From NCBI GenBank assembly GCA_025435555.1, contig JAIWWG010000044.1:1-64000 (forward strand): a stretch of 64,000 nucleotides of DNA. The letters run 5' to 3'. The DNA is from Chytriomyces cf. hyalinus JEL632 (lineage: Eukaryota > Chytridiomycota > Chytridiomycetes > Chytridiales > Chytriomycetaceae). Below, one piece after another: positions 1-64,000 of this stretch (the first letter of the stretch is position 1; the number at the start of each line of letters is the position of its first letter). The translations under genes were made by a program, and so were the position numbers. Under the pieces are notes generated by a model that worked only from the letters and a program-made list of their open reading frames with translations, was not told where the DNA came from and ran no database searches.

Positions 1-2311
1 CATCAGTATTACTCAAATGAAACTTCTCTGGGGAATATTTGAACTGCTGCAAGTCAAGTGCCCTTCTTTGAATGCAATTTTGAAGCTACGCAAGAAGCTT
101 TGCAAAGTGCAGCCCATTGAAAGGAAATCTGCATCAGGCATTCAAATCTTTGTCAGGCCTATTCCTGAGCTCATTGAATCTGCGTTTGCAACACCATCTA
201 TTGCAAAGGAAATCCGATATGGTCCACAGTTATCAACACATCCACAAGAAATTTTTGAGTCATTAGCATTTTCTGTGAGAGCGCCTTGCCTTTGGATGGA
301 CAACAATTCAACTCGATTTTACGCTGGGTGAGATCTTCCTTAAATGTTTTTAGTGATTTAGCTGATATCACTTTTAGAGATACTGTTGTAATGCCCAATT
401 TTGAAGAAGGCATTATTAAGTGTTTTCCAAAACCTGGTATTGTGGCATTTGGGCAAGTTGCTGAGCATTTCCATTCTGTGTTGTTGCAAAACTTCACAAC
501 TACAGTTGAACTGCATCCAGGGGATGCAATGACACTTGTTCAAAGGGGCAATCTCAGTATTCGAGGTTTGTGTGCAAGCATTTATTTTGAAGATAGTAAC
601 TGAATTTGTTCAGCAAATGGCCGGAAAGTCATCAACTTTCCAGTCATCTGCAGCTCAGATGAAACTTCAGGAAACACAACCAAGCGCTACAACCACTTTG
701 AAAACTTTTTCGTTATATTTCCATTGCTTCCGCACAAGTTTTATGGTCCTCGATATATCAACTTTGCTGCCACTACAAACACTGGATCATGGTCAGATAT
801 TGCTGAGGTTGTCTTGCACGATTTGAGAGAAGGTAACATTAATCTGTATTTATTTTGACATTGCAGTACTGAATAAATCACCAGGCAGCCCTCTATCTCT
901 TGGAATCAAAGTACTTGACTCAAGCACCGGAGAGGATGTGATTGTTGTTTCACAATTACTTGCAATGCTTGTGGATAATCCACGTGCAGCCCAAATATGC
1001 CATCAAGCTGGAGCACGAAGTGACTTCAACTGTCGAGTTTGCACTGCACCTATTGGAAGTCCATCCACTTGCATGCAACTTCATCCTTATCGATGGTTAT
1101 ATGAAACCAAGCAAGTACTGTCTCGAATGGCACAGATGAACAAAACACAATCAGAGTCTCTGAGAAAAGCAACTGGGATAACTGTTCCATCTGAGCACGC
1201 CAACATCTATCTCTCCCTCCCTGGTTTTTCACCTCATGCGCAAACTCCAGTTGAAATTCTCCATACACTGTTACTTGGAGTCATGAAATACTTGGGGACA
1301 GAGTCCAAAGAAAAGCTGAAGTCAAGGTCTCTCAAACTCAGAGCTGCATCTCTATTTGCAATCATCTCAACCTATCAACACTGTCATTTGTCATCAAAAC
1401 AAGTGACTCGCTACATTGGAAGCATGAATGGAAAAGACTTCAAGGGCCTTGCACAAATAGGGCCATTATTCTTCCCTTGGCTTCAGCCAAATCTAACTTG
1501 GCTTTGGCTTGCTGGTGCAATTCTTACGAAACTGGCATATGATTCCAAGTATCCACACTTTGAGTTAAGGTACCGCCATCTCCAAAAGGCTACCATTGCA
1601 GTTCAGCGTCTGTTCCATGTTTCACTGCCATCAGCAAAAGACAAGCTCAAAGTCCATCTACTTTCTCATCTCCCTGATAATTTCCGGATCTGGGGACCAC
1701 TGTCTCTGTATGCTGTTGAAGTTCCAGAACAAATGAATGGAGATGTGCGCAAAGACATAGCAAATTCAAATCGGCATTCACCATCAAGAGATGTGGCATG
1801 GGCATTTGCAATTCGGGAAGGGACAGTATCATATTTACGAGGGGCATCAGGAGGAGGGCCTGGATTACTTGAACTTGGAGCAAATTCCATTATAGTCAAG
1901 CATTTGTTCCCTCCCATCAGGCCAGTTCCATCAAGAGCTCGCATTCAGATTGGCAGATTCTTCTTTTTTGACAACTGGGGCCGTATTGGAAAAGTCATTC
2001 AACATAACGAGCACACCAAAACTTGTCTAATGCAAGAATTAGAGCTGAACGGCCAGTTAACATCATGGAGATTACGTGCATGTAGTTTGCACAACAACTT
2101 CTATGTCCCTGTTGGCAATATCAATGACCAAGCAGATGTCAGTCACGACTGCTGGGAAGAGCAGTTTTTGTGCAGCTGGAGACAAGATGGATCTATTGCA
2201 CATTCAACTTTGAACACGTATTTTCTAAATCCCTTTCGCATGGAATGTCATCACACACTTGGAAGTGCCCAAACAGATGTGTTCCTTGACTTTTTACTCT
2301 CAAAAGCTTGA
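1..2311 (+). mobile_element. Transposon-type protein gene, 5' truncated by window edge (fungal Tnp2/CACTA-like)
   Basis: The reading frame runs through several exons with no stop once short introns are removed. These are about 328-377 (50 nt), 566-613 (48 nt) and about 833-866 (34 nt), each with GT and AG ends; the main exon ends with a stop at 2311. The joined protein carries features of the large fungal Tnp2/CACTA-type element proteins: a DETSGNTTKRYNH-like block (about 655-700), a CxxC knuckle FNCRVC (about 1027), the PVEILHTLLLGVMKYLG motif (about 1250-1290) and a SNRHSPSRDVAWAFA block (about 1770-1810). No terminal inverted repeats or target-site duplication were found; the 5' end lies outside the window. 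AATAAA sits at 2335-2340. The open frame suggests a young or domesticated copy. The family call is by motif recognition; domestication is possible but unproved. Confidence 0.7.
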
Positions 2312-3264
2312 GATGTTTGTTGCTTCTTTGATTCAATAAAGAATTGAGAGCCTGTCTGAGCACTTGAGGTCCAAGGCCCATGTAGTGTTGCAAAACAAAG
2401 GTGAAAGGAGATGATTTGGTGGAGCAATTGATTGGCAAATAGTGGTTGGTCATGAAATCCTCTCACAAAATAAGAGCGCAGCCTTTTAAGTGTTTTATGT
2501 TCAGTCTTGTCAAAGCCCTCTGTTACGTAATCAGCCTGATCACGTAACTACCGCTCTCGCCTTTCAGCTATATTTGGAACCGTTCTTCACAACATTTTTG
2601 GAACCGGATTTCGACATGTCGAAATCTCTCTCGCCACTTCCCACGACATTTTTGGAAAACTCTTTATTTAGAAAACTGGAATTCAATATTTAAAGCGCTC
2701 CTCGTTCACTTGAATAAAGCAGCTTCTCTTACAACTCTTAATTCTCTTAAAGACAATCCTCAGAAAAACTCCTCGTACTCAGAGCCATTCCACACTATTA
2801 GCTATTCCGTCCCATCGTCACTGGGCATGCAGGATAGTCGTGGGAACCCTCGCATCCACTGCGTGGTATGCTGGTTCAAGTCCCCTTTTTGTCACTTTTA
2901 TCTCTAGCACCGCTTTTCTGCCGATGAAACGGCCGTTTTTCTCCAGCTCATCCGCCGATGATCTGTGGCTAAAAATCGGGCGACAATCTTCAGTGTCATG
3001 CGACCGAATAACGGCCGATTTCAAAAGCGGCCGTTTATTCTCCGCCAATCGGCCCGTTTTTTAGCAGTTTATTCAACAGTTTACTGACAGGCAAATCAAC
3101 CGGTCATCGTTGCCGAATCGGTGACGATCCCGGCCGACGCCGATTTCGGCCGAAAGCTTTGCCGATTCCGCTCCGATTTCTTTCGCGGCCGTTATCGGTC
3201 GGTTTTTTCGTTGGCGGTGTAAGTAAATCCTTAGGGTTTAAATGAGCAAGACTCTCCGTTAATT
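2312..3264. other. Intergenic region with a GC-rich palindrome cluster
   Basis: No gene is supported here. The first part is AT-rich flank of the transposon-type gene. A pol III B-box-like string (GGTTCAAGTCC, about 2873-2883) is followed at once by a T run, but no tRNA cloverleaf can be drawn. From about 2925 to 3200 the sequence becomes GC-rich and is dominated by CGGCCG palindromes and CCGATT/AATCGG words. This block directly abuts the first LRR-like gene, which lacks the signal-peptide exon seen in its paralogues. Confidence 0.6.
2928..3195. repeat. Cluster of CGGCCG palindromes
   Basis: About six exact CGGCCG hexamers lie within roughly 270 bp, at about 2931, 3014, 3029, 3131, 3147 and 3187. 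They are mixed with CCGATT and AATCGG words. A random hexamer is expected about once per 4 kb, so the density is striking. It could be a degenerate satellite or small mobile element, or a binding cluster for Zn2Cys6 factors, which read CGG triplets. Confidence 0.6.
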
Positions 3265-4255
3265 ATGTCCCTGAGCACAACTGGATGCGCAAACTTGCGG
3301 TCCGTCTTCACGTCCTTCGGCTTCCCCACAGCCGCAAGCAGCGCAGCCAGCAGCACATTCCCACAGTGCGGATGCCGCTTCACCGTCACTGCGAGCGGAG
3401 CGCAGAAGGCAGAGGCAAAGTGCGGGGAGACAAACTCGACCGATGCCGCTGTGGGCGACTGGACCGTCAGCGAGATCCGAATTGCGAATCCACCTGCTGT
3501 GCTGGCCCAGTTTCCCAGCGTGCTCATCACGCCTGGTGCCAACCAGGCCAATCCAGACGGCTTTGGGAGACTGAAGGAACTGTGAGTGGCATTGACGCAC
3601 TGCGATACTGAGCTCTAATGCCATCTCTTACCACACAACAGTGCGTTCACGAATAATGCCCTCACGGGTGCCGCTCTAAGAGGAGCTGAGGCTTTGCCAA
3701 CTTGGGTTAATGTCCTGTGAGTGATCATCTCCAATTTCCAAGAAAACCCAGTTTCACCCTACTGACGACTCAATTCCCAGTGACATCTCATATAACCCCA
3801 ATCTGCAACCATTCTCAAGCGTCAGCGAAGCTGGCACAGCTCCATATTATTCCTTCGAATTCGTCACCCAGGAAGGCAACCCAAACGTTTGCTGCCCTTC
3901 ATCTGCAAACCCGGACATTGCCATCAAATGCCAGCCAGGGCTGGGCGTTGCATGCCCCAATATTCTATTCACTGGGACTTTGTCTTCATCGAGCTCTTTT
4001 GTCCCGACTTCAACCTTACCGTCAAACTCGCAACCTAGCACCGAGTCTCCATTTGTTCCTTCACCTCTTTATTCAGACCCTGTCGTCCCATTTATTGCAC
4101 CCGTGAATGCACCGGGAAGCATACTGATGATTGCTCTCTTGTCGTCTGTTGTGTTCGGTGCACTGATCACGGGGGCTGTCATGTGGTATTCTATGAAAAA
4201 CCAGGCGCCAGTCACTATTGCGCTGGACGATGAAAGCCCTCCCGACAGGAAGTGA
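3265..4255 (+). CDS. LRR receptor-like single-pass membrane protein, paralogue 1 (possibly 5' incomplete)
   Basis: Exons 3265-3581, 3642-3716 and 3781-4255 join in phase 2 to a 288-residue protein. Order: GC..L...F.SFGF start with CGCRF Cys motif; LRR-like segments (LAFTNNALTGAALRG, then LDISYNPNLQPF); NVCCP cysteine block; Ser/Thr/Pro-rich stalk; one membrane helix (about residues 240-265, starting SILMIALLSSVVFGAL); short charged cytosolic tail. The next two genes have the same plan. Unlike them it has no signal peptide at its first Met and lacks two introns, those before the first LRR segment and before the CCP block. Likely a cell-surface protein; the ligand is unknown. The true start may lie in an unseen upstream exon, or the gene may be truncated at the CGGCCG-rich block. 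Confidence 0.7.
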
Positions 4256-4450
4256 GAAAAGGGAGCGTGCTGCAACTGTTTCTTATTTCTCATCTTTTAC
4301 TGGCACTTATCTTGTTTCATAGTACCCCCGCCACCTCCTACTTCTTAGAAGAATAAAAGACACACAAACATGGATAATATTAACGTCTTTCCTTGTTCTC
4401 AGTTCCGCCTGTTCAACTTGTGCATAAAAATAAACCTCAAACGTTTGACA

Positions 4451-5701
4451 ATGCTCGTCTTGACTGTTGCCCTTACGGTTCTCTCGGGCACTGCCTTCGG
4501 ACAACTGACAAGACCTGGATGCACGGCCCTACAAACTACAGTGGCGGCATTTGGATTCGTCATTTCGCCCGCTGCAGTTCCAGGCCAGTTTGCCGGTTGC
4601 GGATGTGCGTTTGGTGTTGCCGGGACTGATGCGCAGAACTTGGACGCAACCTGTGCCGCCGATCCAGACGACGAGAGTGTCTGGTCTGTGGTTACACTGT
4701 GAGTGGCAACTGATGTGTTTGATGTGCTGCCCAACTGAAACTCACACCTTCTGGTATACCAAGTACCATCTCAGGCCCCCCCGCCCCTCTTAGTGCCCTT
4801 CCATCACCACTGGCCAGGAGTGGTGCACCCAGTGTAGCCTTTACAAGACTCACTAGTTTGTGTGTATAGCCCCACGCAACTGGAATCTGCATTCTAACGA
4901 CACGACCCCAACAACAGAGCACTTACGAACAATGCCATCACTGGCGCCGCCCTTTCGAGAGTCGATCTCCTTCCTAATCGTTTGCAAGCATTGTAAGTCC
5001 CGGCGTGAGAAGTTCGGTACCTATTTCAACAACTGACCATTCTCGTTTGATCAGGGATATTTCCAACAACCCGAATCTCGCTCCTTTCCCAGCGCGAGAT
5101 GCTAGTAATGAAACCTCCCTCAACTTTTCTTTTTCAACAGTGTGAGTACTTTGTTTTTTGCGACTGTCTCCCAGAAACTGATGGCCAAAAAAAAAAAAAA
5201 AGAAACATGGCAGGGAACTCACAAATGTGTTGCCCCGTTTCACTCTTAACCAACGAGATCATTGAATGTACACCAGTTGCACCGGCATGCACCGGAGTCA
5301 CCAGCTCTACATCGACATCTTTGGCCACATCCACCTCAGCAATCGCCGCCATAACAACCAACACACGCGCAGTTTTTGCAAAACCATCCGCAGCCGGCAT
5401 TACATCCATCCCCGCCGGCGACAGCAGTAACAGCGGATCCGGTTTGAAAGCATCCCAAGATACGACCGACAGCGGGTTCCCTGTTGGAGCCAGTGTTTCG
5501 ATTGCGTTGGGCGCCATGGTGGTTATTGGAGCACTTCTGTTGGGTGGGTATGCGCATGCTGTGCGGTCTCGACAGAAGCCAGTTGTGTTCAATACTGATG
5601 GACAGGAAGCGCTCTGGCGTAGTGGAGATGCGTCTACTGTTGAGGGAGTGAGCAATGCGTCTTGTAGTGAAACTGCTGGATTTGTTGTTTCGAAAGTCTA
5701 G
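4451..5701 (+). CDS. LRR receptor-like single-pass membrane protein, paralogue 2
   Basis: Exons 4451-4698, 4764-4859, 4918-4992, 5055-5141 and 5203-5701 give 334 residues; all four introns are phase 2 and 59-65 nt. Met at 4451 starts a clean signal peptide (MLVLTVALTVLSGTAFG). Then come the GC..L and CGCAF cysteine motifs, a PP-containing repeat, the LRR module LALTNNAITGAALSR, LDISNNPNLAPF, MCCP with further cysteines, a Ser/Thr/Ala stalk, a membrane helix ending GALLLGGYA, and a tail with RSRQKPVV. The last acceptor was chosen so that the NMAGNSQMCCP block aligns with both paralogues. An in-frame Met exists at 4370, but 4451 gives the best signal peptide. Function unknown; inferred type I surface receptor or adhesin. 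Confidence 0.75.
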
Positions 5702-6140
5702 CGGGGAAAAGGGTAAGAAGGAGGGAATGACTCTATTTTTTTTATTAGCTGTTTCACCGCGCTTTTCAGCTGCTTGGACGTAATTAAACGTCTTTTAACG
5801 ACGGTGTCGGTCCTTTAAGTTCTTTGTGCATCGAAAACATTTTGATCGCTTGTCCCCTTTACTGAATGAAGAATATGATCATTCTCGGACTTGTCGGACG
5901 TTCTTGTCAATCGACACGGTGTGGTCTGAGAGGGCTACCATTTCTGTCTCTTGGCATGAACTGCTCTGGACTAGGTAGTTGGCTACTACACTTTTGGGTG
6001 AAGGCAGAGAGTTTCAGCTCTCAAATATGGTCCCAGTGCATAAAGTCACATGCATGTCTCGTCTAAAAATATAAGTGTTGTAAAAAGGGCCACCAAACCC
6101 CACCCGGACCATCCCTTCAAACACCGACCAACATCCCGCC
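5702..6140. other. Intergenic spacer between LRR-like paralogues 2 and 3
   Basis: No coding potential recognised. It should hold the 3' end of paralogue 2 and the promoter of paralogue 3. No clear TATA box was seen close to 6141. Confidence 0.5.
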
Positions 6141-7512
6141 ATGCAACTCAAATGCACGTGGCTTCTCCCGCTTCTCCCCGTACTCGCATCAGCACAGCTG
6201 TCTGAGAGTGGGTGCCGCAATCTGCGGTCCGCCTTCACATCCTTTGGGTTCTCAACAACACCCATCACAACAACAACCACCGCAAAAACAACCTCCGCTA
6301 CTGCCGCAACAACTGGCAGCACGTTAAACTCACTCGTGCAATGCGGTTGCTCTTTCGCAGTCTCGGCCAATGCGAACCAAATCGCCACCGCAACTTGTGG
6401 CATAAGCAGGACATCCAACACTTCGGCTGTGTTTTCGGTACTTTCTCTGTGAGTGAGACTTCTACTGCATCTACTGCTGGGTTCCCATCCGTTGAATCCA
6501 TGCCAATGCTTCTCACAGTTCGATCTCGAATCCACCCATCACTCTCGGCTCTCTTCCGGCAGTGCTGGCTGTGTCGACTGGAAATGCGCCTGGTTTCGAA
6601 TGGCTGTCCAACTTGTACGTGTTTGTTTACGTGTGCATCTTTCTTCGAAAACTCAAGCCGATGTTATATTCCAGATCTCTCACAAACAATGCGCTGAGAG
6701 GGAATGCGCTCATGAAAGGCGAACAACTTCCAACAAGGACAGCAAATCTGTGAGTGCCCACACAACAATTTTTTTTTGGGTAACTTTCGGAAGAATGGGT
6801 TTCGACCAATCAACCAGCGACCGCAAACGAAACACTTCCGAGATCATTTCATTAAATTGCGCATTTTTAGGAACGTGTCATTTAACCCTACGCTGAGGCA
6901 GTTTCCTGGCCTTGGAAATGGATTCGATGAAAACTCGCTTCCTCCATTCTACTCCTTTTTGACAGTGTGGGTGGAATCAATCTGACAGCTGGTGTTTTTC
7001 TCGCAAACTTATCGCTCTTCCTGCACAGCGACCAAACAGGAAACCCCGACATTTGTTGCCCACCGTCCTACACCGAAGAAATACCCATGACCTGTATTCC
7101 CGAAGCGCGCACATGCACTGGTCGAAAAACCGATGTCGCCAGTCCAGATTTAGCCAACCCCAACGCGCAAAATTCGAACTCATCATCCGTCGATCTGACA
7201 ATGAACACTGCATCGGAAAATTCAGAAACTTTGACACCGACAACCTCGACACTATCGTCAGATTCAATACCATCAAATGTGGATTCAAATTCAGACGGAC
7301 TACGGACGGATGGTGCGCAACGATTGTCGACGGGGCTTGTGATTGCGATTGTACTCGCAAGCGTGATTACGGCAGGCGCACTGCTCATGGGAGGGTATGC
7401 GTATGTAATGCGGGAGCGGCAGAAACCTGTTGTGATGGTTGTGGATGAGCAGGAGCAAGAGTGGGGGCAGGAGGAGTTGGATGGAGAGGGTCCGTTTATC
7501 GTGACGCGATGA
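6141..7512 (+). CDS. LRR receptor-like single-pass membrane protein, paralogue 3
   Basis: Exons 6141-6448, 6519-6614, 6675-6749, 6871-6966 and 7029-7512 give 352 residues; all introns are phase 2. Signal peptide MQLKCTWLLPLLPVLASA, then GCRNLRSAFTSFGF (nearly identical to paralogue 1), a Thr-rich insert, QCGCSF cysteines, the repeat SISNPPITLGSLPAVL, the LRR module LSLTNNALRGNALMKG, NVSFNPTLRQFPGL, DICCP and further cysteines, a Ser/Thr/Asn stalk, a membrane helix with GALLMGGYAYV, and a 30-residue acidic tail beginning RERQKPVV. Exons 2 and 3 have exactly the same lengths (96 and 75 nt) as in paralogue 2, so the duplication included introns. One exon per LRR-like unit suits repeat growth by exon duplication. 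Confidence 0.75.
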
Positions 7513-7597
7513 AAGCCGCGCATATCTTTTCAACTTTTTAAGCGGAGGAGGAACACTTCCTTTTTTTTTGTTTATGTGTGTGTAGATGCGATATGGG

Positions 7598-7604
7598 TAT
7601 AAAA
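7598..7604 (+). promoter_or_regulatory. TATA box of the single-homeodomain gene
   Basis: TATAAAA lies about 105 bp upstream of the chosen ATG at 7709, in an AT-rich stretch after the LRR array. Confidence 0.45.
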
Positions 7605-7708
7605 TAAATAATAACTTTATTCGTTGCTTTTTCAGAATCGGAGTTGGAGGGATCGATTTCACTGATATCTTTTTTCACCGACAGAAGAAAACCACTTTTC
7701 CCGAAAAG

Positions 7709-8392
7709 ATGCCATCCTTGGAAATAGCCTGGCCTGACAACTGCGACTGGGAATACGGTCTCCTTGACCCTCTGTCTCCTCAGTGCGGAGATCCCTCAGA
7801 GAACCTTGGCTACGAACACCCACTGCTGAAGCCGATTCCGCATCCTCTATGCACCAGCTTCGACATTGAAGCGCAGCTGAGTCTTGACCTCGCCGAGTTT
7901 CCTTCGCCTCAAACGCACACACCGGCGTTGAGCGCACTGTCTCCTGCAGCAACTGAGGGCGAGGTAGTGGAGATGATGGAGATGATGATCAACGACTTGA
8001 ACCAGGTCATCAATCCTACAATGACTCATGTGATGGGTCCTTTCAACAATTGTATGGCGAGGCCAGTCCATGCTAGGATGAGTCCTGTCAGTCACGTTGC
8101 CAAGCCAATGTTCAATGCCAGCATGGTCAACACCAACATCAACCCAATCAGTGCTATCAGTGCAATCAATGCAGTCAACGCAAACACAGCAGTTTCATCG
8201 TCCAGAAAGCGCAATAGATTGCCAGCCAATCAAAAGGCCGCAATGGTCGCTCTCTTTGACAGCAACGACACACCACCTACGAACGAGCTGCGCGCACTCG
8301 CGAACCGATTCAGAATGTCGCTGAGACGCGTTCAATACTGGTTCCAAAACAGACGCGCCGTCAAAAAGAGACGAGCGATTTCGACACACTGA
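7709..8392 (+). CDS. Homeodomain transcription factor, single exon
   Basis: 227 residues from the Met at 7709. An in-frame Met at 7586 lies upstream of the TATA box and is less likely. The N-terminal part is acidic and Pro/Ser-rich. The C-terminal homeodomain (about residues 165-224) begins SSRKRNRLPANQK and has the recognition helix LRRVQYWFQNRRAVKKRR, with the invariant W, F, N and R residues of helix 3. Nuclear DNA-binding regulator; target genes unknown. Unlike the two-homeodomain gene 3 kb downstream it has no intron in helix 3. Confidence 0.88.
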   Translation: MPSLEIAWPDNCDWEYGLLDPLSPQCGDPSENLGYEHPLLKPIPHPLCTSFDIEAQLSLDLAEFPSPQTHTPALSALSPAATEGEVVEMMEMMINDLNQVINPTMTHVMGPFNNCMARPVHARMSPVSHVAKPMFNASMVNTNINPISAISAINAVNANTAVSSSRKRNRLPANQKAAMVALFDSNDTPPTNELRALANRFRMSLRRVQYWFQNRRAVKKRRAISTH

Positions 8393-8680
8393 GAATTCTC
8401 GTTATTCACCGATTTGATGCTCTATCAATAACGGCTTCTCTGATCTATCTTCGATCGAGATGATTCTTATTCTTTGTTATGTACTTGCAATGCGGGAGCC
8501 TTTACTGTTAATTTGCCATGTTGTTTGTTCCATCCTTTTTTTTTCCTGGCAAATGGCTGAGAACTTCAAACCGTCAAACACCCGATCATGATAATGCATG
8601 CGAGGGGAAATTGCAGCTACCTTTCTTTCATCTTTTCTTTTCTCTTCTTTTGTTTTAGTGGCTTTCCAGTAAAACAAAGT

Positions 8681-11182
8681 CTAATCTTCTTCTTCTTCCT
8701 CTGCTGCCTCCTCGCCTTCCTCCGCTGCATCCTTTGCTTCTTCCTCCTTCGCTCGCTTGGCTTCTTCGAACGCGTCTTCCTCTTCAACGGTAGGATCCTT
8801 CTGCTCAATCATCCCCATCTCTTTTAAAATCGGGTTATCTGGGTCGTCCGGGTTCTCTTCTTTCTCAAAGAGCGCAAATTCTTTGGCAATGTCAGGCAAC
8901 ACCGGAGGAAGCAGCATTCCGTCCGATAATCCCATCCCTTTACCAACATCCCCATGCCCATCCCCAACATAGATATTTGCAAACTTGTCATTATAAGCGA
9001 CAATCATGGCACCAGGCCATCTCGTTGAGCGCAGCGCGACTGGAGTAAACTTTACCGGCGACAGAGTTGAGCAAGCCCGTGCAACCCAGGCAGGTCCACC
9101 CTCCGCCGCATCCTCATCGTTTGCCAACGGAGATAAAAGCGGGGGTCCAGTCTCGGGCTCAGCGCTCTCGGCAAGGAGTTCTTCAGCGTCGGCACCTCCT
9201 TCGCCTTCCTCCTTTTCCTCGTCTTCATCCCCGTCGCCATCTTCATCGCTCTTTTTGAATGAAGCGTATGGGTTCTCCCATGTGATTCTTCCTTGTGGGA
9301 GGATGTAAGGAACGTGGTGGACCCAGCTTGTGAGTTGGAGGAGTGCATCGTTTTGGAGACCTTCGAATTCGGGGTTGATGATGATGGCGGGCTGGTCTGT
9401 TTGCAGGTTAAGAGGATTGGTTGTGTGGAAGGGGACTTGTCAACAAGAGGAGCACTCAACGGCCTTCTTCTTCACTCTCATCCTCGGGATCAAAGGTGTA
9501 GTACCCAGCTGGGCTTGCAACGGTGGATGCAGAGATGCGAGCAATCTGGCAGCGCAGGTACTGGGCCTCTGTCGCTTCGAATTTGGGGTACGACACAATC
9601 TGAGACAAGATCAGTCGGTAGCTCGTACTCATACAACTCAAAGAAGAGACAAGTACCTGTTGCTTTAAATCACCAGTAAAGTATTTCCGAATCTGACGCG
9701 AGATTTGAAGCTTTTCTGGAATCACGTCAGGAAGACGGTGCCACGGCGCACCCGCTTTCAAGCGCCGCCGATTACGCAATCAGAAAAAATGCCGCCACAA
9801 AACCAGTGTAGAAAATACTCACGATATGAGCACACGTAATAAACATAGCGATTCACTCCAGCCCGACTCTCTTTCGGAAGCGGTGGAATCACCCGATTCT
9901 TGGCCTTGGGTAGAGTAGGATCCTCGACAGGGACCTGCTCCGCCGTTTCGGCTTCAGCAGCGGCAGCAGCGGACTCCTCAGCCTCTTCCGCGGATTCTCC
10001 GGTTCCATTCACCAAGTCACCGTCATCGTCGGAAGCTCCATCTTTCAGCTCGCCTTCCGTGATGATGTAGTTTCCGTGGAGACCGTGGATTTTCCCCCAC
10101 AGTCGAACAGATTTAAGCGGTTTCTCGGCCACGAGTTTTCGTAGTGATAGGAACAGCATGAATGTTTCCTCTCGACCAAAAGACACCTATTTTCCAATGC
10201 CCATCTGGTTTGTTAGTTTCAAGCTTATGGAATTCTGATTGCGCTTACCCCAGCCCACTCCCACAGATTTGACAAGTCCATAATATCTGGGATTTCTCCC
10301 AGGCCATCTTCTGGTGGATCTTCCTGAGACGGTTGCTTGTGAGGTGAAAAGGGCATGTCAGCATACAGGCAGCATTCAAACGCAGTGTACACACATTGAA
10401 CAGCTGTATCTGTACTTTTGAAGTTTCGATGCCTGGAGCGCTGTCGTAGACCGGCTAGAAATTGTGTCAGTTAATAAACAATAAAATTAATAAACAAAAG
10501 GAAACCTTGAAGATCGACGAAGCCGCGTCGACAGCTTTAAATCGTGAGCGTTTAATCTCCGAAGAAATTGATTCGAACGCGTCTGCCAAGAAAACACGCG
10601 TTCACTCAACCGAGCAAGATAGCGCTTCGCGAACAAACCAATTGCGTTTTTGGGCCGTGTCTCCAGCACGCGCATCACTGTCAACGTCAAATGGTCGTAC
10701 AAGTTCATTTCCGTCTTTTCAGAGTTTTGAAGCAAGAACGAGCGCGCAAGCTGAAACTCGACATCTTCTGGAATCTCAGACTCTGGCTTCATGTACTGGT
10801 CCTTGCGTTTGAGATACGGCGTCGTTGATGCTGTAAGAGTTGCTGCGGGTGTTGGTTGTGGGGGTGGTGATGGAGTTCTTTCTGGGACAGCATCTGCGAT
10901 GGGAGGGGTAACCACAGCTGGGTCTGATGGTACTTCTGGAGATGGAACAATGACTTCTGCTTCTACTTGCGGAGCGTTTTCATCTGTCGCAGGAGGTTGC
11001 GGACTGGGTGGGGCTGGGTTTGGAGTTGGTGGGGGCTGATCTTCCACTGCAGTTTGTTCGATGGCGGGTTCTTCCACTTGCGGGGGTAGCGGTGGTGGTG
11101 GAGCTTCCTCCTCTGGGGCGATTTCAGCTAGCGGGGCAGGCTCTGGTGCGGGAGCTTCGATTGGTTCGTCGTTTTCGTCCAT
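8681..11182 (-). CDS. RSPH4A: Radial spoke head protein (RSPH4/RSPH6 family)
   Basis: Eight exons on the minus strand: 11182-10639, 10582-10506, 10454-10395, 10335-10249, 10186-9823, 9754-9657, 9599-9461 and 9396-8681, giving 694 residues. The first about 120 residues are Pro/Glu-rich. The family core follows: LLQNSEKTEMNLYDHL, DAFESISSEIK, WEWAGVSFGREETFMLFL, RLWGKIHGLHGNYIITEGE, RYVYYVCSYPGAPWHRLP, QIRKYFTGDL, NPEFEGL, SWVHHVPYILPQGR and LRSTRWPGAMIVA with KFANIYVG. The C-terminus is a run of acidic residues. The protein belongs to the radial spoke head of 9+2 axonemes, which passes central-pair signals to dynein. It points to a flagellated zoospore. It is divergent from the double-homeodomain gene (273 bp between starts). 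Confidence 0.92.
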
Positions 11183-11455
11183 TTGTGGGTTTCCTTTGTT
11201 GTTGATAATTATTTGACAATTCCTCGGACGCAATCTGAACTCAACCTTAGCACTGCCAGCGTTGAGGGTCAATGCTGCTGAAGATGCCAGGGTAGCAGTC
11301 CGTACTGAAATGGATCGCTAGTGTTGAGTAGCAAGATTGTTTGTGGCAAAGTCGCAAAGCGCGTTGGAATATTGGAGCAAAACCCCACAAACTTATTATT
11401 GATAAAATAAACAGTTTAATTAAAACCAAATCCAAACTGGGAACAATTCCCACCC
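11183..11455. promoter_or_regulatory. Divergent promoter region, radial spoke gene / double-homeodomain gene
   Basis: 273 bp separate the two start codons, which face away from each other. Both promoters and 5' leaders must lie here. An AT-rich block with AATAAACAG-like words sits around 11400. No clear TATA box. Confidence 0.4.
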
Positions 11456-12721
11456 ATGACTGCCATAAACGCGCCAGCAGAGACCCGCCCTGAGCATAGC
11501 GCAGCAACGGACGATCCACCTGCGCTGCCCTTCCACTCCACCAACCAACAACCTGCATACCCCACACACGCAAGGCCGACCCAGACCTACTCGCAACACC
11601 CACCGGCCCCCGTAATCGCGTCCTCAAAACAACTCATCCCAACAAGCGCCACTGCCAGTCCCTGCATCGTTGTGCCGCTCTCGCTTGCCCACCTGAAGCT
11701 CTTTTCTTCAAACTTTCAGCCAAATCAAATTCAAAATAACCTGAACCAACGCAACCTCAATCTCCCTTCGGTCGCACCATCCGCACAGCCATATCCTACA
11801 TATACTGCACCTCGAGCATCGGCGATTCCAGACAACTGTCTCACTGTGTTGGAGGATAACTTTCGTAAATCATCAAAACCAACGCGGTCTGAAAAACAAG
11901 CTTTGAGCGAGCGACTGGCCGTACCCTATAAAGATGTACAGTTATGGTACGTGTTTTATACACACCCTGCCGTTGTTTTTATGCTCTGTTGACACGCAAG
12001 CTTCAAATTTGATAGGTTCCAGAACAAGCGCGCACACCTTCGACGAGACAGACAATCGACATCCCTCTCCCCCAACAAAGAGGACATCAAAGTCTGGATC
12101 CCTCCATCAGCTGTACACATGCTGGAATCTCCCAGCGACACTGTTTCACCAGTTGCTGCGGCGGATATGCCCCATCGGCGACATTCAACTCCAAGCATCT
12201 GCCAATCATCCCCACAAATGGACGATGATTCCAGAAGTGATCACGCGAAGCCAGAATCTTTGGAACCAGCAAAAATGGGAGACTACAACTTGGATCCGTT
12301 TGAGTCTTTGAATGCGAAATCAGCGCGACCTCGAATTAAGCCGCGTCAAGATCAAACGGATTTCCTGATTTCGAAATTTGCAATCAATCCCCGTCCTGGG
12401 AGAGATGAGAGGACTGTCATTTCACAGCAGCTCAACTTGCCGTTCAATTTTGTGACTCTGTGGTTTGTTATTTTGTGCTGCAGGCGCACCCTCCCTGTTG
12501 TTTACTCACTCTGTTTTTTGTGACTTAGGTTCCAAAACAGAAGGAGTAAAGTTGCTCGTGTGGGTGCTGGAGAATCCCATTCAAGAGCAACTGTTTATTC
12601 TTTGCACTCAGATGAAACCCTTGGACAAGTGACTACTACAAGCATCTCAATGGAGCAGCAGGACTTGATGGATGCTGCATCATTACTTTTCAGTGTTGCA
12701 AGAGGTGGTGCAAGGAACTAG
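11456..12721 (+). CDS. Double-homeodomain transcription factor
   Basis: Exons 11456-11946, 12016-12462 and 12529-12721 give 376 residues. The Pro/Gln-rich N-terminus precedes homeodomain 1 (about residues 120-180), whose helix 3 reads VQLWFQNKRAHLRR. Homeodomain 2 (about residues 270-330) starts ARPRIKPRQDQTDFL and its helix 3 reads VTLWFQNRRSKVARV. Each homeodomain is cut by a 66-69 nt intron at the same base, after TG of the Trp codon in WFQN. The domain and its intron were therefore probably duplicated together. Nuclear regulator. AATAAA at about 12875 may end the transcript. Confidence 0.85.
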
Positions 12722-13739
12722 ACAGAATCTGGATTGGCAAATATTCTCGATTTCGGAGCTGTGTGTTGTTGGCAGCAGGGTCTTCAAATTTTTAATTATA
12801 TTTTTGGGTAAGAGGCATATGAAGTTACCTGAAGTCAGTCTCTGGTACCATTTTAGCAAGGAGCATGATTGTTAAATAAATTCATTCAATTGTTGTTTGT
12901 TTTAAAAGAAAAAAACCACTTGAAAATGCTGCAGTTTCACAAAACCATCCAAAGAGGCTCCTGAGACCAGGTATCTGACTGCCACCCCAATTTTCTCATC
13001 AGGAATTGTGACCCAGCAGCAAATCCCTCTTTCCTGTTTTTTTGAGTCAGAAATCCATCTTTGATCCCACTGCTGAGAACTACAGAAAATCTGTTTTAGA
13101 TGGGAGACATGCCTGAGCACTCAAGGTGGTCCAGGTTCTTGATAAACAATATTAGAAGTAAGAGTTAAGTCTGAATGATGCTTAATGGCATTGGAGCAGT
13201 TGGTCTGCAGGTCCAACGAAAACAAGCCAAACAAGCAACGTGAATGAAAAATAACAATATGATCAGAAACCATCATTGCCACTATGATTTTACTGTGATG
13301 CACTCTATGCTTTGCTGTGTACCACCTGTTGAGAACTCACTATGCCTGATGTAGTACAGTTTGGTTGAATATTGTCTCCCTCTATCTTGGCAATTGACTG
13401 TTGCTCCTTGAAGGCTCCACCTTGTAGGTTATCAACTATGGCACCTTTCATCTTAGACTTAGGCTTGACTGCACTTTAGTTTTGCAGCATATTGCTTTTT
13501 GAGAACTGGACAATTCCCAGTATATTCGTGTGACAGGTGGTTCTTGTCATTCCCTCACCTGTTACCTATATCACGTATGAGGTGTGACCTTATTTACCCT
13601 GAAATGTGGGCCACTTGACATTCTTTCCACCCTTAAATTTATTGCGAAAAAAAAACAAAAAAGTTCCACAACAATCATCAAACCACCCAAAACCAACCAA
13701 AACCACCCGAAACCAATCGTCAAAGCATCATCTGTCCTG
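12722..13739. other. AT-rich region without a supported gene
   Basis: Base composition becomes clearly AT-rich and stays so to about 15.9 kb. Only short open frames occur. A minus-strand frame at 12902-13120 looks protein-like but no start or splice context supports it. Just before 13739 there is a short imprecise repeat of AACCACCC/AACCAACC words (about 13678-13715). Confidence 0.4.
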
Positions 13740-15539
13740 ATGAACAACCAGTTTCTGCAAAGGCGCATCACATCACCATCTATCAACCATGTTCAGAAGC
13801 AAGCATTGAAGCAACGATGGAAGCATATCAAAATCAACATTCAGCCATTGCTGGCTAGTTCCTCCAGTGACTCTGCCATGAACTCTGGCCTCTATTCACC
13901 TGTTTCTGAAACTGCCTCTGCAACAAAGATGCTCCCTGTTGAAGATGACAAACTGTCATATCTACCTCCTCCAAAATTGGGTGCCTACAGATCGTCAACC
14001 AGGAACTTCCCGATACTGCCAATGCCATTGCATTCAGTTCAAACGTCTATTACAACAAGAGCAACACCTCCATCACTTGCTGCAGGTGAAGTGATTTGCT
14101 TTTATTTTTCTCTTTGTTGTGTTGAAAAAAATTTATTTTATTTTCATTTGTGAGTGCCACCCAACTAAAACACCTCTCCTTTCATTTAGAACTTTTTTCA
14201 GATGCCCTTTCTGAAAATGAAAGTTGGTGTTACTCTGAGGCTGATGCACAAAGCAGTGCCACAGCTGCAATGAGCACTGTTGTTGTTGACAAGAATGCAG
14301 TCAGCAGATTCTCTGCCACTGGCTACCAACCTACAATGGATGTGTTGCAATCTTGTTCATATTCAGTATCCCATGCAACTGCCTCACATCTGGAAAAACT
14401 TCAAAAGCCACACCAGTTGCCAAAACCTGCAAAGTACACACCTCCAAAATCTCATGGCTCAGCAATCAGTTTACCAAATGTTGCTGTTGATGAGTTTCCT
14501 GGAATTGCATGTTTGTTTCTTTTAGGGTTGTATGGAGCCATGTTTTCTAATTCATGATACAAAGCTTTGTGTAATATTTCCCTGCAGTGTTTCTCATGCC
14601 CAAGGATACCCAACATCATTGAAAGCCAATTTCACACCTATTCAATGTTGCTTGCAACTTTCCTGACTGTTCAAACTTTAAAGTGCTTGCAAGCAACATC
14701 AGCATACCCAATTCGATCTGTGTTTAATTATGATGCTGCATGCAAAACTGCTCCTTCATTTAAAATTTCCTTCTCTGCATTTGGTTTGAAAGGTGAGTAG
14801 AGCTGATTTTGTTTGATCATCTTTTTACAAGTGGATTAACTGAGTTTGTGTAGGTGTGAAAATACTCTGCCAGTCTATGTCTCCAGCTATTCAAGAGGTA
14901 GTAATGATCTACTTGCTGGGGATATGTGGTAAGTGCCAAGGGAGGGTCATCAGTTTTTGTGGTTGAAGATCTGAATTTCCTTCGATCTATTCTACAGATA
15001 CTGGCACTTCCAAGAGCCAAGTCTCTGCAGGCTTCTTTCATGGATCTTCAAAACTGTTTGCTCCAGTGGTGCAGTGGTTCATGCTTGGATTTGGTGTGGA
15101 AATGCCTCATGCCAGCATTCCTGCCCATGCAATGGAAGAGCTTTTGAAAACACACTGCTTTATGAATCAAGGCAGCCAAGCTTCAGCTGTCACAGTAACA
15201 CTCCAAGGTTGCAACTCTAGAAAAATTAGACTGGGATTGCATGAAATGCAGGAACTGTCATGCAGGTGTGTGCACAAGTTTTGTTGAAGAATTTACTGTT
15301 TTGCTAAAATGTATGATGACAGATTGAATGAGACAGACAGTTTACCAGCATTTTACCATGGATCTTCATTCAGCGTGATGCAGTGGCTCCAAGGATTTGC
15401 TGGCACATCTGATATCAGCTCAGTTACGGAAATTTCAAGTTCCACATTTTCCATCACTGCAAGTGGCAAAATCATATTCAGTCAACGCCTCTCTGGCTGC
15501 ATGTTCAAGATTCTTCTTTCATTTCTGTCCAAGTGTTGA
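13740..15539 (+). CDS. Unrecognised multi-exon gene in AT-rich island
   Basis: From a Met at 13740 an open frame runs to a GT-AG intron at 14086-14189 and continues to about 14530. After one junction I could not resolve (around 14500-14586), the frame continues to a donor near 14792. It then crosses clean GT-AG introns near 14792-14853, 14930-14998, a possible short one near 15210 and 15267-15323, ending at a stop at 15539. The predicted protein is Ser/Thr-rich and hydrophilic, with two similar stretches: FFHGSSKLFAPVVQWFMLGF and, later, FYHGSSFSVMQWLQGFAG. I do not recognise the family. AT-rich codon choice differs from neighbouring genes, so it may be of transposon or foreign origin. Confidence 0.4.
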
Positions 15540-15946
15540 AGAATCAGTTGCGGAATTCAGTATCTCGCAAATTTAATTTATGGACGTTTTATGCCTGAAA
15601 AGCCCAAAGTAGAACAAAATAAGCAGTGTCCATGTCTATGCAAGTTAGAACAGTGATTTAAATATATTTCTGTTTAGCTTGCAGCTTTTCAATTATTTGC
15701 ACCATTTAGTCACTTCCCAGGTCTCAATAAAGAATGTGCAATGTGGAGGAGACAAAAAAGCAACACAAAATGATCAGTGTGGAAAGAATAGTGATCTGTC
15801 ATGATGTGCTTTTGAGAGTGGAAAACTGCTGTTGTGTTCACAGGCAGCGCATTTGTCCAATGCAGGAACAAAAGAAATGGTTTGACGATGTGCATACCTT
15901 GGTGTCACATCCTGCGTGAAAAATTCAGTTGGAAGAATGCCAAATT
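15540..15946. other. AT-rich spacer, no gene seen
   Basis: 3' flank of the unrecognised gene and of the convergent tyrosinase gene. AATAAA occurs at about 15726. Nothing else recognisable. Confidence 0.5.
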
Positions 15947-17924
15947 TCAGCTTGGTCTCAAACAGCCAAAGACCTTGCTATACTGCTCCATCACAGAACC
16001 AATGTAGGCAGAACCAAGGGTTGGGTTCAGTTTTTGCCAGTATTTCCAGTAGCGGTTGAGATTGCCGTGGTGCAAGAAGAAAACGGGATCATCTGCAAAA
16101 GAGATGACTGTCAGCTACTATGGCTAAGCGCAAGATTGAAATTGATGTGTGTGCTGACCCGGAGAATGGCCAATCATTCCAATGGTTCCGTACGTGCCCG
16201 CATCCGAAGCACCACTCACGAGCATATGAAAGATACCGTGCGGAATGCCCAAGTATTGCACAAAGTCGTTGTAGTTTGTGTAGTCGGTATCCGTGAACGG
16301 ATTCGTGTGCAGAATGCCGTCACTATCAAGATGTTCAGCTAAAAAAAAAACCGACGCAGTCGCTCTTACTTACCCTCGTCATAGACTGCATCGCCGTTTG
16401 ACCCTTCCGGATCAAAGTACCGATTGATGCACGTTCCCAAACTCGAAGTCCAATTTCCAACGAGCCTATCCGTGACGCAACCAGCAGAATCCCCGGCTGC
16501 ACCCGTCGTTCCAAACATGGTACTGTTAAGGATGCCAGTAGACTCCAGAAACCATGAATTCGAATCGGCGCCCCAAGCCCAGTACGGAAGCGCGAACGTT
16601 GAGTTTTGAAGCACTTTCTGGCATTCGAGCTCAAACTGCCGGAGAAAAGCTCTGTGCCATGGCAGGAACATTGGTGTGCTGTGGTACCAGACACCACCGG
16701 TCGCATGCGCTCGCACGTAATCGTGGTACTTGGATCCGTAGCCCATCATGGAGGGCGACGCTTTCAGGATGTTGAGAGCCAGGAAATAGGACCTTTGCTC
16801 TTCCGCCGTTAAGTCCCGGAAGTCTTTTCGAATCACTTCTGAAGTGCATTTTGCTGATGGAGGTTGTGGAACGAGTGAGTGAGAGAAGACTTTGCCAAAG
16901 TTTTTCATTGATCCGTCGATCCACAAAGATTGGATCTGTGGTTATGGACAAGGCTTTAGCATGGTATCATCAGCATCAACCAACGATATTCTTCATCATA
17001 CCCAAGATACACTTTGCCCACACCTATACGGATGCAGTTGTAGTTTACACCATTGCGAATCACGCCCGTGTCTGGCTCAAGAATCCAGAGCTGCGACAGC
17101 ACGGAATTACAAGCGGTCAACTGCAGCAAAGCATTCTAAGTATCTTATTGGATATTCTAAAACAAGAGCAGCGCTAACCTTGACGACGTTGGTTTGATCC
17201 ACCAAACGTGCCGACACTCCAATACTGTCCAAGCACAACCCCGTGGCAATGTTTCTGACCTGGCCAAACTGCTGAAACCAGAGCTGATTCGGGTTATTGG
17301 GCGCGCATGTGACGTTTGTGAGCGCAGTCGGCTATCAAAATCCAAGTACATCAGTAAAAACGCGCACACACAGCCGCGCAATTTGACTCACATTGGTTCC
17401 ATCAATACACCCAGTCCAATTTGTCCCGGCTGTTACAATTTTAATGGGCTGGACGTTCTCAGGCGATGCCACGACCGGCGCTGGCAACGAGCTACCAACT
17501 TTAAACGACGGCTCATTCCAGCAAGAACCCACAGCGGCAAACTTGAACGTATTAAACGAGGATATCGTGAGACATTTATCCGGTTGCGCTTGGAAAATGT
17601 ATTCCGAAGTGTCGTATGGGGTAGCAGAAAAGGTTTGGATTCCTTTTGTCGCGTTGGAGTGGAAAGGATTCAAGACGCGACACCGGCGGAAGTAACACCG
17701 ACTGTTGCGCAGAGGGGAACTGCCGCGTTTATGGATAATTGTACTTTTGCGCGAGGAGTATCTTTGTCGGTCCAAATTAGGCGGAAAACTTGGGTCGGTG
17801 AAATCACGTTGCAAGGCTTGAGAGTCAGCTGGGCACCAATATACACCAGATTTGAATCCAGACATAAGCTTGACCATGAGTCCGTTAAACTCCCGTGGGC
17901 TCCCGAGACCAGCGAGGCTGCCAT
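15947..17924 (-). CDS. Beta-trefoil lectin-tyrosinase fusion protein
   Basis: Seven exons on the minus strand: 17924-17699, 17642-17392, 17331-17179, 17120-17022, 16935-16374, 16338-16159 and 16092-15947, giving 538 residues. The N-terminal about 240 residues have ricin-B-type beta-trefoil features: LCLD, NQLWFQQ, ATGLCLD, SQLWIL and QSLWID (QxW-like motifs). The rest is a tyrosinase. CuA contains HDYVRAH and HSTPMFLPWHRAFLRQFE, matching tyrosinase signature 1. CuB contains HGIFH and DPVFFLHHGNLNRYW. Family role: o-hydroxylation and oxidation of phenols to quinones (melanin), with six His binding two coppers. The Asp usual after the CuB HH motif is Asn here. No clear signal peptide at the chosen Met, so an upstream exon may be missing. 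Confidence 0.82.
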
Positions 17925-18159
17925 GGATTTTTCACGCTTCTTTTTTGGCAACAATGGCACACAATGCTCGAGCTTAATACGCGTTTCACTTGAACAATGT
18001 CGCGCGAGAACAAGGAAGAAATCTTGAATTTGGTACTGTTTGCACATATTCATTCACCATAATTAAAAGACAAAAGAGAAATAAATGGAAAATAGCAAGT
18101 CGCTTATAGAATGATCGCTTTGGATGGATATCATTTCCTTTGCCTCATAGAGACAGAAT

Positions 18160-21100
18160 TCAGACGTCTTCTGAATCCTCCTCATCGGTAGAAGTCCCAG
18201 AGAGCATCCTATACCGCCGTTCAGCAAACTTTTGCCAGCCCCTTCAAAATAAGAGGTTGTCAGCATTAAAACAAATAGTCCCCATTCAAAAAATCAAACT
18301 CACTCTAATCGAACACGCCTTTGAACACTACTCGGCATAGAAACAACATCACTCTGCCCATCGCCCGGAGAAACAGCATCCGTCTCATCCTCTTCAAGAA
18401 CCCACACTTCGTCATTCAGACGGAAAGAAACGTCAGCAGATCGTCGCAAATTTTCAACATGCCGCCGGCTGTCGAGAAGGAAATCTAAAAATAGCCCCGC
18501 TGCCTTTGCGTTCCTCTTCAAGTCCAAGAGTGTGATGCTGCTACCAGCGGGCCGTATCAGGTCAATGCTGTAGAAAACAGAGATATCAGTAAGTCTTCGA
18601 TATACGAGATCCAACTACGATGTGAGCCACATACATGAGTGAGAAAAAGTCATACACAGTGTACTGCTCAGGAACTTTGGCATACTGATGCTCCCAAAAC
18701 GTTTCAATCTCCAAAAGTGAAACGAGTCCATCTTCATCAATGTCCAAAACTCGGAACCAGTAATATAACCCAGGAACGCTCGTCTTATCTTCCACAGCCA
18801 TAATGAATGCTGCAGTTTTTTTGAAATTAGTATCGGAGAAATCGGAGAAACGCAATCACCAGCAAGTTTTGCACAACTCACCAACAAATTCTTTGAACCC
18901 AAAGCACTTGATCCTGTTTTCCGCCAACATCACAACCGTGTTGGTTTCATCGCTCTCTACGGGAGCATCTTCTGGAATCACCGGAACTTTCCCGTAGCAC
19001 TCAATCACACGCGCAAGCGCGGCATGCGACAGCCCGCGGTCGCTGTACCGTTCCAAATCATGCAGAGTCAAATACATGTCGTGGTCCTTGTCCAGTTCCC
19101 AGAATGCACAGTAAATAACGTAAAAGTCTTTGTATGAAAACGGTGCGGGTATCTAGGTGCTGGATGTTAACCCCAGTGTTGGGTTCTCGCGAGCCATTGG
19201 GGGGAGTACTTACGTTCAAACCCAGTGAGTTCGTTGCTCCTTCAATGTCTGAAATAACTTTGTAAATATCTGAAATTCGAAAGTCACGGATCGTCATGCG
19301 ATTGCGGCCATGGAAATGGTTGGAGTAAAATAACCGAACAATCACAGTCTCAGTGAATCGAGCTTGAAAATCGGGAGATGACGCCAGAAATGCGAAAGCA
19401 GAATTGTTTTCCAGAACGTCTTAAGAAATACGAGTTCAGTAAAAGAGGTGTTGCAACAGTTTCGCACGCTCACCTTCGACAAAGATTTTGAAATCTTCGG
19501 GCACCAAAACCTTTTCGGTCTTTGAAGTTCTCAAAATCTCAAACACAAGTGCTTCCATGTCTGGGTTAAATCTCCGGTAAAGCCCTTCAACGAAAGCTTC
19601 AAATTCTCTCCAAGACACAAGCCCGTCATCTCGACCTCCATCTTCAACATTCAGCGCAACTATCTTGCGATGTAAGGCATACGTCAAGTTGCGGGGTAAC
19701 CGGCAGCAAACAGTGACAGCCTCAAATTCATCTCGCGACAATGCTAGAGACTTTTGGGATGAAACAGGAGCTTCCGAAGAAACAATGGTTTCAACGCTTC
19801 CAGCAGACAACAGTGGGTAGAATATGGGTCGTGCCAGATCCTGCGACACCCAAAAATCAATATGAAAGGCCTCAGCAACGAGAAAAGGGGACAGCACAAC
19901 ATTGTCTTTACCAAAACGTAATTCGCCAATTTTTCTTTCTCCGCAGGACCCACAAGTGCACGATACGTCAATCGAGAATTAAGTGCTTGCAACGCAGCAG
20001 CAATCTTGTCGCTCTTGGTTTGAACCGAGGCCGTGTCTGATTTCAACTCGCTATCCGATTCAGTCGCAGGTCTGACTACCAAATCATCCTCGTCGTCTTC
20101 TTCAAGGGAATCCGCAATTTTAGATTGTTGCGAGGATTCTGCTTCCTCCAATCGCGCAAAAGGGCCTTGATCGAAGCTTGTTCCAATTTCAGCGACTGGG
20201 GTCTTGTATTCCTCATCAGAAAGCGGCGAAAACAGTTTAGAAGACTGGGATACGAGTGTTGAAACGCTGATTGATAAAGCTGAAGGGATCACAGTGTCCA
20301 GCGTGACGGAGTTTTTATCAGAACCGACATTACGCGAGACGAGCGAATCCTCCACTGGAATAGCTGATTCATCGCTCGAGGAAGGCTCCGCTGCTCGAGC
20401 AATACTTTCGATCGCGGCTTCCTCCTCTTCCACTGGCGATACATCCAATGTGACTTCAACAGTTTGAATCTCAACCGTCTCAACGATCGTGTCTTGCTTA
20501 AAACGCTCTTCGGATTTCGGAATCGACGACACGCTTTCGATGACCGTTGTGGTGGTGACTGTTTCGGTTTCCACAACAACGTAGACTGGCGCTTCCTCTA
20601 CAAGACTGACATCCATTTTTTCGACAGCCGATTTCTTTTCCGAAGATGCGGAATTGTTGTCGAAGGATTGCGCGGGTATGAGAAAGTCAATCGTCGCATC
20701 TTGCAAAACAATTCCTGTTTCAGATACAGACACAGAGTCGTCATTATCCGTCACTTCAGAGACTTCATTTGCACTCCCTGTAAAGTATTCTTGAATTGAA
20801 TCCGAAATTTGTCCAGCAGTTGCAGTTTCAGTTGCAGATTCAGTTGACAAAATATTGTGCTCCAAGACAACGTCTTGCAAAACTGTATTCGCCGCATGAA
20901 TCGGTGATAGCGGGGTTGGTTCAGGAGACGGAGATTTGCTATGCGCTTCTTCGGGTGTCGGAGTGTCGGGTGACACCAATGATGGGCTCGGGATTCGCTT
21001 GAGTGACGTCGGCGACGTTTGAATGGCGGTGGAGTCCACGAGGGTATCGTCGTCTGTTGTGTTTGCAATATTTGAAAGAGCTGCGTCTGAGCACGAGGCA

Positions 21101-22007
21101 CTGTGGTGGTTGATTTTTATGAAGATTGAAATATTTAGAGTTTTTGAGTGATGCATTTCCAATAAGTATCGCGATTTAAGGGGGTGGCTGGTAAGGGTAC
21201 TAACTTGCTCGAGGAGGTATGAGGCGTGGTGCTAATGGGCAATGAGCTTGGGTGGACACCCATAAGTGAGTGTCTTCTAATGACGGTTGCTATTGGAAAA
21301 ATAAAATCTGAGGTTGTGCGAACAATGAACGAAGTGGTCGCAGAAGCCGCGACGGATGCGGACTCTGAGTATGAATACGAAGTGTTTGCAGGCATAGAGG
21401 CTCTGCGTAGCTGGACTGGGTTGATGGGTCGTTTGTACTCCAGTTCAGAAGGTGAGGCTGTCCGAGAACGGGGCAGACTGTGTTGATGAGGGGCTGCATA
21501 TTCAGGCTGAGGAATGGCTGCTTCCATTTGAATGGGATCAATAGAGACGGTTGAGATGACGGCGTCGTCATCGGTGAGAGAAGGAAATGAGTCATTATGG
21601 GTCATGGCAGTTTCGGCATGGACGTCCACGGGAGTGACGGTATCAATCTCGACAGCATCCAGTGTGTATGCGTGTCTACCGAATGCGTTCTCCTTGGCCC
21701 CATCCCTCTCACTGTCCCTGTCATGGTCTCTCTCCGCATCCCGACTGTCGCTCGTGTCCGACGCCGGCGTGCCAGACCTCCCGGTAACAATACGAAACAA
21801 CTGTTTGAGCGGAGCTGAGCGCGTGCGGACAGCGAATGCGTTGAGCAGCGAGTTTGGGTCGGACTCACGGTCTGTTTCATGGTCGTGGTGGTCCTTGTCG
21901 GTGTCGTGTTCGAGAAAGAGGTCGGGCGAAGCGTCGCTTGCCCGGTTGGAGGGTGTCGGCGATGCCGAGGGCGACGGCGAGCTCCATCCCTTGAACCACT
22001 TCTTCAT
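18160..22007 (-). CDS. PP2A regulatory subunit B'' (PR72/PPP2R3-like), EF-hand
   Basis: About eight exons on the minus strand. Well-supported exons: 22007-21205, the 5' part of exon 2 from 21100, then 19419-19214, 19152-18882, 18809-18635, 18567-18304 and 18241-18160. The exon 2/3 junction near 19900-19960 is unresolved. The N-terminal about 650 residues are low-complexity Ser/Thr/Glu. The conserved C-terminal half has FSYKDFYVIYCAFWELDKDH, an EF-hand YYWFRVLDIDEDGLVSLLEIE (DxDxDG loop), IDLIRPAGSSITLLDLKR and GWQKFAERRYRML, all typical of B'' subunits. These are calcium-sensitive targeting subunits of the PP2A holoenzyme. It is divergent from TPPP. Confidence 0.85.
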
Positions 22008-22304
22008 TCAGTCCGTCCAGTCCTGAAACAGTTTGGAAACTTTTTAACTTTTTAAGACCACCATGCACGTCCCTTCAAATAAATTGGTTGGCTTTCTGTT
22101 TGTTGGTAGACGCAACAAGTGAGATCCGTTTCTTTGTTGATGCTGTAAACATGGATGCCCATTCAAACCGCGCCTCCAAATCCATTTTCCTGCTTTGGAT
22201 AAAAATAGAAAGCAAGGAAGGAAAAGAAAGCCTTCAGAAAACAACAAAGGGTGAGACCCCGTCTAATGCTCTACAGCAACATGCGATGGCTGACCATTGA
22301 TGCT

Positions 22305-22310
22305 TATATA
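22305..22310 (+). promoter_or_regulatory. TATA box of TPPP gene
   Basis: TATATA lies about 82 bp before the TPPP start codon, inside the 384-bp divergent region shared with the PP2A B'' gene. Confidence 0.45.
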
Positions 22311-22391
22311 TCTGCAGTCCCTGGAATTCACAGAAACCACGGCCAACACTTCTCTCCCTGAAAACTCTTCCTGAAATACAAGCACCAAAAA

Positions 22392-23637
22392 ATGGCAACA
22401 GAACAAGACCTACACGCCCGCTTTGAGAAATTCTGCGCGTTTGGCCGCGGGAGTGTCGGAAGCAGTCTCGACAGCCTCACCTCTGGCAGCACAATGGACG
22501 GCGCCAAATGGGCCAAATTCGCGCGCGACTGCAACTTGATTGACAACAAGCGCGTCACTTCCACCGACATTGATATCATCTTCAACAAGGTCAAGGCCAA
22601 GTCCGCCCGCCGCATTGACTGGGAGGAGTTCCAAGTCGCTGTTAAACTGGTCGCCGGCAAGAAGTATCCCAAGCTGCATGAACAGGATGCCTACACCAAG
22701 ACTATTTATGATGCTTGCATCTTGTCGAATGGACCAGTTGCGCGGGCCACGGTAACCGTTGCTTGTGAAGTACCGTCATCCACACTGCTGAAACTTGTTC
22801 AATGCAGACTGTTAAAAACGATCCAGTACTCGACCGCTTGACAGACGTATCTGGATACGTGCGTGAACTGCTAAAACAATATTAATGTAAACACATATAC
22901 TAACCAACTAATGCACCGCAGACCGGAACTCACAAGAACCGGTTCGACAGCGCCGGAAGAGGTCTCGGTCTCAACGGACGCGTAACAGGCAAGAGCACAG
23001 ACACCCTCTCCAAGATTGTCAACAGAGACGCGCCGTCCCAGCAACCATTGGCGCAGACAAACCGTCAGAGTGTGTCCAACAGGCGCCAAGAATCCCAATC
23101 CAAAATGCGGGCGCCCACTGCCGCATCTTCCATTTCACAAAACAAGCGTGCCAGTGTCTTGACTCAGTCGGAGGAGAAGCTTGGTTCGTTTGTATAGCAT
23201 CTTGTTTTCAATCTGTCAAAACTCATTCTTTAAACTCCTTAGAAAACATTGTCAACGCGCCAAAGAAGGCACCCATTGCCGGTCGCCGCTCTCAAGCGCC
23301 ACACGCCACGACTAAAGGAGGCAATTACACTACATCTTCGTCCCTCGCTTCCTCGCAGCAATCTCTTGCGAAATCTTCCACTACCGCCTCGGTATGTTTT
23401 CTGATCCCTCTCTGGAGTACTGTATAATTGACAGATCGACCAAATGAAAAGAAATCGAGCGTGTTTGACCGTTTGACGGACTCGTCTGGATACACAGGAA
23501 CACACCAGCACCGGTTCAACGCGGATGGTAGTGGAAGAGGACTTGCGGGGAGAGACAGTGCTCCGTTGGGAAAAGGAGGCGTGAGTCAGTATCGCGGTGG
23601 GAACGTCAACAGCTTGAGCCAGATCCTGAGAAGCTGA
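22392..23637 (+). CDS. TPPP: Tubulin polymerization-promoting protein (TPPP/p25-alpha) with doubled p25 signature
   Basis: Exons 22392-22751, 22808-22858, 22922-23183, 23243-23391 and 23452-23637 give 335 residues. The N-terminal p25-alpha core includes FEKFCAFGRG, MDGAKWAKFARDCNLID, TDIDIIFNKVK and RIDWEEFQVAV. The Gly-rich signature appears twice: DRLTDVSGYTGTHKNRFDSAG (about residues 126-147) and again at the very C-terminus as DRLTDSSGYTGTHQHRFNADG. A basic Ser/Gln-rich linker joins them. TPPP proteins bind and bundle microtubules and are found mainly in ciliated or flagellated organisms. The second signature is a partial domain repeat not expected in the plain family form. Confidence 0.9.
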
Positions 23638-23767
23638 GAGATTGCATAGTTCGGACAAGCTCTTTTTCTTTAGCGTGGAAGTTATCAAACAAATAATAAG
23701 TGAACAGTAAGTGCATGAATGAAACCCATAAACTTTTGCCATCTCCAAACAAAAAAACTGCAAAAAT

Positions 23768-24171
23768 ATGAATCGGCAGTTTCTGCGAACATTCGCAAAG
23801 CGCGGGACAATTCCTGTGCCACGAAGCTCTGCCGCGAATCTGAGCCACGTTCTATTCACCGCATCAACGAGCCAAAAGTCGTGTTTCGATTCGGGATCCA
23901 CACCGTTTGGCGCTGCTCCATTTGGCACTTCCAGCTCATCCTCTTCATCCTCGGCACCTCCTCTCGCGGCATTCCAGTCTGCAAAGAGCGCTGTATCTTC
24001 AGTTGTGGTGAGAATCGCGCGCATATCTCTCGCTGGATGAAAGCTGACACACTTCCACTCCTGCATGTTCAAAAGCTGTCAAACATCCCGACGGCAATCG
24101 CGAATGGATTCTTATCGGAAGCAAACCTGTGCTCTCTATTGCTCTCCAAAGTGGATCTGAGTGATGGTTAG
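23768..24171 (+). CDS. Small protein, possible mitochondrial presequence (hypothetical)
   Basis: Exons 23768-24007 and 24076-24171 (68-nt GT-AG intron) join to 111 residues. The N-terminus MNRQFLRTFAKRGTIPVPRS is rich in Arg and hydroxylated residues without acids, as in mitochondrial presequences. A run of eight Ser follows, then a hydrophobic C-terminus with LSNIPTAIANGFLSEANLC. No family recognised. A minus-strand open frame overlaps, so the strand call is tentative. Confidence 0.4.
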
Positions 24172-24528
24172 TTTTTTCAAAATGCGGTTCGTTGTCGTCT
24201 CTTCTGATTTCCCATTTCGCCGTTTCCCCATTTTCTTTCCTTCTTTACATCTCTCCGCTCTCAAAAAGACGAGTAAATATCGCCTTTTATTTGCTCGGCG
24301 CAAACCCCCCTTATTAAATATCGCTTTTCTTTTTGCCCTTTTTCTCTGTTGTTCTATTCCACCAGATAAGTAATCTAATTCTCTTCTTGTATGCATGTGT
24401 GTGTTCCGTACACAAGGATAGAGGTTTGAAATATGGGAAAATTGAGGCGGGAATGGGGGGAAAATGGAGGGAGAGGTCGCAGTTCAAAAAATACACACCC
24501 TGCATATTACAAATGTACAACAAGCCAT
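24172..24528. other. Pyrimidine-rich intergenic region
   Basis: T/C-rich stretch with ATTAAATATC-like AT blocks near 24310. Likely promoter and leader of the next gene. No coding potential recognised. Confidence 0.45.
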
Positions 24529-25433
24529 ATGCCAACGCTCCTCAACACTGGCTTCTCAAACGGCACAGGCGCTTCACTTCAGAGCATGGCATCACCCATC
24601 CGAGGAACTGCGAGCGCAGTACTACCGCAGTCGACGAACCCGCTCGCACGAGGATGTGTGGACAAGGCAAAGGAGATCCACGCGTCCATCTACAGGTGAC
24701 TTTCAATCAATGTAGATCCCGTAACAGCCGTCTCTAAATCCCTTCCCTCTTCTTCTCTCTCTCTCAACAACTCACATTACTCTCAGCACAAGCAGCCACT
24801 ACAAAGAGACCGTGCTCGCTGCTTACTTCAACCCCGCAGCCACGTTCTCCGATCCTCTTGTGTCCGTTCAGGGGCTGCATGCTGTGGCACAGCAGTACAA
24901 ATTCATGACCCTCCTTGCCTCAGTGTCCCGCCACATCAACTCTGTCACATGGGCTCACAACCAAGCAAGTGCTTGAATGTCATTGATACAACGCCAAAAC
25001 TTAGAAGTTTCCACAACAGTCGACAGCCACCTCCACTCAACACCCCTTCTCACACGCGTCCGATGAAGTTGTCGTGATCGATGCCCTCATTGTCTTTACT
25101 CTCCTTCCCTGGCTGCCACCTGCTCTCGTCAATGTCCCCATCCGTACGGTCTCGACTTTCATTTTCGACAGCGCTGGCAGAGTTGTATCCCACGAAGATA
25201 TCTGGTCTATACGCGATCTGATTGCAGCAATGCTCGGAGGCTTGGTTGGAATTGTGTATGACGCGTTCCGGACTTGGAATGGAACAGTGTCTTCGTGGGT
25301 GATTGAGTATCTAGTGTGGTTTATCACGTTTGTGCGTGTCTCGCTGCTTGGGGCGCCGAAACGCACGTTTTCAGGCATCTTTATGAACAGAAGGGATGGA
25401 ACTGCGAAAGTTGGTGGGAACAGAGCATTTTAA
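24529..25433 (+). CDS. SnoaL/NTF2-like fold protein, membrane-tail type
   Basis: Exons 24529-24695, 24787-24964 and 25020-25433 give 252 residues. The second exon has HYKETVLAAYFNPAATFSDP, a GLHAVAQQYKFMTLLASV stretch and INSVTW. The third exon has TVSTFIFDSAGRVVSHEDIW. Together they match the pattern of small NTF2-like/SnoaL-like domains of unknown role in fungi and algae. The C-terminus has hydrophobic helices (LIAAMLGGLVGIVYDAF and VIEYLVWFITFVRVSLLG) and a basic tail, so a membrane link is likely. The second intron (24965-25019) appears to use a GC donor, CAA|GCAAGT; any GT alternative there leads to a stop. The upstream Met at 24433 is less likely. Confidence 0.6.
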
Positions 25434-25562
25434 AACCTTGGGTAATTTGGGCGAATGTGGGTGCGAATAAACTGCGTGTCACGTTTTCTGTCTCCTGGCT
25501 TTCCATTGAACGTGCCCTTTATTCTCCCTCAAGACTTTTTAAATTAGAAAGTAAAAAGTTCC

Positions 25563-27116
25563 TCATGCCTGGGATTCCACAGAATCAATGCCACTCCAAA
25601 TGGCACTCTGAAGCCATTCATAAACATCACTCGCATTCTGAATTCCCATTTCCCACCGATTCACATCATTCAGCGCATCCCATGTACCCACTGCTCCATC
25701 ATCATACCTAGTGCCCACTAGAAATGTTGAGATTGCATCTGCAAGAAATTTTCCATCGAAAGGAAGCGCCGCCTTGCTGCTGGGTGTGACCTCTGAGGCA
25801 ACCTCAACAATCACTCCTTCACTTATTGTTAGGATGGATTTCTGGAGTATTTTGAAGGCACACAAAGAATTCAGTAATCAAGACGTTTCGCAATGCTTCC
25901 TTCAGCTTACCAAATATCCCCATCTGAATTCTTTTTCAATGGCATGCGTGAAAGTTGGCGTTTGGCCCCATTTCCATTCAAATGCCTAATTGATATGAAA
26001 GCATCACGTTCAATGCATGTATTGCGAGACGCCGCTGAATAGAACTCACCTTAATTTCATCATAGTACTCTTGCACTTTTGGGTTTGAGTTGAAGTCAGC
26101 CATCCCCAGTTCTGTCATGTGATTCTATTCAGGTCGGGGATCAGGTGACAACCAAAACAGACGCAAAAACTACGAGAAAACAAACCTTCAGGCCTGCTTC
26201 CTTGTTGTAAATGATGCCAAATTCCTCAGCAACAGCGCGACAAAAATCAGTGTGCGTCACTGTGTATGAGTGATCAATCAGCCTGGTCACCTATTCCAGA
26301 TATCTCAGAAATGACGCAAACAAACAAGCGACAAGCAAAGAATCAAACACAAAATATCCTCACCTTGGAAGGGAAACTTTCCACTCCCTTTCCAACCAGA
26401 GCTCCCTTCCGAGGGCTCTTCAACTGCGTCCCCAGACTCTCCAAATCTGATGAAATCAGCATAGTCCCATGCGCATATGCCTTCTCATGCACTACTTTGA
26501 ATGCGGATCCAGATACTTTTCGATTATCCACAACAATGTCATGTCTGTAAACTGGTCAGAATACTTTTCGACAAACGACCACAACTACAACAACTACAGC
26601 ACTCACCGAGCATTCACATGCGCAGGAATATCCAACTGATGCAAAGCACGCGCAACAATATTCGCAGAAAAGTCCCGGTTGAATGATTCTCGAGGCATGA
26701 AACACGTATAGTTTGTGTTTCCAAGAGCATGCACAACTGTTCCACCTCCTGTGAGCCCCCGTATAAATGAATGTGAGTGTTAAGAGAGTTCAAAGGAAAC
26801 AAAGATGGAACGTCAAACCTGAACGTCGTCGAATCACTGGTACTCGATTTGCCCGCAGCCACGGCAAATTGCACTCTTTGAATGGGTTCTGGTTTCGTCC
26901 AATCACAACGCAGGGATTGTTGCGCCACAGATACACCGTGTGGGGAGATGCGGCATGTGAGGGTCTTCGAAAGAGCCTTATTGTTTTGTTGTGCATGCCA
27001 AGGCTGGGTATCGCACTGTTATCGAAGTGAGTAACTGCGACTCACCACTCTTCGAATGCCAGGTTGATCCATGGATCTGTGACTGTGGATATATAAGCTT
27101 GTGCTGTCCGAGGCAT
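25563..27116 (-). CDS. Lipoate-protein ligase / lipoyltransferase (LplA family)
   Basis: Eight exons on the minus strand: 27116-27046, 26976-26819, 26748-26607, 26544-26364, 26290-26186, 26124-26050, 25985-25911 and 25841-25563, giving 361 residues. Motifs in order: STVTDPWINLAFEEWLF, LWRNNPCVVIGRNQNPFKEC, RRRSGGGTVVHALGNTNYT, HDIVVDNRKVSGSAFK (the K binds the lipoyl-AMP in this family), AYAHGTMLISSD and, in the C-terminal domain, FEWKWGQTPTFTH. The enzyme attaches lipoate to E2 and H proteins of mitochondrial dehydrogenases. The start is 20 nt from the stop of the upstream COX16 gene, so its leader must overlap COX16. A mitochondrial presequence is not evident. Confidence 0.9.
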
Positions 27117-27136
27117 TTCGTTTTGATATATTTATT

Positions 27137-27580
27137 TCATGACCTCTTGAAGATGGGTTCCTCAATGCCCGCAGGCCGCGGGACTCGCACGTAGTCCCAG
27201 TCTTTGCCTTCATTCGCAGCAAGCTTCTGTATACGCACAAATTGTGTATTGTGAGTGGGTGACTGGGAATGAGAGCCGGGAAAAACGCCTCACAAAATAC
27301 TCTTCTTGTAAATTCAGCCGTTTCCGATTTGAATCCAGCTTCAGCTCTTCCTCTTTTGACACCTGTGAATTTGAAAGAGAGAGTTTGTTTAACCTGAAGC
27401 TATCTGATCATGAGTGCACCCATTTTTTACCGCTTGAACTTTCTTGTCATTCAGATCGTACCGCGTCTGGGTAAGTTGGCCAAGCATGACTGTCGACCCA
27501 ACCATCGTAGTCAGGAACGGAAGCCCGAAAAAGAGAAACTGTCGTTGTTGCTTGCTCAGCTTTCGAAAGTGTTTGTACAT
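27137..27580 (-). CDS. COX16: Cytochrome c oxidase assembly protein COX16
   Basis: Exons 27580-27431, 27362-27294 and 27226-27137 on the minus strand give 102 residues. The single membrane segment FLFFGLPFLTTMVGSTVMLG is followed by QLTQTRYDLNDKKVQA, then LNLQEEYFKLAANEGKDWDY and VRVPRPAG. This order and size match COX16 of the inner mitochondrial membrane, which assists cytochrome oxidase assembly. The stop lies 20 nt before the start of the lipoate ligase gene on the same strand. Confidence 0.88.
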
Positions 27581-28232
27581 TTTTTAAATAAAATATTGGA
27601 GATGAAACTGGAGGTGCAGCATCCCTACGAGACACGGCGTATCAACCCTATAAAATCAAACGATCCAGTAGAATTGAGGGACAAACAAAGTATTTATTCT
27701 TCACCAATCCCATCCATCTGCAAGCACCTCCTCACAAGAAAAACTCAGCCGTTCCATCTCCACGTTTTCACCAAACTAGCAAAAAAGACCAGCTTTTCCC
27801 CAAATAAAAGGCGGGCACATAGATAAATAAGGAAAAAACAAAAAGATAAAGGGCGAGATGGTACAAAGCGAGGAGAACAGATGGAACGGGAGATGGTCAG
27901 ACACCTATAGAAAAAAAGTAGTGGCAACCAGTATGAGCCAGATAAAGGAAAGAGGGGACAGACCAAGAAGGCAGCAGCTAAGTAAAAGGCGCCAATAAAG
28001 GTCAGAAGAGAAGCACCACGAAGCAGAGTCAAGCGGTGAGGGAAAAGGGTAGAGGGAATATGAAGGAGAGTAGATGCAATAAAGAATAAAACAGCTTGTC
28101 CAAGTTTAAAGAAGCTACATTTAAAAAAAAACAAGTCTATAACGCGAGCGGAACAAAAAAGGAAAAAGGTTTGACAATGACAAAATACAAAATGATGGCG
28201 ACTTCCCAAATTAGGGAGTCAGCTCAAACCAT
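27581..28232. other. Intergenic region between COX16 and the repeat-protein gene
   Basis: COX16 promoter on one side and the long 3' flank of the TPPA-repeat gene on the other. Short frames only; nothing recognised. Confidence 0.5.
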
Positions 28233-29740
28233 TTAGTAGCTAGCCTTGGTCTTTGGGGCACACTTCTTCTTAGTAGCAGGAGTGTTGTTGGCGGGTGGGG
28301 TGTAGCCTGGGGTGGTCTTTGGGGCAACGCTGGCAGGTGGGGTGATTGGGACGTAGGCACCAGCAGTTGGGGTGTTGTTAGCAGGTGGGGTTGGGGTGTT
28401 CTTGGCGGGTGGGGTTGGTGGGACGTAAGCAGCACCAGTGGTTGGCTTGGTGTCAGCTGGTGGGGTTGGGGTGTTCTTGGCGGGTGGGGTTGGTGGCACG
28501 TAAGCAGCAGCGGTGGTTGGGGTGTTGTTGGCAGGTGGGGTTGGGGTGTTCTTGGCGGGTGGGGTTGGTGGCACGTAAGCTCCAGTGGTTGGCTTAGTGT
28601 CAGCTGGTGGGGTTGGGGTGTTCTTGGCAGGTGGGGTTGGTGGCACGTAAGCAGCAGCGGTGGTTGGGGTGTTGTTGGCAGGTGGGGTTGGGGTGTTCTT
28701 GGCTGGGGGAGTAGCGGTGGTGCAGGTGGATGGCACGTTGCTAGCAGGTGGGGTTGGGGTGTTCTTGGCTGGTGGAGTTGGTGGGACGTAGGCTCCAGCG
28801 GTGGTTGGGGTGTTGTTGGCTGGTGGGGTTGGGGTGTTCTTGGCAGGTGGGGTGGTGCCTGGAACGTTGCTGGCTGGTGGGGTCACACAGGTTGGGACGG
28901 CTGGGACGGCAACGGTGGTTGGGGTGTTTCCAGCTGGTGGGGTTGGGGTGTTCTTGGCTGGTGGGGTGGTGCCTGGAACGTTACTGGCTGGTGGGGTCAC
29001 ACAGGTTGGGACGGCTGGGACGGCAACGGTGGTTGGGGTGTTTCCAGCTGGTGGGGTTGGGGTGTTCTTGGCAGGTGGGGTGGGTGGAACGTAAGCTCCA
29101 GCGGTGGTTGGGGTGTTCTTGGCTGGTGGGGTGGTGCCTGGAACCTGGCTGGCAGGTGGGGTTGGGGTGTTCTTGGCGGGTGGGGTTGGGGGAACGTAAG
29201 CGCCAGTGGTTGGAGTGTTTCCAGCTGGTGGGGTTGGGGTGTTCTTGGCTGGTGGGGTGGTGCCTGGAACGTTACTGGCTGGTGGGGTCACACAGGTTGG
29301 GACGGCTGGAACGGCAACGGTGGTTGGGGTGTTTCCAGCAGGTGGGGTTGGGGTGTTCTTAGCGGGTGGGGTTGGTGGGACATAGGCACCAGCGGTGGTT
29401 GGGGTGTTGTTGGCTGGTGGGGTCACGCAGCTGGGGGCAGCTGGGACGGCAACGGAGGATGGCCTGTTGAGATAAGCAACAGATTAGAACTCAATTCGAT
29501 AGCAGGATTCATATGGAATTCGAAGGATTGATTCGACAGTCGATTGCGGTGGGTATGGTTTCGAAGGATTCTTCTTATCGCAGCAGCGCCGTGGTCCCGC
29601 CGTGCCAGCCAGTGTCTCCGCCAGAGGCCAGCACCGAGGAGAGATAGGACCTCGGAAGGGGGGGGTGTCACATCACAGAAGACTCACACAGCGTTGGCCA
29701 AAGCGAGGGTCACGAAGGAGAGAAGAGCGAGGACCTGCAT
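28233..29740 (-). CDS. Secreted Pro/Thr-rich TPPA-repeat protein (smaller)
   Basis: Exon 29740-29688 encodes the signal peptide MQVLALLSFVTLALANA. A 224-nt intron follows, long for this window, then exon 29463-28233; total 427 residues. After the signal peptide comes SSVAVPAAPSC, then an almost pure array of units such as TPPAKNTPTPPANNTPTT with GAYVPP and VAVPAVPTCVTPPASNVPG inserts. It ends with a basic KKKCAPKTKASY tail. There is no membrane helix or GPI signal. Probably an extracellular, heavily O-glycosylated wall, adhesive or mucin-like protein. The related larger gene at 45.4-47.9 kb has the same signal-exon/repeat-exon layout. Confidence 0.75.
28250..29460. repeat. Coding tandem repeats of the smaller TPPA protein
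   Basis: DNA-level repeats built on a plus-strand unit around GGTGGGGTTGGGGTGTTCTTGG, repeated many times with small inserts. High similarity between copies suggests recent homogenisation. The long plus-strand open frames here are side effects of the repeats. Confidence 0.8.
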
Positions 29741-30272
29741 CTGTCTAAAAAGTCTATTGGGTCACAAAGGGCAGCGTTGTCGCCTCTATTTAACCGTTTG
29801 CAGCAAAGGACAATTTTTTTACAATTTTATTTTTAATCACTTCCTTTTTAATCAATCAGCCTGCCAATTTGTGGCAGCGTGCCTCCCTCCGTTGTCTGCG
29901 ATGTGCGGTGCTCGCAGCAGGGCTGCTGCGGTGCTATGCGCCGGTGTTTGCGAACTGCGGCGCTGCTGATGGTGCGAAGAGGGGTTGGTGGTGCACGTCA
30001 TTGGCAAAGTGTCTCCATTTCCAATCACCATTTTTATACTTGTCCATTTTATTTAAAACAATTAACGCTCGGCTCATCCACCTTGTAAAGTGTCACACGC
30101 ATTAAGTTCTCTGGCTTCAACCCTGCATATCACCGGTCAGTTCTGCATCACTCCTATGGTTAAGAGCCGTGTTTGACTGGAGCACATGTTTTATTCATTT
30201 CATCATCCCCGTTGTCCACTCTGAAACAATCGCAAGCACAAATCTGAACATCAGAACCATCCCCTTCATCCT
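29741..30272. other. Intergenic region upstream of the TPPA-repeat gene
   Basis: Holds the promoter of the repeat-protein gene (a TTAAATAG TATA-like word on the minus strand near 29790) and the 3' flank of eIF2 gamma. No gene recognised. Confidence 0.5.
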
Positions 30273-32240
30273 TTAAACATCTGGATCTATGGTCGTTCCG
30301 CGTGTGATTTTGCCCCATCCGATCAATCTGTCAACTCAATGTCAGCAAAAAGAATACACGTGACAAATGAGAAATTTTAACGCACCTCCAGTGCTTGTCG
30401 ATACGTCTTGACAAGGCCACCTTTTCATCCACCTCAGTACATGCAGGAGTAGTCAACTGAATCTTTGCCAAATCCGCCTTCACACTCAACACACGGCAAC
30501 CACAACTGGTGGATCCAATGTTGGCCAGCAACACCTCGTTCTTGGCCAGCTTCTCAACTTTCGTCTGCTTCTTTCCGTCCGTTGACTTGACTCCCAACAA
30601 TTGACGGAGCAAGAAGAAGTTGATTTCAATCTCGGTGTAAATGGCTGGCAGCTTTCCAACAGCACCCAAAACTTGTCCCACAAGACGATCCGCACGGCAA
30701 ATTGTTGGATCTATTTTCGTTCCAACTCCAATGAGACCTCCCGGCACAGCAAATTTGAGTTCGTTGTTTTCGGCAAGGAGGGTGATGATACGAGAAAAGA
30801 TTGGGCGACATTTGACTTTTCCGTCGGCGTCTTTGGTGACGAGACCCTGAAAGAAAGAGAATTTAGCCCTTGCACGAACAAGGACCTTTAGACCCTCAAA
30901 AAAAGCCAGCTTACTGGGCGGACTTCAATTTCGTCTCCAAGTTTCAGGACTCCACAGAGAATTGATCCACCCGCAACTCCTCCCTTCAAAGAAGCAACAT
31001 CGGCTCCTGGCTTGTTGACATCGAAACTACGAATGACAATGAGCTTCGGGTCAGATGAGAAATCTCTCTGTTTGGCAGTAAAATCCAAGATTGTAAATGA
31101 GGCGCCGTTCAGGAAAAACAATTTGGCACCGCAAACAAAACCGTAAATACAAACCACAGGCACGGGAATTCGTTTGCAAATGTATTCGTTGATTGCGTCG
31201 ATATTGTATTTGAGCTGAGCAGAGATGGGAATGACAGGTGCTCCATCGGCAACTGTGTTTTTGATGAACTTCAAAATCTGTTCGTGCTGCTCCAATGCGG
31301 CGCTTTCTTTGATCAAGTCAATCTTGTTTTGGAGAATCAGAATGTTTTTGAGCTTCATGATTTGAATGGCGGCGAGATGTTCACTGGTTTGTGGTTGTGG
31401 GCATGTTTCGTTTCCGGCAATCAGAAGTAACGCGGCGTCCATGACAGCGGCGCCTAGGCAACCGTACGAGAGATGTGTTTTAGGTGATGTGGTGAGAGGG
31501 AAAAGCAAGATCGGGGCTTCTCACCGTTCAACATGGTTGCCATGAGAATATCGTGACCTGGGCAATCGACAAACGAAACGTGTCTGTTTTCGACGATGTA
31601 AGCAACCAGGTCAAGACATTTGAAAGAGTTCGTGAAATGTCCCCATGACGCATGATCGCTGAAACTCAAACGGCGTCGAAGTATGCACTTCGAATGCAAT
31701 ATCACCCAGTCCCAGGGCATCCAAAAGGAACATGGATGGGAATGTCATCGCACCTGACTAAACGCATCTTTCCCAAGCAATTCAGCCTCTCGCACGCGAA
31801 CCCTTCTTCCTTGTCACTTTTGAATGACTTGTAACAGCCGGGTCTTGGACAAGCGTCATTGTCGCACTTGAAGATCTTTTTTTATACGAATGATTTTTGA
31901 AGAGCCGGCGTTAGCGTTGCTGATGCCGAGTTCCGTTGGTGAGCCCACACACACCTTTGCATTCGCATAACCCAATTTGATTGTAATATTTCGCTCGAGT
32001 TCGTTCTTAAATCGGACCGTTTGGACACCGGAGATTGCCTTCACGACAGTGGATTTTCCGTGGGCGACATGGCCGATAGTTCCTGAAAGCACAACGAATG
32101 GAGGTGAGCAGGGCACCGAAGCAGAGACAGGAGGGACGGGGGGTTCCCTCCCGTGTAGACGCACCGATATTGATGGTTGCTTGCTTTGAAATGACGACGG
32201 GCGACAGCGGCGTCAGTTTTGTGTAGTCCAATTCGCTCAT
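30273..32240 (-). CDS. GCD11: Translation initiation factor eIF2 gamma subunit
   Basis: Minus-strand multi-exon gene, Met at 32240, stop at 30275-30273. In order: N-terminus [21 protein letters not shown]-loop GHVAHGKST; switch region [14 protein letters not shown]; zinc-knuckle [31 protein letters not shown] (G3 motif DCPGH); [28 protein letters not shown] (G4 NKID); [19 protein letters not shown]; and the C-terminal [15 protein letters not shown]. It is the GTPase subunit of eIF2, which brings Met-tRNAi to the 40S subunit in the cytosol. One intron (about 31571-31770) is longer than usual. It is divergent from the CNG channel gene with 323 bp between starts. Confidence 0.95.
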
Positions 32241-32563
32241 GTTTCTTTTTTATTTTCTGAGGCGGAGAGATTTGGTTTTGTCGAAAAAAGAAAATGGATG
32301 ACAGGCGAGACTGCTTGGCCACAACGCGGTGCTCTTGAAACAAAGCACGCTCAAACTTATGGCGTACCTATCTCGCATTGGGCATTGTACCTCATGGGTC
32401 CTGCTGTACTATCCATGGTAGTGGCTGGTTGTGATAGTGAGGGAGGTAGCTATCGAGACGCGTTGCTTGCATCATCCCAAGTCAGTGCCCAGAGATCATC
32501 AAATAGGAACCTGGAATAATTGTCAGCTTAAGTTTGAAGAACTCTGACCTGATAATTTCTCTC

Positions 32564-35273
32564 ATGAACAACGAAGAACTACACCAATTCGCGAATGACT
32601 TTCGCCGCCTTCGAGCAGACCTCATTGACCGTTCCAACCAGATCCTATCCATGGTTGAAATGGCGCTGAAGCGATCTACGGTAGTTCCGACTTCCAGCGA
32701 ACACTTCTCGTACTTGGATTATGGCATCAGAATCACGGAAGGAGACTACGCGCTGCACACGGAAAGCTCACAGCAGCTTCCTAATATAGCTCTGTTTGCT
32801 GAGCTGGACAAGCGGCCAATGGCCAGGAGTCTCGGCCCCTCTCAGGCAGCCAGTCTGAATGAAGCGGGAATGCCCATGTTGGGTTCAAAGTCCAGGAAGC
32901 TGCTGGAACCTTTGAAGCGTTCATTGACGGCGTCGCAGAAGCTTTTTGTTCGAAATACGCCCGGTGTGTCTCAAGGTGAACATGCCGAAAGTGGAAGGAA
33001 CAAGTGGGAATCCAAAAGAAATTAAAACAACCAAAAGCACAGATGGCGCGTTTTTGCCCCGCCACTCCCTTACCAAAGCCTAATAGCCAATGATCAACCA
33101 AAAAGCGCTGCTTTGAGCGCATTTGCCGCGTTGAATCTCAGCTATGCATCCCAAGAGTCATTGACAGCTCTGAGCCCTTTGGCTTCCCCACCCACTTCGG
33201 AATTCCGGCGCAAATCATCCCTCCGCCGCTCCATCTCCCTCAAAGACGCTCCTGGCGTCATTTACCCACCACATGCGTCTCCATATCAAAAAAGGGGTTC
33301 AAACTCTGTTGATGGGATGTAAGAGAAACTCTTGTTCCGCTGTAAAAAGGGTGGTAACAATTTTTTATGTGTCATAACAGTTGTCATGGTTGTTCTTCTC
33401 TGGCTCATTCCCTTCACAGCCGCCTACAATCCGACCTATAATCTTTATGATTTGAACTTTTTGGCAATATCAATTTCAAGCATATTTTTGTGTGATTCTC
33501 TCGTGGCACTGGTGACCCCGCAACTGGTGCCCTCGGATATTAGCTTTTTCGACTTAAGCGAGTATGAAAAGGCACGACCGACACTGCCAGTATGGATGAT
33601 GTACTGGATGAAAAGGTGGTTCCTCGTCAATGTAGCGACTTTGGAAAGTGGCGTATTGTTGCGTTTTTGGGTACTTTTAACAGGAAAAGCTTTCCTCTCG
33701 CTCGTCTATCGCAGATACCATTCCCCGTGTTCTTCCCAAGTCAGATGCACGGCGAATTTCTTGCATTTATTATTTGATTCGGTGCATCAAGTTGTGGCGC
33801 AACTTTTTTCAATGCCCGGGAATCATTCGCGCTGGTTGGCGTTTGGACGACTTTATTGGAGTTTCCATTTCACGAACGCTACCGCTCACTGGTGCTATCT
33901 TTTGGTTTATCCATTGTAACGCATGCACGATTTATATGATGGGTAGTTTGACTGGGTTTGTTGGGTGGAGTTCAATGTGGCCGTTGGTGGATTCGGCAAC
34001 GTTGTTTGAAACGTATGTATGGACATACTACAAGGTGACTTCTTGTTACGAGTCTGAAAAAAAGCTGTTTTTAATTTAAATTTCTTTTGCTTATTGTTTA
34101 CGCATCGACAGGCCGTTGGAAACATGTTCCCAACTTCATTCAAGTGAGTTTTTGTTTGAAAATCTTGCTCCCTTCAACAGAAACCACCAACTCAAAACAC
34201 CAAACACAGCCCATGGTCTCCCGCTGAACAAATCGCCTCGTTCATCCACGTCATCTTTGCTGCTGTTGTGGTCACTCAGTACGCCATCTTCCTCGGCGCA
34301 ATTTCGTCCGCCGTCATGGCCATGAACCCATCCGGCCGCTTGTTTGAGCAAAAAGTGGGAGAGCTCAGAGATTACATCCGCAGCAGAGATTTGAGCAAAG
34401 AAACGGAAACGCGTCTTCTCACGTGCGGTACCCCGGGAAATTTTTTGAAGAAAACGCCCTCTTGTCAACCTTGAATGATGCGCTGAAAGCGGTAAACGTT
34501 TCGTTGCTTTTGCTGCATTGTATTGCATTTTGTTGCACAGCATTCTATCGTATGGATGGATGGGAACTGAAAGCGCGAATTTAGGAAATTCTACTCCAAA
34601 ACACGCGCCGTTTAATTGTAAACGTACCAGTCCTAAAAAGATCCACCGGAGACGGAAGACACGAGTTATTCATGGGCCGCATTGCTGCCGCCCTCCGCTC
34701 CATCAACTACATCCCCGGTGATTACGTCACCAAACAAGGAGACTCTGGCTCGGACATGTACTTTATCTTGAACGGGAAGGCAGAGGTGTATGTGAATGAA
34801 AGGCATGCAGTGACTTTGGGAACGGGTGCTTATTTTGGAGGCATTATTTTTTCCGTTGTTTCTTTTTGAATTTCTTTTTTTCTGAAGGCAAGCGTTTAAG
34901 CAGAGGTGGGTCTCATTATGAAACTCTGCGAACTGCGACGGTGCAAACTGTGTTGCCGAGTTTGATGCATCGGTTGACGTATTTGGAGTTCCACAAGATT
35001 CTCGACGACTTTGCAGACATGAGGATTCGGATAGATATGCTGGCAGAGGAGAGGGAAAGTATGATAAAGTTGGAAGAAATGAACAGGCAGTCTGCCTGTC
35101 TATCTGTCTGTCTGTCTGTGTATCGACGAGCATATAAGGCAACTTTTATTTTTTACTTCAAGAGTCGATGGTCACACAATGATGGTGGGCAAAGAAGAAA
35201 GGAACACAGTCATTCAAAGGGCTGTTCAAAGCAGCAGAGCAATGCAGGCAGTAAACCCAATAACACCCGCTGA
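32564..35273 (+). CDS. Cyclic-nucleotide-gated ion channel (CNG/HCN superfamily)
   Basis: Plus-strand multi-exon gene. Intron 33004-33105 is clear; the junction around 33320-33380 is unresolved. The N-terminus is cytosolic with a coiled-coil-like helix. Then come S1 (VMVVLLWLIPFTAAY), S2 (FLAISISSIFLCDSLVALV), S3 region WMKRWFLVNVATL, a basic S4-like segment (LIRCIKLWRNFF), S5 (AIFWFIHCNACTIYMMG), a pore region with AVGNMFPTSF lacking the GYG potassium motif, S6 (FAAVVVTQYAIFLGAIS), C-linker RDYIRSRDLSKETETRLL, and a cyclic-nucleotide-binding domain with DYVTKQGDSGSDMYFILNGK and RTATV. Cation channel gated by cGMP or cAMP at the plasma or flagellar membrane. Flagellated fungi use cGMP channels in phototaxis. 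The 3' end overlaps the convergent hydrolase gene; an alternative spliced stop lies at 35511. Confidence 0.8.
35092..35122. repeat. CTGT microsatellite
   Basis: Imperfect run of CTGT/TGTC tetranucleotides, near the 3' end of the CNG channel gene. It may lie in its last intron. Confidence 0.7.
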
Positions 35274-37108
35274 AAATTGGTATGCTCCACTCTTGGAAGT
35301 GGTCACGGAAGCAGCACCAGTTGGCGCAGCTGCTCCTCCAGTCTTTGTGGTGACTGCGGCACCACCACCATTACCACCACTAACACCACCAGTGCCAGTC
35401 AACCAGTCATATCCGGCAACAAATGGTCCGGCCCATTCGATAGCGCTACCCAACGCTGTTAAATCAGATTTCAAGGCAGCAGCAACAGCTGGTTCGAATG
35501 TGATGCGGTAGTCACGGGTAATTCCATTTTTGCCAGTCGTGGGATCCTCTATTTTCAAAACGTCAGTTTTGTGACGAGAACCAGGCATAAGTAGCAACAC
35601 AAAAAACAAACCGTAAACTTTCTGGTGTTCAAAGTTGATGAACATTTTCGCTTTGGGAAACTTTTTGAAAAAGGCGGCGTTCAAATACGATTGCCAGAAT
35701 GATTGCTGCACAACCAATTGTCCTTGGTTCGCTGGAAGACGGGTAGTTGAACCTTCTTGGTACAGAGCAAAGGCAGCACCTCCCTCAGACATCTGCAAAA
35801 AAAAAAAAAATAAATAAATCAAGCATGTAAGTTTCAAATCACTCGCAAAAACAACTATGAGACTCACCACAAGGGGTTTGTTGTATTTTTCAGCATACTG
35901 TGTATAAAAGGGGTAGTCCGAGTTCACAACCTCGACGGCGCTTCCTTGGACCATATGCTCCCAGAAATCAGCCGGGGTTCTCGAGTTGTCCTTTGTTGGG
36001 TAGCCAGTTGCTGGATCTCCCTTCCAGTAAAGCGAAGTTCCAACCCAATCCACGTATTCTGCTCCAGGCCAGTAAGGTGAAAATGGATCATCCTTGTTGT
36101 CCACGATACCATCCTTGTTCGTGTCAAGGGCAGTGCGTTCCGCGTTAGGCAAAAAGTTGCCGCCGAAAGGATAGTTGTTTCCAGCGTTGGGAGACCACAC
36201 AAACGACACGCGCTTGGTCACGGCACGAATTGCAGTAACCAAACGACGGAACTCTGAGAAAAAAAAACGGAATAGTTTTTCGCGTTCAAAACCATGAAGA
36301 TTCCGTGTCAACAGTTATTTGAACACACACACCTGTCACGTAGCGCGACGGCTGCTGTCCGTACGTGAACCAGTTACCATTCATTTCTGGTCCAAATCTA
36401 TTGTTTGAAAAAAAGACAAAGTCAGCTTTTTCTTCTTCAAATGTCGGGCGTTAAAGAGTCTCGCGCTATACCGGAGCATGACCCTTCTTCCGGAGAGACT
36501 TGGGTCGGTAATGTTGCCGAGCTGCCACGCAAGCAACTGCACATCCTTGTCCGTAATTAGATCAAACGAGTTTTCGGCGGTTTGGCTTGGGTAAATGGTC
36601 AAGAACAAAATAGCGTCTTTGAGTTGAAAATTTTTGCAAATTTTTTTTTTAACATCAACGTTTTTTGAGTGTGTGTCCGTCCTGCCAAGTTTTCAACTCC
36701 CAACAAAAAAGCTCTCACCCGTCTTTGTCGCTTCAATCAGGTTCAGCGGGGCAGTCATCTGTGTCTGGTCAAACGGCGAGATGGCGAGCGGGATGGACTG
36801 GGACATGTGGAAGACGCCTGCGTTGAGGCCGAGGCGCTTGTTGAAGTCGGAGGGCGAGTCTCCTCCGAGAGTGACGGGTCCCACTGTTGTTGCGGACTCG
36901 GTTTCAACCCATGCACCAAAGACAATCTTGCCGTCGGCGGGTTCGTACAACGTGGCAGCTGTCGGATCAGGTTTAGAAGGGGTTAGAGACGGTTGGGGGA
37001 GAGCGGGAGTAGTGCATGCTGTGGAGAGGATGCAGGTGATGGTGGGTGCGAGAGGGAGTACTCACCCGCAAGCTGTGCAGTGACTGCAGCGAGAGTGATA
37101 AATCGCAT
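35226..37108 (-). CDS. GH26-like glycoside hydrolase with signal peptide and GPI-type tail
   Basis: Seven minus-strand exons: 37108-37066, 36958-36719, 36616-36472, 36397-36333, 36253-35868, 35792-35612 and 35548-35226, giving 460 residues. The signal peptide is MRFITLAAVTAQLA. RFGPEMNGNWFTYG carries the Glu expected as acid/base in family GH26 (RxxxEMNGxW). PYWPGAEYVDWVGTSLYW and MSEGGAAF follow; the Glu of SEGG is the likely nucleophile. A Gly/Ala/Thr linker leads to a hydrophobic C-terminus (AGVIGFTACIALLL) typical of GPI addition. Probably acts on mannan or related wall or plant polysaccharides at the cell surface. The exact substrate cannot be read from sequence. The last exon overlaps the 3' end of the CNG gene on the other strand. 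Confidence 0.8.
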
Positions 37109-37576
37109 TTTTTTGAACGATGATTTTTTGGATTCGGGACAACATAAAGTCAGGCGCAAGGCAACAACACATCATTTCACATTCTGTGACTGGATTGGTT
37201 ATCCACTGTCCGACATGGCATCACCACTTCCACTTGAACGCGTTTCCCTCTCTCTGAGGCTGGCTGGCTGGTCAACCCCATGTCCGGATAATGGGTCACT
37301 GCCAGTAAATAGAAAAATGACAAAAAGTTGCAGTTAGGAAAAACTTCTTCCTGAAGTTAAGGTTGTTACTGTTTCATGGAGACCTTGCAACTGCGTCCAC
37401 GTCCAGTGGCGTCGCAAGATAAGAATGCGAGTATCAATCAAAAGCGAGCACAAGAAAATATAGCGACACTTCTATAGTTTATATTTCCCCAATTATTTTC
37501 ATTTCATCAAAACAAGCAACCCATACTACAAAAGTATAGACGGATGGATGGTACTAGAAAGACACGAAAAGATAAG
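37109..37576. other. Intergenic region upstream of the GH26-like gene
   Basis: 468 bp between the hydrolase start and the OPT transporter stop, both on the minus strand. Likely promoter of the hydrolase. No gene seen. Confidence 0.5.
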
Positions 37577-39855
37577 CTACTTCTTGCGGGTGCAGTAGTC
37601 AGAGAACACTCCAGAGGCCGGGTCCGGGTTAAGAGCCCAGAACGGTGGGTTAACAGTAACTCCACCAGCACCTTGCAGCGCAAACGACATGACAAACACA
37701 GACAACTGCGTACCAGCGTTCAAACCAGCTGCAAGAATGTAATTGTACTTGTTGAACCATGCAGACTGGTACTTTCGAAGGTACAACTGGAACACGACTC
37801 CGAGAATGATACGCGTGGTCCAACCAGAGTTGATTCCGACGGTGAAGATGCAAAAGTACCAGGACATGATAGCAGTGTTGACCATGTTGAAGCCAACATT
37901 TGGGAAGGCTCTGTGTGCAAAAAAGAATGGAATGGGGAGGAACGCGCCGACAATGAAGGCGTACGACAGCCACTCGTAGGTACCGCCGGCAGCGAGAATC
38001 TTGGGTGCAAGGGTTCCGAAAGTGATGGCCTTGGTGTTGAATCCGATAATGTTTTGTCCGGACCAGTTGTTGTCACCGTTAGGGTCCATGAGAATTTCGC
38101 GCTTAGTTTCAAGCACGATTTGGTTGAGAAGCCAGTGGACAAGGGCTCCAACGACACCTCCAAACATTTGGGCGACAAAGACGGCACGGGGTGGGACCTT
38201 CATGTACTGTCCAATCTTCAAGTCGACACACATGGCAACGGCTTCGGCAATGGTGTTGCTTCCAAAGGTGACAAAGTACATGTTGGCAATGGGCTTTCCT
38301 GGGAGAATGAAACCTCCAATAAGCTGGATGAAAGTCTTCATGGGTGGCGTGAATCCGGTGATGGCGTTCAAGAGTCCAGAGATGATGATAAAGAAGAGAG
38401 CCATGCCGACAGTCAGGATGTACGCCCACCATGGCAGCACATTGTCCTTGCAGCAGACGTAGAATCCAAGACCGAAAGACACAACCATAAGGGCTCCGTA
38501 CCACCAAAGTGGGACTTCAGGGTGGACTGAGGTGAGTCTGTAAGAGTCGTCGGTTTCAATTTCGGCAACTTCAGTGACATCGCTAGACTTTTTGGCAAAG
38601 AGCGTCTTGACGGCAGCAAGAATGTCGGATCCGTGCCACAGGAGAACGTGGACGATACCGGCGGTGACGGACATGTTCTGCATCATCGTGTTGAAGGCCC
38701 AGGAAGCAGAGTAGTATGGCTGTCCGTAGGCAGCGTATCTGGCCTCGTCCAAGGAGTTGTCGGCACCGAGAATCTTGGTCTGGTTGTACTTCTTTCCGTC
38801 AACGGTGTAGAGGGACTGGGACATGAAGGGGAAGGTCTTGGCGTTCCACACGTTGGAGTAGTACAGAATCGGGATCAAAGTCACGCATCCGATCATTCCA
38901 AAGATCTGGTTCATTTGAGTGGCCCATGGGTAGGTCCTGTCAATTTAATTGGTTAGATATCCGGCACGTTGCATTCAATGGATCAAATGATAGCCGCTAC
39001 TTACAATCCTTGGTCGGTAATGTTGTTCCAGTCCAACGAGATGGACAAGATTCCAAGACCTTCGTTGTTGTTGACACCTCCAAAGAGCTGGGTGAAGAGT
39101 GGGCTGTTTTGGTTGGCAAGGCAGAACACGGACACTCCAATCAAGGTTGGTGCGAGATATTGGGGCATAAAGGTCCAGAAGAACAGACCACTGGTGGCCA
39201 TCCAGAAGAGCTTGAAAGCGTAGTCGTTCAAGTTCTGGGAAAAGAGGGTTTCGTACAGCGACACACCGGCAAGAGCAGTGGGGAAGAAAGTACGACGTGG
39301 GTAAACGAGGAAGGAGCGGTACACACCGACGGCTCCGTAACCAATGAACTGGGTAACGAGCACGAGAATGATACCGTCAACGTAAGAGAACTTTTGGTTG
39401 AAGAAAAGGTCCTTGGCACCGATAATGAGTGTGGAAGCGACACCGTTTCCGGCAGTGGCAGCGGCAATGACAATCAACGCAAGCTCCTTCTTGGTGAACT
39501 TTGAAGGGTTCAGGATACCTCTTGGGAGGATCTTGGCAAGGGTCATTCCACCGACGTAACCAAACACGGCAAGCATGAGGGATGAGACAGAAACAGTCTG
39601 GGGCTTGAAAGTGTACAGCTGTCCCAAACTACCAGAAAAGATTCCAAGCAAAGTTGACAGGAACCAGAAACGGAACGTCAGGACTGGCTCGGTTGGGTCG
39701 TCCTCTTTGGAGACGATGGCACGAATGACATCGACACCCCAAGCATCGACCTTGATGTTGTCGGCCTCGTCTTCGCGGGAGATGATCTGGGCGGCGGCAA
39801 GCTCGGCCTCGTTCTCCTTCTGCTCGAGGTCACGCTTTTCCTCTTGAGCTGACAT
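37577..39855 (-). CDS. Oligopeptide transporter (OPT family)
   Basis: Two minus-strand exons, 39855-39005 and 38936-37577, give 736 residues. The cytosolic acidic N-terminus (MSAQEEKRDLEQ) is followed by DDPTEPVLTFRFW, the typical OPT entry motif (PxxxxxTxRxW). There are about 14-16 membrane helices. Recognisable OPT blocks include YPWATQMNQIFG, QPYYSASWAFNTM, GSNTIAEAVAMCVDLKIGQYMKVPPR, GGVVGALVHWLLNQIV and NVGFNMVNTAIMSWYF. A proton-coupled importer of small peptides or related compounds at the plasma membrane. One short phase-2 intron only; codon use suggests strong expression. Confidence 0.93.
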
Positions 39856-40604
39856 AGATATTTGGTTTATTGGTGGGAAAGTGCGGAACGAGGGCGTTTT
39901 TATATATCCGTTTTCCTCTTTCTCTTTGCATGGGTGTGGCGTAATCGCAAAAAATTCATGAGTGGAATTTTTGAATTTGATCAAAGTCGCGGGTTTCCAG
40001 CATCCACTTTGCAGACTGACAGGCAGGATGGATAGACATCAGCACTCGGGATACAGACAGGATGGACAGGACACAATGCAGCTCACTCCAGACAACTGTA
40101 CGCAAACAGCCTCCTTCCCATACACGCAGATACAGCTCGTTGTGACGCACACAATCCAGTGCCACCCGTTACGGTCCCGTTGCCCAAATGTGCCAAAGTG
40201 ATTAAACAAGTGTGGCTTTTAATCACATTTACGTTGATTGAAACGGGGTTTTGTGAAATCCAATTTGTAATTTGTCAGACTGAAAGAGCGACGTTTGTCT
40301 GCTGGGCTTGCTCTGGTCGTCGTGCGAATAATGCGCCACGTGTTGTTTGAGCAATGCTGGAGGGAGAGAGAGGGGGGGGGGGATAGCGAGACTGTGAGGG
40401 ACAGCGAGAGAGAGGGTCGTGGGAGTTGGGAGGGGGGGAGGACAGAGGAGGTGGTCTCCTCCGAATACATACACCTCCAACTCAGCATGCACTGACCGAC
40501 TGACTGATTTGCAGACAGACTGGGCTCAGCGTTTTTCCAGCACACTTGCAAGCATAAAATGACAAGCACTCCAAATCATCAACAGCAACAACAACCACAA
40601 CACC
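39856..40604. other. Divergent intergenic region OPT / SKP1 array
   Basis: About 750 bp without a gene. It contains the OPT TATA box and a purine-rich tract at about 40360-40450 with a run of ten or more G, plus GAGAGA words. Confidence 0.5.
39896..39906 (-). promoter_or_regulatory. TATA box of OPT transporter gene
   Basis: On the minus strand TATATAAAAA lies about 42 bp upstream of the start codon. Confidence 0.5.
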
Positions 40605-41196
40605 ATGGTCCGAACTACAAGTAGCGATATCCAAGAGTTCTCCGTGCCCGAGGACATTGCCTGCCAGTCGCAGCTCATCAAGAATATGATCGAGGTTCGA
40701 AAGACAGAACCCCAACTACTTGAAAACAACCTGTCTAACGCCACCTTGGGTATTTCACCAGGATATCGGCGATGCGGACGAACATGCCATCCCACTACCC
40801 AATGTAGCAGGCGCAATCCTGCAGAAAGGTGCGTCCCACTCTCCTTCAATCTCCAATGCGCCCAAACTGACCCAACTCTCCCCGCAGTCATTGAACACGC
40901 CACCATGCATAAAGACGATCCCCCTTCAGCACCCGAGACAGAAACAATGCTTTCAAGCAGCAAAGACATTCAAGAGCGGGATAAACAGTTTCTCAATGTG
41001 GACCAATCAAATCATTTTGACTGCAAACTACCTGGACATGAAGAATCTGCTCGACGTGGGCTGCAAAAATGTCGCCAACATGATCAAGGGAAAGACGGTC
41101 GAGGAAGTGCGCGCGCTCTTCAATATTGTGAATGACTTCACTCCGGAAGAGGAGGAGCAGATCCGGAAGGAAAATGAGTGGTGCGAGGAGCGATGA
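40605..41196 (+). pseudogene. SKP1 copy 1, frameshifted
   Basis: Exons 40605-40694, 40762-40828 and 40888 onwards encode an SKP1-like protein: [54 protein letters not shown], then [12 protein letters not shown] and [20 protein letters not shown]. At about 41007-41010 the bases between the NVDQ and IIL codons are about 11 short of the intact copy (the GTLFE segment is missing), so the frame shifts. Downstream coding resumes in another frame to a stop at 41196. No splice sites rescue it. It keeps introns 1 and 2 of the intact copy but lacks introns 3 and 4. Confidence 0.75.
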
Positions 41197-41269
41197 GAAA
41201 TAATTAAATAAGAATTATAAAATACCAACAAAAGAGAATTGGAGAATTAGAAACGAGAATCTCAACGCC

Positions 41270-41272
<3 letters not shown>

Positions 41273-41312
<40 letters not shown>
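41273..41312. repeat. GT dinucleotide microsatellite, about 20 units
   Basis: Perfect GT run between SKP1 copies 1 and 2. Polymorphic-type microsatellite. The VC/CV open frames over it are artefacts. Confidence 0.95.
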
Positions 41313-41314
<2 letters not shown>

Positions 41315-41507
41315 ACATCACAGAAGGTTCACTCGAAAAAAATCTGTCTTTCAAAAATGCCACTTATCACTCTCGGTGCAGATCTTGAATCCTACATCCG
41401 CCACCGCTGCATCCAATGGCACATGCGCTTTGCCCCCAGGGCATATGCCTCAAGCTCTCTCCCAACCGTCTCTGACTTCCTCTTCTGAATCTGATCCGAC
41501 AGCAAAC

Positions 41508-42062
41508 GCCACGGTCCGAATCACAGCCGCGACAACCAAGAGTTCTTTGTGCCTCACGACATTGCATGCCAGTCACAGCTGATCAAGAGCAAGCTTAATG
41601 ATTGAAAAAGACAGAACACCCCAACCTACCAAAAACAAACCTGTCTGAACGCCCACTTTTGTGTCTTTCACCCCAGGATATTGGCGACGCGGAAGAACAT
41701 TCCATTTCCCTACCCAATGTGACTGGCACACTCCTGCAAAAAGGTGGGGATCAGAAAACTCTCCTTCAAAAAATAACCAATGTCTCCCAAGTTGTGTCCA
41801 ATTTACCTTACCAGTCATTGAATACGCAACAATGCACAAGGACGATCAGCAGCGAAGATATTGAAGAACGCGATAAACAGTTTCTCAACGTGGACCAAGC
41901 AACGCTGTTTGAAATTATTCTTGCGGCACACCACCTGGGTGCTCGAAGTGGGCAGCAAAACTGTTGCATATATGCTCAAGGGAAAGAGTGTCGAAGAAAT
42001 TCGCTCGTTTTTCAACATTGTGAGGAGTGGTTGGAGGCGAGGGACGTTAGTAAATACCAATA
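41508..42062 (+). pseudogene. SKP1 copy 2, degenerate
   Basis: Recognisable blocks in changing frames: RDNQEFFVPHDIACQSQLIK, ISLPNVTGTLLQK, the TMHKDD region, [18 protein letters not shown] and GKSVEEIRSFFNIV. The donor of intron 1 is destroyed (GATTG in place of GAGGT in copy 1), although intron 1 is still similar to that of copy 1. The frame shifts after AAHHLG and the acidic C-terminus is lost. Introns 3 and 4 are absent, as in copy 1. A decayed duplicate. Confidence 0.75.
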
Positions 42063-42221
42063 ATGGAAAATAAATAAATACCTACATAGGAGTATTGGAG
42101 AAAATGAAACGAGAAGAAAAAGGCCAATAGAAAACGACAATGTGTGGTGCATGCTGAGCCTTGCCTTGTCCACTTTTGGTAAAAAGTAAAATCACGGAAA
42201 TGAAAAAAGATCCCTCAAAAA

Positions 42222-43201
42222 ATGGTCAAGATCACAAGTTCCGACAACCAAGAGTTCACCATTGCAAAAGAGATTGCGAACCAGTCTGTTCTCATCAAGA
42301 ACATGCTCGAGGTGCCTGTCGCCAACACCCCCCTCCCTCCGCTGCGTTGCTGGCGGCGCCTCCCTCGATTTTATATATCGCATATTTACTGAGTTCCCTT
42401 ATGCAATTCAACAGGATGTGGGCGAGGCCGACGACCAGCCGATTCCCCTCCCCAACGTGTCTGGCGCCATCCTGCAAAAGGGTTCGTAGAGACACTCTTC
42501 CCTCATGGAAAGGAGGCCCACCCACACTTCATTTTAACACGACGACACACACAACAATGCGCCCCAGTCATCGACTACGCAACAATGCACAAGGACGACC
42601 CCCCGACACCTCCCGAAGAAGAGAGCAAGCCAAAGTCATCGGAGGACATCGAGGAAAGAGACAAGGAGTTTATGAACGTTGACCAGGGTACCTTGTTTGA
42701 AATCATTCTCGCTGCAAACTATCTCGACATGAAGAATCTGCTTGATTTGGGTGCGTATATATATTTTTTCTGATCTTGCGTGTCTCCCCGGGTTTTTTTC
42801 GTTGGAGCGTTATCGGTGCTGCTGTGCTTCGGATGAGCGGACTGTTGCGCAGCAAAATGGAATTCCGTCGAACAAAAAAATATTCTTGGCACATCACGAA
42901 AGGAATCAACTGTTGTAAAACGCGGAGCCGAAAATATTCAGAAAACCGATCCCTCTTCTTTGGCAATGGAATCTGACACTTTTTTTTTTCTTGAATACGC
43001 AGGATGCAAAACTGTCGCAAACATGATCAAGGGAAAGACGGTCGAAGAAATTCGCAAGACTTTCAACATTGTGAATGACTTTACGCCCGAAGAGGAGGAG
43101 CAGATTCGTAAGGAGAACGAGTGGTAAAGCTGTTTGAACTATTGCGCTGTCTTTTATGTTTTCTCACAACTCTTTTCCGCACCAGGTGTGAGGACCGTTG
43201 A
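42222..43201 (+). CDS. SKP1: SKP1, SCF ubiquitin-ligase adaptor (intact copy)
   Basis: Exons 42222-42311, 42415-42481, 42568-42750, 43003-43123 and 43186-43201 give 158 residues, the usual SKP1 length. Motifs: [80 protein letters not shown], and the C-terminal [17 protein letters not shown] then NEWCEDR. It binds cullin-1 with the N-terminal POZ part and F-box proteins with the C-terminal helices. This is the only undamaged member of the three-copy array and probably the functional gene. Confidence 0.93.
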
Positions 43202-43311
43202 AACGCTTACAAAAGACGTGAAGTATTTTCCTTTCGGGTCTCTATTTCTGTTTGTTGTTGGCGCAATTTTGCTGTATTGAGTGAGGAATATATATCATAG
43301 CATCCATCCAT

Positions 43312-43750
43312 CTACTCTTTTATTCTATTTCTATATCGCATGTCCGACTGTCCCGGACGTGCGTTCCATTCCTGATTCGGACCTGTATCTCCTCCGTGTC
43401 TGCCGTCAACAGGACTCATTGATACAGCATCTCCATCTTGGTTGAAGTACGGATTCTGGCTAAACATGGGCTGCTGGTTGTACTGACGAGGAGGTTGCTG
43501 ATACCCTTGCGGGGCATTACCACCCAGCGTCACTGCTCAATTCGTCAAGCCCATGGCAACCATTTTATTTATCCACGCCCTATCTCAGCTATACGGCGTG
43601 CTGTCCCTGTCATCGCAAACACTGACCATCATCCAAACCACATTCCACCAAGTCGCATTCATGGATTTGAAAGACCAAGTCCTTGTCCCGCTCAAAACAC
43701 TCAGCAGTGCCGGCATCCACTGCGGAGACCTGATACCCTGCATCCGAGAC
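43312..43750 (-). CDS. Possible 3' part of a minus-strand gene with Pro/Gln/Tyr-rich tail
   Basis: The exon ending at 43312 encodes VTLGGNAPQGYQQPPRQYNQQ and further Asn/Asp-rich residues to RNRIKE. An acceptor near 43533 and a GTCAGT donor would join it to an upstream stretch (about 43625-43750) with GYQVSAVDAGTAECFERDKD. No start or family recognised. A plus-strand frame (43553-43762) overlaps and is also protein-like, so even the strand is uncertain. Confidence 0.25.
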
Positions 43751-43759
43751 ATTTTCACT

Positions 43760-44215
43760 TAACGCGGGCTATTAACTTTGCTCTCGGAAGAAGATGTCGT
43801 CTTCCTGTCAACCACTTCGTTTGTTGGAATGAACCGCAGTGCGCCACGAATGGCCGACGTGCAGAACCGGATCGGGCAATATGGGAGAGATGAGCGGGAA
43901 TCACGCGCATGGCCAACACCAAGCACTTCCGCAGCTTCTTCTTACTCGACTGCTTCCTTCGCCGTGGAGCGCAAGCGGGGCAGTGGTGCTACTGATAGTA
44001 TGGAAGCGGATGGGTTCACATGCAATAAATTGGGACAATAAATTGTTCGAACCTTGCTCAAAGCAAAGTTCGAAATGTTCAAAACCTTTTTCCGCTTTTT
44101 GAGTGGTTGATTGGCTGCGCGCGTTTAAGCGAGGCTGGTGTCCAAAAAGCGCGTATAAAAAGCGACTCCCAATTCCCTCTGCTTCACATCAACATCAACA
44201 ACCCAAACAAAAGAC
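43760..44215. other. Region upstream of the cysteine-rich GPI protein; small open frame
   Basis: A plus-strand frame ends at 44041 (MNRSAPRMADVQNRIGQYG, then a Ser-rich part) and is followed by AATAAA words. It may be a terminal exon, but no joining partner is sure. The rest is promoter sequence of the next gene. Confidence 0.25.
44154..44160 (+). promoter_or_regulatory. TATA box of the cysteine-rich GPI-type protein gene
   Basis: TATAAAA lies 56 bp before the ATG at 44216. An inverted CCAAT (ATTGG, about 44110) sits about 45 bp further upstream. A compact strong-looking promoter. Confidence 0.6.
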
Positions 44216-44989
44216 ATGTCTTCCAAAATCATCATCGCCGCTCTCATGGCCACCACCACATTGGCCCAATCGCTTGGAGGTTATGGCTCAGTGTGCCAGC
44301 CCTCAGTCGTATCCGCAGCTCAATGTGCATCTGGCTTCATTTGCATTCTTGACACTCCAAATCTGCCGGGAGGAAAAGGCATCTGCCACCAACTTTCAAG
44401 CGAAGGCCAGAATTGCGGGGGAGGCAGCATCCAGTACCCAGCAGTCTGCGACACGGGTCTATCCTGCGTTTCACCAGCCACGGTCCCAGGATCCATCCAG
44501 TCTGGCACGTGCCAAGCGACGACGACATTTCCTTCCTCATCCTCTGCATCTCAAGCAACGACAACAAGTTCCGTTGGTGGTTACGGTTCTGAATGCCAAC
44601 CATCTGTGCCCTCGGCTACTCGATGCGGCACAGGGTTTACTTGCATCCTCACTGTTCCCAATTTACCAGGCGGCAAAGGCTTTTGCCACGCGCTTTCCAA
44701 GGTTGGAGATTCTTGTGGAGGTGGCAGCATTCAGTTTCCTGCCGTTTGTGAGAATGGGGCCACCTGTGTGATGCCGTCTCCGGTTGCTGGGGCTATTCAG
44801 CAGGGTACCTGTCAGACTGGTGGAGCTGACACCATGACGACCACAGCTGCACCTACCACAGCTGCTTCTACCACAGCGGCATCGACTTCCGCAGTGACAA
44901 AGGTGGTTACCACGAATCTCAAGACTGGTGGTGCTGAGGTGGCAGTGACTGCTGGACTTGCATGCGTTATTTCATTCCTTCTTTTGTGA
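44216..44989 (+). CDS. Cysteine-rich duplicated-domain surface protein with GPI-type tail
   Basis: Single exon, 257 residues. Signal peptide MSSKIIIAALMATTTLAQ. Two tandem domains of about 75-80 residues share the pattern GGYGS.CQPS, then C.GF.CIL, PNLPGGKG.CH, L...G..CGGGSIQ.PAVC, G..CV and QSGTCQ or QQGTCQ, with eight cysteines each. They are joined by a Ser/Thr linker, followed by a Thr/Ala stalk and a hydrophobic C-terminus (VAVTAGLACVISFLLL) suited to GPI anchoring. The Cys spacing is similar in spirit to IGFBP/granulin-like small disulfide domains, but I do not recognise the family. Probably an abundant cell-surface protein. Confidence 0.8.
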   Translation: MSSKIIIAALMATTTLAQSLGGYGSVCQPSVVSAAQCASGFICILDTPNLPGGKGICHQLSSEGQNCGGGSIQYPAVCDTGLSCVSPATVPGSIQSGTCQATTTFPSSSSASQATTTSSVGGYGSECQPSVPSATRCGTGFTCILTVPNLPGGKGFCHALSKVGDSCGGGSIQFPAVCENGATCVMPSPVAGAIQQGTCQTGGADTMTTTAAPTTAASTTAASTSAVTKVVTTNLKTGGAEVAVTAGLACVISFLLL

Positions 44990-45353
44990 ATGCATTTGTT
45001 TTGAGTTGAGAGTACATTGGAATACAAATGCATTTGAATTGTTAAAAGTCTGTCGGAGCCCTGTACTGTGACTTGTCCGAAAATTTTACATGAATTCGGC
45101 GAAATGATTTTACAAGAAGGCGCCCCTCAGGTGGCCCTTCAGAGGGAACATCTGAGCGCAGGGGATAATAGCAATCTATTAATTTCGTATTTCGTATGAG
45201 TATCGAGCCATAACAGGGCAGGATCAATCTTCAAAGCGTGCGATATAAAATCTTCCTTTAATGTCACTGTTTCCAAAAGCAAAAATAACAGAAAAATGAA
45301 TTGCTCTGTGCCCAAATGCGAAAAAAAACAAACTGGATCACTTTCTGTATGCT
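44990..45353. other. Convergent 3' intergenic region
   Basis: Between the ends of the cysteine-rich gene and the larger TPPA-repeat gene. No coding signal. Confidence 0.5.
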
Positions 45354-47931
45354 CTAATACCCAACCACCGATGAACATGTCGACGTCTTTGGCACAGCCT
45401 GCGCAGGTGGAGTCGACTGGCAGGTGCTGGACTTTGGAACTACTTGCACCGGCGGTGTGGGCTTCTGTTGCTGTGCTGTACAAGAAGTTGTTGTTGGCAC
45501 ATTGACTGCCGGTGGTACGCTCGTCTTCTCGGCTGTGCAGCTTGTTGTTGTAGAAGGGGTTGGGGAGGGCTGTTTGGCCGCTGGAGGTGTGCTGCAGCTG
45601 GGCACCGCTGGAACATAGACTGTGGTTGGAATGTTAACGGCTGGTGGTGTTGGTGGCACGTATGATTTGGTCGTGGATGGAGAGACGGCCGCTGGAGGGG
45701 TTGATTTTGCAGCAGCTGTGCAGGTTGAGGAAGAAGGTGCTTGAGATGGCTTTGTGGATGGAGTATTCACAGCCGGAGGTACGGTAGTTTTCGCTGAAGT
45801 ACACGTGGAAGATGTGGAAGGGGTTGGTGATGGTTGCTTAGCAGCAGGTGGAGTGCTACAAGTCGGCACGGCAGGAACGAACACTGTCGTTGGAGTCTTG
45901 ACTGCGGGAGGTGTGGGTGGAAAATACGGGCGGGTGGTAGAAGGAGATGCTGCCGCAGGAGGAGTTGATTTTACAACCGCAGAGTAGGTTGGTTTACTGG
46001 CTGTGCAACTCGAGGAAGTTGACGGCTTCGTGGACGGAGTATTCACAGCCGGTGGAACGGTAGTTTTCACGGCAGTGCAAGTTGATGAGGTGGAGGGGGT
46101 TGGAGATGGCTGTTTTGCAGCTGGTGGGGTGCTGCAGGTAGGTACTGCGGGAACAAACACAGTTGTCGGAGTCTTGGCTGCTGGTGGCGTCGGTGGAACG
46201 TACGGGCGAGTGGTGGAAGGAGACACAGCCGCAGGAGGAGTAGATTTCACCGAGGTGCAAGACGAGGAAGATGGCGTTGCTTTGGTGGAAGGAGTGTTGA
46301 CAGCTGGTGGCACTGTAGATTTAACTGCAGTACATGTGGTCGTCGAAGGAGTCGGCGACGGTTGCTTAGCCGCAGGTGGTGTGCTGCAACTTGGTACAGC
46401 AGGCACAAACACCGTAGAAGGAGTGTTGACAGCGGGAGGCGTTGGTGGCACGTACGGGCGTCCAGTAGTCGAAGGAGTGTTGACAGCGGGAGGCGTTGGT
46501 GGCACGTACGGGCGTCCAGTAGTCGAAGGAGTCACAACTGCGGGGGGTGTGGATTTGACAGTAGTACAAGTGGACAAAGTTGATGGTGTTGCCTTGGTAG
46601 AGGGAGTGTTCAACGCAGGCGGGGTAGATTTAGCGGCGGTGCAGGAAGATGTTGTTGGCTTCACCGATGGGGTTGGCGAAGGTTGCTTTGCAGCTGGTGG
46701 TGTGCTGCAACTGGGAACTACAGGAACATAAACTGTTGTGGGAGTGTTCACTGCCGGTGGTGTGGGCGGCACGTATGGTCTACCAGTGGTTGAAGGCGTC
46801 ACAACAGCTGGGGGTGTCGATTTCACAACCGCGGAGTAAGTCGTTTTGACAACTGTGCAACTGGAGGATGGCTTTGTGGACGGAGTATACACAGCCGGTG
46901 GAACGGTAGTTTTCACTACAGTACAAGTTGATGAGGTGGAGGGGGTTGGAGATGGCTGTTTTGCGGCTGGTGGAGTACTGCAAGTAGGCACTGCCGGAAC
47001 AAACACTGTCGTTGGAGTCTTGGCTGCTGGTGGTGTGGGTGGAACGTACGGGCGAGTGGTTGAAGGAGACACAGCTGCAGGAGGAGTTGACTTCACCGAG
47101 GTGCAAGACGAGGAAGATGGCGTTGCTTTGGTTGAAGGAGTGTTAACAGCTGGTGGTACAGTAGTTTTAACTGCAGTACATGAGGTCGTTGAAGGCGTCG
47201 GCGACGGCTGCTTTGCTGCAGGAGGTGTACTGCAGCTTGGTACAGCCGGCACAAACACAGTGGAAGGAGTGTTGACAGCCGGGGGCGTTGGCGGCACATA
47301 CGGTCTACCAGCAGTTGAAGGAGTCACAACTGCTGGAGGCGTTGATTTAATTTGCACCGAGGCTGTGCAAGTTGTGGTGCTTTTTGTTGAAGGAGAATTC
47401 ACAGCTGGAGGGGTTGACTTGCTGGCGGTGCATGAAGATGTGGTTGGTGAAGGTTGTTTCGCAGCTGGAGGGGTACTGCAGCTGGGCACCGCTGGAACAA
47501 CGACTGAAGATGGAGTGTTGACAGCTGGCGGTGTCGGCAGTACGTATGGAACACTCGCAGCTGGGGATGCAGCCGCTGGCTGTGTGGATTTCGCTGTGCA
47601 AGACGAGGTCAATGGAGAAGCAACTGCCGGTGGAGTTGACTTTGAAGACTCTGTGCAGGAGCGGGTTGAAGGAGAAAGTGCAGCCGGAGGCGTAGTTCTC
47701 ACTGGAGTTGAAGTACAGCTACTAGACGCAGAATGGGCTCCAGCTGGCGGAAGATTGGGATAGCTGAATGTTGACGGACTGTCAGGCGTCTGAGGGTAGA
47801 CATTTCTCTCCCTGTTGAAGCTTGTCAGCATAAAAGGCAGCAGGTATCACACATGGAAGCCACACAAACCTGAGCGACGGCGCTGCCAAGGCGGTACCGG
47901 AGACAACGAGGGCCAGGCGGAGAAACTGCAT
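45354..47931 (-). CDS. Secreted Pro/Ser/Thr-rich TPPA-repeat protein (larger)
   Basis: Exon 47931-47870 encodes the signal peptide MQFLRLALVVSGTALAAPS. A 58-nt intron follows, then exon 47811-45354; total 839 residues. The body is an array of TPPAVNTPST and RPYVPPTPPAVNTPTT-type units with inserts. The block CSTPPAAKQPSPT occurs eight times, preceded by VPAVP or VPVVP and followed by Ser/Thr and CTA-type elements, so cysteines recur regularly. No membrane helix. It resembles the protein at 28.2-29.7 kb in exon layout, signal peptide and the VPAVP..C.TPPA module. Likely an extracellular disulfide-linked or glycosylated wall or adhesive protein. Confidence 0.78.
45420..47700. repeat. Coding tandem repeats of the larger TPPA protein
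   Basis: Higher-order repeats of about 250-350 bp built around the CSTPPAAKQPSPT module (eight copies). Some neighbouring units are near identical, for example about 46430-46530, where the same 60-bp unit is doubled. These explain the long plus-strand open frames at 46003-46731 and 46846-47763. Confidence 0.75.
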
Positions 47932-48219
47932 TTTCTTTCAAAGTTGTTCTGGCTCCGTCGCCCTTTTATTCATTTCTCTCGGAAATTTCATTTCAGCGTC
48001 AGCTGTCACGTTCAACTGGCAAACTGCTGAGACACTCCAAACAGACACGCGCGGGGGTGCTTGTCCCTCCTCCAAACTGGCTCCTGCCTGAACTGCCATT
48101 TACCAGTTACAACATCAATGCATATGTACTGAGTCTATTTGGCATTAACAGCAATCACCGTCGCTTGAAACGAGCGCCGAAAAGAACGAAGAAAACTGAA
48201 TATGAAAATAAACGCAATT

Positions 48220-50008
48220 TCATCGCGCCAAAATGTTCAAAGGAACGACCCCTTGCCGCCCAGTGTCCAGGTTTTGCGCAAACGCGTATCCATCCGCAAC
48301 CACCTGGAGGACAACCAGCCGATCGTTGGCCCTCACAATGTCCATCTCTCCATTCTCGGTATCCCCCCTAAACTCAAACATTGCCTTGTATCCGGGTGCA
48401 GTTGCTGGCGATGAGGACCCACTGTTGAACGGATCCCGGCTTGCGCCACGCGCTCGGGATGCGTACACGTCGCTCGCTTCTTGGTCATCAAATCGCTGAA
48501 ACTGAGATCGCTCCATGCTGAATTTGTTGGGTTGTCCGTTTTGACTTCCCCCCTGCACCTTGTGCGGCTTTTGAAGTGAAAGGCGATTTGCGGCGGCTTT
48601 GAAGCCCGAGTCACCATCGTCGCCGTCGTGGGGTCGAGCAGGGTTCGAAAACGCACTGTTTTTCCACCACCCTGAAACCCATGCGTACCGCGCTTTTGAT
48701 TCACCCGCTTTCGTCCTTCGCATTTCTTCAGGATCCTGGCGAGAAACGCCGATCCAAATGATGACTCCACTGAGGATCACCATACACACCCCGATAATAA
48801 TCCCGCTCAATTGACCACAGCTGAGAAGAAAGAAGCGGTTGAACTGAACATAGCATGTCCACGGCGGTGGTGGTTTGTCTGGGTAAACTCCGCCGTTGTT
48901 TAAAGCTTTAACAATCGCAGGATCGACTTTACAGCAAGGATCAGTGGTTTCTTTGTAACAGTGCAAGAACGCTTGGAAGATTCCGGATGTTTGATTTCCG
49001 TTCACAATGCCAAAACCTGAGCGATAGTAAAAACAACATTGTTCACGGTTACAATTCCCATCAAATCCCAAAAAAGCAAGGGCTACGCACCACACTGCAA
49101 ACGCTCTGTGCTGTTGTCAACTTTGATCATGTCAACACCGGTATAGCCGTCTTGTTCCACCGCAAATTTGACCACAGCGCATTGGGCTCTTGTGGACTTG
49201 ACAAATTGACCGCGTGTTATCGAAGTTGATCCCTGGCATCCAGTTAACGAGTCGCTGATGTATTCAAACGTCGAGTTGACAAAGTTGTCGCAAGCGTACG
49301 GGGAGATGCGAGGTGTCAAGGACTTTTCTGGTACTTGGCCGTTGTGAGCAACAACGTTACAGTCAGTAGCGGAACCGGGGAGACTTTCTCCGCTGTTGCC
49401 AATCACGTACGGGTCCTGCAGGAACTGTAGTTGTGATGAGTGAAAATGAACGAAAGTCATTGGCGGTTGTAATGACAATAGGGACCACCCACATAGTCGC
49501 AAAAGTATTGCACTGAGTATCTGACTTTCGATTGGTCCCATGCCAGGCACTGGATGTCACCGAGGGTACCCGTGATGCCATATGCCCACCGCTGCACCAT
49601 GGAGTCAAAATCCCTCGATGTTGCGTCACGGCCATCCGCAATACCCACTTGCTGGCGCAAGAACTCGGACTGCGCATTGAAATAGTAGGATCGAAAAGAG
49701 GGGCACAGTTGTGACGTTGTGAGTGATACACACTTGAGCGTCGGATCCTGAGTTTCAACTTGGGCAACAACCGCTGGGGCGGGGGAGATAATAATTGCAT
49801 TTCTGGACGTAGCTGATGAGGTGGTTATGACGAGAGTTGCGGCAGTCGTGGAGGACGATGCTGATGGAGCTGATGTGGGCAAGCTGTTCGAAGGGTCTGA
49901 TTGGGAGGATGGCACAGAAGGGCTCTGGCTTGTGCTGTTTGTCTGGGCATAGCATGGAGCAGAAAGCGCCAGTACCAGGGCCAGGAGCGGAGCATGCGTA
50001 CGATGCAT
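48220..50008 (-). CDS. Single-pass membrane protein: Cys-rich ectodomain, TM helix, cytosolic SH3
   Basis: Exons 50008-49493, 49424-49091 and 49016-48220 on the minus strand give 548 residues. Signal peptide MHRTHAPLLALVLALSAPCYA, Ser/Thr-rich stalk, then a Cys-rich region of about 270 residues (LCPSFRSYYFNAQSEFLRQQ, YACDNFVNSTFEY, FLHCYKETTDPCCKVDP). A membrane helix (SGIIIGVCMVILSGVIIWIG) follows, then a basic cytosolic linker with SGWWKNS. A C-terminal SH3 domain comes last (YKAMFEFRGDTENGEMDIV, then VVADGYAFAQNLDTGRQGVV with PLNIL). It looks like a receptor or adhesin linked to actin or signalling by its SH3. Only 92 bp separate its start from the end of the WDR59 gene. Confidence 0.8.
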
Positions 50009-50100
50009 GTTGGGTGTTGGTTTCAGGAAGGACGTGAAATTGATCGGAAGTTAAAAGCTAAAAAATTTACGAGTACTCGCTCATCTTCTTTATTGTTTGG

Positions 50101-53100
50101 CTACACACAGCGACAGCCACATCCCAACACTGGACAAACCTGCTTCATTCCACTCTTTACTTGCGACGAAAACCACTCGTGCATGTGCTCAATGTGGCCC
50201 CCGTGCCCACAACTTCCGCACGAGTTGAGGAGGCCTTTACACGGTAGTCTGCAAATACTGCATCTGACTGGCAGATACTGCGCAACGTCAGGGTCAGATA
50301 TAGGTTGCTTGAAGTCTTCGTTGGAATCAGATTTAACCAGAATCGTAGCAACAGGGAGTCCTAACTGACTCTCAGACCCATCCAAGTAAACACCCATCGC
50401 AGCAGCAGCTTTCGTCGATACCAACTTAAGAAGCTCCGCCCTTTTCTCAGTGAGACCCCAAGAAAGAAGAATATCCGCATACTTGATTTTGTACTGATCG
50501 AAAATGTGCTGACGCGTCGGGTTTAACAAAGCAACAGTGTAGTTATCGCATTGTGATTCTTCCCGTGGCGCCAGTCCGGATCCAATAGCCAACCTTTTCC
50601 CATATGATGCAGATAAGGTGGGTGTGTGATGCATGTCTTCGCCGTACAAGTCCTCGGATTCGAACCTGTATTCTTCCTCTTCTGAAGGGAGGCGCCGACC
50701 GGGACTGTCTATCATCATCATCAACCCAGGAGCTGGCAGCGGTATATGAGACGGTATGTATGACCGCGAAGGGTTCATGCTCTGTGCCAACGAAGAACGC
50801 GCACTTTCGCTTCCAAATCGTCGGACGATCCCACCTCCACCACCTGGCGTACCCAGCCGATCACTGGGACTATAAGAAACTCCAGAAGTTCGACCATATA
50901 GACGCCCAACAATGTCATGTCGTAACGCTGGTGATGCCGCATCTCGATTTTGCGCTCTCAATAAATTTTCTTCGGGAAAGCTATCAGGATACATTTGACT
51001 ACCAACAGGTGTTCCCTGCCCGTTTTCGGATGATGTCATTTGAAGCCGGCCTGAACTGCTGGCCCGATGCAGTACGACGCGCCCATTGCTGCTGCTTTGA
51101 TTGCTATCATATCGTGTGTTCTCGCGATTGATTTTAATTGGAATGCCTGGTTGAAGCAGATGCGGCTGGGTCGTGCTTCGCTTGCTATATTGCTCTGCAT
51201 CCATGAAGACACTCGCTTGGTACGAAGCGGAATAGACCGAAGATGCTGCATACCGCTCATGGAATTTCTCTTCCTTCAAAGTAGTGGGTCGCTTTCTGCC
51301 ATTTGCGTCCTAATTCGACAAATTAGAGAAGATGTGCCAGTATACTTTCAGAGAGTTGAGATGGGAATAATTACCCCGTAAACACTGTCTGTACTTCCAA
51401 AGGGTTCCGTGAAGATACATGCCATCATTGCAAGCGACTGAATATCACCGATAAGAGCAAGAGGTTGAAATCTTTGCACATATTGCTTTTAGATACCATT
51501 GAATTCAACCTGCAAAGAAAAAAGCTCACATCTTTTCAACGAGATTACTTCCCAGCGGATGATTTCCCCAATCAGCTCGCACCCACATATCTCCTTCATG
51601 AATGCCTTCCAAAAACTCATGCGTGGCACAAAATGTACCATCTTTTTTCAATTCAAGCTTATCTTTTGATTTGAGATACGCTAGGTTGGCTGTCCGAGGG
51701 TCCTGCTGGATCTGCTGAAGTAGTGCCATGGACGCTCGTCGCCTGGATCCAAACTTTTGAACGTCAGGTTTTGAAGCAACAGTAGTTTGAAACAGAGAAC
51801 TGCTCGTGCGAACAAGGTTGGCGTTTGAAACAAGAAGTTGCGGGCCAACGTCGTCATGTTGGAGGACTGCAACTCGTGCAAGAATCAGGCCGGCCATGGT
51901 CCACAGATTAGCCAGATCTGGTCGGCCATTTTCGCGCGCAACTTTACTGTTTGTGGCGCATATTTGAACGGGGTCATTGCCAAGGAGACTTGCCGTGTGA
52001 ACCAGGTTAGCAAATAGAAATGCTAGTTAAAGGACTGATTATATCTCACCTGTATTCCGACGCAAGCTTCTTACTCACTGGCATGAATGAGGACATGTCC
52101 TTTATCAGTACCTTCAGTCCCAACGCTTGCTCGGACACTGGCTCGCTACAAATTCCTGTCAAACCTCCCAGCCGAACTTGTTGCCTTGAACCTTCCGTCA
52201 AATCGGATCTCCAACTGTCCTGGTGCGGCCCTGCCTTTCGCGTTGAAGTAAATGAAGAACCAGGAGTCACATCAGCACTGTTACTGGCAGCTGCACTGGC
52301 CCGTCTTGCAGTCGGAGTGCTGAACACATTTCCATCCAACGGACTGGAAGATGGCTCAGATGCACCACCTAAACTTGTTTCCTGCACAGACTTTGCGCGA
52401 ACTCTGTCTCTTTTGCTTGTACCGCTATTTGTGAAGAGTAACGATGACTGGAGGAGATTGTCGGCATTCGAAAGACTGCCAGCAGCGCTTGCGATGGAAA
52501 TGCCCGAGTTCCCCATGTCACTCATGCCACCTTCGACACTTCCAACAGTGAAAATGGATGTTTTGCGCGCAGCAATGATGGGACTAATCTGTGTTGGTGA
52601 TTCGCTTTTAGCGATTCCCTTGAGTCGCGAAACGCTGCTCTGGCGTGATGAGGACTGTTTCGAGATGGAGTCGCGTTTTTTGGCGAAAAATGCTCCAACT
52701 TCTGGTTCAGTTTTGGACCCTTTCCTGAGCCCATTCCTATCCGCGATCGGACCTTTCGGTTCAGACGCATTCTCAGCCATGGAGATTGCCGAAGGTGGAG
52801 CGGACTGTGTTCCCTTGATGATTCCGTGATACCGCAACCTGGAAAGCAAATCAGCTGTGGAAACTTGTCGGTTCTCAGCCACGCCTCTGCTTAGCCCGCC
52901 ACCAACACCGGGCGTCATCCCCCCTGCGCCGCTACCACCTTGTTCACTCAGCCATAAATTTTCTCCATCCTCATCATCATCAAATCCAACCCAGTGTTCG
53001 CGATTATGGTTTAAAAAGCCAAACTGCTTTGCAGCAGCTGTTGCGGCGGGAGTCAAGTCTACGGCTGACGATGTTGATGTTTCCGTTCCATTCAAAATGC

Positions 53101-56100
53101 CTGCATTTGCGACCGCAATCTTTTCCTCAGGAAACTTTTGAATCAAGTATGAGCGATAATTTTCGTAGACGCTGTAGTTTCGGGGATGACTGTTGTATGG
53201 GATTCTATTGATTCCACGGTGCTGCCTGCGCGTTGAAAATGCAACGTGATGAAATTTGACTGCAGCTGGGTGAGGCAGCGGGGAAAAGAAGCAAACTAAC
53301 TGCCCTGGAAAGTCAAGTGGAAAGCTTTCAGAAAATACTCGTAACTTTTCGCGCATTATTCTCACCGCTCATTGAGAATGTTGCACCACACATTCTTGGG
53401 AACGGAACGTTATCGAAGACACCTCCCGAGACGGCCGCCGAGTTGTAAGTTGCTTCATGGGTATAATTTTTCCGACGCCTCAGTTCGTACTGGTCTTCAC
53501 TCTCATCTGAAGTCGACGTTTCATCACATGAACTGACCACTCCCGGCACTGCAGATTTTGATTCTGTAGAATTCACGGAACCAATTGGAGGATTTGCAGA
53601 ATTAGCTGACCCTGATACCATCCCTCCACTAGTAACACCCGCACTGCCTGGATTGAGGCCCGATAACCCCGACGTGAGTACAGACGACCGTTCTGAAATG
53701 GCCGACGTTCCTAACAGTCTATCTTCACCCAGACTAGCCGATTTTGAACCATTGCCGCCACTTATTGAAATGCGAAGTGCTTTCATCTCATGTTCTGCTT
53801 GATCCACGCTGGTCAACCCAAAGACACCTGGATGATATGATGAAAATATTTAATCAGCACACTTTCTGCTTTCAATTCTCATCAAGAAAGAACAAACCAC
53901 TTATATTTCGAGCAAGCGATGGTTTCCCCGCAAGAGTGAGTGGCATCGACGGACCACTTGAAATCAGATTTTCAACACCCTGAACAAAGCTTGTACTTGA
54001 CGGCGGAACTCCAGCATTCGGATCATTAAACACCAAGAATTTAAGACACGGATTCAACGTTGGGATTCGTTTCGCAGCCAGATAATTCGTAAGCGCCGAT
54101 AGTCGCGATGACAGTTGGTTTCGTTCAGCCATTGGAACCATTCCCGATTTGACAATTTCGAAAGTGGGGAAAGGTGTCAATCCCGCTAAATTGGAGGATT
54201 TTTCTGAGATTCCAACCATGCTCACACTGCCGGCTGATGATGGCGTTGGACGTTTAAGGCCGTCCATTGGGGATTGTGGAACGCTTCGTGTACCTTCTTC
54301 GTTAAAGGAAATGTTGACGTGAATGGATGACTTTTCAAAATGAAGATGACGTATAGAAATCGAGATTGATTTTGCCAAAGGGTCCACCTGAAAGTGAGGT
54401 GTTGAGTCAAAAACAAAAATAAATCGCAAGCAGTTAAACGTTTCCTTACATTCTCAACAACGATCATGTGATACTCTGTGCGAATATTCCTCGCACATTC
54501 CGACAACTCTTTTGCAATCTTTTCATCGACAGGAGCTCCTGCACCAAACGCACTCCCTAAACTATTCCCGGATGCCGACCCACGCACTCCCCGCCAGCTT
54601 CCTGCATCCGAAATCGACTCAATATCATTTTCAATGCCCATCGGGTCTCTTTTACGATTACTGCCAGAAAGTAGACGCGGGATCCCGCCTCGTGGGGCAT
54701 GGCGTTCATTCGACTGCAATTCTTGGTTTGATTTTTTCAGACCGGGGACCCTGTTGGCTCGTGTTGGAGTAATCGTGTTTCCAGATTCGTTTGCTGAAGT
54801 AGGTGTTTCGAGTAACATGGCTTCGCTGTCCGGCATGTCCATTTCGAGTCTTTCAGTCATTGCAACGCTGATAGAAGCCATTTGGGTGTTGATTGGACTT
54901 GGGAATACTGACTGGGATGGTGTTGGGTTTGCATCCTGCATTGCTTTTCCGTACATCAAAGTGACAACAGCATTGGATGAATCGCGCCGTTTAAAATGCC
55001 CGATTCCCTGAAATTAAAAATTCTGGAATTATGAGTCTTTGTCGAAAGCATAAAATTATCGATAATCGTCAAACCGCTTCAATTTTGGAATCAATCGGCC
55101 ATAATCGCAGTGTCTGGTCTTTTGACCATGTCACAAGCTGATACTCAGAGTCCCCACATTTTCTCCACACAAATTCCTTCACGACATCAGTATGGCCCGC
55201 AAACTGTGCCACTGGTTCATTCAAGTTTTCGCGACTCCATATTGTCAACTCGTTGTCTGTTCGAAGCGGCATTGTGACAATTCCGTTTCCGAATGGGGTG
55301 AAACGCGCACGCCAAATTGGGCTTGACGTGTTTATGATTCCCTCACATCGCCGTGGATCAGCCAGATTCCAAAATCTGGCAGTCATATCTTGACTGCAAG
55401 TCATCAACTCGTTTTCGTTTCTGGGGCTCCAGTCAATTCCGTAAATCTAGCGGAAAATGAGCCAAGTGCGTTGAAGATGCCTTGACTACTCTCACCTTTG
55501 TTGTATGGGCGGCATTGATAATTTTGATCTCCTTTGATCCGTTTCGCAGATCCCACACATGAACATCCGTGTCGTGTGAACTTGCCAGCATGTACTCTGA
55601 AACGCGGTTCCATTTCACAGCAGTCGCTCCAGCTGCATCACAAAAAATCTCAATCAAGTGATGAGGAAATAAAAACAGAGCCAAAAATTACCAGTCCAAG
55701 AACAAAAAGACATCCGCGGCTTCGAGATTACCACTGCGCTTCGTCCTGATACAGCTCCTTTATCGCCATGCACACTGCTGCTGCCATCGTCTTGTCCATC
55801 ATCGGAGCCACTACGCAACCTTAAATCCCACACATGGACGTAATTATCGTATCCGCAGGTGGCAATGATATCGCATCGAAACGGGCTCCAATGGAAATCA
55901 CTGACAGCGCGTTTATGGCTGTGTAAAACAAGTTCGACATTTTGCGATGTTTGAAAAGATTGCGGGTGAGCCGCTGGAAGAATGGCGCTATGCGAGTTAT
56001 TTTGTCGTGCGGATGATACTGGTGATTTCGATGTTGCCAAATCTGCGGTGGGGTTTGGCTGATGGAATGGTCACTCATGTGGATAAAACCCGAGACTCAA

Positions 56101-56642
56101 TGAACGCATCTTACGTTGCTGTCACTGGCAGACGCGTTGCTTGAGAAGCAATTGGCAATTCTCATTGCTCCAGTTGGGTCGACATTCCAAATAAGAACTT
56201 TTTGGTTTGACTGCGGACCAGTTTGGAAAGAAGCACGTTTAGTTTGGAGAATAAGATGCACCCACAGCGTCATTATTCAAACCATGGACGCGATCCAATG
56301 GGCGCGATCTTTGTGTGGATTCCAGGCCACGTCCGAAACTTCCCACTTCGTGTTGTGCTGGCAGTGTCCAGATGTTCGTGTGAGGAGATCAATAAAGTGT
56401 CAGCAGTTCGCATGGGTATGTTAAGTGCGACAAGAAAGTAACCTTGAATGCTGTGGGGGGTGCGAATGGGTCATTCAGGTTGAGCAGAAACAGTCCTCGC
56501 TTGGCGGCCAGGACAACCTTGAAGCAAAGAAGAGGTTATTCTCCACAAGAGCACTGCATTCACTACTTCGTATTGCCTGTGGTCCATTCGGGTTGATGGA
56601 CAGCGATGTCAGCTGCTCGGCCAGGGGCACAATCGTGACCAT
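50101..56642 (-). CDS. WDR59: WDR59/Mtc5-type GATOR2 (SEACAT) subunit
   Basis: Large minus-strand multi-exon gene, Met about 56642, stop at 50101. The N-terminal WD40 propeller includes VVLAAKRGLFLLNLNDPF, SHKRAVSDFHWSPFRCDIIA, YDNYVHVWDLR, YMLASSHDTDVHVWDLRNG, MMTCSQDMTARFWNL and AQFAGHTDVVKEFVWR. A probable RWD-like part lies near 54300-54480. Long Ser-rich disordered stretches follow. The C-terminal RING-type zinc module is CSICRLPCKGLLNSCGSCGH, then GGHIEHMHEWF and VCPVLGCGC. WDR59 acts at the vacuole/lysosome in GATOR2, which relieves GATOR1 inhibition of TORC1 in response to amino acids. The first intron may use a GC donor. Exon borders inside 51-54 kb were not all resolved. Confidence 0.87.
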
Positions 56643-56676
56643 GGGTGGGTTGAGTAAATAATTATTTACCGTTCAC

Positions 56677-57192
56677 ATGCATTTCCTTTTACTTTACGGT
56701 TTAACTTCAAGCATCCACAATGTTGCTGGTTTCACCCAGTGTAGGTTGGAGTGTGTCACAACAGTAGCGTCTGTCCTCTTTGAACTATATTTGTTCTTAT
56801 TTACGCATCTGCTACAAAGCGACCTTATCGAAAGGACATGTAAGATATGGTTGACGCTCGTTCTATTTTCACAAGCAAGCCGTGAATTCCTGTTTGCTGG
56901 TGATATAACCAGCGACAGAATTCTAACCGTGTATGGGCCCGGCGAGCTTGATCGCCTTGTCAAAGAGGCGAAACGCAGGTTCCAAGCAAATCGTGGACAC
57001 CTTTCAGCTCAATACTAGAAGCATACTCGTCTCCCCATACTCCTGCGCAGCGAGTGCAACCAGTGCAACTTTGATGAGGAAGAGTGGATCCCAGTTCTCA
57101 GCGACATGGAGTTGTTTGATCTTATGCCTGAAGGTGAAGACTGGATGGACACGACACGAAGCACTTTGAGTGAGAAGAAACGAAATATGTAA
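56677..57192 (+). CDS. Unrecognised small gene, divergent from WDR59
   Basis: An exon ending at 56839 (start uncertain; open from about 56677) joins over a 36-nt GT-AG intron to 56876-56979. A 71-nt intron then leads to 57051-57192. The joined protein has LLQSDLIERTSSREFLFAG, DITSDRILTVYGPGELDRLV and, after a CNQC pair, an acidic C-terminus (DEEEWIPVLSDMELFDLMPE). No family recognised. The frame stays open over both junctions. The start lies within tens of bases of the WDR59 start, so the two would share a promoter. Confidence 0.4.
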
Positions 57193-58270
57193 CCAATCAA
57201 TGAACAATGTTAGTCACCGTTTCACAAGACACGTTGTTTACGCTGGTATTCACAGGACACCATGCTTATTTCCTTTGATTATCGTTCAGTGTGGTTCGGG
57301 TATTGCATGCTGACACCCCACACCCCCTCCCCCACGTCGAGATTTTGACGATGGCGTTCGTCCAACGCAGAGCAGTTTGCGATACAACCTTCGAGCAACT
57401 TGCAAACCTCGATCAGCGCACGCATAAGCAAGCTAATTAGGCGTACGGAACTGTTTTATCCGAATTACCTGTCTGGCGAAATCATGTGCCGCGGTTAAAA
57501 AGTACTGTTCAAGCCCTCAAACTCAATTGGCAAACTCGAACCACACCGACCTAATTATTGTCTGGATATTGTCTGGACAGCTTCTCTTGTCTTCCTGGTT
57601 GGTGCGTAGCGGCTGTCACGCCAATTGCACTGAAAAGGGAACTTGTTACCATGCGCGTTTTGAAAAAGAATAAAACCGACAATCACGACGCCGGAATGCC
57701 GGCCTCTTTCATGGAATGGTTGCGTGAAAATGAGCTGCTCGGAAGTCGTTGCTGCAACGAACACAACACGTTCATTTGTTTGGATGCTTGATACGTACGA
57801 GAAGTTGAAAAGTACTGAAACTGAGGAAATGTGACAGTCGGAGCGTGCTTCATGTTGGTGTTGTTTGGATTGCAGGTAATCGTGATTTCAAATGCCCATT
57901 TTACTTTTATTGGCTGGTGTCTTGTCTCCTTTCCAAGACTCAATCCAACGTGTGGTGGCTGGGATGCTTGTAGACAGCAACTCCTGTTGAACGATGCAGC
58001 AGCACTGATTCAGAGGAGAGAATAACAGTAATGACGGACTGTGGCTGAACAGTCGCAATGGTTGAATTTGAACTTAGCACTGATGGGCAGATGCCAGCCT
58101 TGAGAGAAGATGACGAAGAGTAAGTTCATGCCTCAGCTGGCATGCCTTCCCTCCTTAAGAATACTCCCTGCGAGAAACGCAAGTTGCTTCTGCACCGTTT
58201 CAACCATTCTGGACACGAATCTTGCGATGGAGTAGTTGCGTGTTTTGATCAAGTGGAGATTGATGTAAAA
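57193..58270. other. Intergenic region upstream of the C2/MUN gene
   Basis: About 1.1 kb with short open frames only. At 58059-58121 a short frame MVEFELSTDGQMPALREDDE ends at a good GTAAGT donor. No acceptor that keeps frame with the next gene was found, so its status is open. Confidence 0.4.
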
Positions 58271-61200
58271 ATGAGCACCAACAACGCCAGCTCGCCAGCA
58301 CCGCCAATGCCCATGGCACGCACAAGGACAAACCCAAATCGGAACAACGTAGGGCGGCAAGGGCTTCCGTCTTCGCAGGTATCCTCGCAACCGCATTCTC
58401 CAACGCAGACACAAGATCCCTCGCAAGCATCACCACCGATCCCAAAACATCGCGCAACCGTGGGCCGCAGTGCCGGCGTCTCTCGAGATTCAATGCTTGC
58501 ATTCGATGACATGCTGAGGGACCTTGAGAACATCAACTCAACTAACGAATTTGACACCAATTCAAACACAAACAACACTGATGCCAATAACGCGAGTATG
58601 CCGCACTCTCCACGCTCACATTCGATTCGTTCTCCATCACTGAGATCCAATAACAGCAGTAGCAACGCCATCAACAGCACTTACTCTGCGAATAACAACA
58701 CCTCCAACACCTCCAACAACGCCAACACTTTCCATTCAATGCTCAGGGACCTCGAGTCTGTGGGTTCCATGTCATCAACCATATCCAACACAGCGAGCAA
58801 CGCTGGCAGACCACTCCCAACCTCAGTCGCAAACATTGCTTCCACCATCTCCATCGGAAACCAGATCGTAAAAGGCGAGCGCGAGCGCAGGGAAATGGAC
58901 AGACTTGCAAAAGAGCGAGCTGCGAAAGCCCAACTGGCTCTTGAAAAGGAAGCGTTTCTTAAAAAGGAGATGGACGAGCGTGCAGAGAAGGATGCGTTAA
59001 GGCGGCGAGAAGATGAAACGCGAAGGCTCGAAAGTGACAGATTGCGCAGGGCAAAGTTGCGAAGAGATACGGAATTGAAGGATTCGGACGCCCGAAACCA
59101 GGCCCTTGCAGCTCGAATGACTGTCGGCGGGCTTGCATTTGCGACTGCATTGAGAGCAGTGAATGGGCCCAGTGCAGATGAGCAGGTATGGATTGCTTGT
59201 ATGTACATATACGAGCCTAATGTAACTGTGAGCAGATAATTGTTCCGGATTACATTGACGCTGTCATCCGGACATTGGTAGTCGACAAAACAATTGCGCC
59301 AATGCCAGAAGATTTTGCGTCCTACGACGGCTTTTCGCTCTGGCAAAGCCACATCAACAAACCTTTACAAGAAGTCCTGGCCGATTTCCTGCACTCTCAA
59401 TTTGTACAACCGGTGTCTCCCAACACGCTCCCGATTCCTGTCGACATTTTCTTCAAAGTAGTTGAAGCCAAAAGCTTGATTGCAAAAGAAGGACGCAGTC
59501 GCGATGCGTATTGCCGTATCGAATTCGGAGCCATTCCACAGCCTGATTATCCGCCAAAAACTGGAGTCGAAATCTTCATGACGGAAACAATGCAGGGAAC
59601 AGTGAACCCAGTGTGGAATCAGCACGTGGATGTCGCATCGCAGGAGCTGACTGATTCAATCATTGTGTCTGTGTGGGACCGCAGGAAGGATGACTTTCTC
59701 GGTCGCGTTGTCATGTCTGTGAAAGACATTGTGACTTCTTGCGGCGCGTCTGGCAGTGACGGTTTCGTGAGTCGGTGGCACAAGTTACAGCCACGCGGTG
59801 CAAGTGTTAAAAACAAGGACAAGTATATCGGCGGTGATTTGTTGATTGAAATGTCCATTGACATGGAAAAAGTGAGTCGAAAAGAACAAAGGAAAGTTGG
59901 TTGTCGCCGAATCTCTGACATCTCGACACCAACTTTAGACTCCATTACCAGACGAATTGCACGCGGATCCCATCGCCCAACTCGAATCTCAGCTTGTCTC
60001 TTGCAAAATCAATTTCAAAGCATTGTACATCACATTGCTTCGAGCCTGTCTCATCCTGGATATCAATTCATCACCGCCACCTGCAACACAGCCCATGAAC
60101 GCACAGGCTGCGTACGAATTAATTCATTTGCTGAGTCCTGAATCGATTGCAACACTCAAATTCTGGGAACGGAAATGGTTGATTCGCGAAAGTTTCAGAA
60201 CGCTGACATACCTGGATTTGGTTTTCCAGAAATATAAGCTTTACGAAGTGCCTGTGTGGGCTCTTTTGAATGCTTACGAAGAGCTGTACGGAAGTATGAA
60301 AAGAAACCCAACTTGGCTGAATGACTATGAGGTGTGAGATGTGGTCCGAAATCTTTTCGCCGAAATTCTGACACAAAAAGCACACCTTAGAAACCCATCC
60401 TCGTGGATACGCTTGAAGAAATGCATGCTCACTACAAGATTCAAGTCTCCAACTACCGCGAATACTACCCCAAAAACAAACCTGACGAAGCACTCGAAAG
60501 CACAATCCTCCTCCTCCGCATGATCTTTAAAAGCCCCGTATACCGCCAAGCGCATCCAAACTTGCCCACCAGTTTCCGCACCGAAATCAAAAGTGTCATG
60601 CTACAGGCCGTGCAAGGTCGTTTCAAAAAACTCCAAGAACATTCAGCGCCTTTCGATGAACATGACACTGAAGCTGTGATTGACGGACTGATTGGGTTGT
60701 GTGATTTGCTTGTGGCCGAGTTGATTGCGGATTACAAGTATTATCGCAAGAGTTTTGAGATTGAGTTGGATATTGTGCGCATGAATGCTGAGGTGTATCT
60801 TGAAAAGTTTGTTGGCGTTTTGAGTGCGCAGTTTGAAGGTGGGACTGGGTTGCTGACTGGGGATGATGTGGTGCAGAAGGCGAGTCGCAGCATGTTTGCG
60901 CTGTACAAGAAGCTCAAAAGTTTCGATGCAAAGTACTGCAAAGTTTGTCCAAGGTGAATGTCTCATTCTTTGTTCTGCTGTTGAAAACTCACCCACGATT
61001 TGCAATTTAGTATCAAAAAGAGCCTACACTATGCGAAATTCAGGGTCGAAGATTGGTTCGCACCGTTCGTTTCGAAATGGCTTGAACACTTGACAACTCT
61101 CACCGTCGAATGGGTGACAAACGCTGTAAAAGCGGACAAGTTTGAAGCCATGGAAAGCGACACAACCGCCGAAGATTCACTGCAACACTCGTCCTCAATT

Positions 61201-63031
61201 ACGGATCTATTTCAAGCCGTGTACAGCAATCTTGACAACATCATGGACTTGAAGTGGAGCAACGAAGTGCAACAGGCCGGGTTTATTCAAAAGTTTGGAA
61301 AGGTGGGGAGGTCTCTTTTTCGAAAGAAGTTGTCTGCTTTTTATTAATTTTCATCTGTTTTTTTTTTTTTTCTTTTTTTTTGTTGGTTTAGACTGTCTCG
61401 CGCGCGATTGAAAACTATTGCGACGTCGTCGGTACTGACGATGCGGACGGCGCAGATGCAAAAGGAGCTACATTTTCCAATTTCATCATGTCTGTGCGAA
61501 TGCAGAAAGAAGAAAGCGGTCCAGCAGATATTACAAACGAGGTGAGTTGTCAGCTCTGGTCGAAATCTTTGATATTGATCGAATTACTCTGTGGATGCAA
61601 ACGACAACACAGTCTTGTGTGAAGTTGTGCAATCTAGAATACGCCCGAATGAAACTGGACGAGATGCACTCCATGATGAACGTTTCAACTCTCGCAAAAA
61701 CGCAAGTAGACCACCGTGCAACAATGACACTTAACAAAAAAACGACACCCTCCGCGAAAGCCGCCAGTGCACTCGATGAGCAGGACAAGGTGAAAGGAGC
61801 CTTCAAAATCGAACTTGTGTACGCCGAAAACGTGAAACCTGTGACAAAGAATGGACTTGCAAATCCATTTATGGTTGTACGTATGCCCGAGGGAACTGTT
61901 GTCCCTGCTCAGGACCTGAGCGATTCTAGCGCAAGTACGAAAGCAAATACTTCTCCAAGCGTGCCCGTGATTTTGACAGGAAATGCTTGCGAATTGGTGC
62001 GAACGAGACCTGTTTTCGATACCATCAATCCGGTATGGGACGAAACTTTTTCGACGTTGCTGCCGCCAGTGTCGCACCTGGATGTGTTTCTATACTCAAA
62101 GAACTTGATTTCGAGCAACGAACTCTGCGGAAAAACTCTCATTGACTTGAGCGGACGGTTGTCCCGTCTCCGTCAAAAACTCGGCGACCATCACACACAC
62201 GACGTGTATATTGAGTTTGCGCCGCAGGGACGTGGGCTTGTGCGCATGACGCTGGAAGGGGAGCAGGAGGATGTGGACTACTGGTTCCGAAAGTCGCGCG
62301 AACGGCTCAAGCGTACGCAGAACGATCTGCTACGGGCGCTGACTACACGCGTCAGCCCGTATCTCAGAGAGACGATTGTCAGAGTGATTAAAGAGCACGA
62401 GTCTGTTGCCCTTAACCGGGGTTTCTTGCAAACTGCGCTGGGAACGGGATCCGTGCAGTACTCGAACCAGACAGCCGCTGGCGTCGCAATCGACAAGCCT
62501 GTCACTCCCGCTGAGGCCGACTCTGCCATGAGTCCAGTCACTGAATATCTCAACAAGAATTTGGAGCTGCTATGCGCAAATTTGAGTCCGTCTATGGCAC
62601 ACGAAGTCATCAAGAGACTTTGGGAAGAAGTCTTGCTGGATGTGGAGTATGTCTTGATTCCGCCCTTGTTTGGCCAGATTGAGAGTTCAAGGCGATACCT
62701 GAACAAGCGACAAGTTAGCATGTGTGGATGGGCGCTAAGCGTGTTGCGCTCCTTTTTTCACGCGGATGGGGAAGCCTTGGGTCTTGCATACAAGATTTTA
62801 GACAGCCGAAAGTATTTGGAGCTGACCACCCTCATGAGCGTGTATTTCAACGAGGTGCCCCGTATTAAGCGAGAGTACGAGTTGAGTACAAGTGTGAATG
62901 GACGGCCCAAGGAGATGTTGATGCGACTAGTTCGGTTGCGGGCCGAGAAGCAGGAGGAGTTGACGCCAGCTGAGCGTGACGGGTTGCGAAAGTGGGTTGA
63001 TGTTGAGTTGTCTCGACGGAAGGAGCGGTGA
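58271..63031 (+). CDS. C2/MUN-domain protein (Munc13 / fungal Ync13-like)
   Basis: Seven exons: 58271-59185, 59236-59871, 59939-60331, 60391-60953, 61011-61302, 61392-61541 and 61613-63031, giving 1455 residues. The N-terminus is Asn/Ser-rich and disordered, with two DDMLRDLE / HSMLRDLE repeats and a coiled coil (REMDRLAKERAAKAQLALEK). A first C2 domain (about residues 365-520) has DIFFKVVEAKSLIAKEGRS and NPVWNQH. An MHD1-like helical region includes GLCDLLVAELIADYKYYRKS. A second C2 domain has FKIELVYAENVKPVTKNGLA and NPVWDETF. A C-terminal MHD2-like helical part ends the protein. The order C2-MUN-C2 fits fungal Munc13-like proteins that tether or prime secretory vesicles and link exocytosis with endocytosis at the plasma membrane. 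Upstream Met 58142 is possible. Confidence 0.82.
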
Positions 63032-63195
63032 AGACGCACGCGACGCACGCGTACGATGAATGCTGTATGAGTTTACCAGTACTATTGTTTACAACTATTA
63101 TTCTTGAATGTCATGTTGAGTAAAGACCTGGCTGAGACCCCACGTGCGTATATTTACAGATTAAATAAAGTAGTTGACGCAAAGTAAAAGCACAA

Positions 63196-64000
63196 ATGGA
63201 CTCGCTCGCAGCTGCAGTTACAGACAACCTTGTGACGAGCGCAGGGACGCGGCTGATCCAAGCGACCCTTCCACCGCATGTGCAGCAGCGTATCGCATCC
63301 CGCCTTGCTCCGCCCCTCGAGAGCGTGAGCACACAGCTGGCCGACATTGATGCAGACATGCTTCCACCCATCGACTTTGACATTGTAATTCTTCTTTCTT
63401 TCACCTTTGATGCATTCATTGGGTTGCGAGTGGCGGGCCAGTGTCTTGACTGACATGTCCTCCCTCCATCAACACACACGCACAGCCCACGAACTACTCT
63501 CAAGCTCGTCTGCTACTGCAACACAAAGTGATGCGTCCATCTAGACTCGCTTTCCGCAAAGTCGTCTTCGATCTTGGCGCTTGGGTAAAGCGAGCTTGGC
63601 TGCATGTTTCACCCAAGTTTCACTTAACGTTTCATGCTTCTTTAAAAGGTCACATCCGATGCGACGCAGCAGTCAGCACTGGGAACAGTTGTCTTTACAG
63701 TCCTGACAGTTTTGCTGTTTCTTCTGTCTGCCGTCACGTACGCCGTCTTCTATGCTGCATACATGCCCAATGACATTACGAGGGTGCCAGCGTACCTTAC
63801 CTTCCAGGATCCAATGGCGTTCGCTGTGAATGGAATGAAGTTCCCAGAGGCTGTTGGTGCGTGTGGTTTGTCTTGGACTGTTGGTTGCGGCGAAATTTAA
63901 TCAAGCAAACCACATCCCTTTCTCTTTACAGTTGATTTCACGAGCAAGAACGTTCTTCCCGAGGTACAAATACATCAGCTTCGATATATACAGATCCATC
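63196..64000 (+). CDS. Seipin-like ER membrane protein, 3' end beyond window
   Basis: Exons 63196-63384, 63486-63584, 63649-63856 and 63932 to the window end. The N-terminal cytosolic part has an amphipathic, Leu/Ala-rich stretch. An internal basic segment (MRPSRLAFRKVVFDLGAW) follows, then a membrane helix (TVVFTVLTVLLFLLSAVTYA) directly followed by VFYAAYMPN and PAYLTFQDP. The FYxxYMP motif after the helix and the following beta-strand-rich start match seipin, the ER protein that organises lipid-droplet formation. The luminal domain and second membrane helix are outside the window, so the call is tentative. Confidence 0.55.

Follow-up and report, generated by a model that had tools for sequence, protein, structure and literature searches.

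A small family of single-pass, stalked proteins with LRR-like heads and phase-2 repeat exons in a flagellate fungus

Three adjacent genes at 3265 to 7512 of the 64,000-nucleotide stretch of DNA analysed here (the window) raise the question of whether they encode a family of leucine-rich repeat (LRR) surface proteins and, if so, whether their exon design keeps changing what these proteins recognise. An initial annotation, made from the letters alone, had described the three as paralogous LRR-like single-pass proteins with repeats in separate exons, and had read the array as built for repeat shuffling and possibly diversifying. The former description was supported nearly to the base, but the latter reading was not.

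Gene models were obtained by joining exons at GT-AG junctions, all on the + strand. Gene 1 (3265..4255; 288 aa) consists of exons 3265-3581, 3642-3716, and 3781-4255, which are 317, 75, and 475 nt long; gene 2 (4451..5701; 334 aa) of exons 4451-4698, 4764-4859, 4918-4992, 5055-5141, and 5203-5701 (248, 96, 75, 87, and 499 nt); and gene 3 (6141..7512; 352 aa) of exons 6141-6448, 6519-6614, 6675-6749, 6871-6966, and 7029-7512 (308, 96, 75, 96, and 484 nt). The 75-nt exon, which carries LRR2, was found in all three genes (3642..3716, 4918..4992, and 6675..6749), and the 96-nt exon 2, which carries LRR1, in genes 2 (4764..4859) and 3 (6519..6614), so the two genes have exons 2 and 3 of exactly 96 and 75 nt, as annotated. 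In gene 1, the counterpart of the 96-nt exon comprises 35 codons fused into exon 1. LRR3 is encoded by the 96-nt exon 4 of gene 3 (6871..6966), by its 87-nt counterpart in gene 2 (5055-5141), and by a part of the last exon of gene 1, into which it is fused. The weak point of these models is the last intron of gene 2, where the frame requires an unusual acceptor, an A15-G end (A19-G in the second copy described below). A gene 2 model without the 96-nt exon, using the acceptor ...GGCAG, was rejected, as it has stops in frame.

All 10 introns in the window genes are in phase 2, just as had been annotated, and so are 8 of 8 in two distant paralogues, C177 and C79, and 10 of 10 in the second copy. 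Furthermore, each of the 16 repeat-region introns interrupts the repeat at one and the same codon, that of the hydrophobic residue directly before xLxxN. Since every separate LRR exon is flanked on both sides by phase-2 introns and has a length divisible by three (96, 75, and 87 or 96 nt), the reading frame survives their skipping or duplication.

C177 and C79 are dispersed, stand-alone, full-length genes that show the full plan and keep the 96- and 75-nt phase-2 exons (exon 2 of gene 2 has its equal length in gene 3 and in both of them). Therefore, genes 1 to 3 are complete genes, as the initial annotation had it, and the possibility that they are fragments of one long gene was ruled out. Searches with four family proteins found five loci only (genes 1 to 3, C79, and C177), every one with exactly three LRRs, and the LRR exon lengths across loci are not uniform (96, 75, and 87 or 96 nt). 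Synonymous sites between the paralogues are saturated or have dS above 1, thus giving no sign of recent expansion; in a tree of eight rows the branches were long and the order of the paralogues was not resolved. One scan each yielded 85 pattern matches in bacterial or archaeal contigs and 97 in viral contigs, none of which was confirmed by tblastn. A second copy of the window genes lies on C231 and is probably the other haplotype. Because a Radial_spoke match adjoins the window genes and a fungal Zn2-Cys6 domain occurs on C231, the host was taken to be a flagellate fungus.

In each of the three window proteins, three weak LRRs lie between a Cys N-cap and a CCP cap and are followed by a stalk rich in Ser and Thr, a single transmembrane (TM) helix, and a short tail; the annotated GC..L, CGC, and CCP elements were present in all of them. 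Two motifs described as shared were so only in part: genes 2 and 3 carry LTNNAxxG exactly, where gene 1 has FTNNALTG, and genes 1 and 2 carry LDISxNP exactly, where gene 3 has LNVSFNP. Ser and Thr make up 34, 39, and 36% of the stalks of genes 1, 2, and 3, and just 26 and 22% of those of C79 and C177. Apart from any signal peptide, hydropathy predicted a single TM helix at all five loci. The tails are about 20 to 46 aa long, those of genes 2 and 3 containing the annotated RQKPVV; Pfam searches of the three window proteins found no kinase match and no domain in the tails.

Signal-peptide-like N termini were predicted by hydropathy in genes 2 and 3 only, agreeing with the two of three annotated, and were absent from gene 1 in both copies. 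The ATG of gene 1 sits at the point that corresponds to the end of its relatives' signal peptide, and a simple scan of 1500 bp upstream detected no exon with a hydrophobic start and a phase-2 donor in either copy. In the window, the stretch directly upstream of gene 1 is a high-copy repeated element (2301..3221, no strand assigned) that is not part of the family and recurs at nearly full length in 31 further places, at 100% in 30 of them and at 98% in one; homology to the C231 copy starts at 3241. As a separate question that concerns gene 1 alone, these observations give about an even chance that it either is a decaying, 5′-truncated copy or encodes a product that enters the membrane with no signal peptide. 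Against this stand the open frame and intact splice sites, and the C231 copy starting identically despite different upstream DNA.

To compare the window and C231 copies, dN/dS was determined by domain, for these two sequences only. In gene 3, the head (LRRs plus cap) had a dN/dS of 0.045, its 128 codons differing by 2 replacement and 14 synonymous changes (binomial P 4e-7), whereas the stalk had a dN/dS of 0.81, with 14 replacement versus 6 synonymous changes (P 0.43; LRR versus stalk, Fisher P 0.0008). The dN/dS of 0.048 for the gene 2 head is a weak value, because the two copies are almost identical over the tract that holds most of this head; LRR versus stalk gave a Fisher P of 0.037. For the TM helix plus tail, 1 replacement versus 6 synonymous changes were counted in gene 3 (P 0.001) and 6 versus 17 in gene 2 (P 2e-6), and the tail by itself had a dN/dS of 0.06 in gene 2 and 0.13 in gene 3, from few sites. 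Gene 1 differs by one synonymous change in 288 codons, its frame and splice sites being identical. The reading frames are under purifying selection between the two copies; in gene 3 this selection acts on the head, TM helix, and tail, and the stalk drifts.

We consider it probable, from the predicted proteins, that these genes of a flagellate (zoosporic) fungus belong to an old family of few members, whose products cross the membrane once and serve as stalked LRR sensors or adhesins. The signal peptide would route the protein to the surface, where a disulphide-capped head of three LRRs would bind a conserved ligand. The Ser/Thr-rich stalk, probably O-glycosylated, would project this head beyond the wall or coat, the single TM helix would anchor the protein, and the short tail, which has no known enzyme domain, would pass the state of the head to a partner. 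The phase-2 repeat exons would be a residue of the ancient growth of the LRR domain by exon duplication, not a live shuffling device. As the heads seem to be ancient and highly conserved, a family with a stable role in sensing or adhesion is more likely than a recognition array that changes fast.

It is also possible, with a chance well below even, that the proteins are purely structural or adhesive coat glycoproteins that do not signal, the head adhering to wall, host, or substrate, with the tail as a mere anchor. Such a role would suit the drifting stalk sequence and tails in which Pfam found no domain in the three window proteins; nevertheless, the tail is conserved between the copies, if over few sites, and RQKPVV is common to two paralogues.

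In a register test anchored on the introns, covering 150 non-independent repeat pairs, similarity between different repeats was 0.095 BLOSUM62 per site at register 0 and -0.66 to -1.23 at 20 other shifts. Pair by pair, register 0 was the peak for five of six repeat pairs, the exception being the second with the fourth. This intron-anchored test thus detected tandem LxxLxLxxN-type repeats in register. Furthermore, hhalign matched the family to a genuine LRR protein that this genome encodes, with a probability of 66% and an E of 5.5e-5, covering all three repeats, versus an E of 0.31 for a control with a radial-spoke protein. NPxxCC, which follows the last repeat, is reminiscent of LRR C-caps. 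An AlphaFold model of gene 1 exon 1 alone, from a five-row alignment with four other window exon pieces, had a mean pLDDT of 46.8 and was unusable. These register and profile matches make it quite unlikely that the head is another small Cys-rich fold with LRR-like strings and no LRR solenoid, although several results point that way. Pfam LRR_4 was matched in gene 2 only, at 18.3 bits for the full-length and 19.6 bits for the trimmed protein (E-values 0.0027 and 0.0011; cut-off 27), and the curated Pfam LRR cut-off was passed by none of the three full-length window proteins or five trimmed family members. A PDB profile search yielded a single match, Toll, at an E of 0.041. The strict LxxLxLxxN pattern exceeded shuffles only in genes 1 (P 0.002) and 2 (P 0.0005), where one of three matches each was out of repeat register, and not in gene 3, C79, or C177.

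The least likely reading, a diversifying recognition or adhesion array in which the duplication, loss, or skipping of symmetric phase-2 exons would alter specificity, accords with the tandem cluster, with the frame-neutral LRR exons, and with the shuffling and diversification of brown-algal ROCO genes of the same layout in the available text of PMC11378527, but it is very improbable against exactly three LRRs at all five loci, an LRR dN/dS of about 0.05 between the two copies, ancient paralogues, and the finding of five loci only. Neither "diversifying" nor "built for repeat shuffling" is therefore supported for this family.

The favoured reading, a stalked LRR sensor or adhesin, has counterparts of similar plan. 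In Wsc/Mid2 cell-wall sensors, a small head sits on a Ser/Thr-rich stalk, followed by one TM helix and a short tail, and the present proteins match this plan; their head, however, is LRR-like, and no WSC domain (PF01822) was found in the three window proteins or the five trimmed heads, including those of C79 and C177, while two matches, one exceeding the cut-off, occur elsewhere in the genome. Plant LRR receptor-like proteins also join a capped LRR ectodomain through one TM helix to a short kinase-free tail; the present family has far fewer repeats and a Ser/Thr stalk, and the likeness is one of plan only. Gonadotropin receptors likewise are surface receptors with phase-2 LRR exons, but are seven-TM proteins with longer LRR arrays.

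One LRR per exon with phase-2 introns is already known, in the accessible parts of the sources, from Tetrahymena, brown algae, and vertebrates (PMC6564038, PMC11378527), the vertebrate case being the LRR exons of the gonadotropin receptors mentioned in PMC11378527. In Tetrahymena, the text at hand describes exons of exactly 90 bp with phase-2 introns, most LRR genes having 1 to 50 of them, more than 1,000 LRR genes in eight of 10 species, and recent shuffling (PMC6564038). The present family is alike in its exact-length repeat exons and phase-2 introns, but has five loci found, always three LRRs, and exons of 96, 75, and 87 to 96 nt. Brown-algal ROCO GTPases have 72-bp LRR exons, shuffling, and diversifying selection in the sections available (PMC11378527); one LRR per exon in phase 2 is shared, whereas our five loci show no 72-bp exons and no variation in repeat number, and the heads of genes 2 and 3 have a low dN/dS.

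Among the matches listed, the directly relevant paper on a comparable family of chytrids or early fungi was the survey of Soanes and Talbot 2010, which, in its available portion, reported LRR receptors to be almost absent from Fungi and retained five from four fungal species, including the chytrid Batrachochytrium dendrobatidis (PMC2939053). As described there, those receptors resemble the present proteins in having an LRR ectodomain, one TM helix, and no other domain, but the present family differs by its stalk, caps, and separate repeat exons. That survey required a Pfam LRR above the cut-off; the present family falls below cut-offs of this type, so the survey would probably have missed it.

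An unlikely extension of these results is that zoosporic fungi possess a separate lineage of LRR surface receptors that standard domain searches miss. The LRR domain of this lineage would have been built through duplication of phase-2 exons, with no link to the corresponding events in animals, algae, and ciliates, and its frame-neutral repeat exons would be skipped at some stages to give heads of varied length. The family itself puts a fungus among the lineages whose LRR exons are in phase 2 and follow the repeats one by one, and, with LRRs below Pfam cut-offs, plausibly represents a class overlooked by surveys of the kind described in the available text of PMC2939053. Its conserved head makes both ligand and localisation directly testable.

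Joining the exons at GT-AG boundaries gave three complete and separate models on the plus strand of the window, gene 1 (3265-4255), gene 2 (4451-5701), and gene 3 (6141-7512), which belong to a family combining a cysteine N-cap, three weak leucine-rich repeats (LRRs), a CCP cap, a Ser/Thr-rich stalk, one transmembrane (TM) helix, and a short tail. All 10 introns of these models were in phase 2, and the repeat exons of genes 2 and 3 were exactly 96 and 75 nt, both as the initial annotation had stated. The 75-nt exon was also present in gene 1; of the four intron positions in genes 2 and 3, gene 1 lacks two, the first and the fourth. An A-run precedes the AG of the last gene 2 intron, being A15 in the window and A19 in the second copy of the cluster on contig C231; among the acceptors found, the one used keeps the frame and agrees with the gene 3 sequence (FSTV-NMAGNSQMCCP in gene 2 versus FLTV-DQTGNPDICCP in gene 3). 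Two dispersed full-length paralogues, on contigs C177 (389 aa; exons 242/96/75/609/148) and C79 (392 aa; exons 254/96/75/606/148), had phase 2 in eight of eight introns and encoded the TM helix in a separate last exon; the extra intron ahead of this exon splits a Glu codon.

In the repeat region, all 16 introns split a hydrophobic codon (L, I, or V) immediately 5′ of an xLxxN-like stretch; the gene 2 sites are L/TISGPP, L/ALTNNA, L/DISNNP, and V/NMAGNS, and the other genes follow the same pattern. Anchored at the introns, between-repeat similarity over 150 non-independent pairs was 0.095 at register 0 and −0.66 to −1.23 at 20 other shifts; taken pair by pair, one of six repeat pairs (the second with the fourth) was without a peak at register 0. 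By hhalign, a five-sequence profile aligned across all three repeats with a genuine LRR protein encoded in the same genome (probability 66%, E 5.5e-5), while a radial-spoke protein used as a control gave an E of 0.31. No Pfam LRR model reached its cut-off on the family proteins, the sole match in a PDB profile search was Toll (E 0.041), and only in genes 1 and 2 did a strict LRR motif occur more often than in shuffled sequences, with one out-of-register match in each. A partial structure model, of the gene 1 first exon alone, had a mean pLDDT of 46.8. The reading of an LRR-like single-pass family is supported, and the head, comprising the LRR and cap region, is likely, though not proven, to be LRR.

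Of the 12000 bases compared, the window matched C231 from 3241 through the last, and a match was found again at 20001-23000 (91%). Window 50001-53000 had no full second copy in the genome, a single stretch of roughly 220 bases matching C215 at 80%, and the C231 stretch past gene 1 was single copy. The C231 copy may be a segmental duplication, but most simply C231 and C182, the window contig, would be two haplotypes, their contigs overlapping by ~26 kb as judged from the match coordinates. From 3241 to about 5265 the two copies differed at 8 aligned sites plus the A-run length, and past ~5265 their divergence in 250-nt bins was 4-12%, apart from a value of 22% in a single bin that lies between genes 2 and 3. 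The nearly identical ~2-kb tract, ending in the gene 2 last exon, likely reflects recent gene conversion or loss of heterozygosity.

Synonymous and replacement changes between the window and C231 copies were counted by the Nei-Gojobori method. Gene 3 carried 39 synonymous and 28 replacement changes in total, distributed as 14 and 2 in the LRR and cap region (dN/dS 0.045), 3 and 0 in the signal peptide, 4 and 0 in the TM helix, 2 and 1 in the tail, 9 and 10 in the N-cap (dN/dS 0.38, a marginal departure from neutral, P 0.047), and 6 and 14 in the stalk (dN/dS 0.81, indistinguishable from neutral, P 0.43). Gene 2 had 7 and 1 in the LRR and cap region (dN/dS 0.048), which lies mostly inside the nearly identical tract, and 9 and 14 in the stalk (dN/dS 0.55), with dN/dS of 0.21 for the TM helix and 0.06 for the tail; gene 1, with 1 and 0, had too few changes to inform. 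Between the C79 and C177 paralogues, LRR dN/dS was 0.10 at a dS of 1.1, dS being 2.2 across the whole protein. Exons of the gene 3 copies differed in length by multiples of 3 (484 versus 496 nt), but introns did not. Together, the change counts and frame-keeping exon lengths indicate that the reading frames are under selection, with the head conserved and the stalk drifting. The proposals that the family is diversifying and that the array serves repeat shuffling were not supported, and because the counts for genes 1-3 rest on two sequences, which cannot resolve single sites, positive selection may still act at a few residues.

In both copies, the gene 1 ATG aligns with the predicted signal-peptide end of its relatives, and a simple scan of 1500 bp upstream found no exon combining a phase-2 donor with a hydrophobic start in either. 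Gene 1 may be decaying, or its product may be inserted as a tail-anchored protein. A high-copy element stops about 43 bp 5′ of gene 1 in the window; on C231 the DNA 5′ of gene 1 differs and holds other open frames, and the gene has a fungal Zn2-Cys6 domain nearby. The repeated element at 2301-3221 has 31 other near-full-length places, and because 30 of these are at 100% and one at 98%, a very recent burst is suggested. Beside it, a 494-aa open frame (827-2311) had no Pfam match. The cluster is followed by a homeodomain gene (7586-8392, plus strand) and a radial-spoke gene (8681-9439, minus strand), assigned by Pfam matches, the latter to Radial_spoke. Together with the Zn2-Cys6 domain on C231, these matches point to a flagellate fungus as the probable source of the DNA, which agrees with the 'chytrid' of the initial annotation.

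Used as queries against the organism's own genome (37.8 Mb in 242 contigs), the three window proteins and the C79 paralogue matched the cluster on C182, its second copy on C231, and one gene each on C177 and C79, that is, at least five loci when the C231 copies are taken as the other haplotype and a 105-bp C230 piece is left out. This isolated piece (L006, 4266-4370) corresponds to the gene 3 last exon, minus 27 bases, at 98% to the C231 copy. Weak matches on C201, C75, C232, C202, and C188 (E 0.03 to 1.7) were kept out of the count; the one inspected, on C201, is an LRR protein whose F-box score of 20.0 bits falls just short of the 20.5-bit cut-off.

The LRR repertoire of this genome is very large, with at least 156 LRR_8 matches from 150 of 1007 candidates scored. 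Five sampled regions (e.g., L067 1946-3322, L072, and L074) were long open LRR frames with no clear internal TM, two of them beginning with what we take to be F-box-like stretches. The genome probably contains an expanded family of intracellular F-box-LRR proteins.

According to Soanes and Talbot (PMC2939053), LRR receptors are almost absent from fungi, with five cases kept from four species, one of them the chytrid B. dendrobatidis. LRR exons with phase-2 introns have been described in Tetrahymena (PMC6564038) and in brown-algal ROCO genes (PMC11378527), and the brown-algal paper names gonadotropin receptors as a further case of phase-2 introns; a gene layout of this kind therefore has precedents. 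No report of its use in a fungal stalked surface family was found in searches of open-licence papers.
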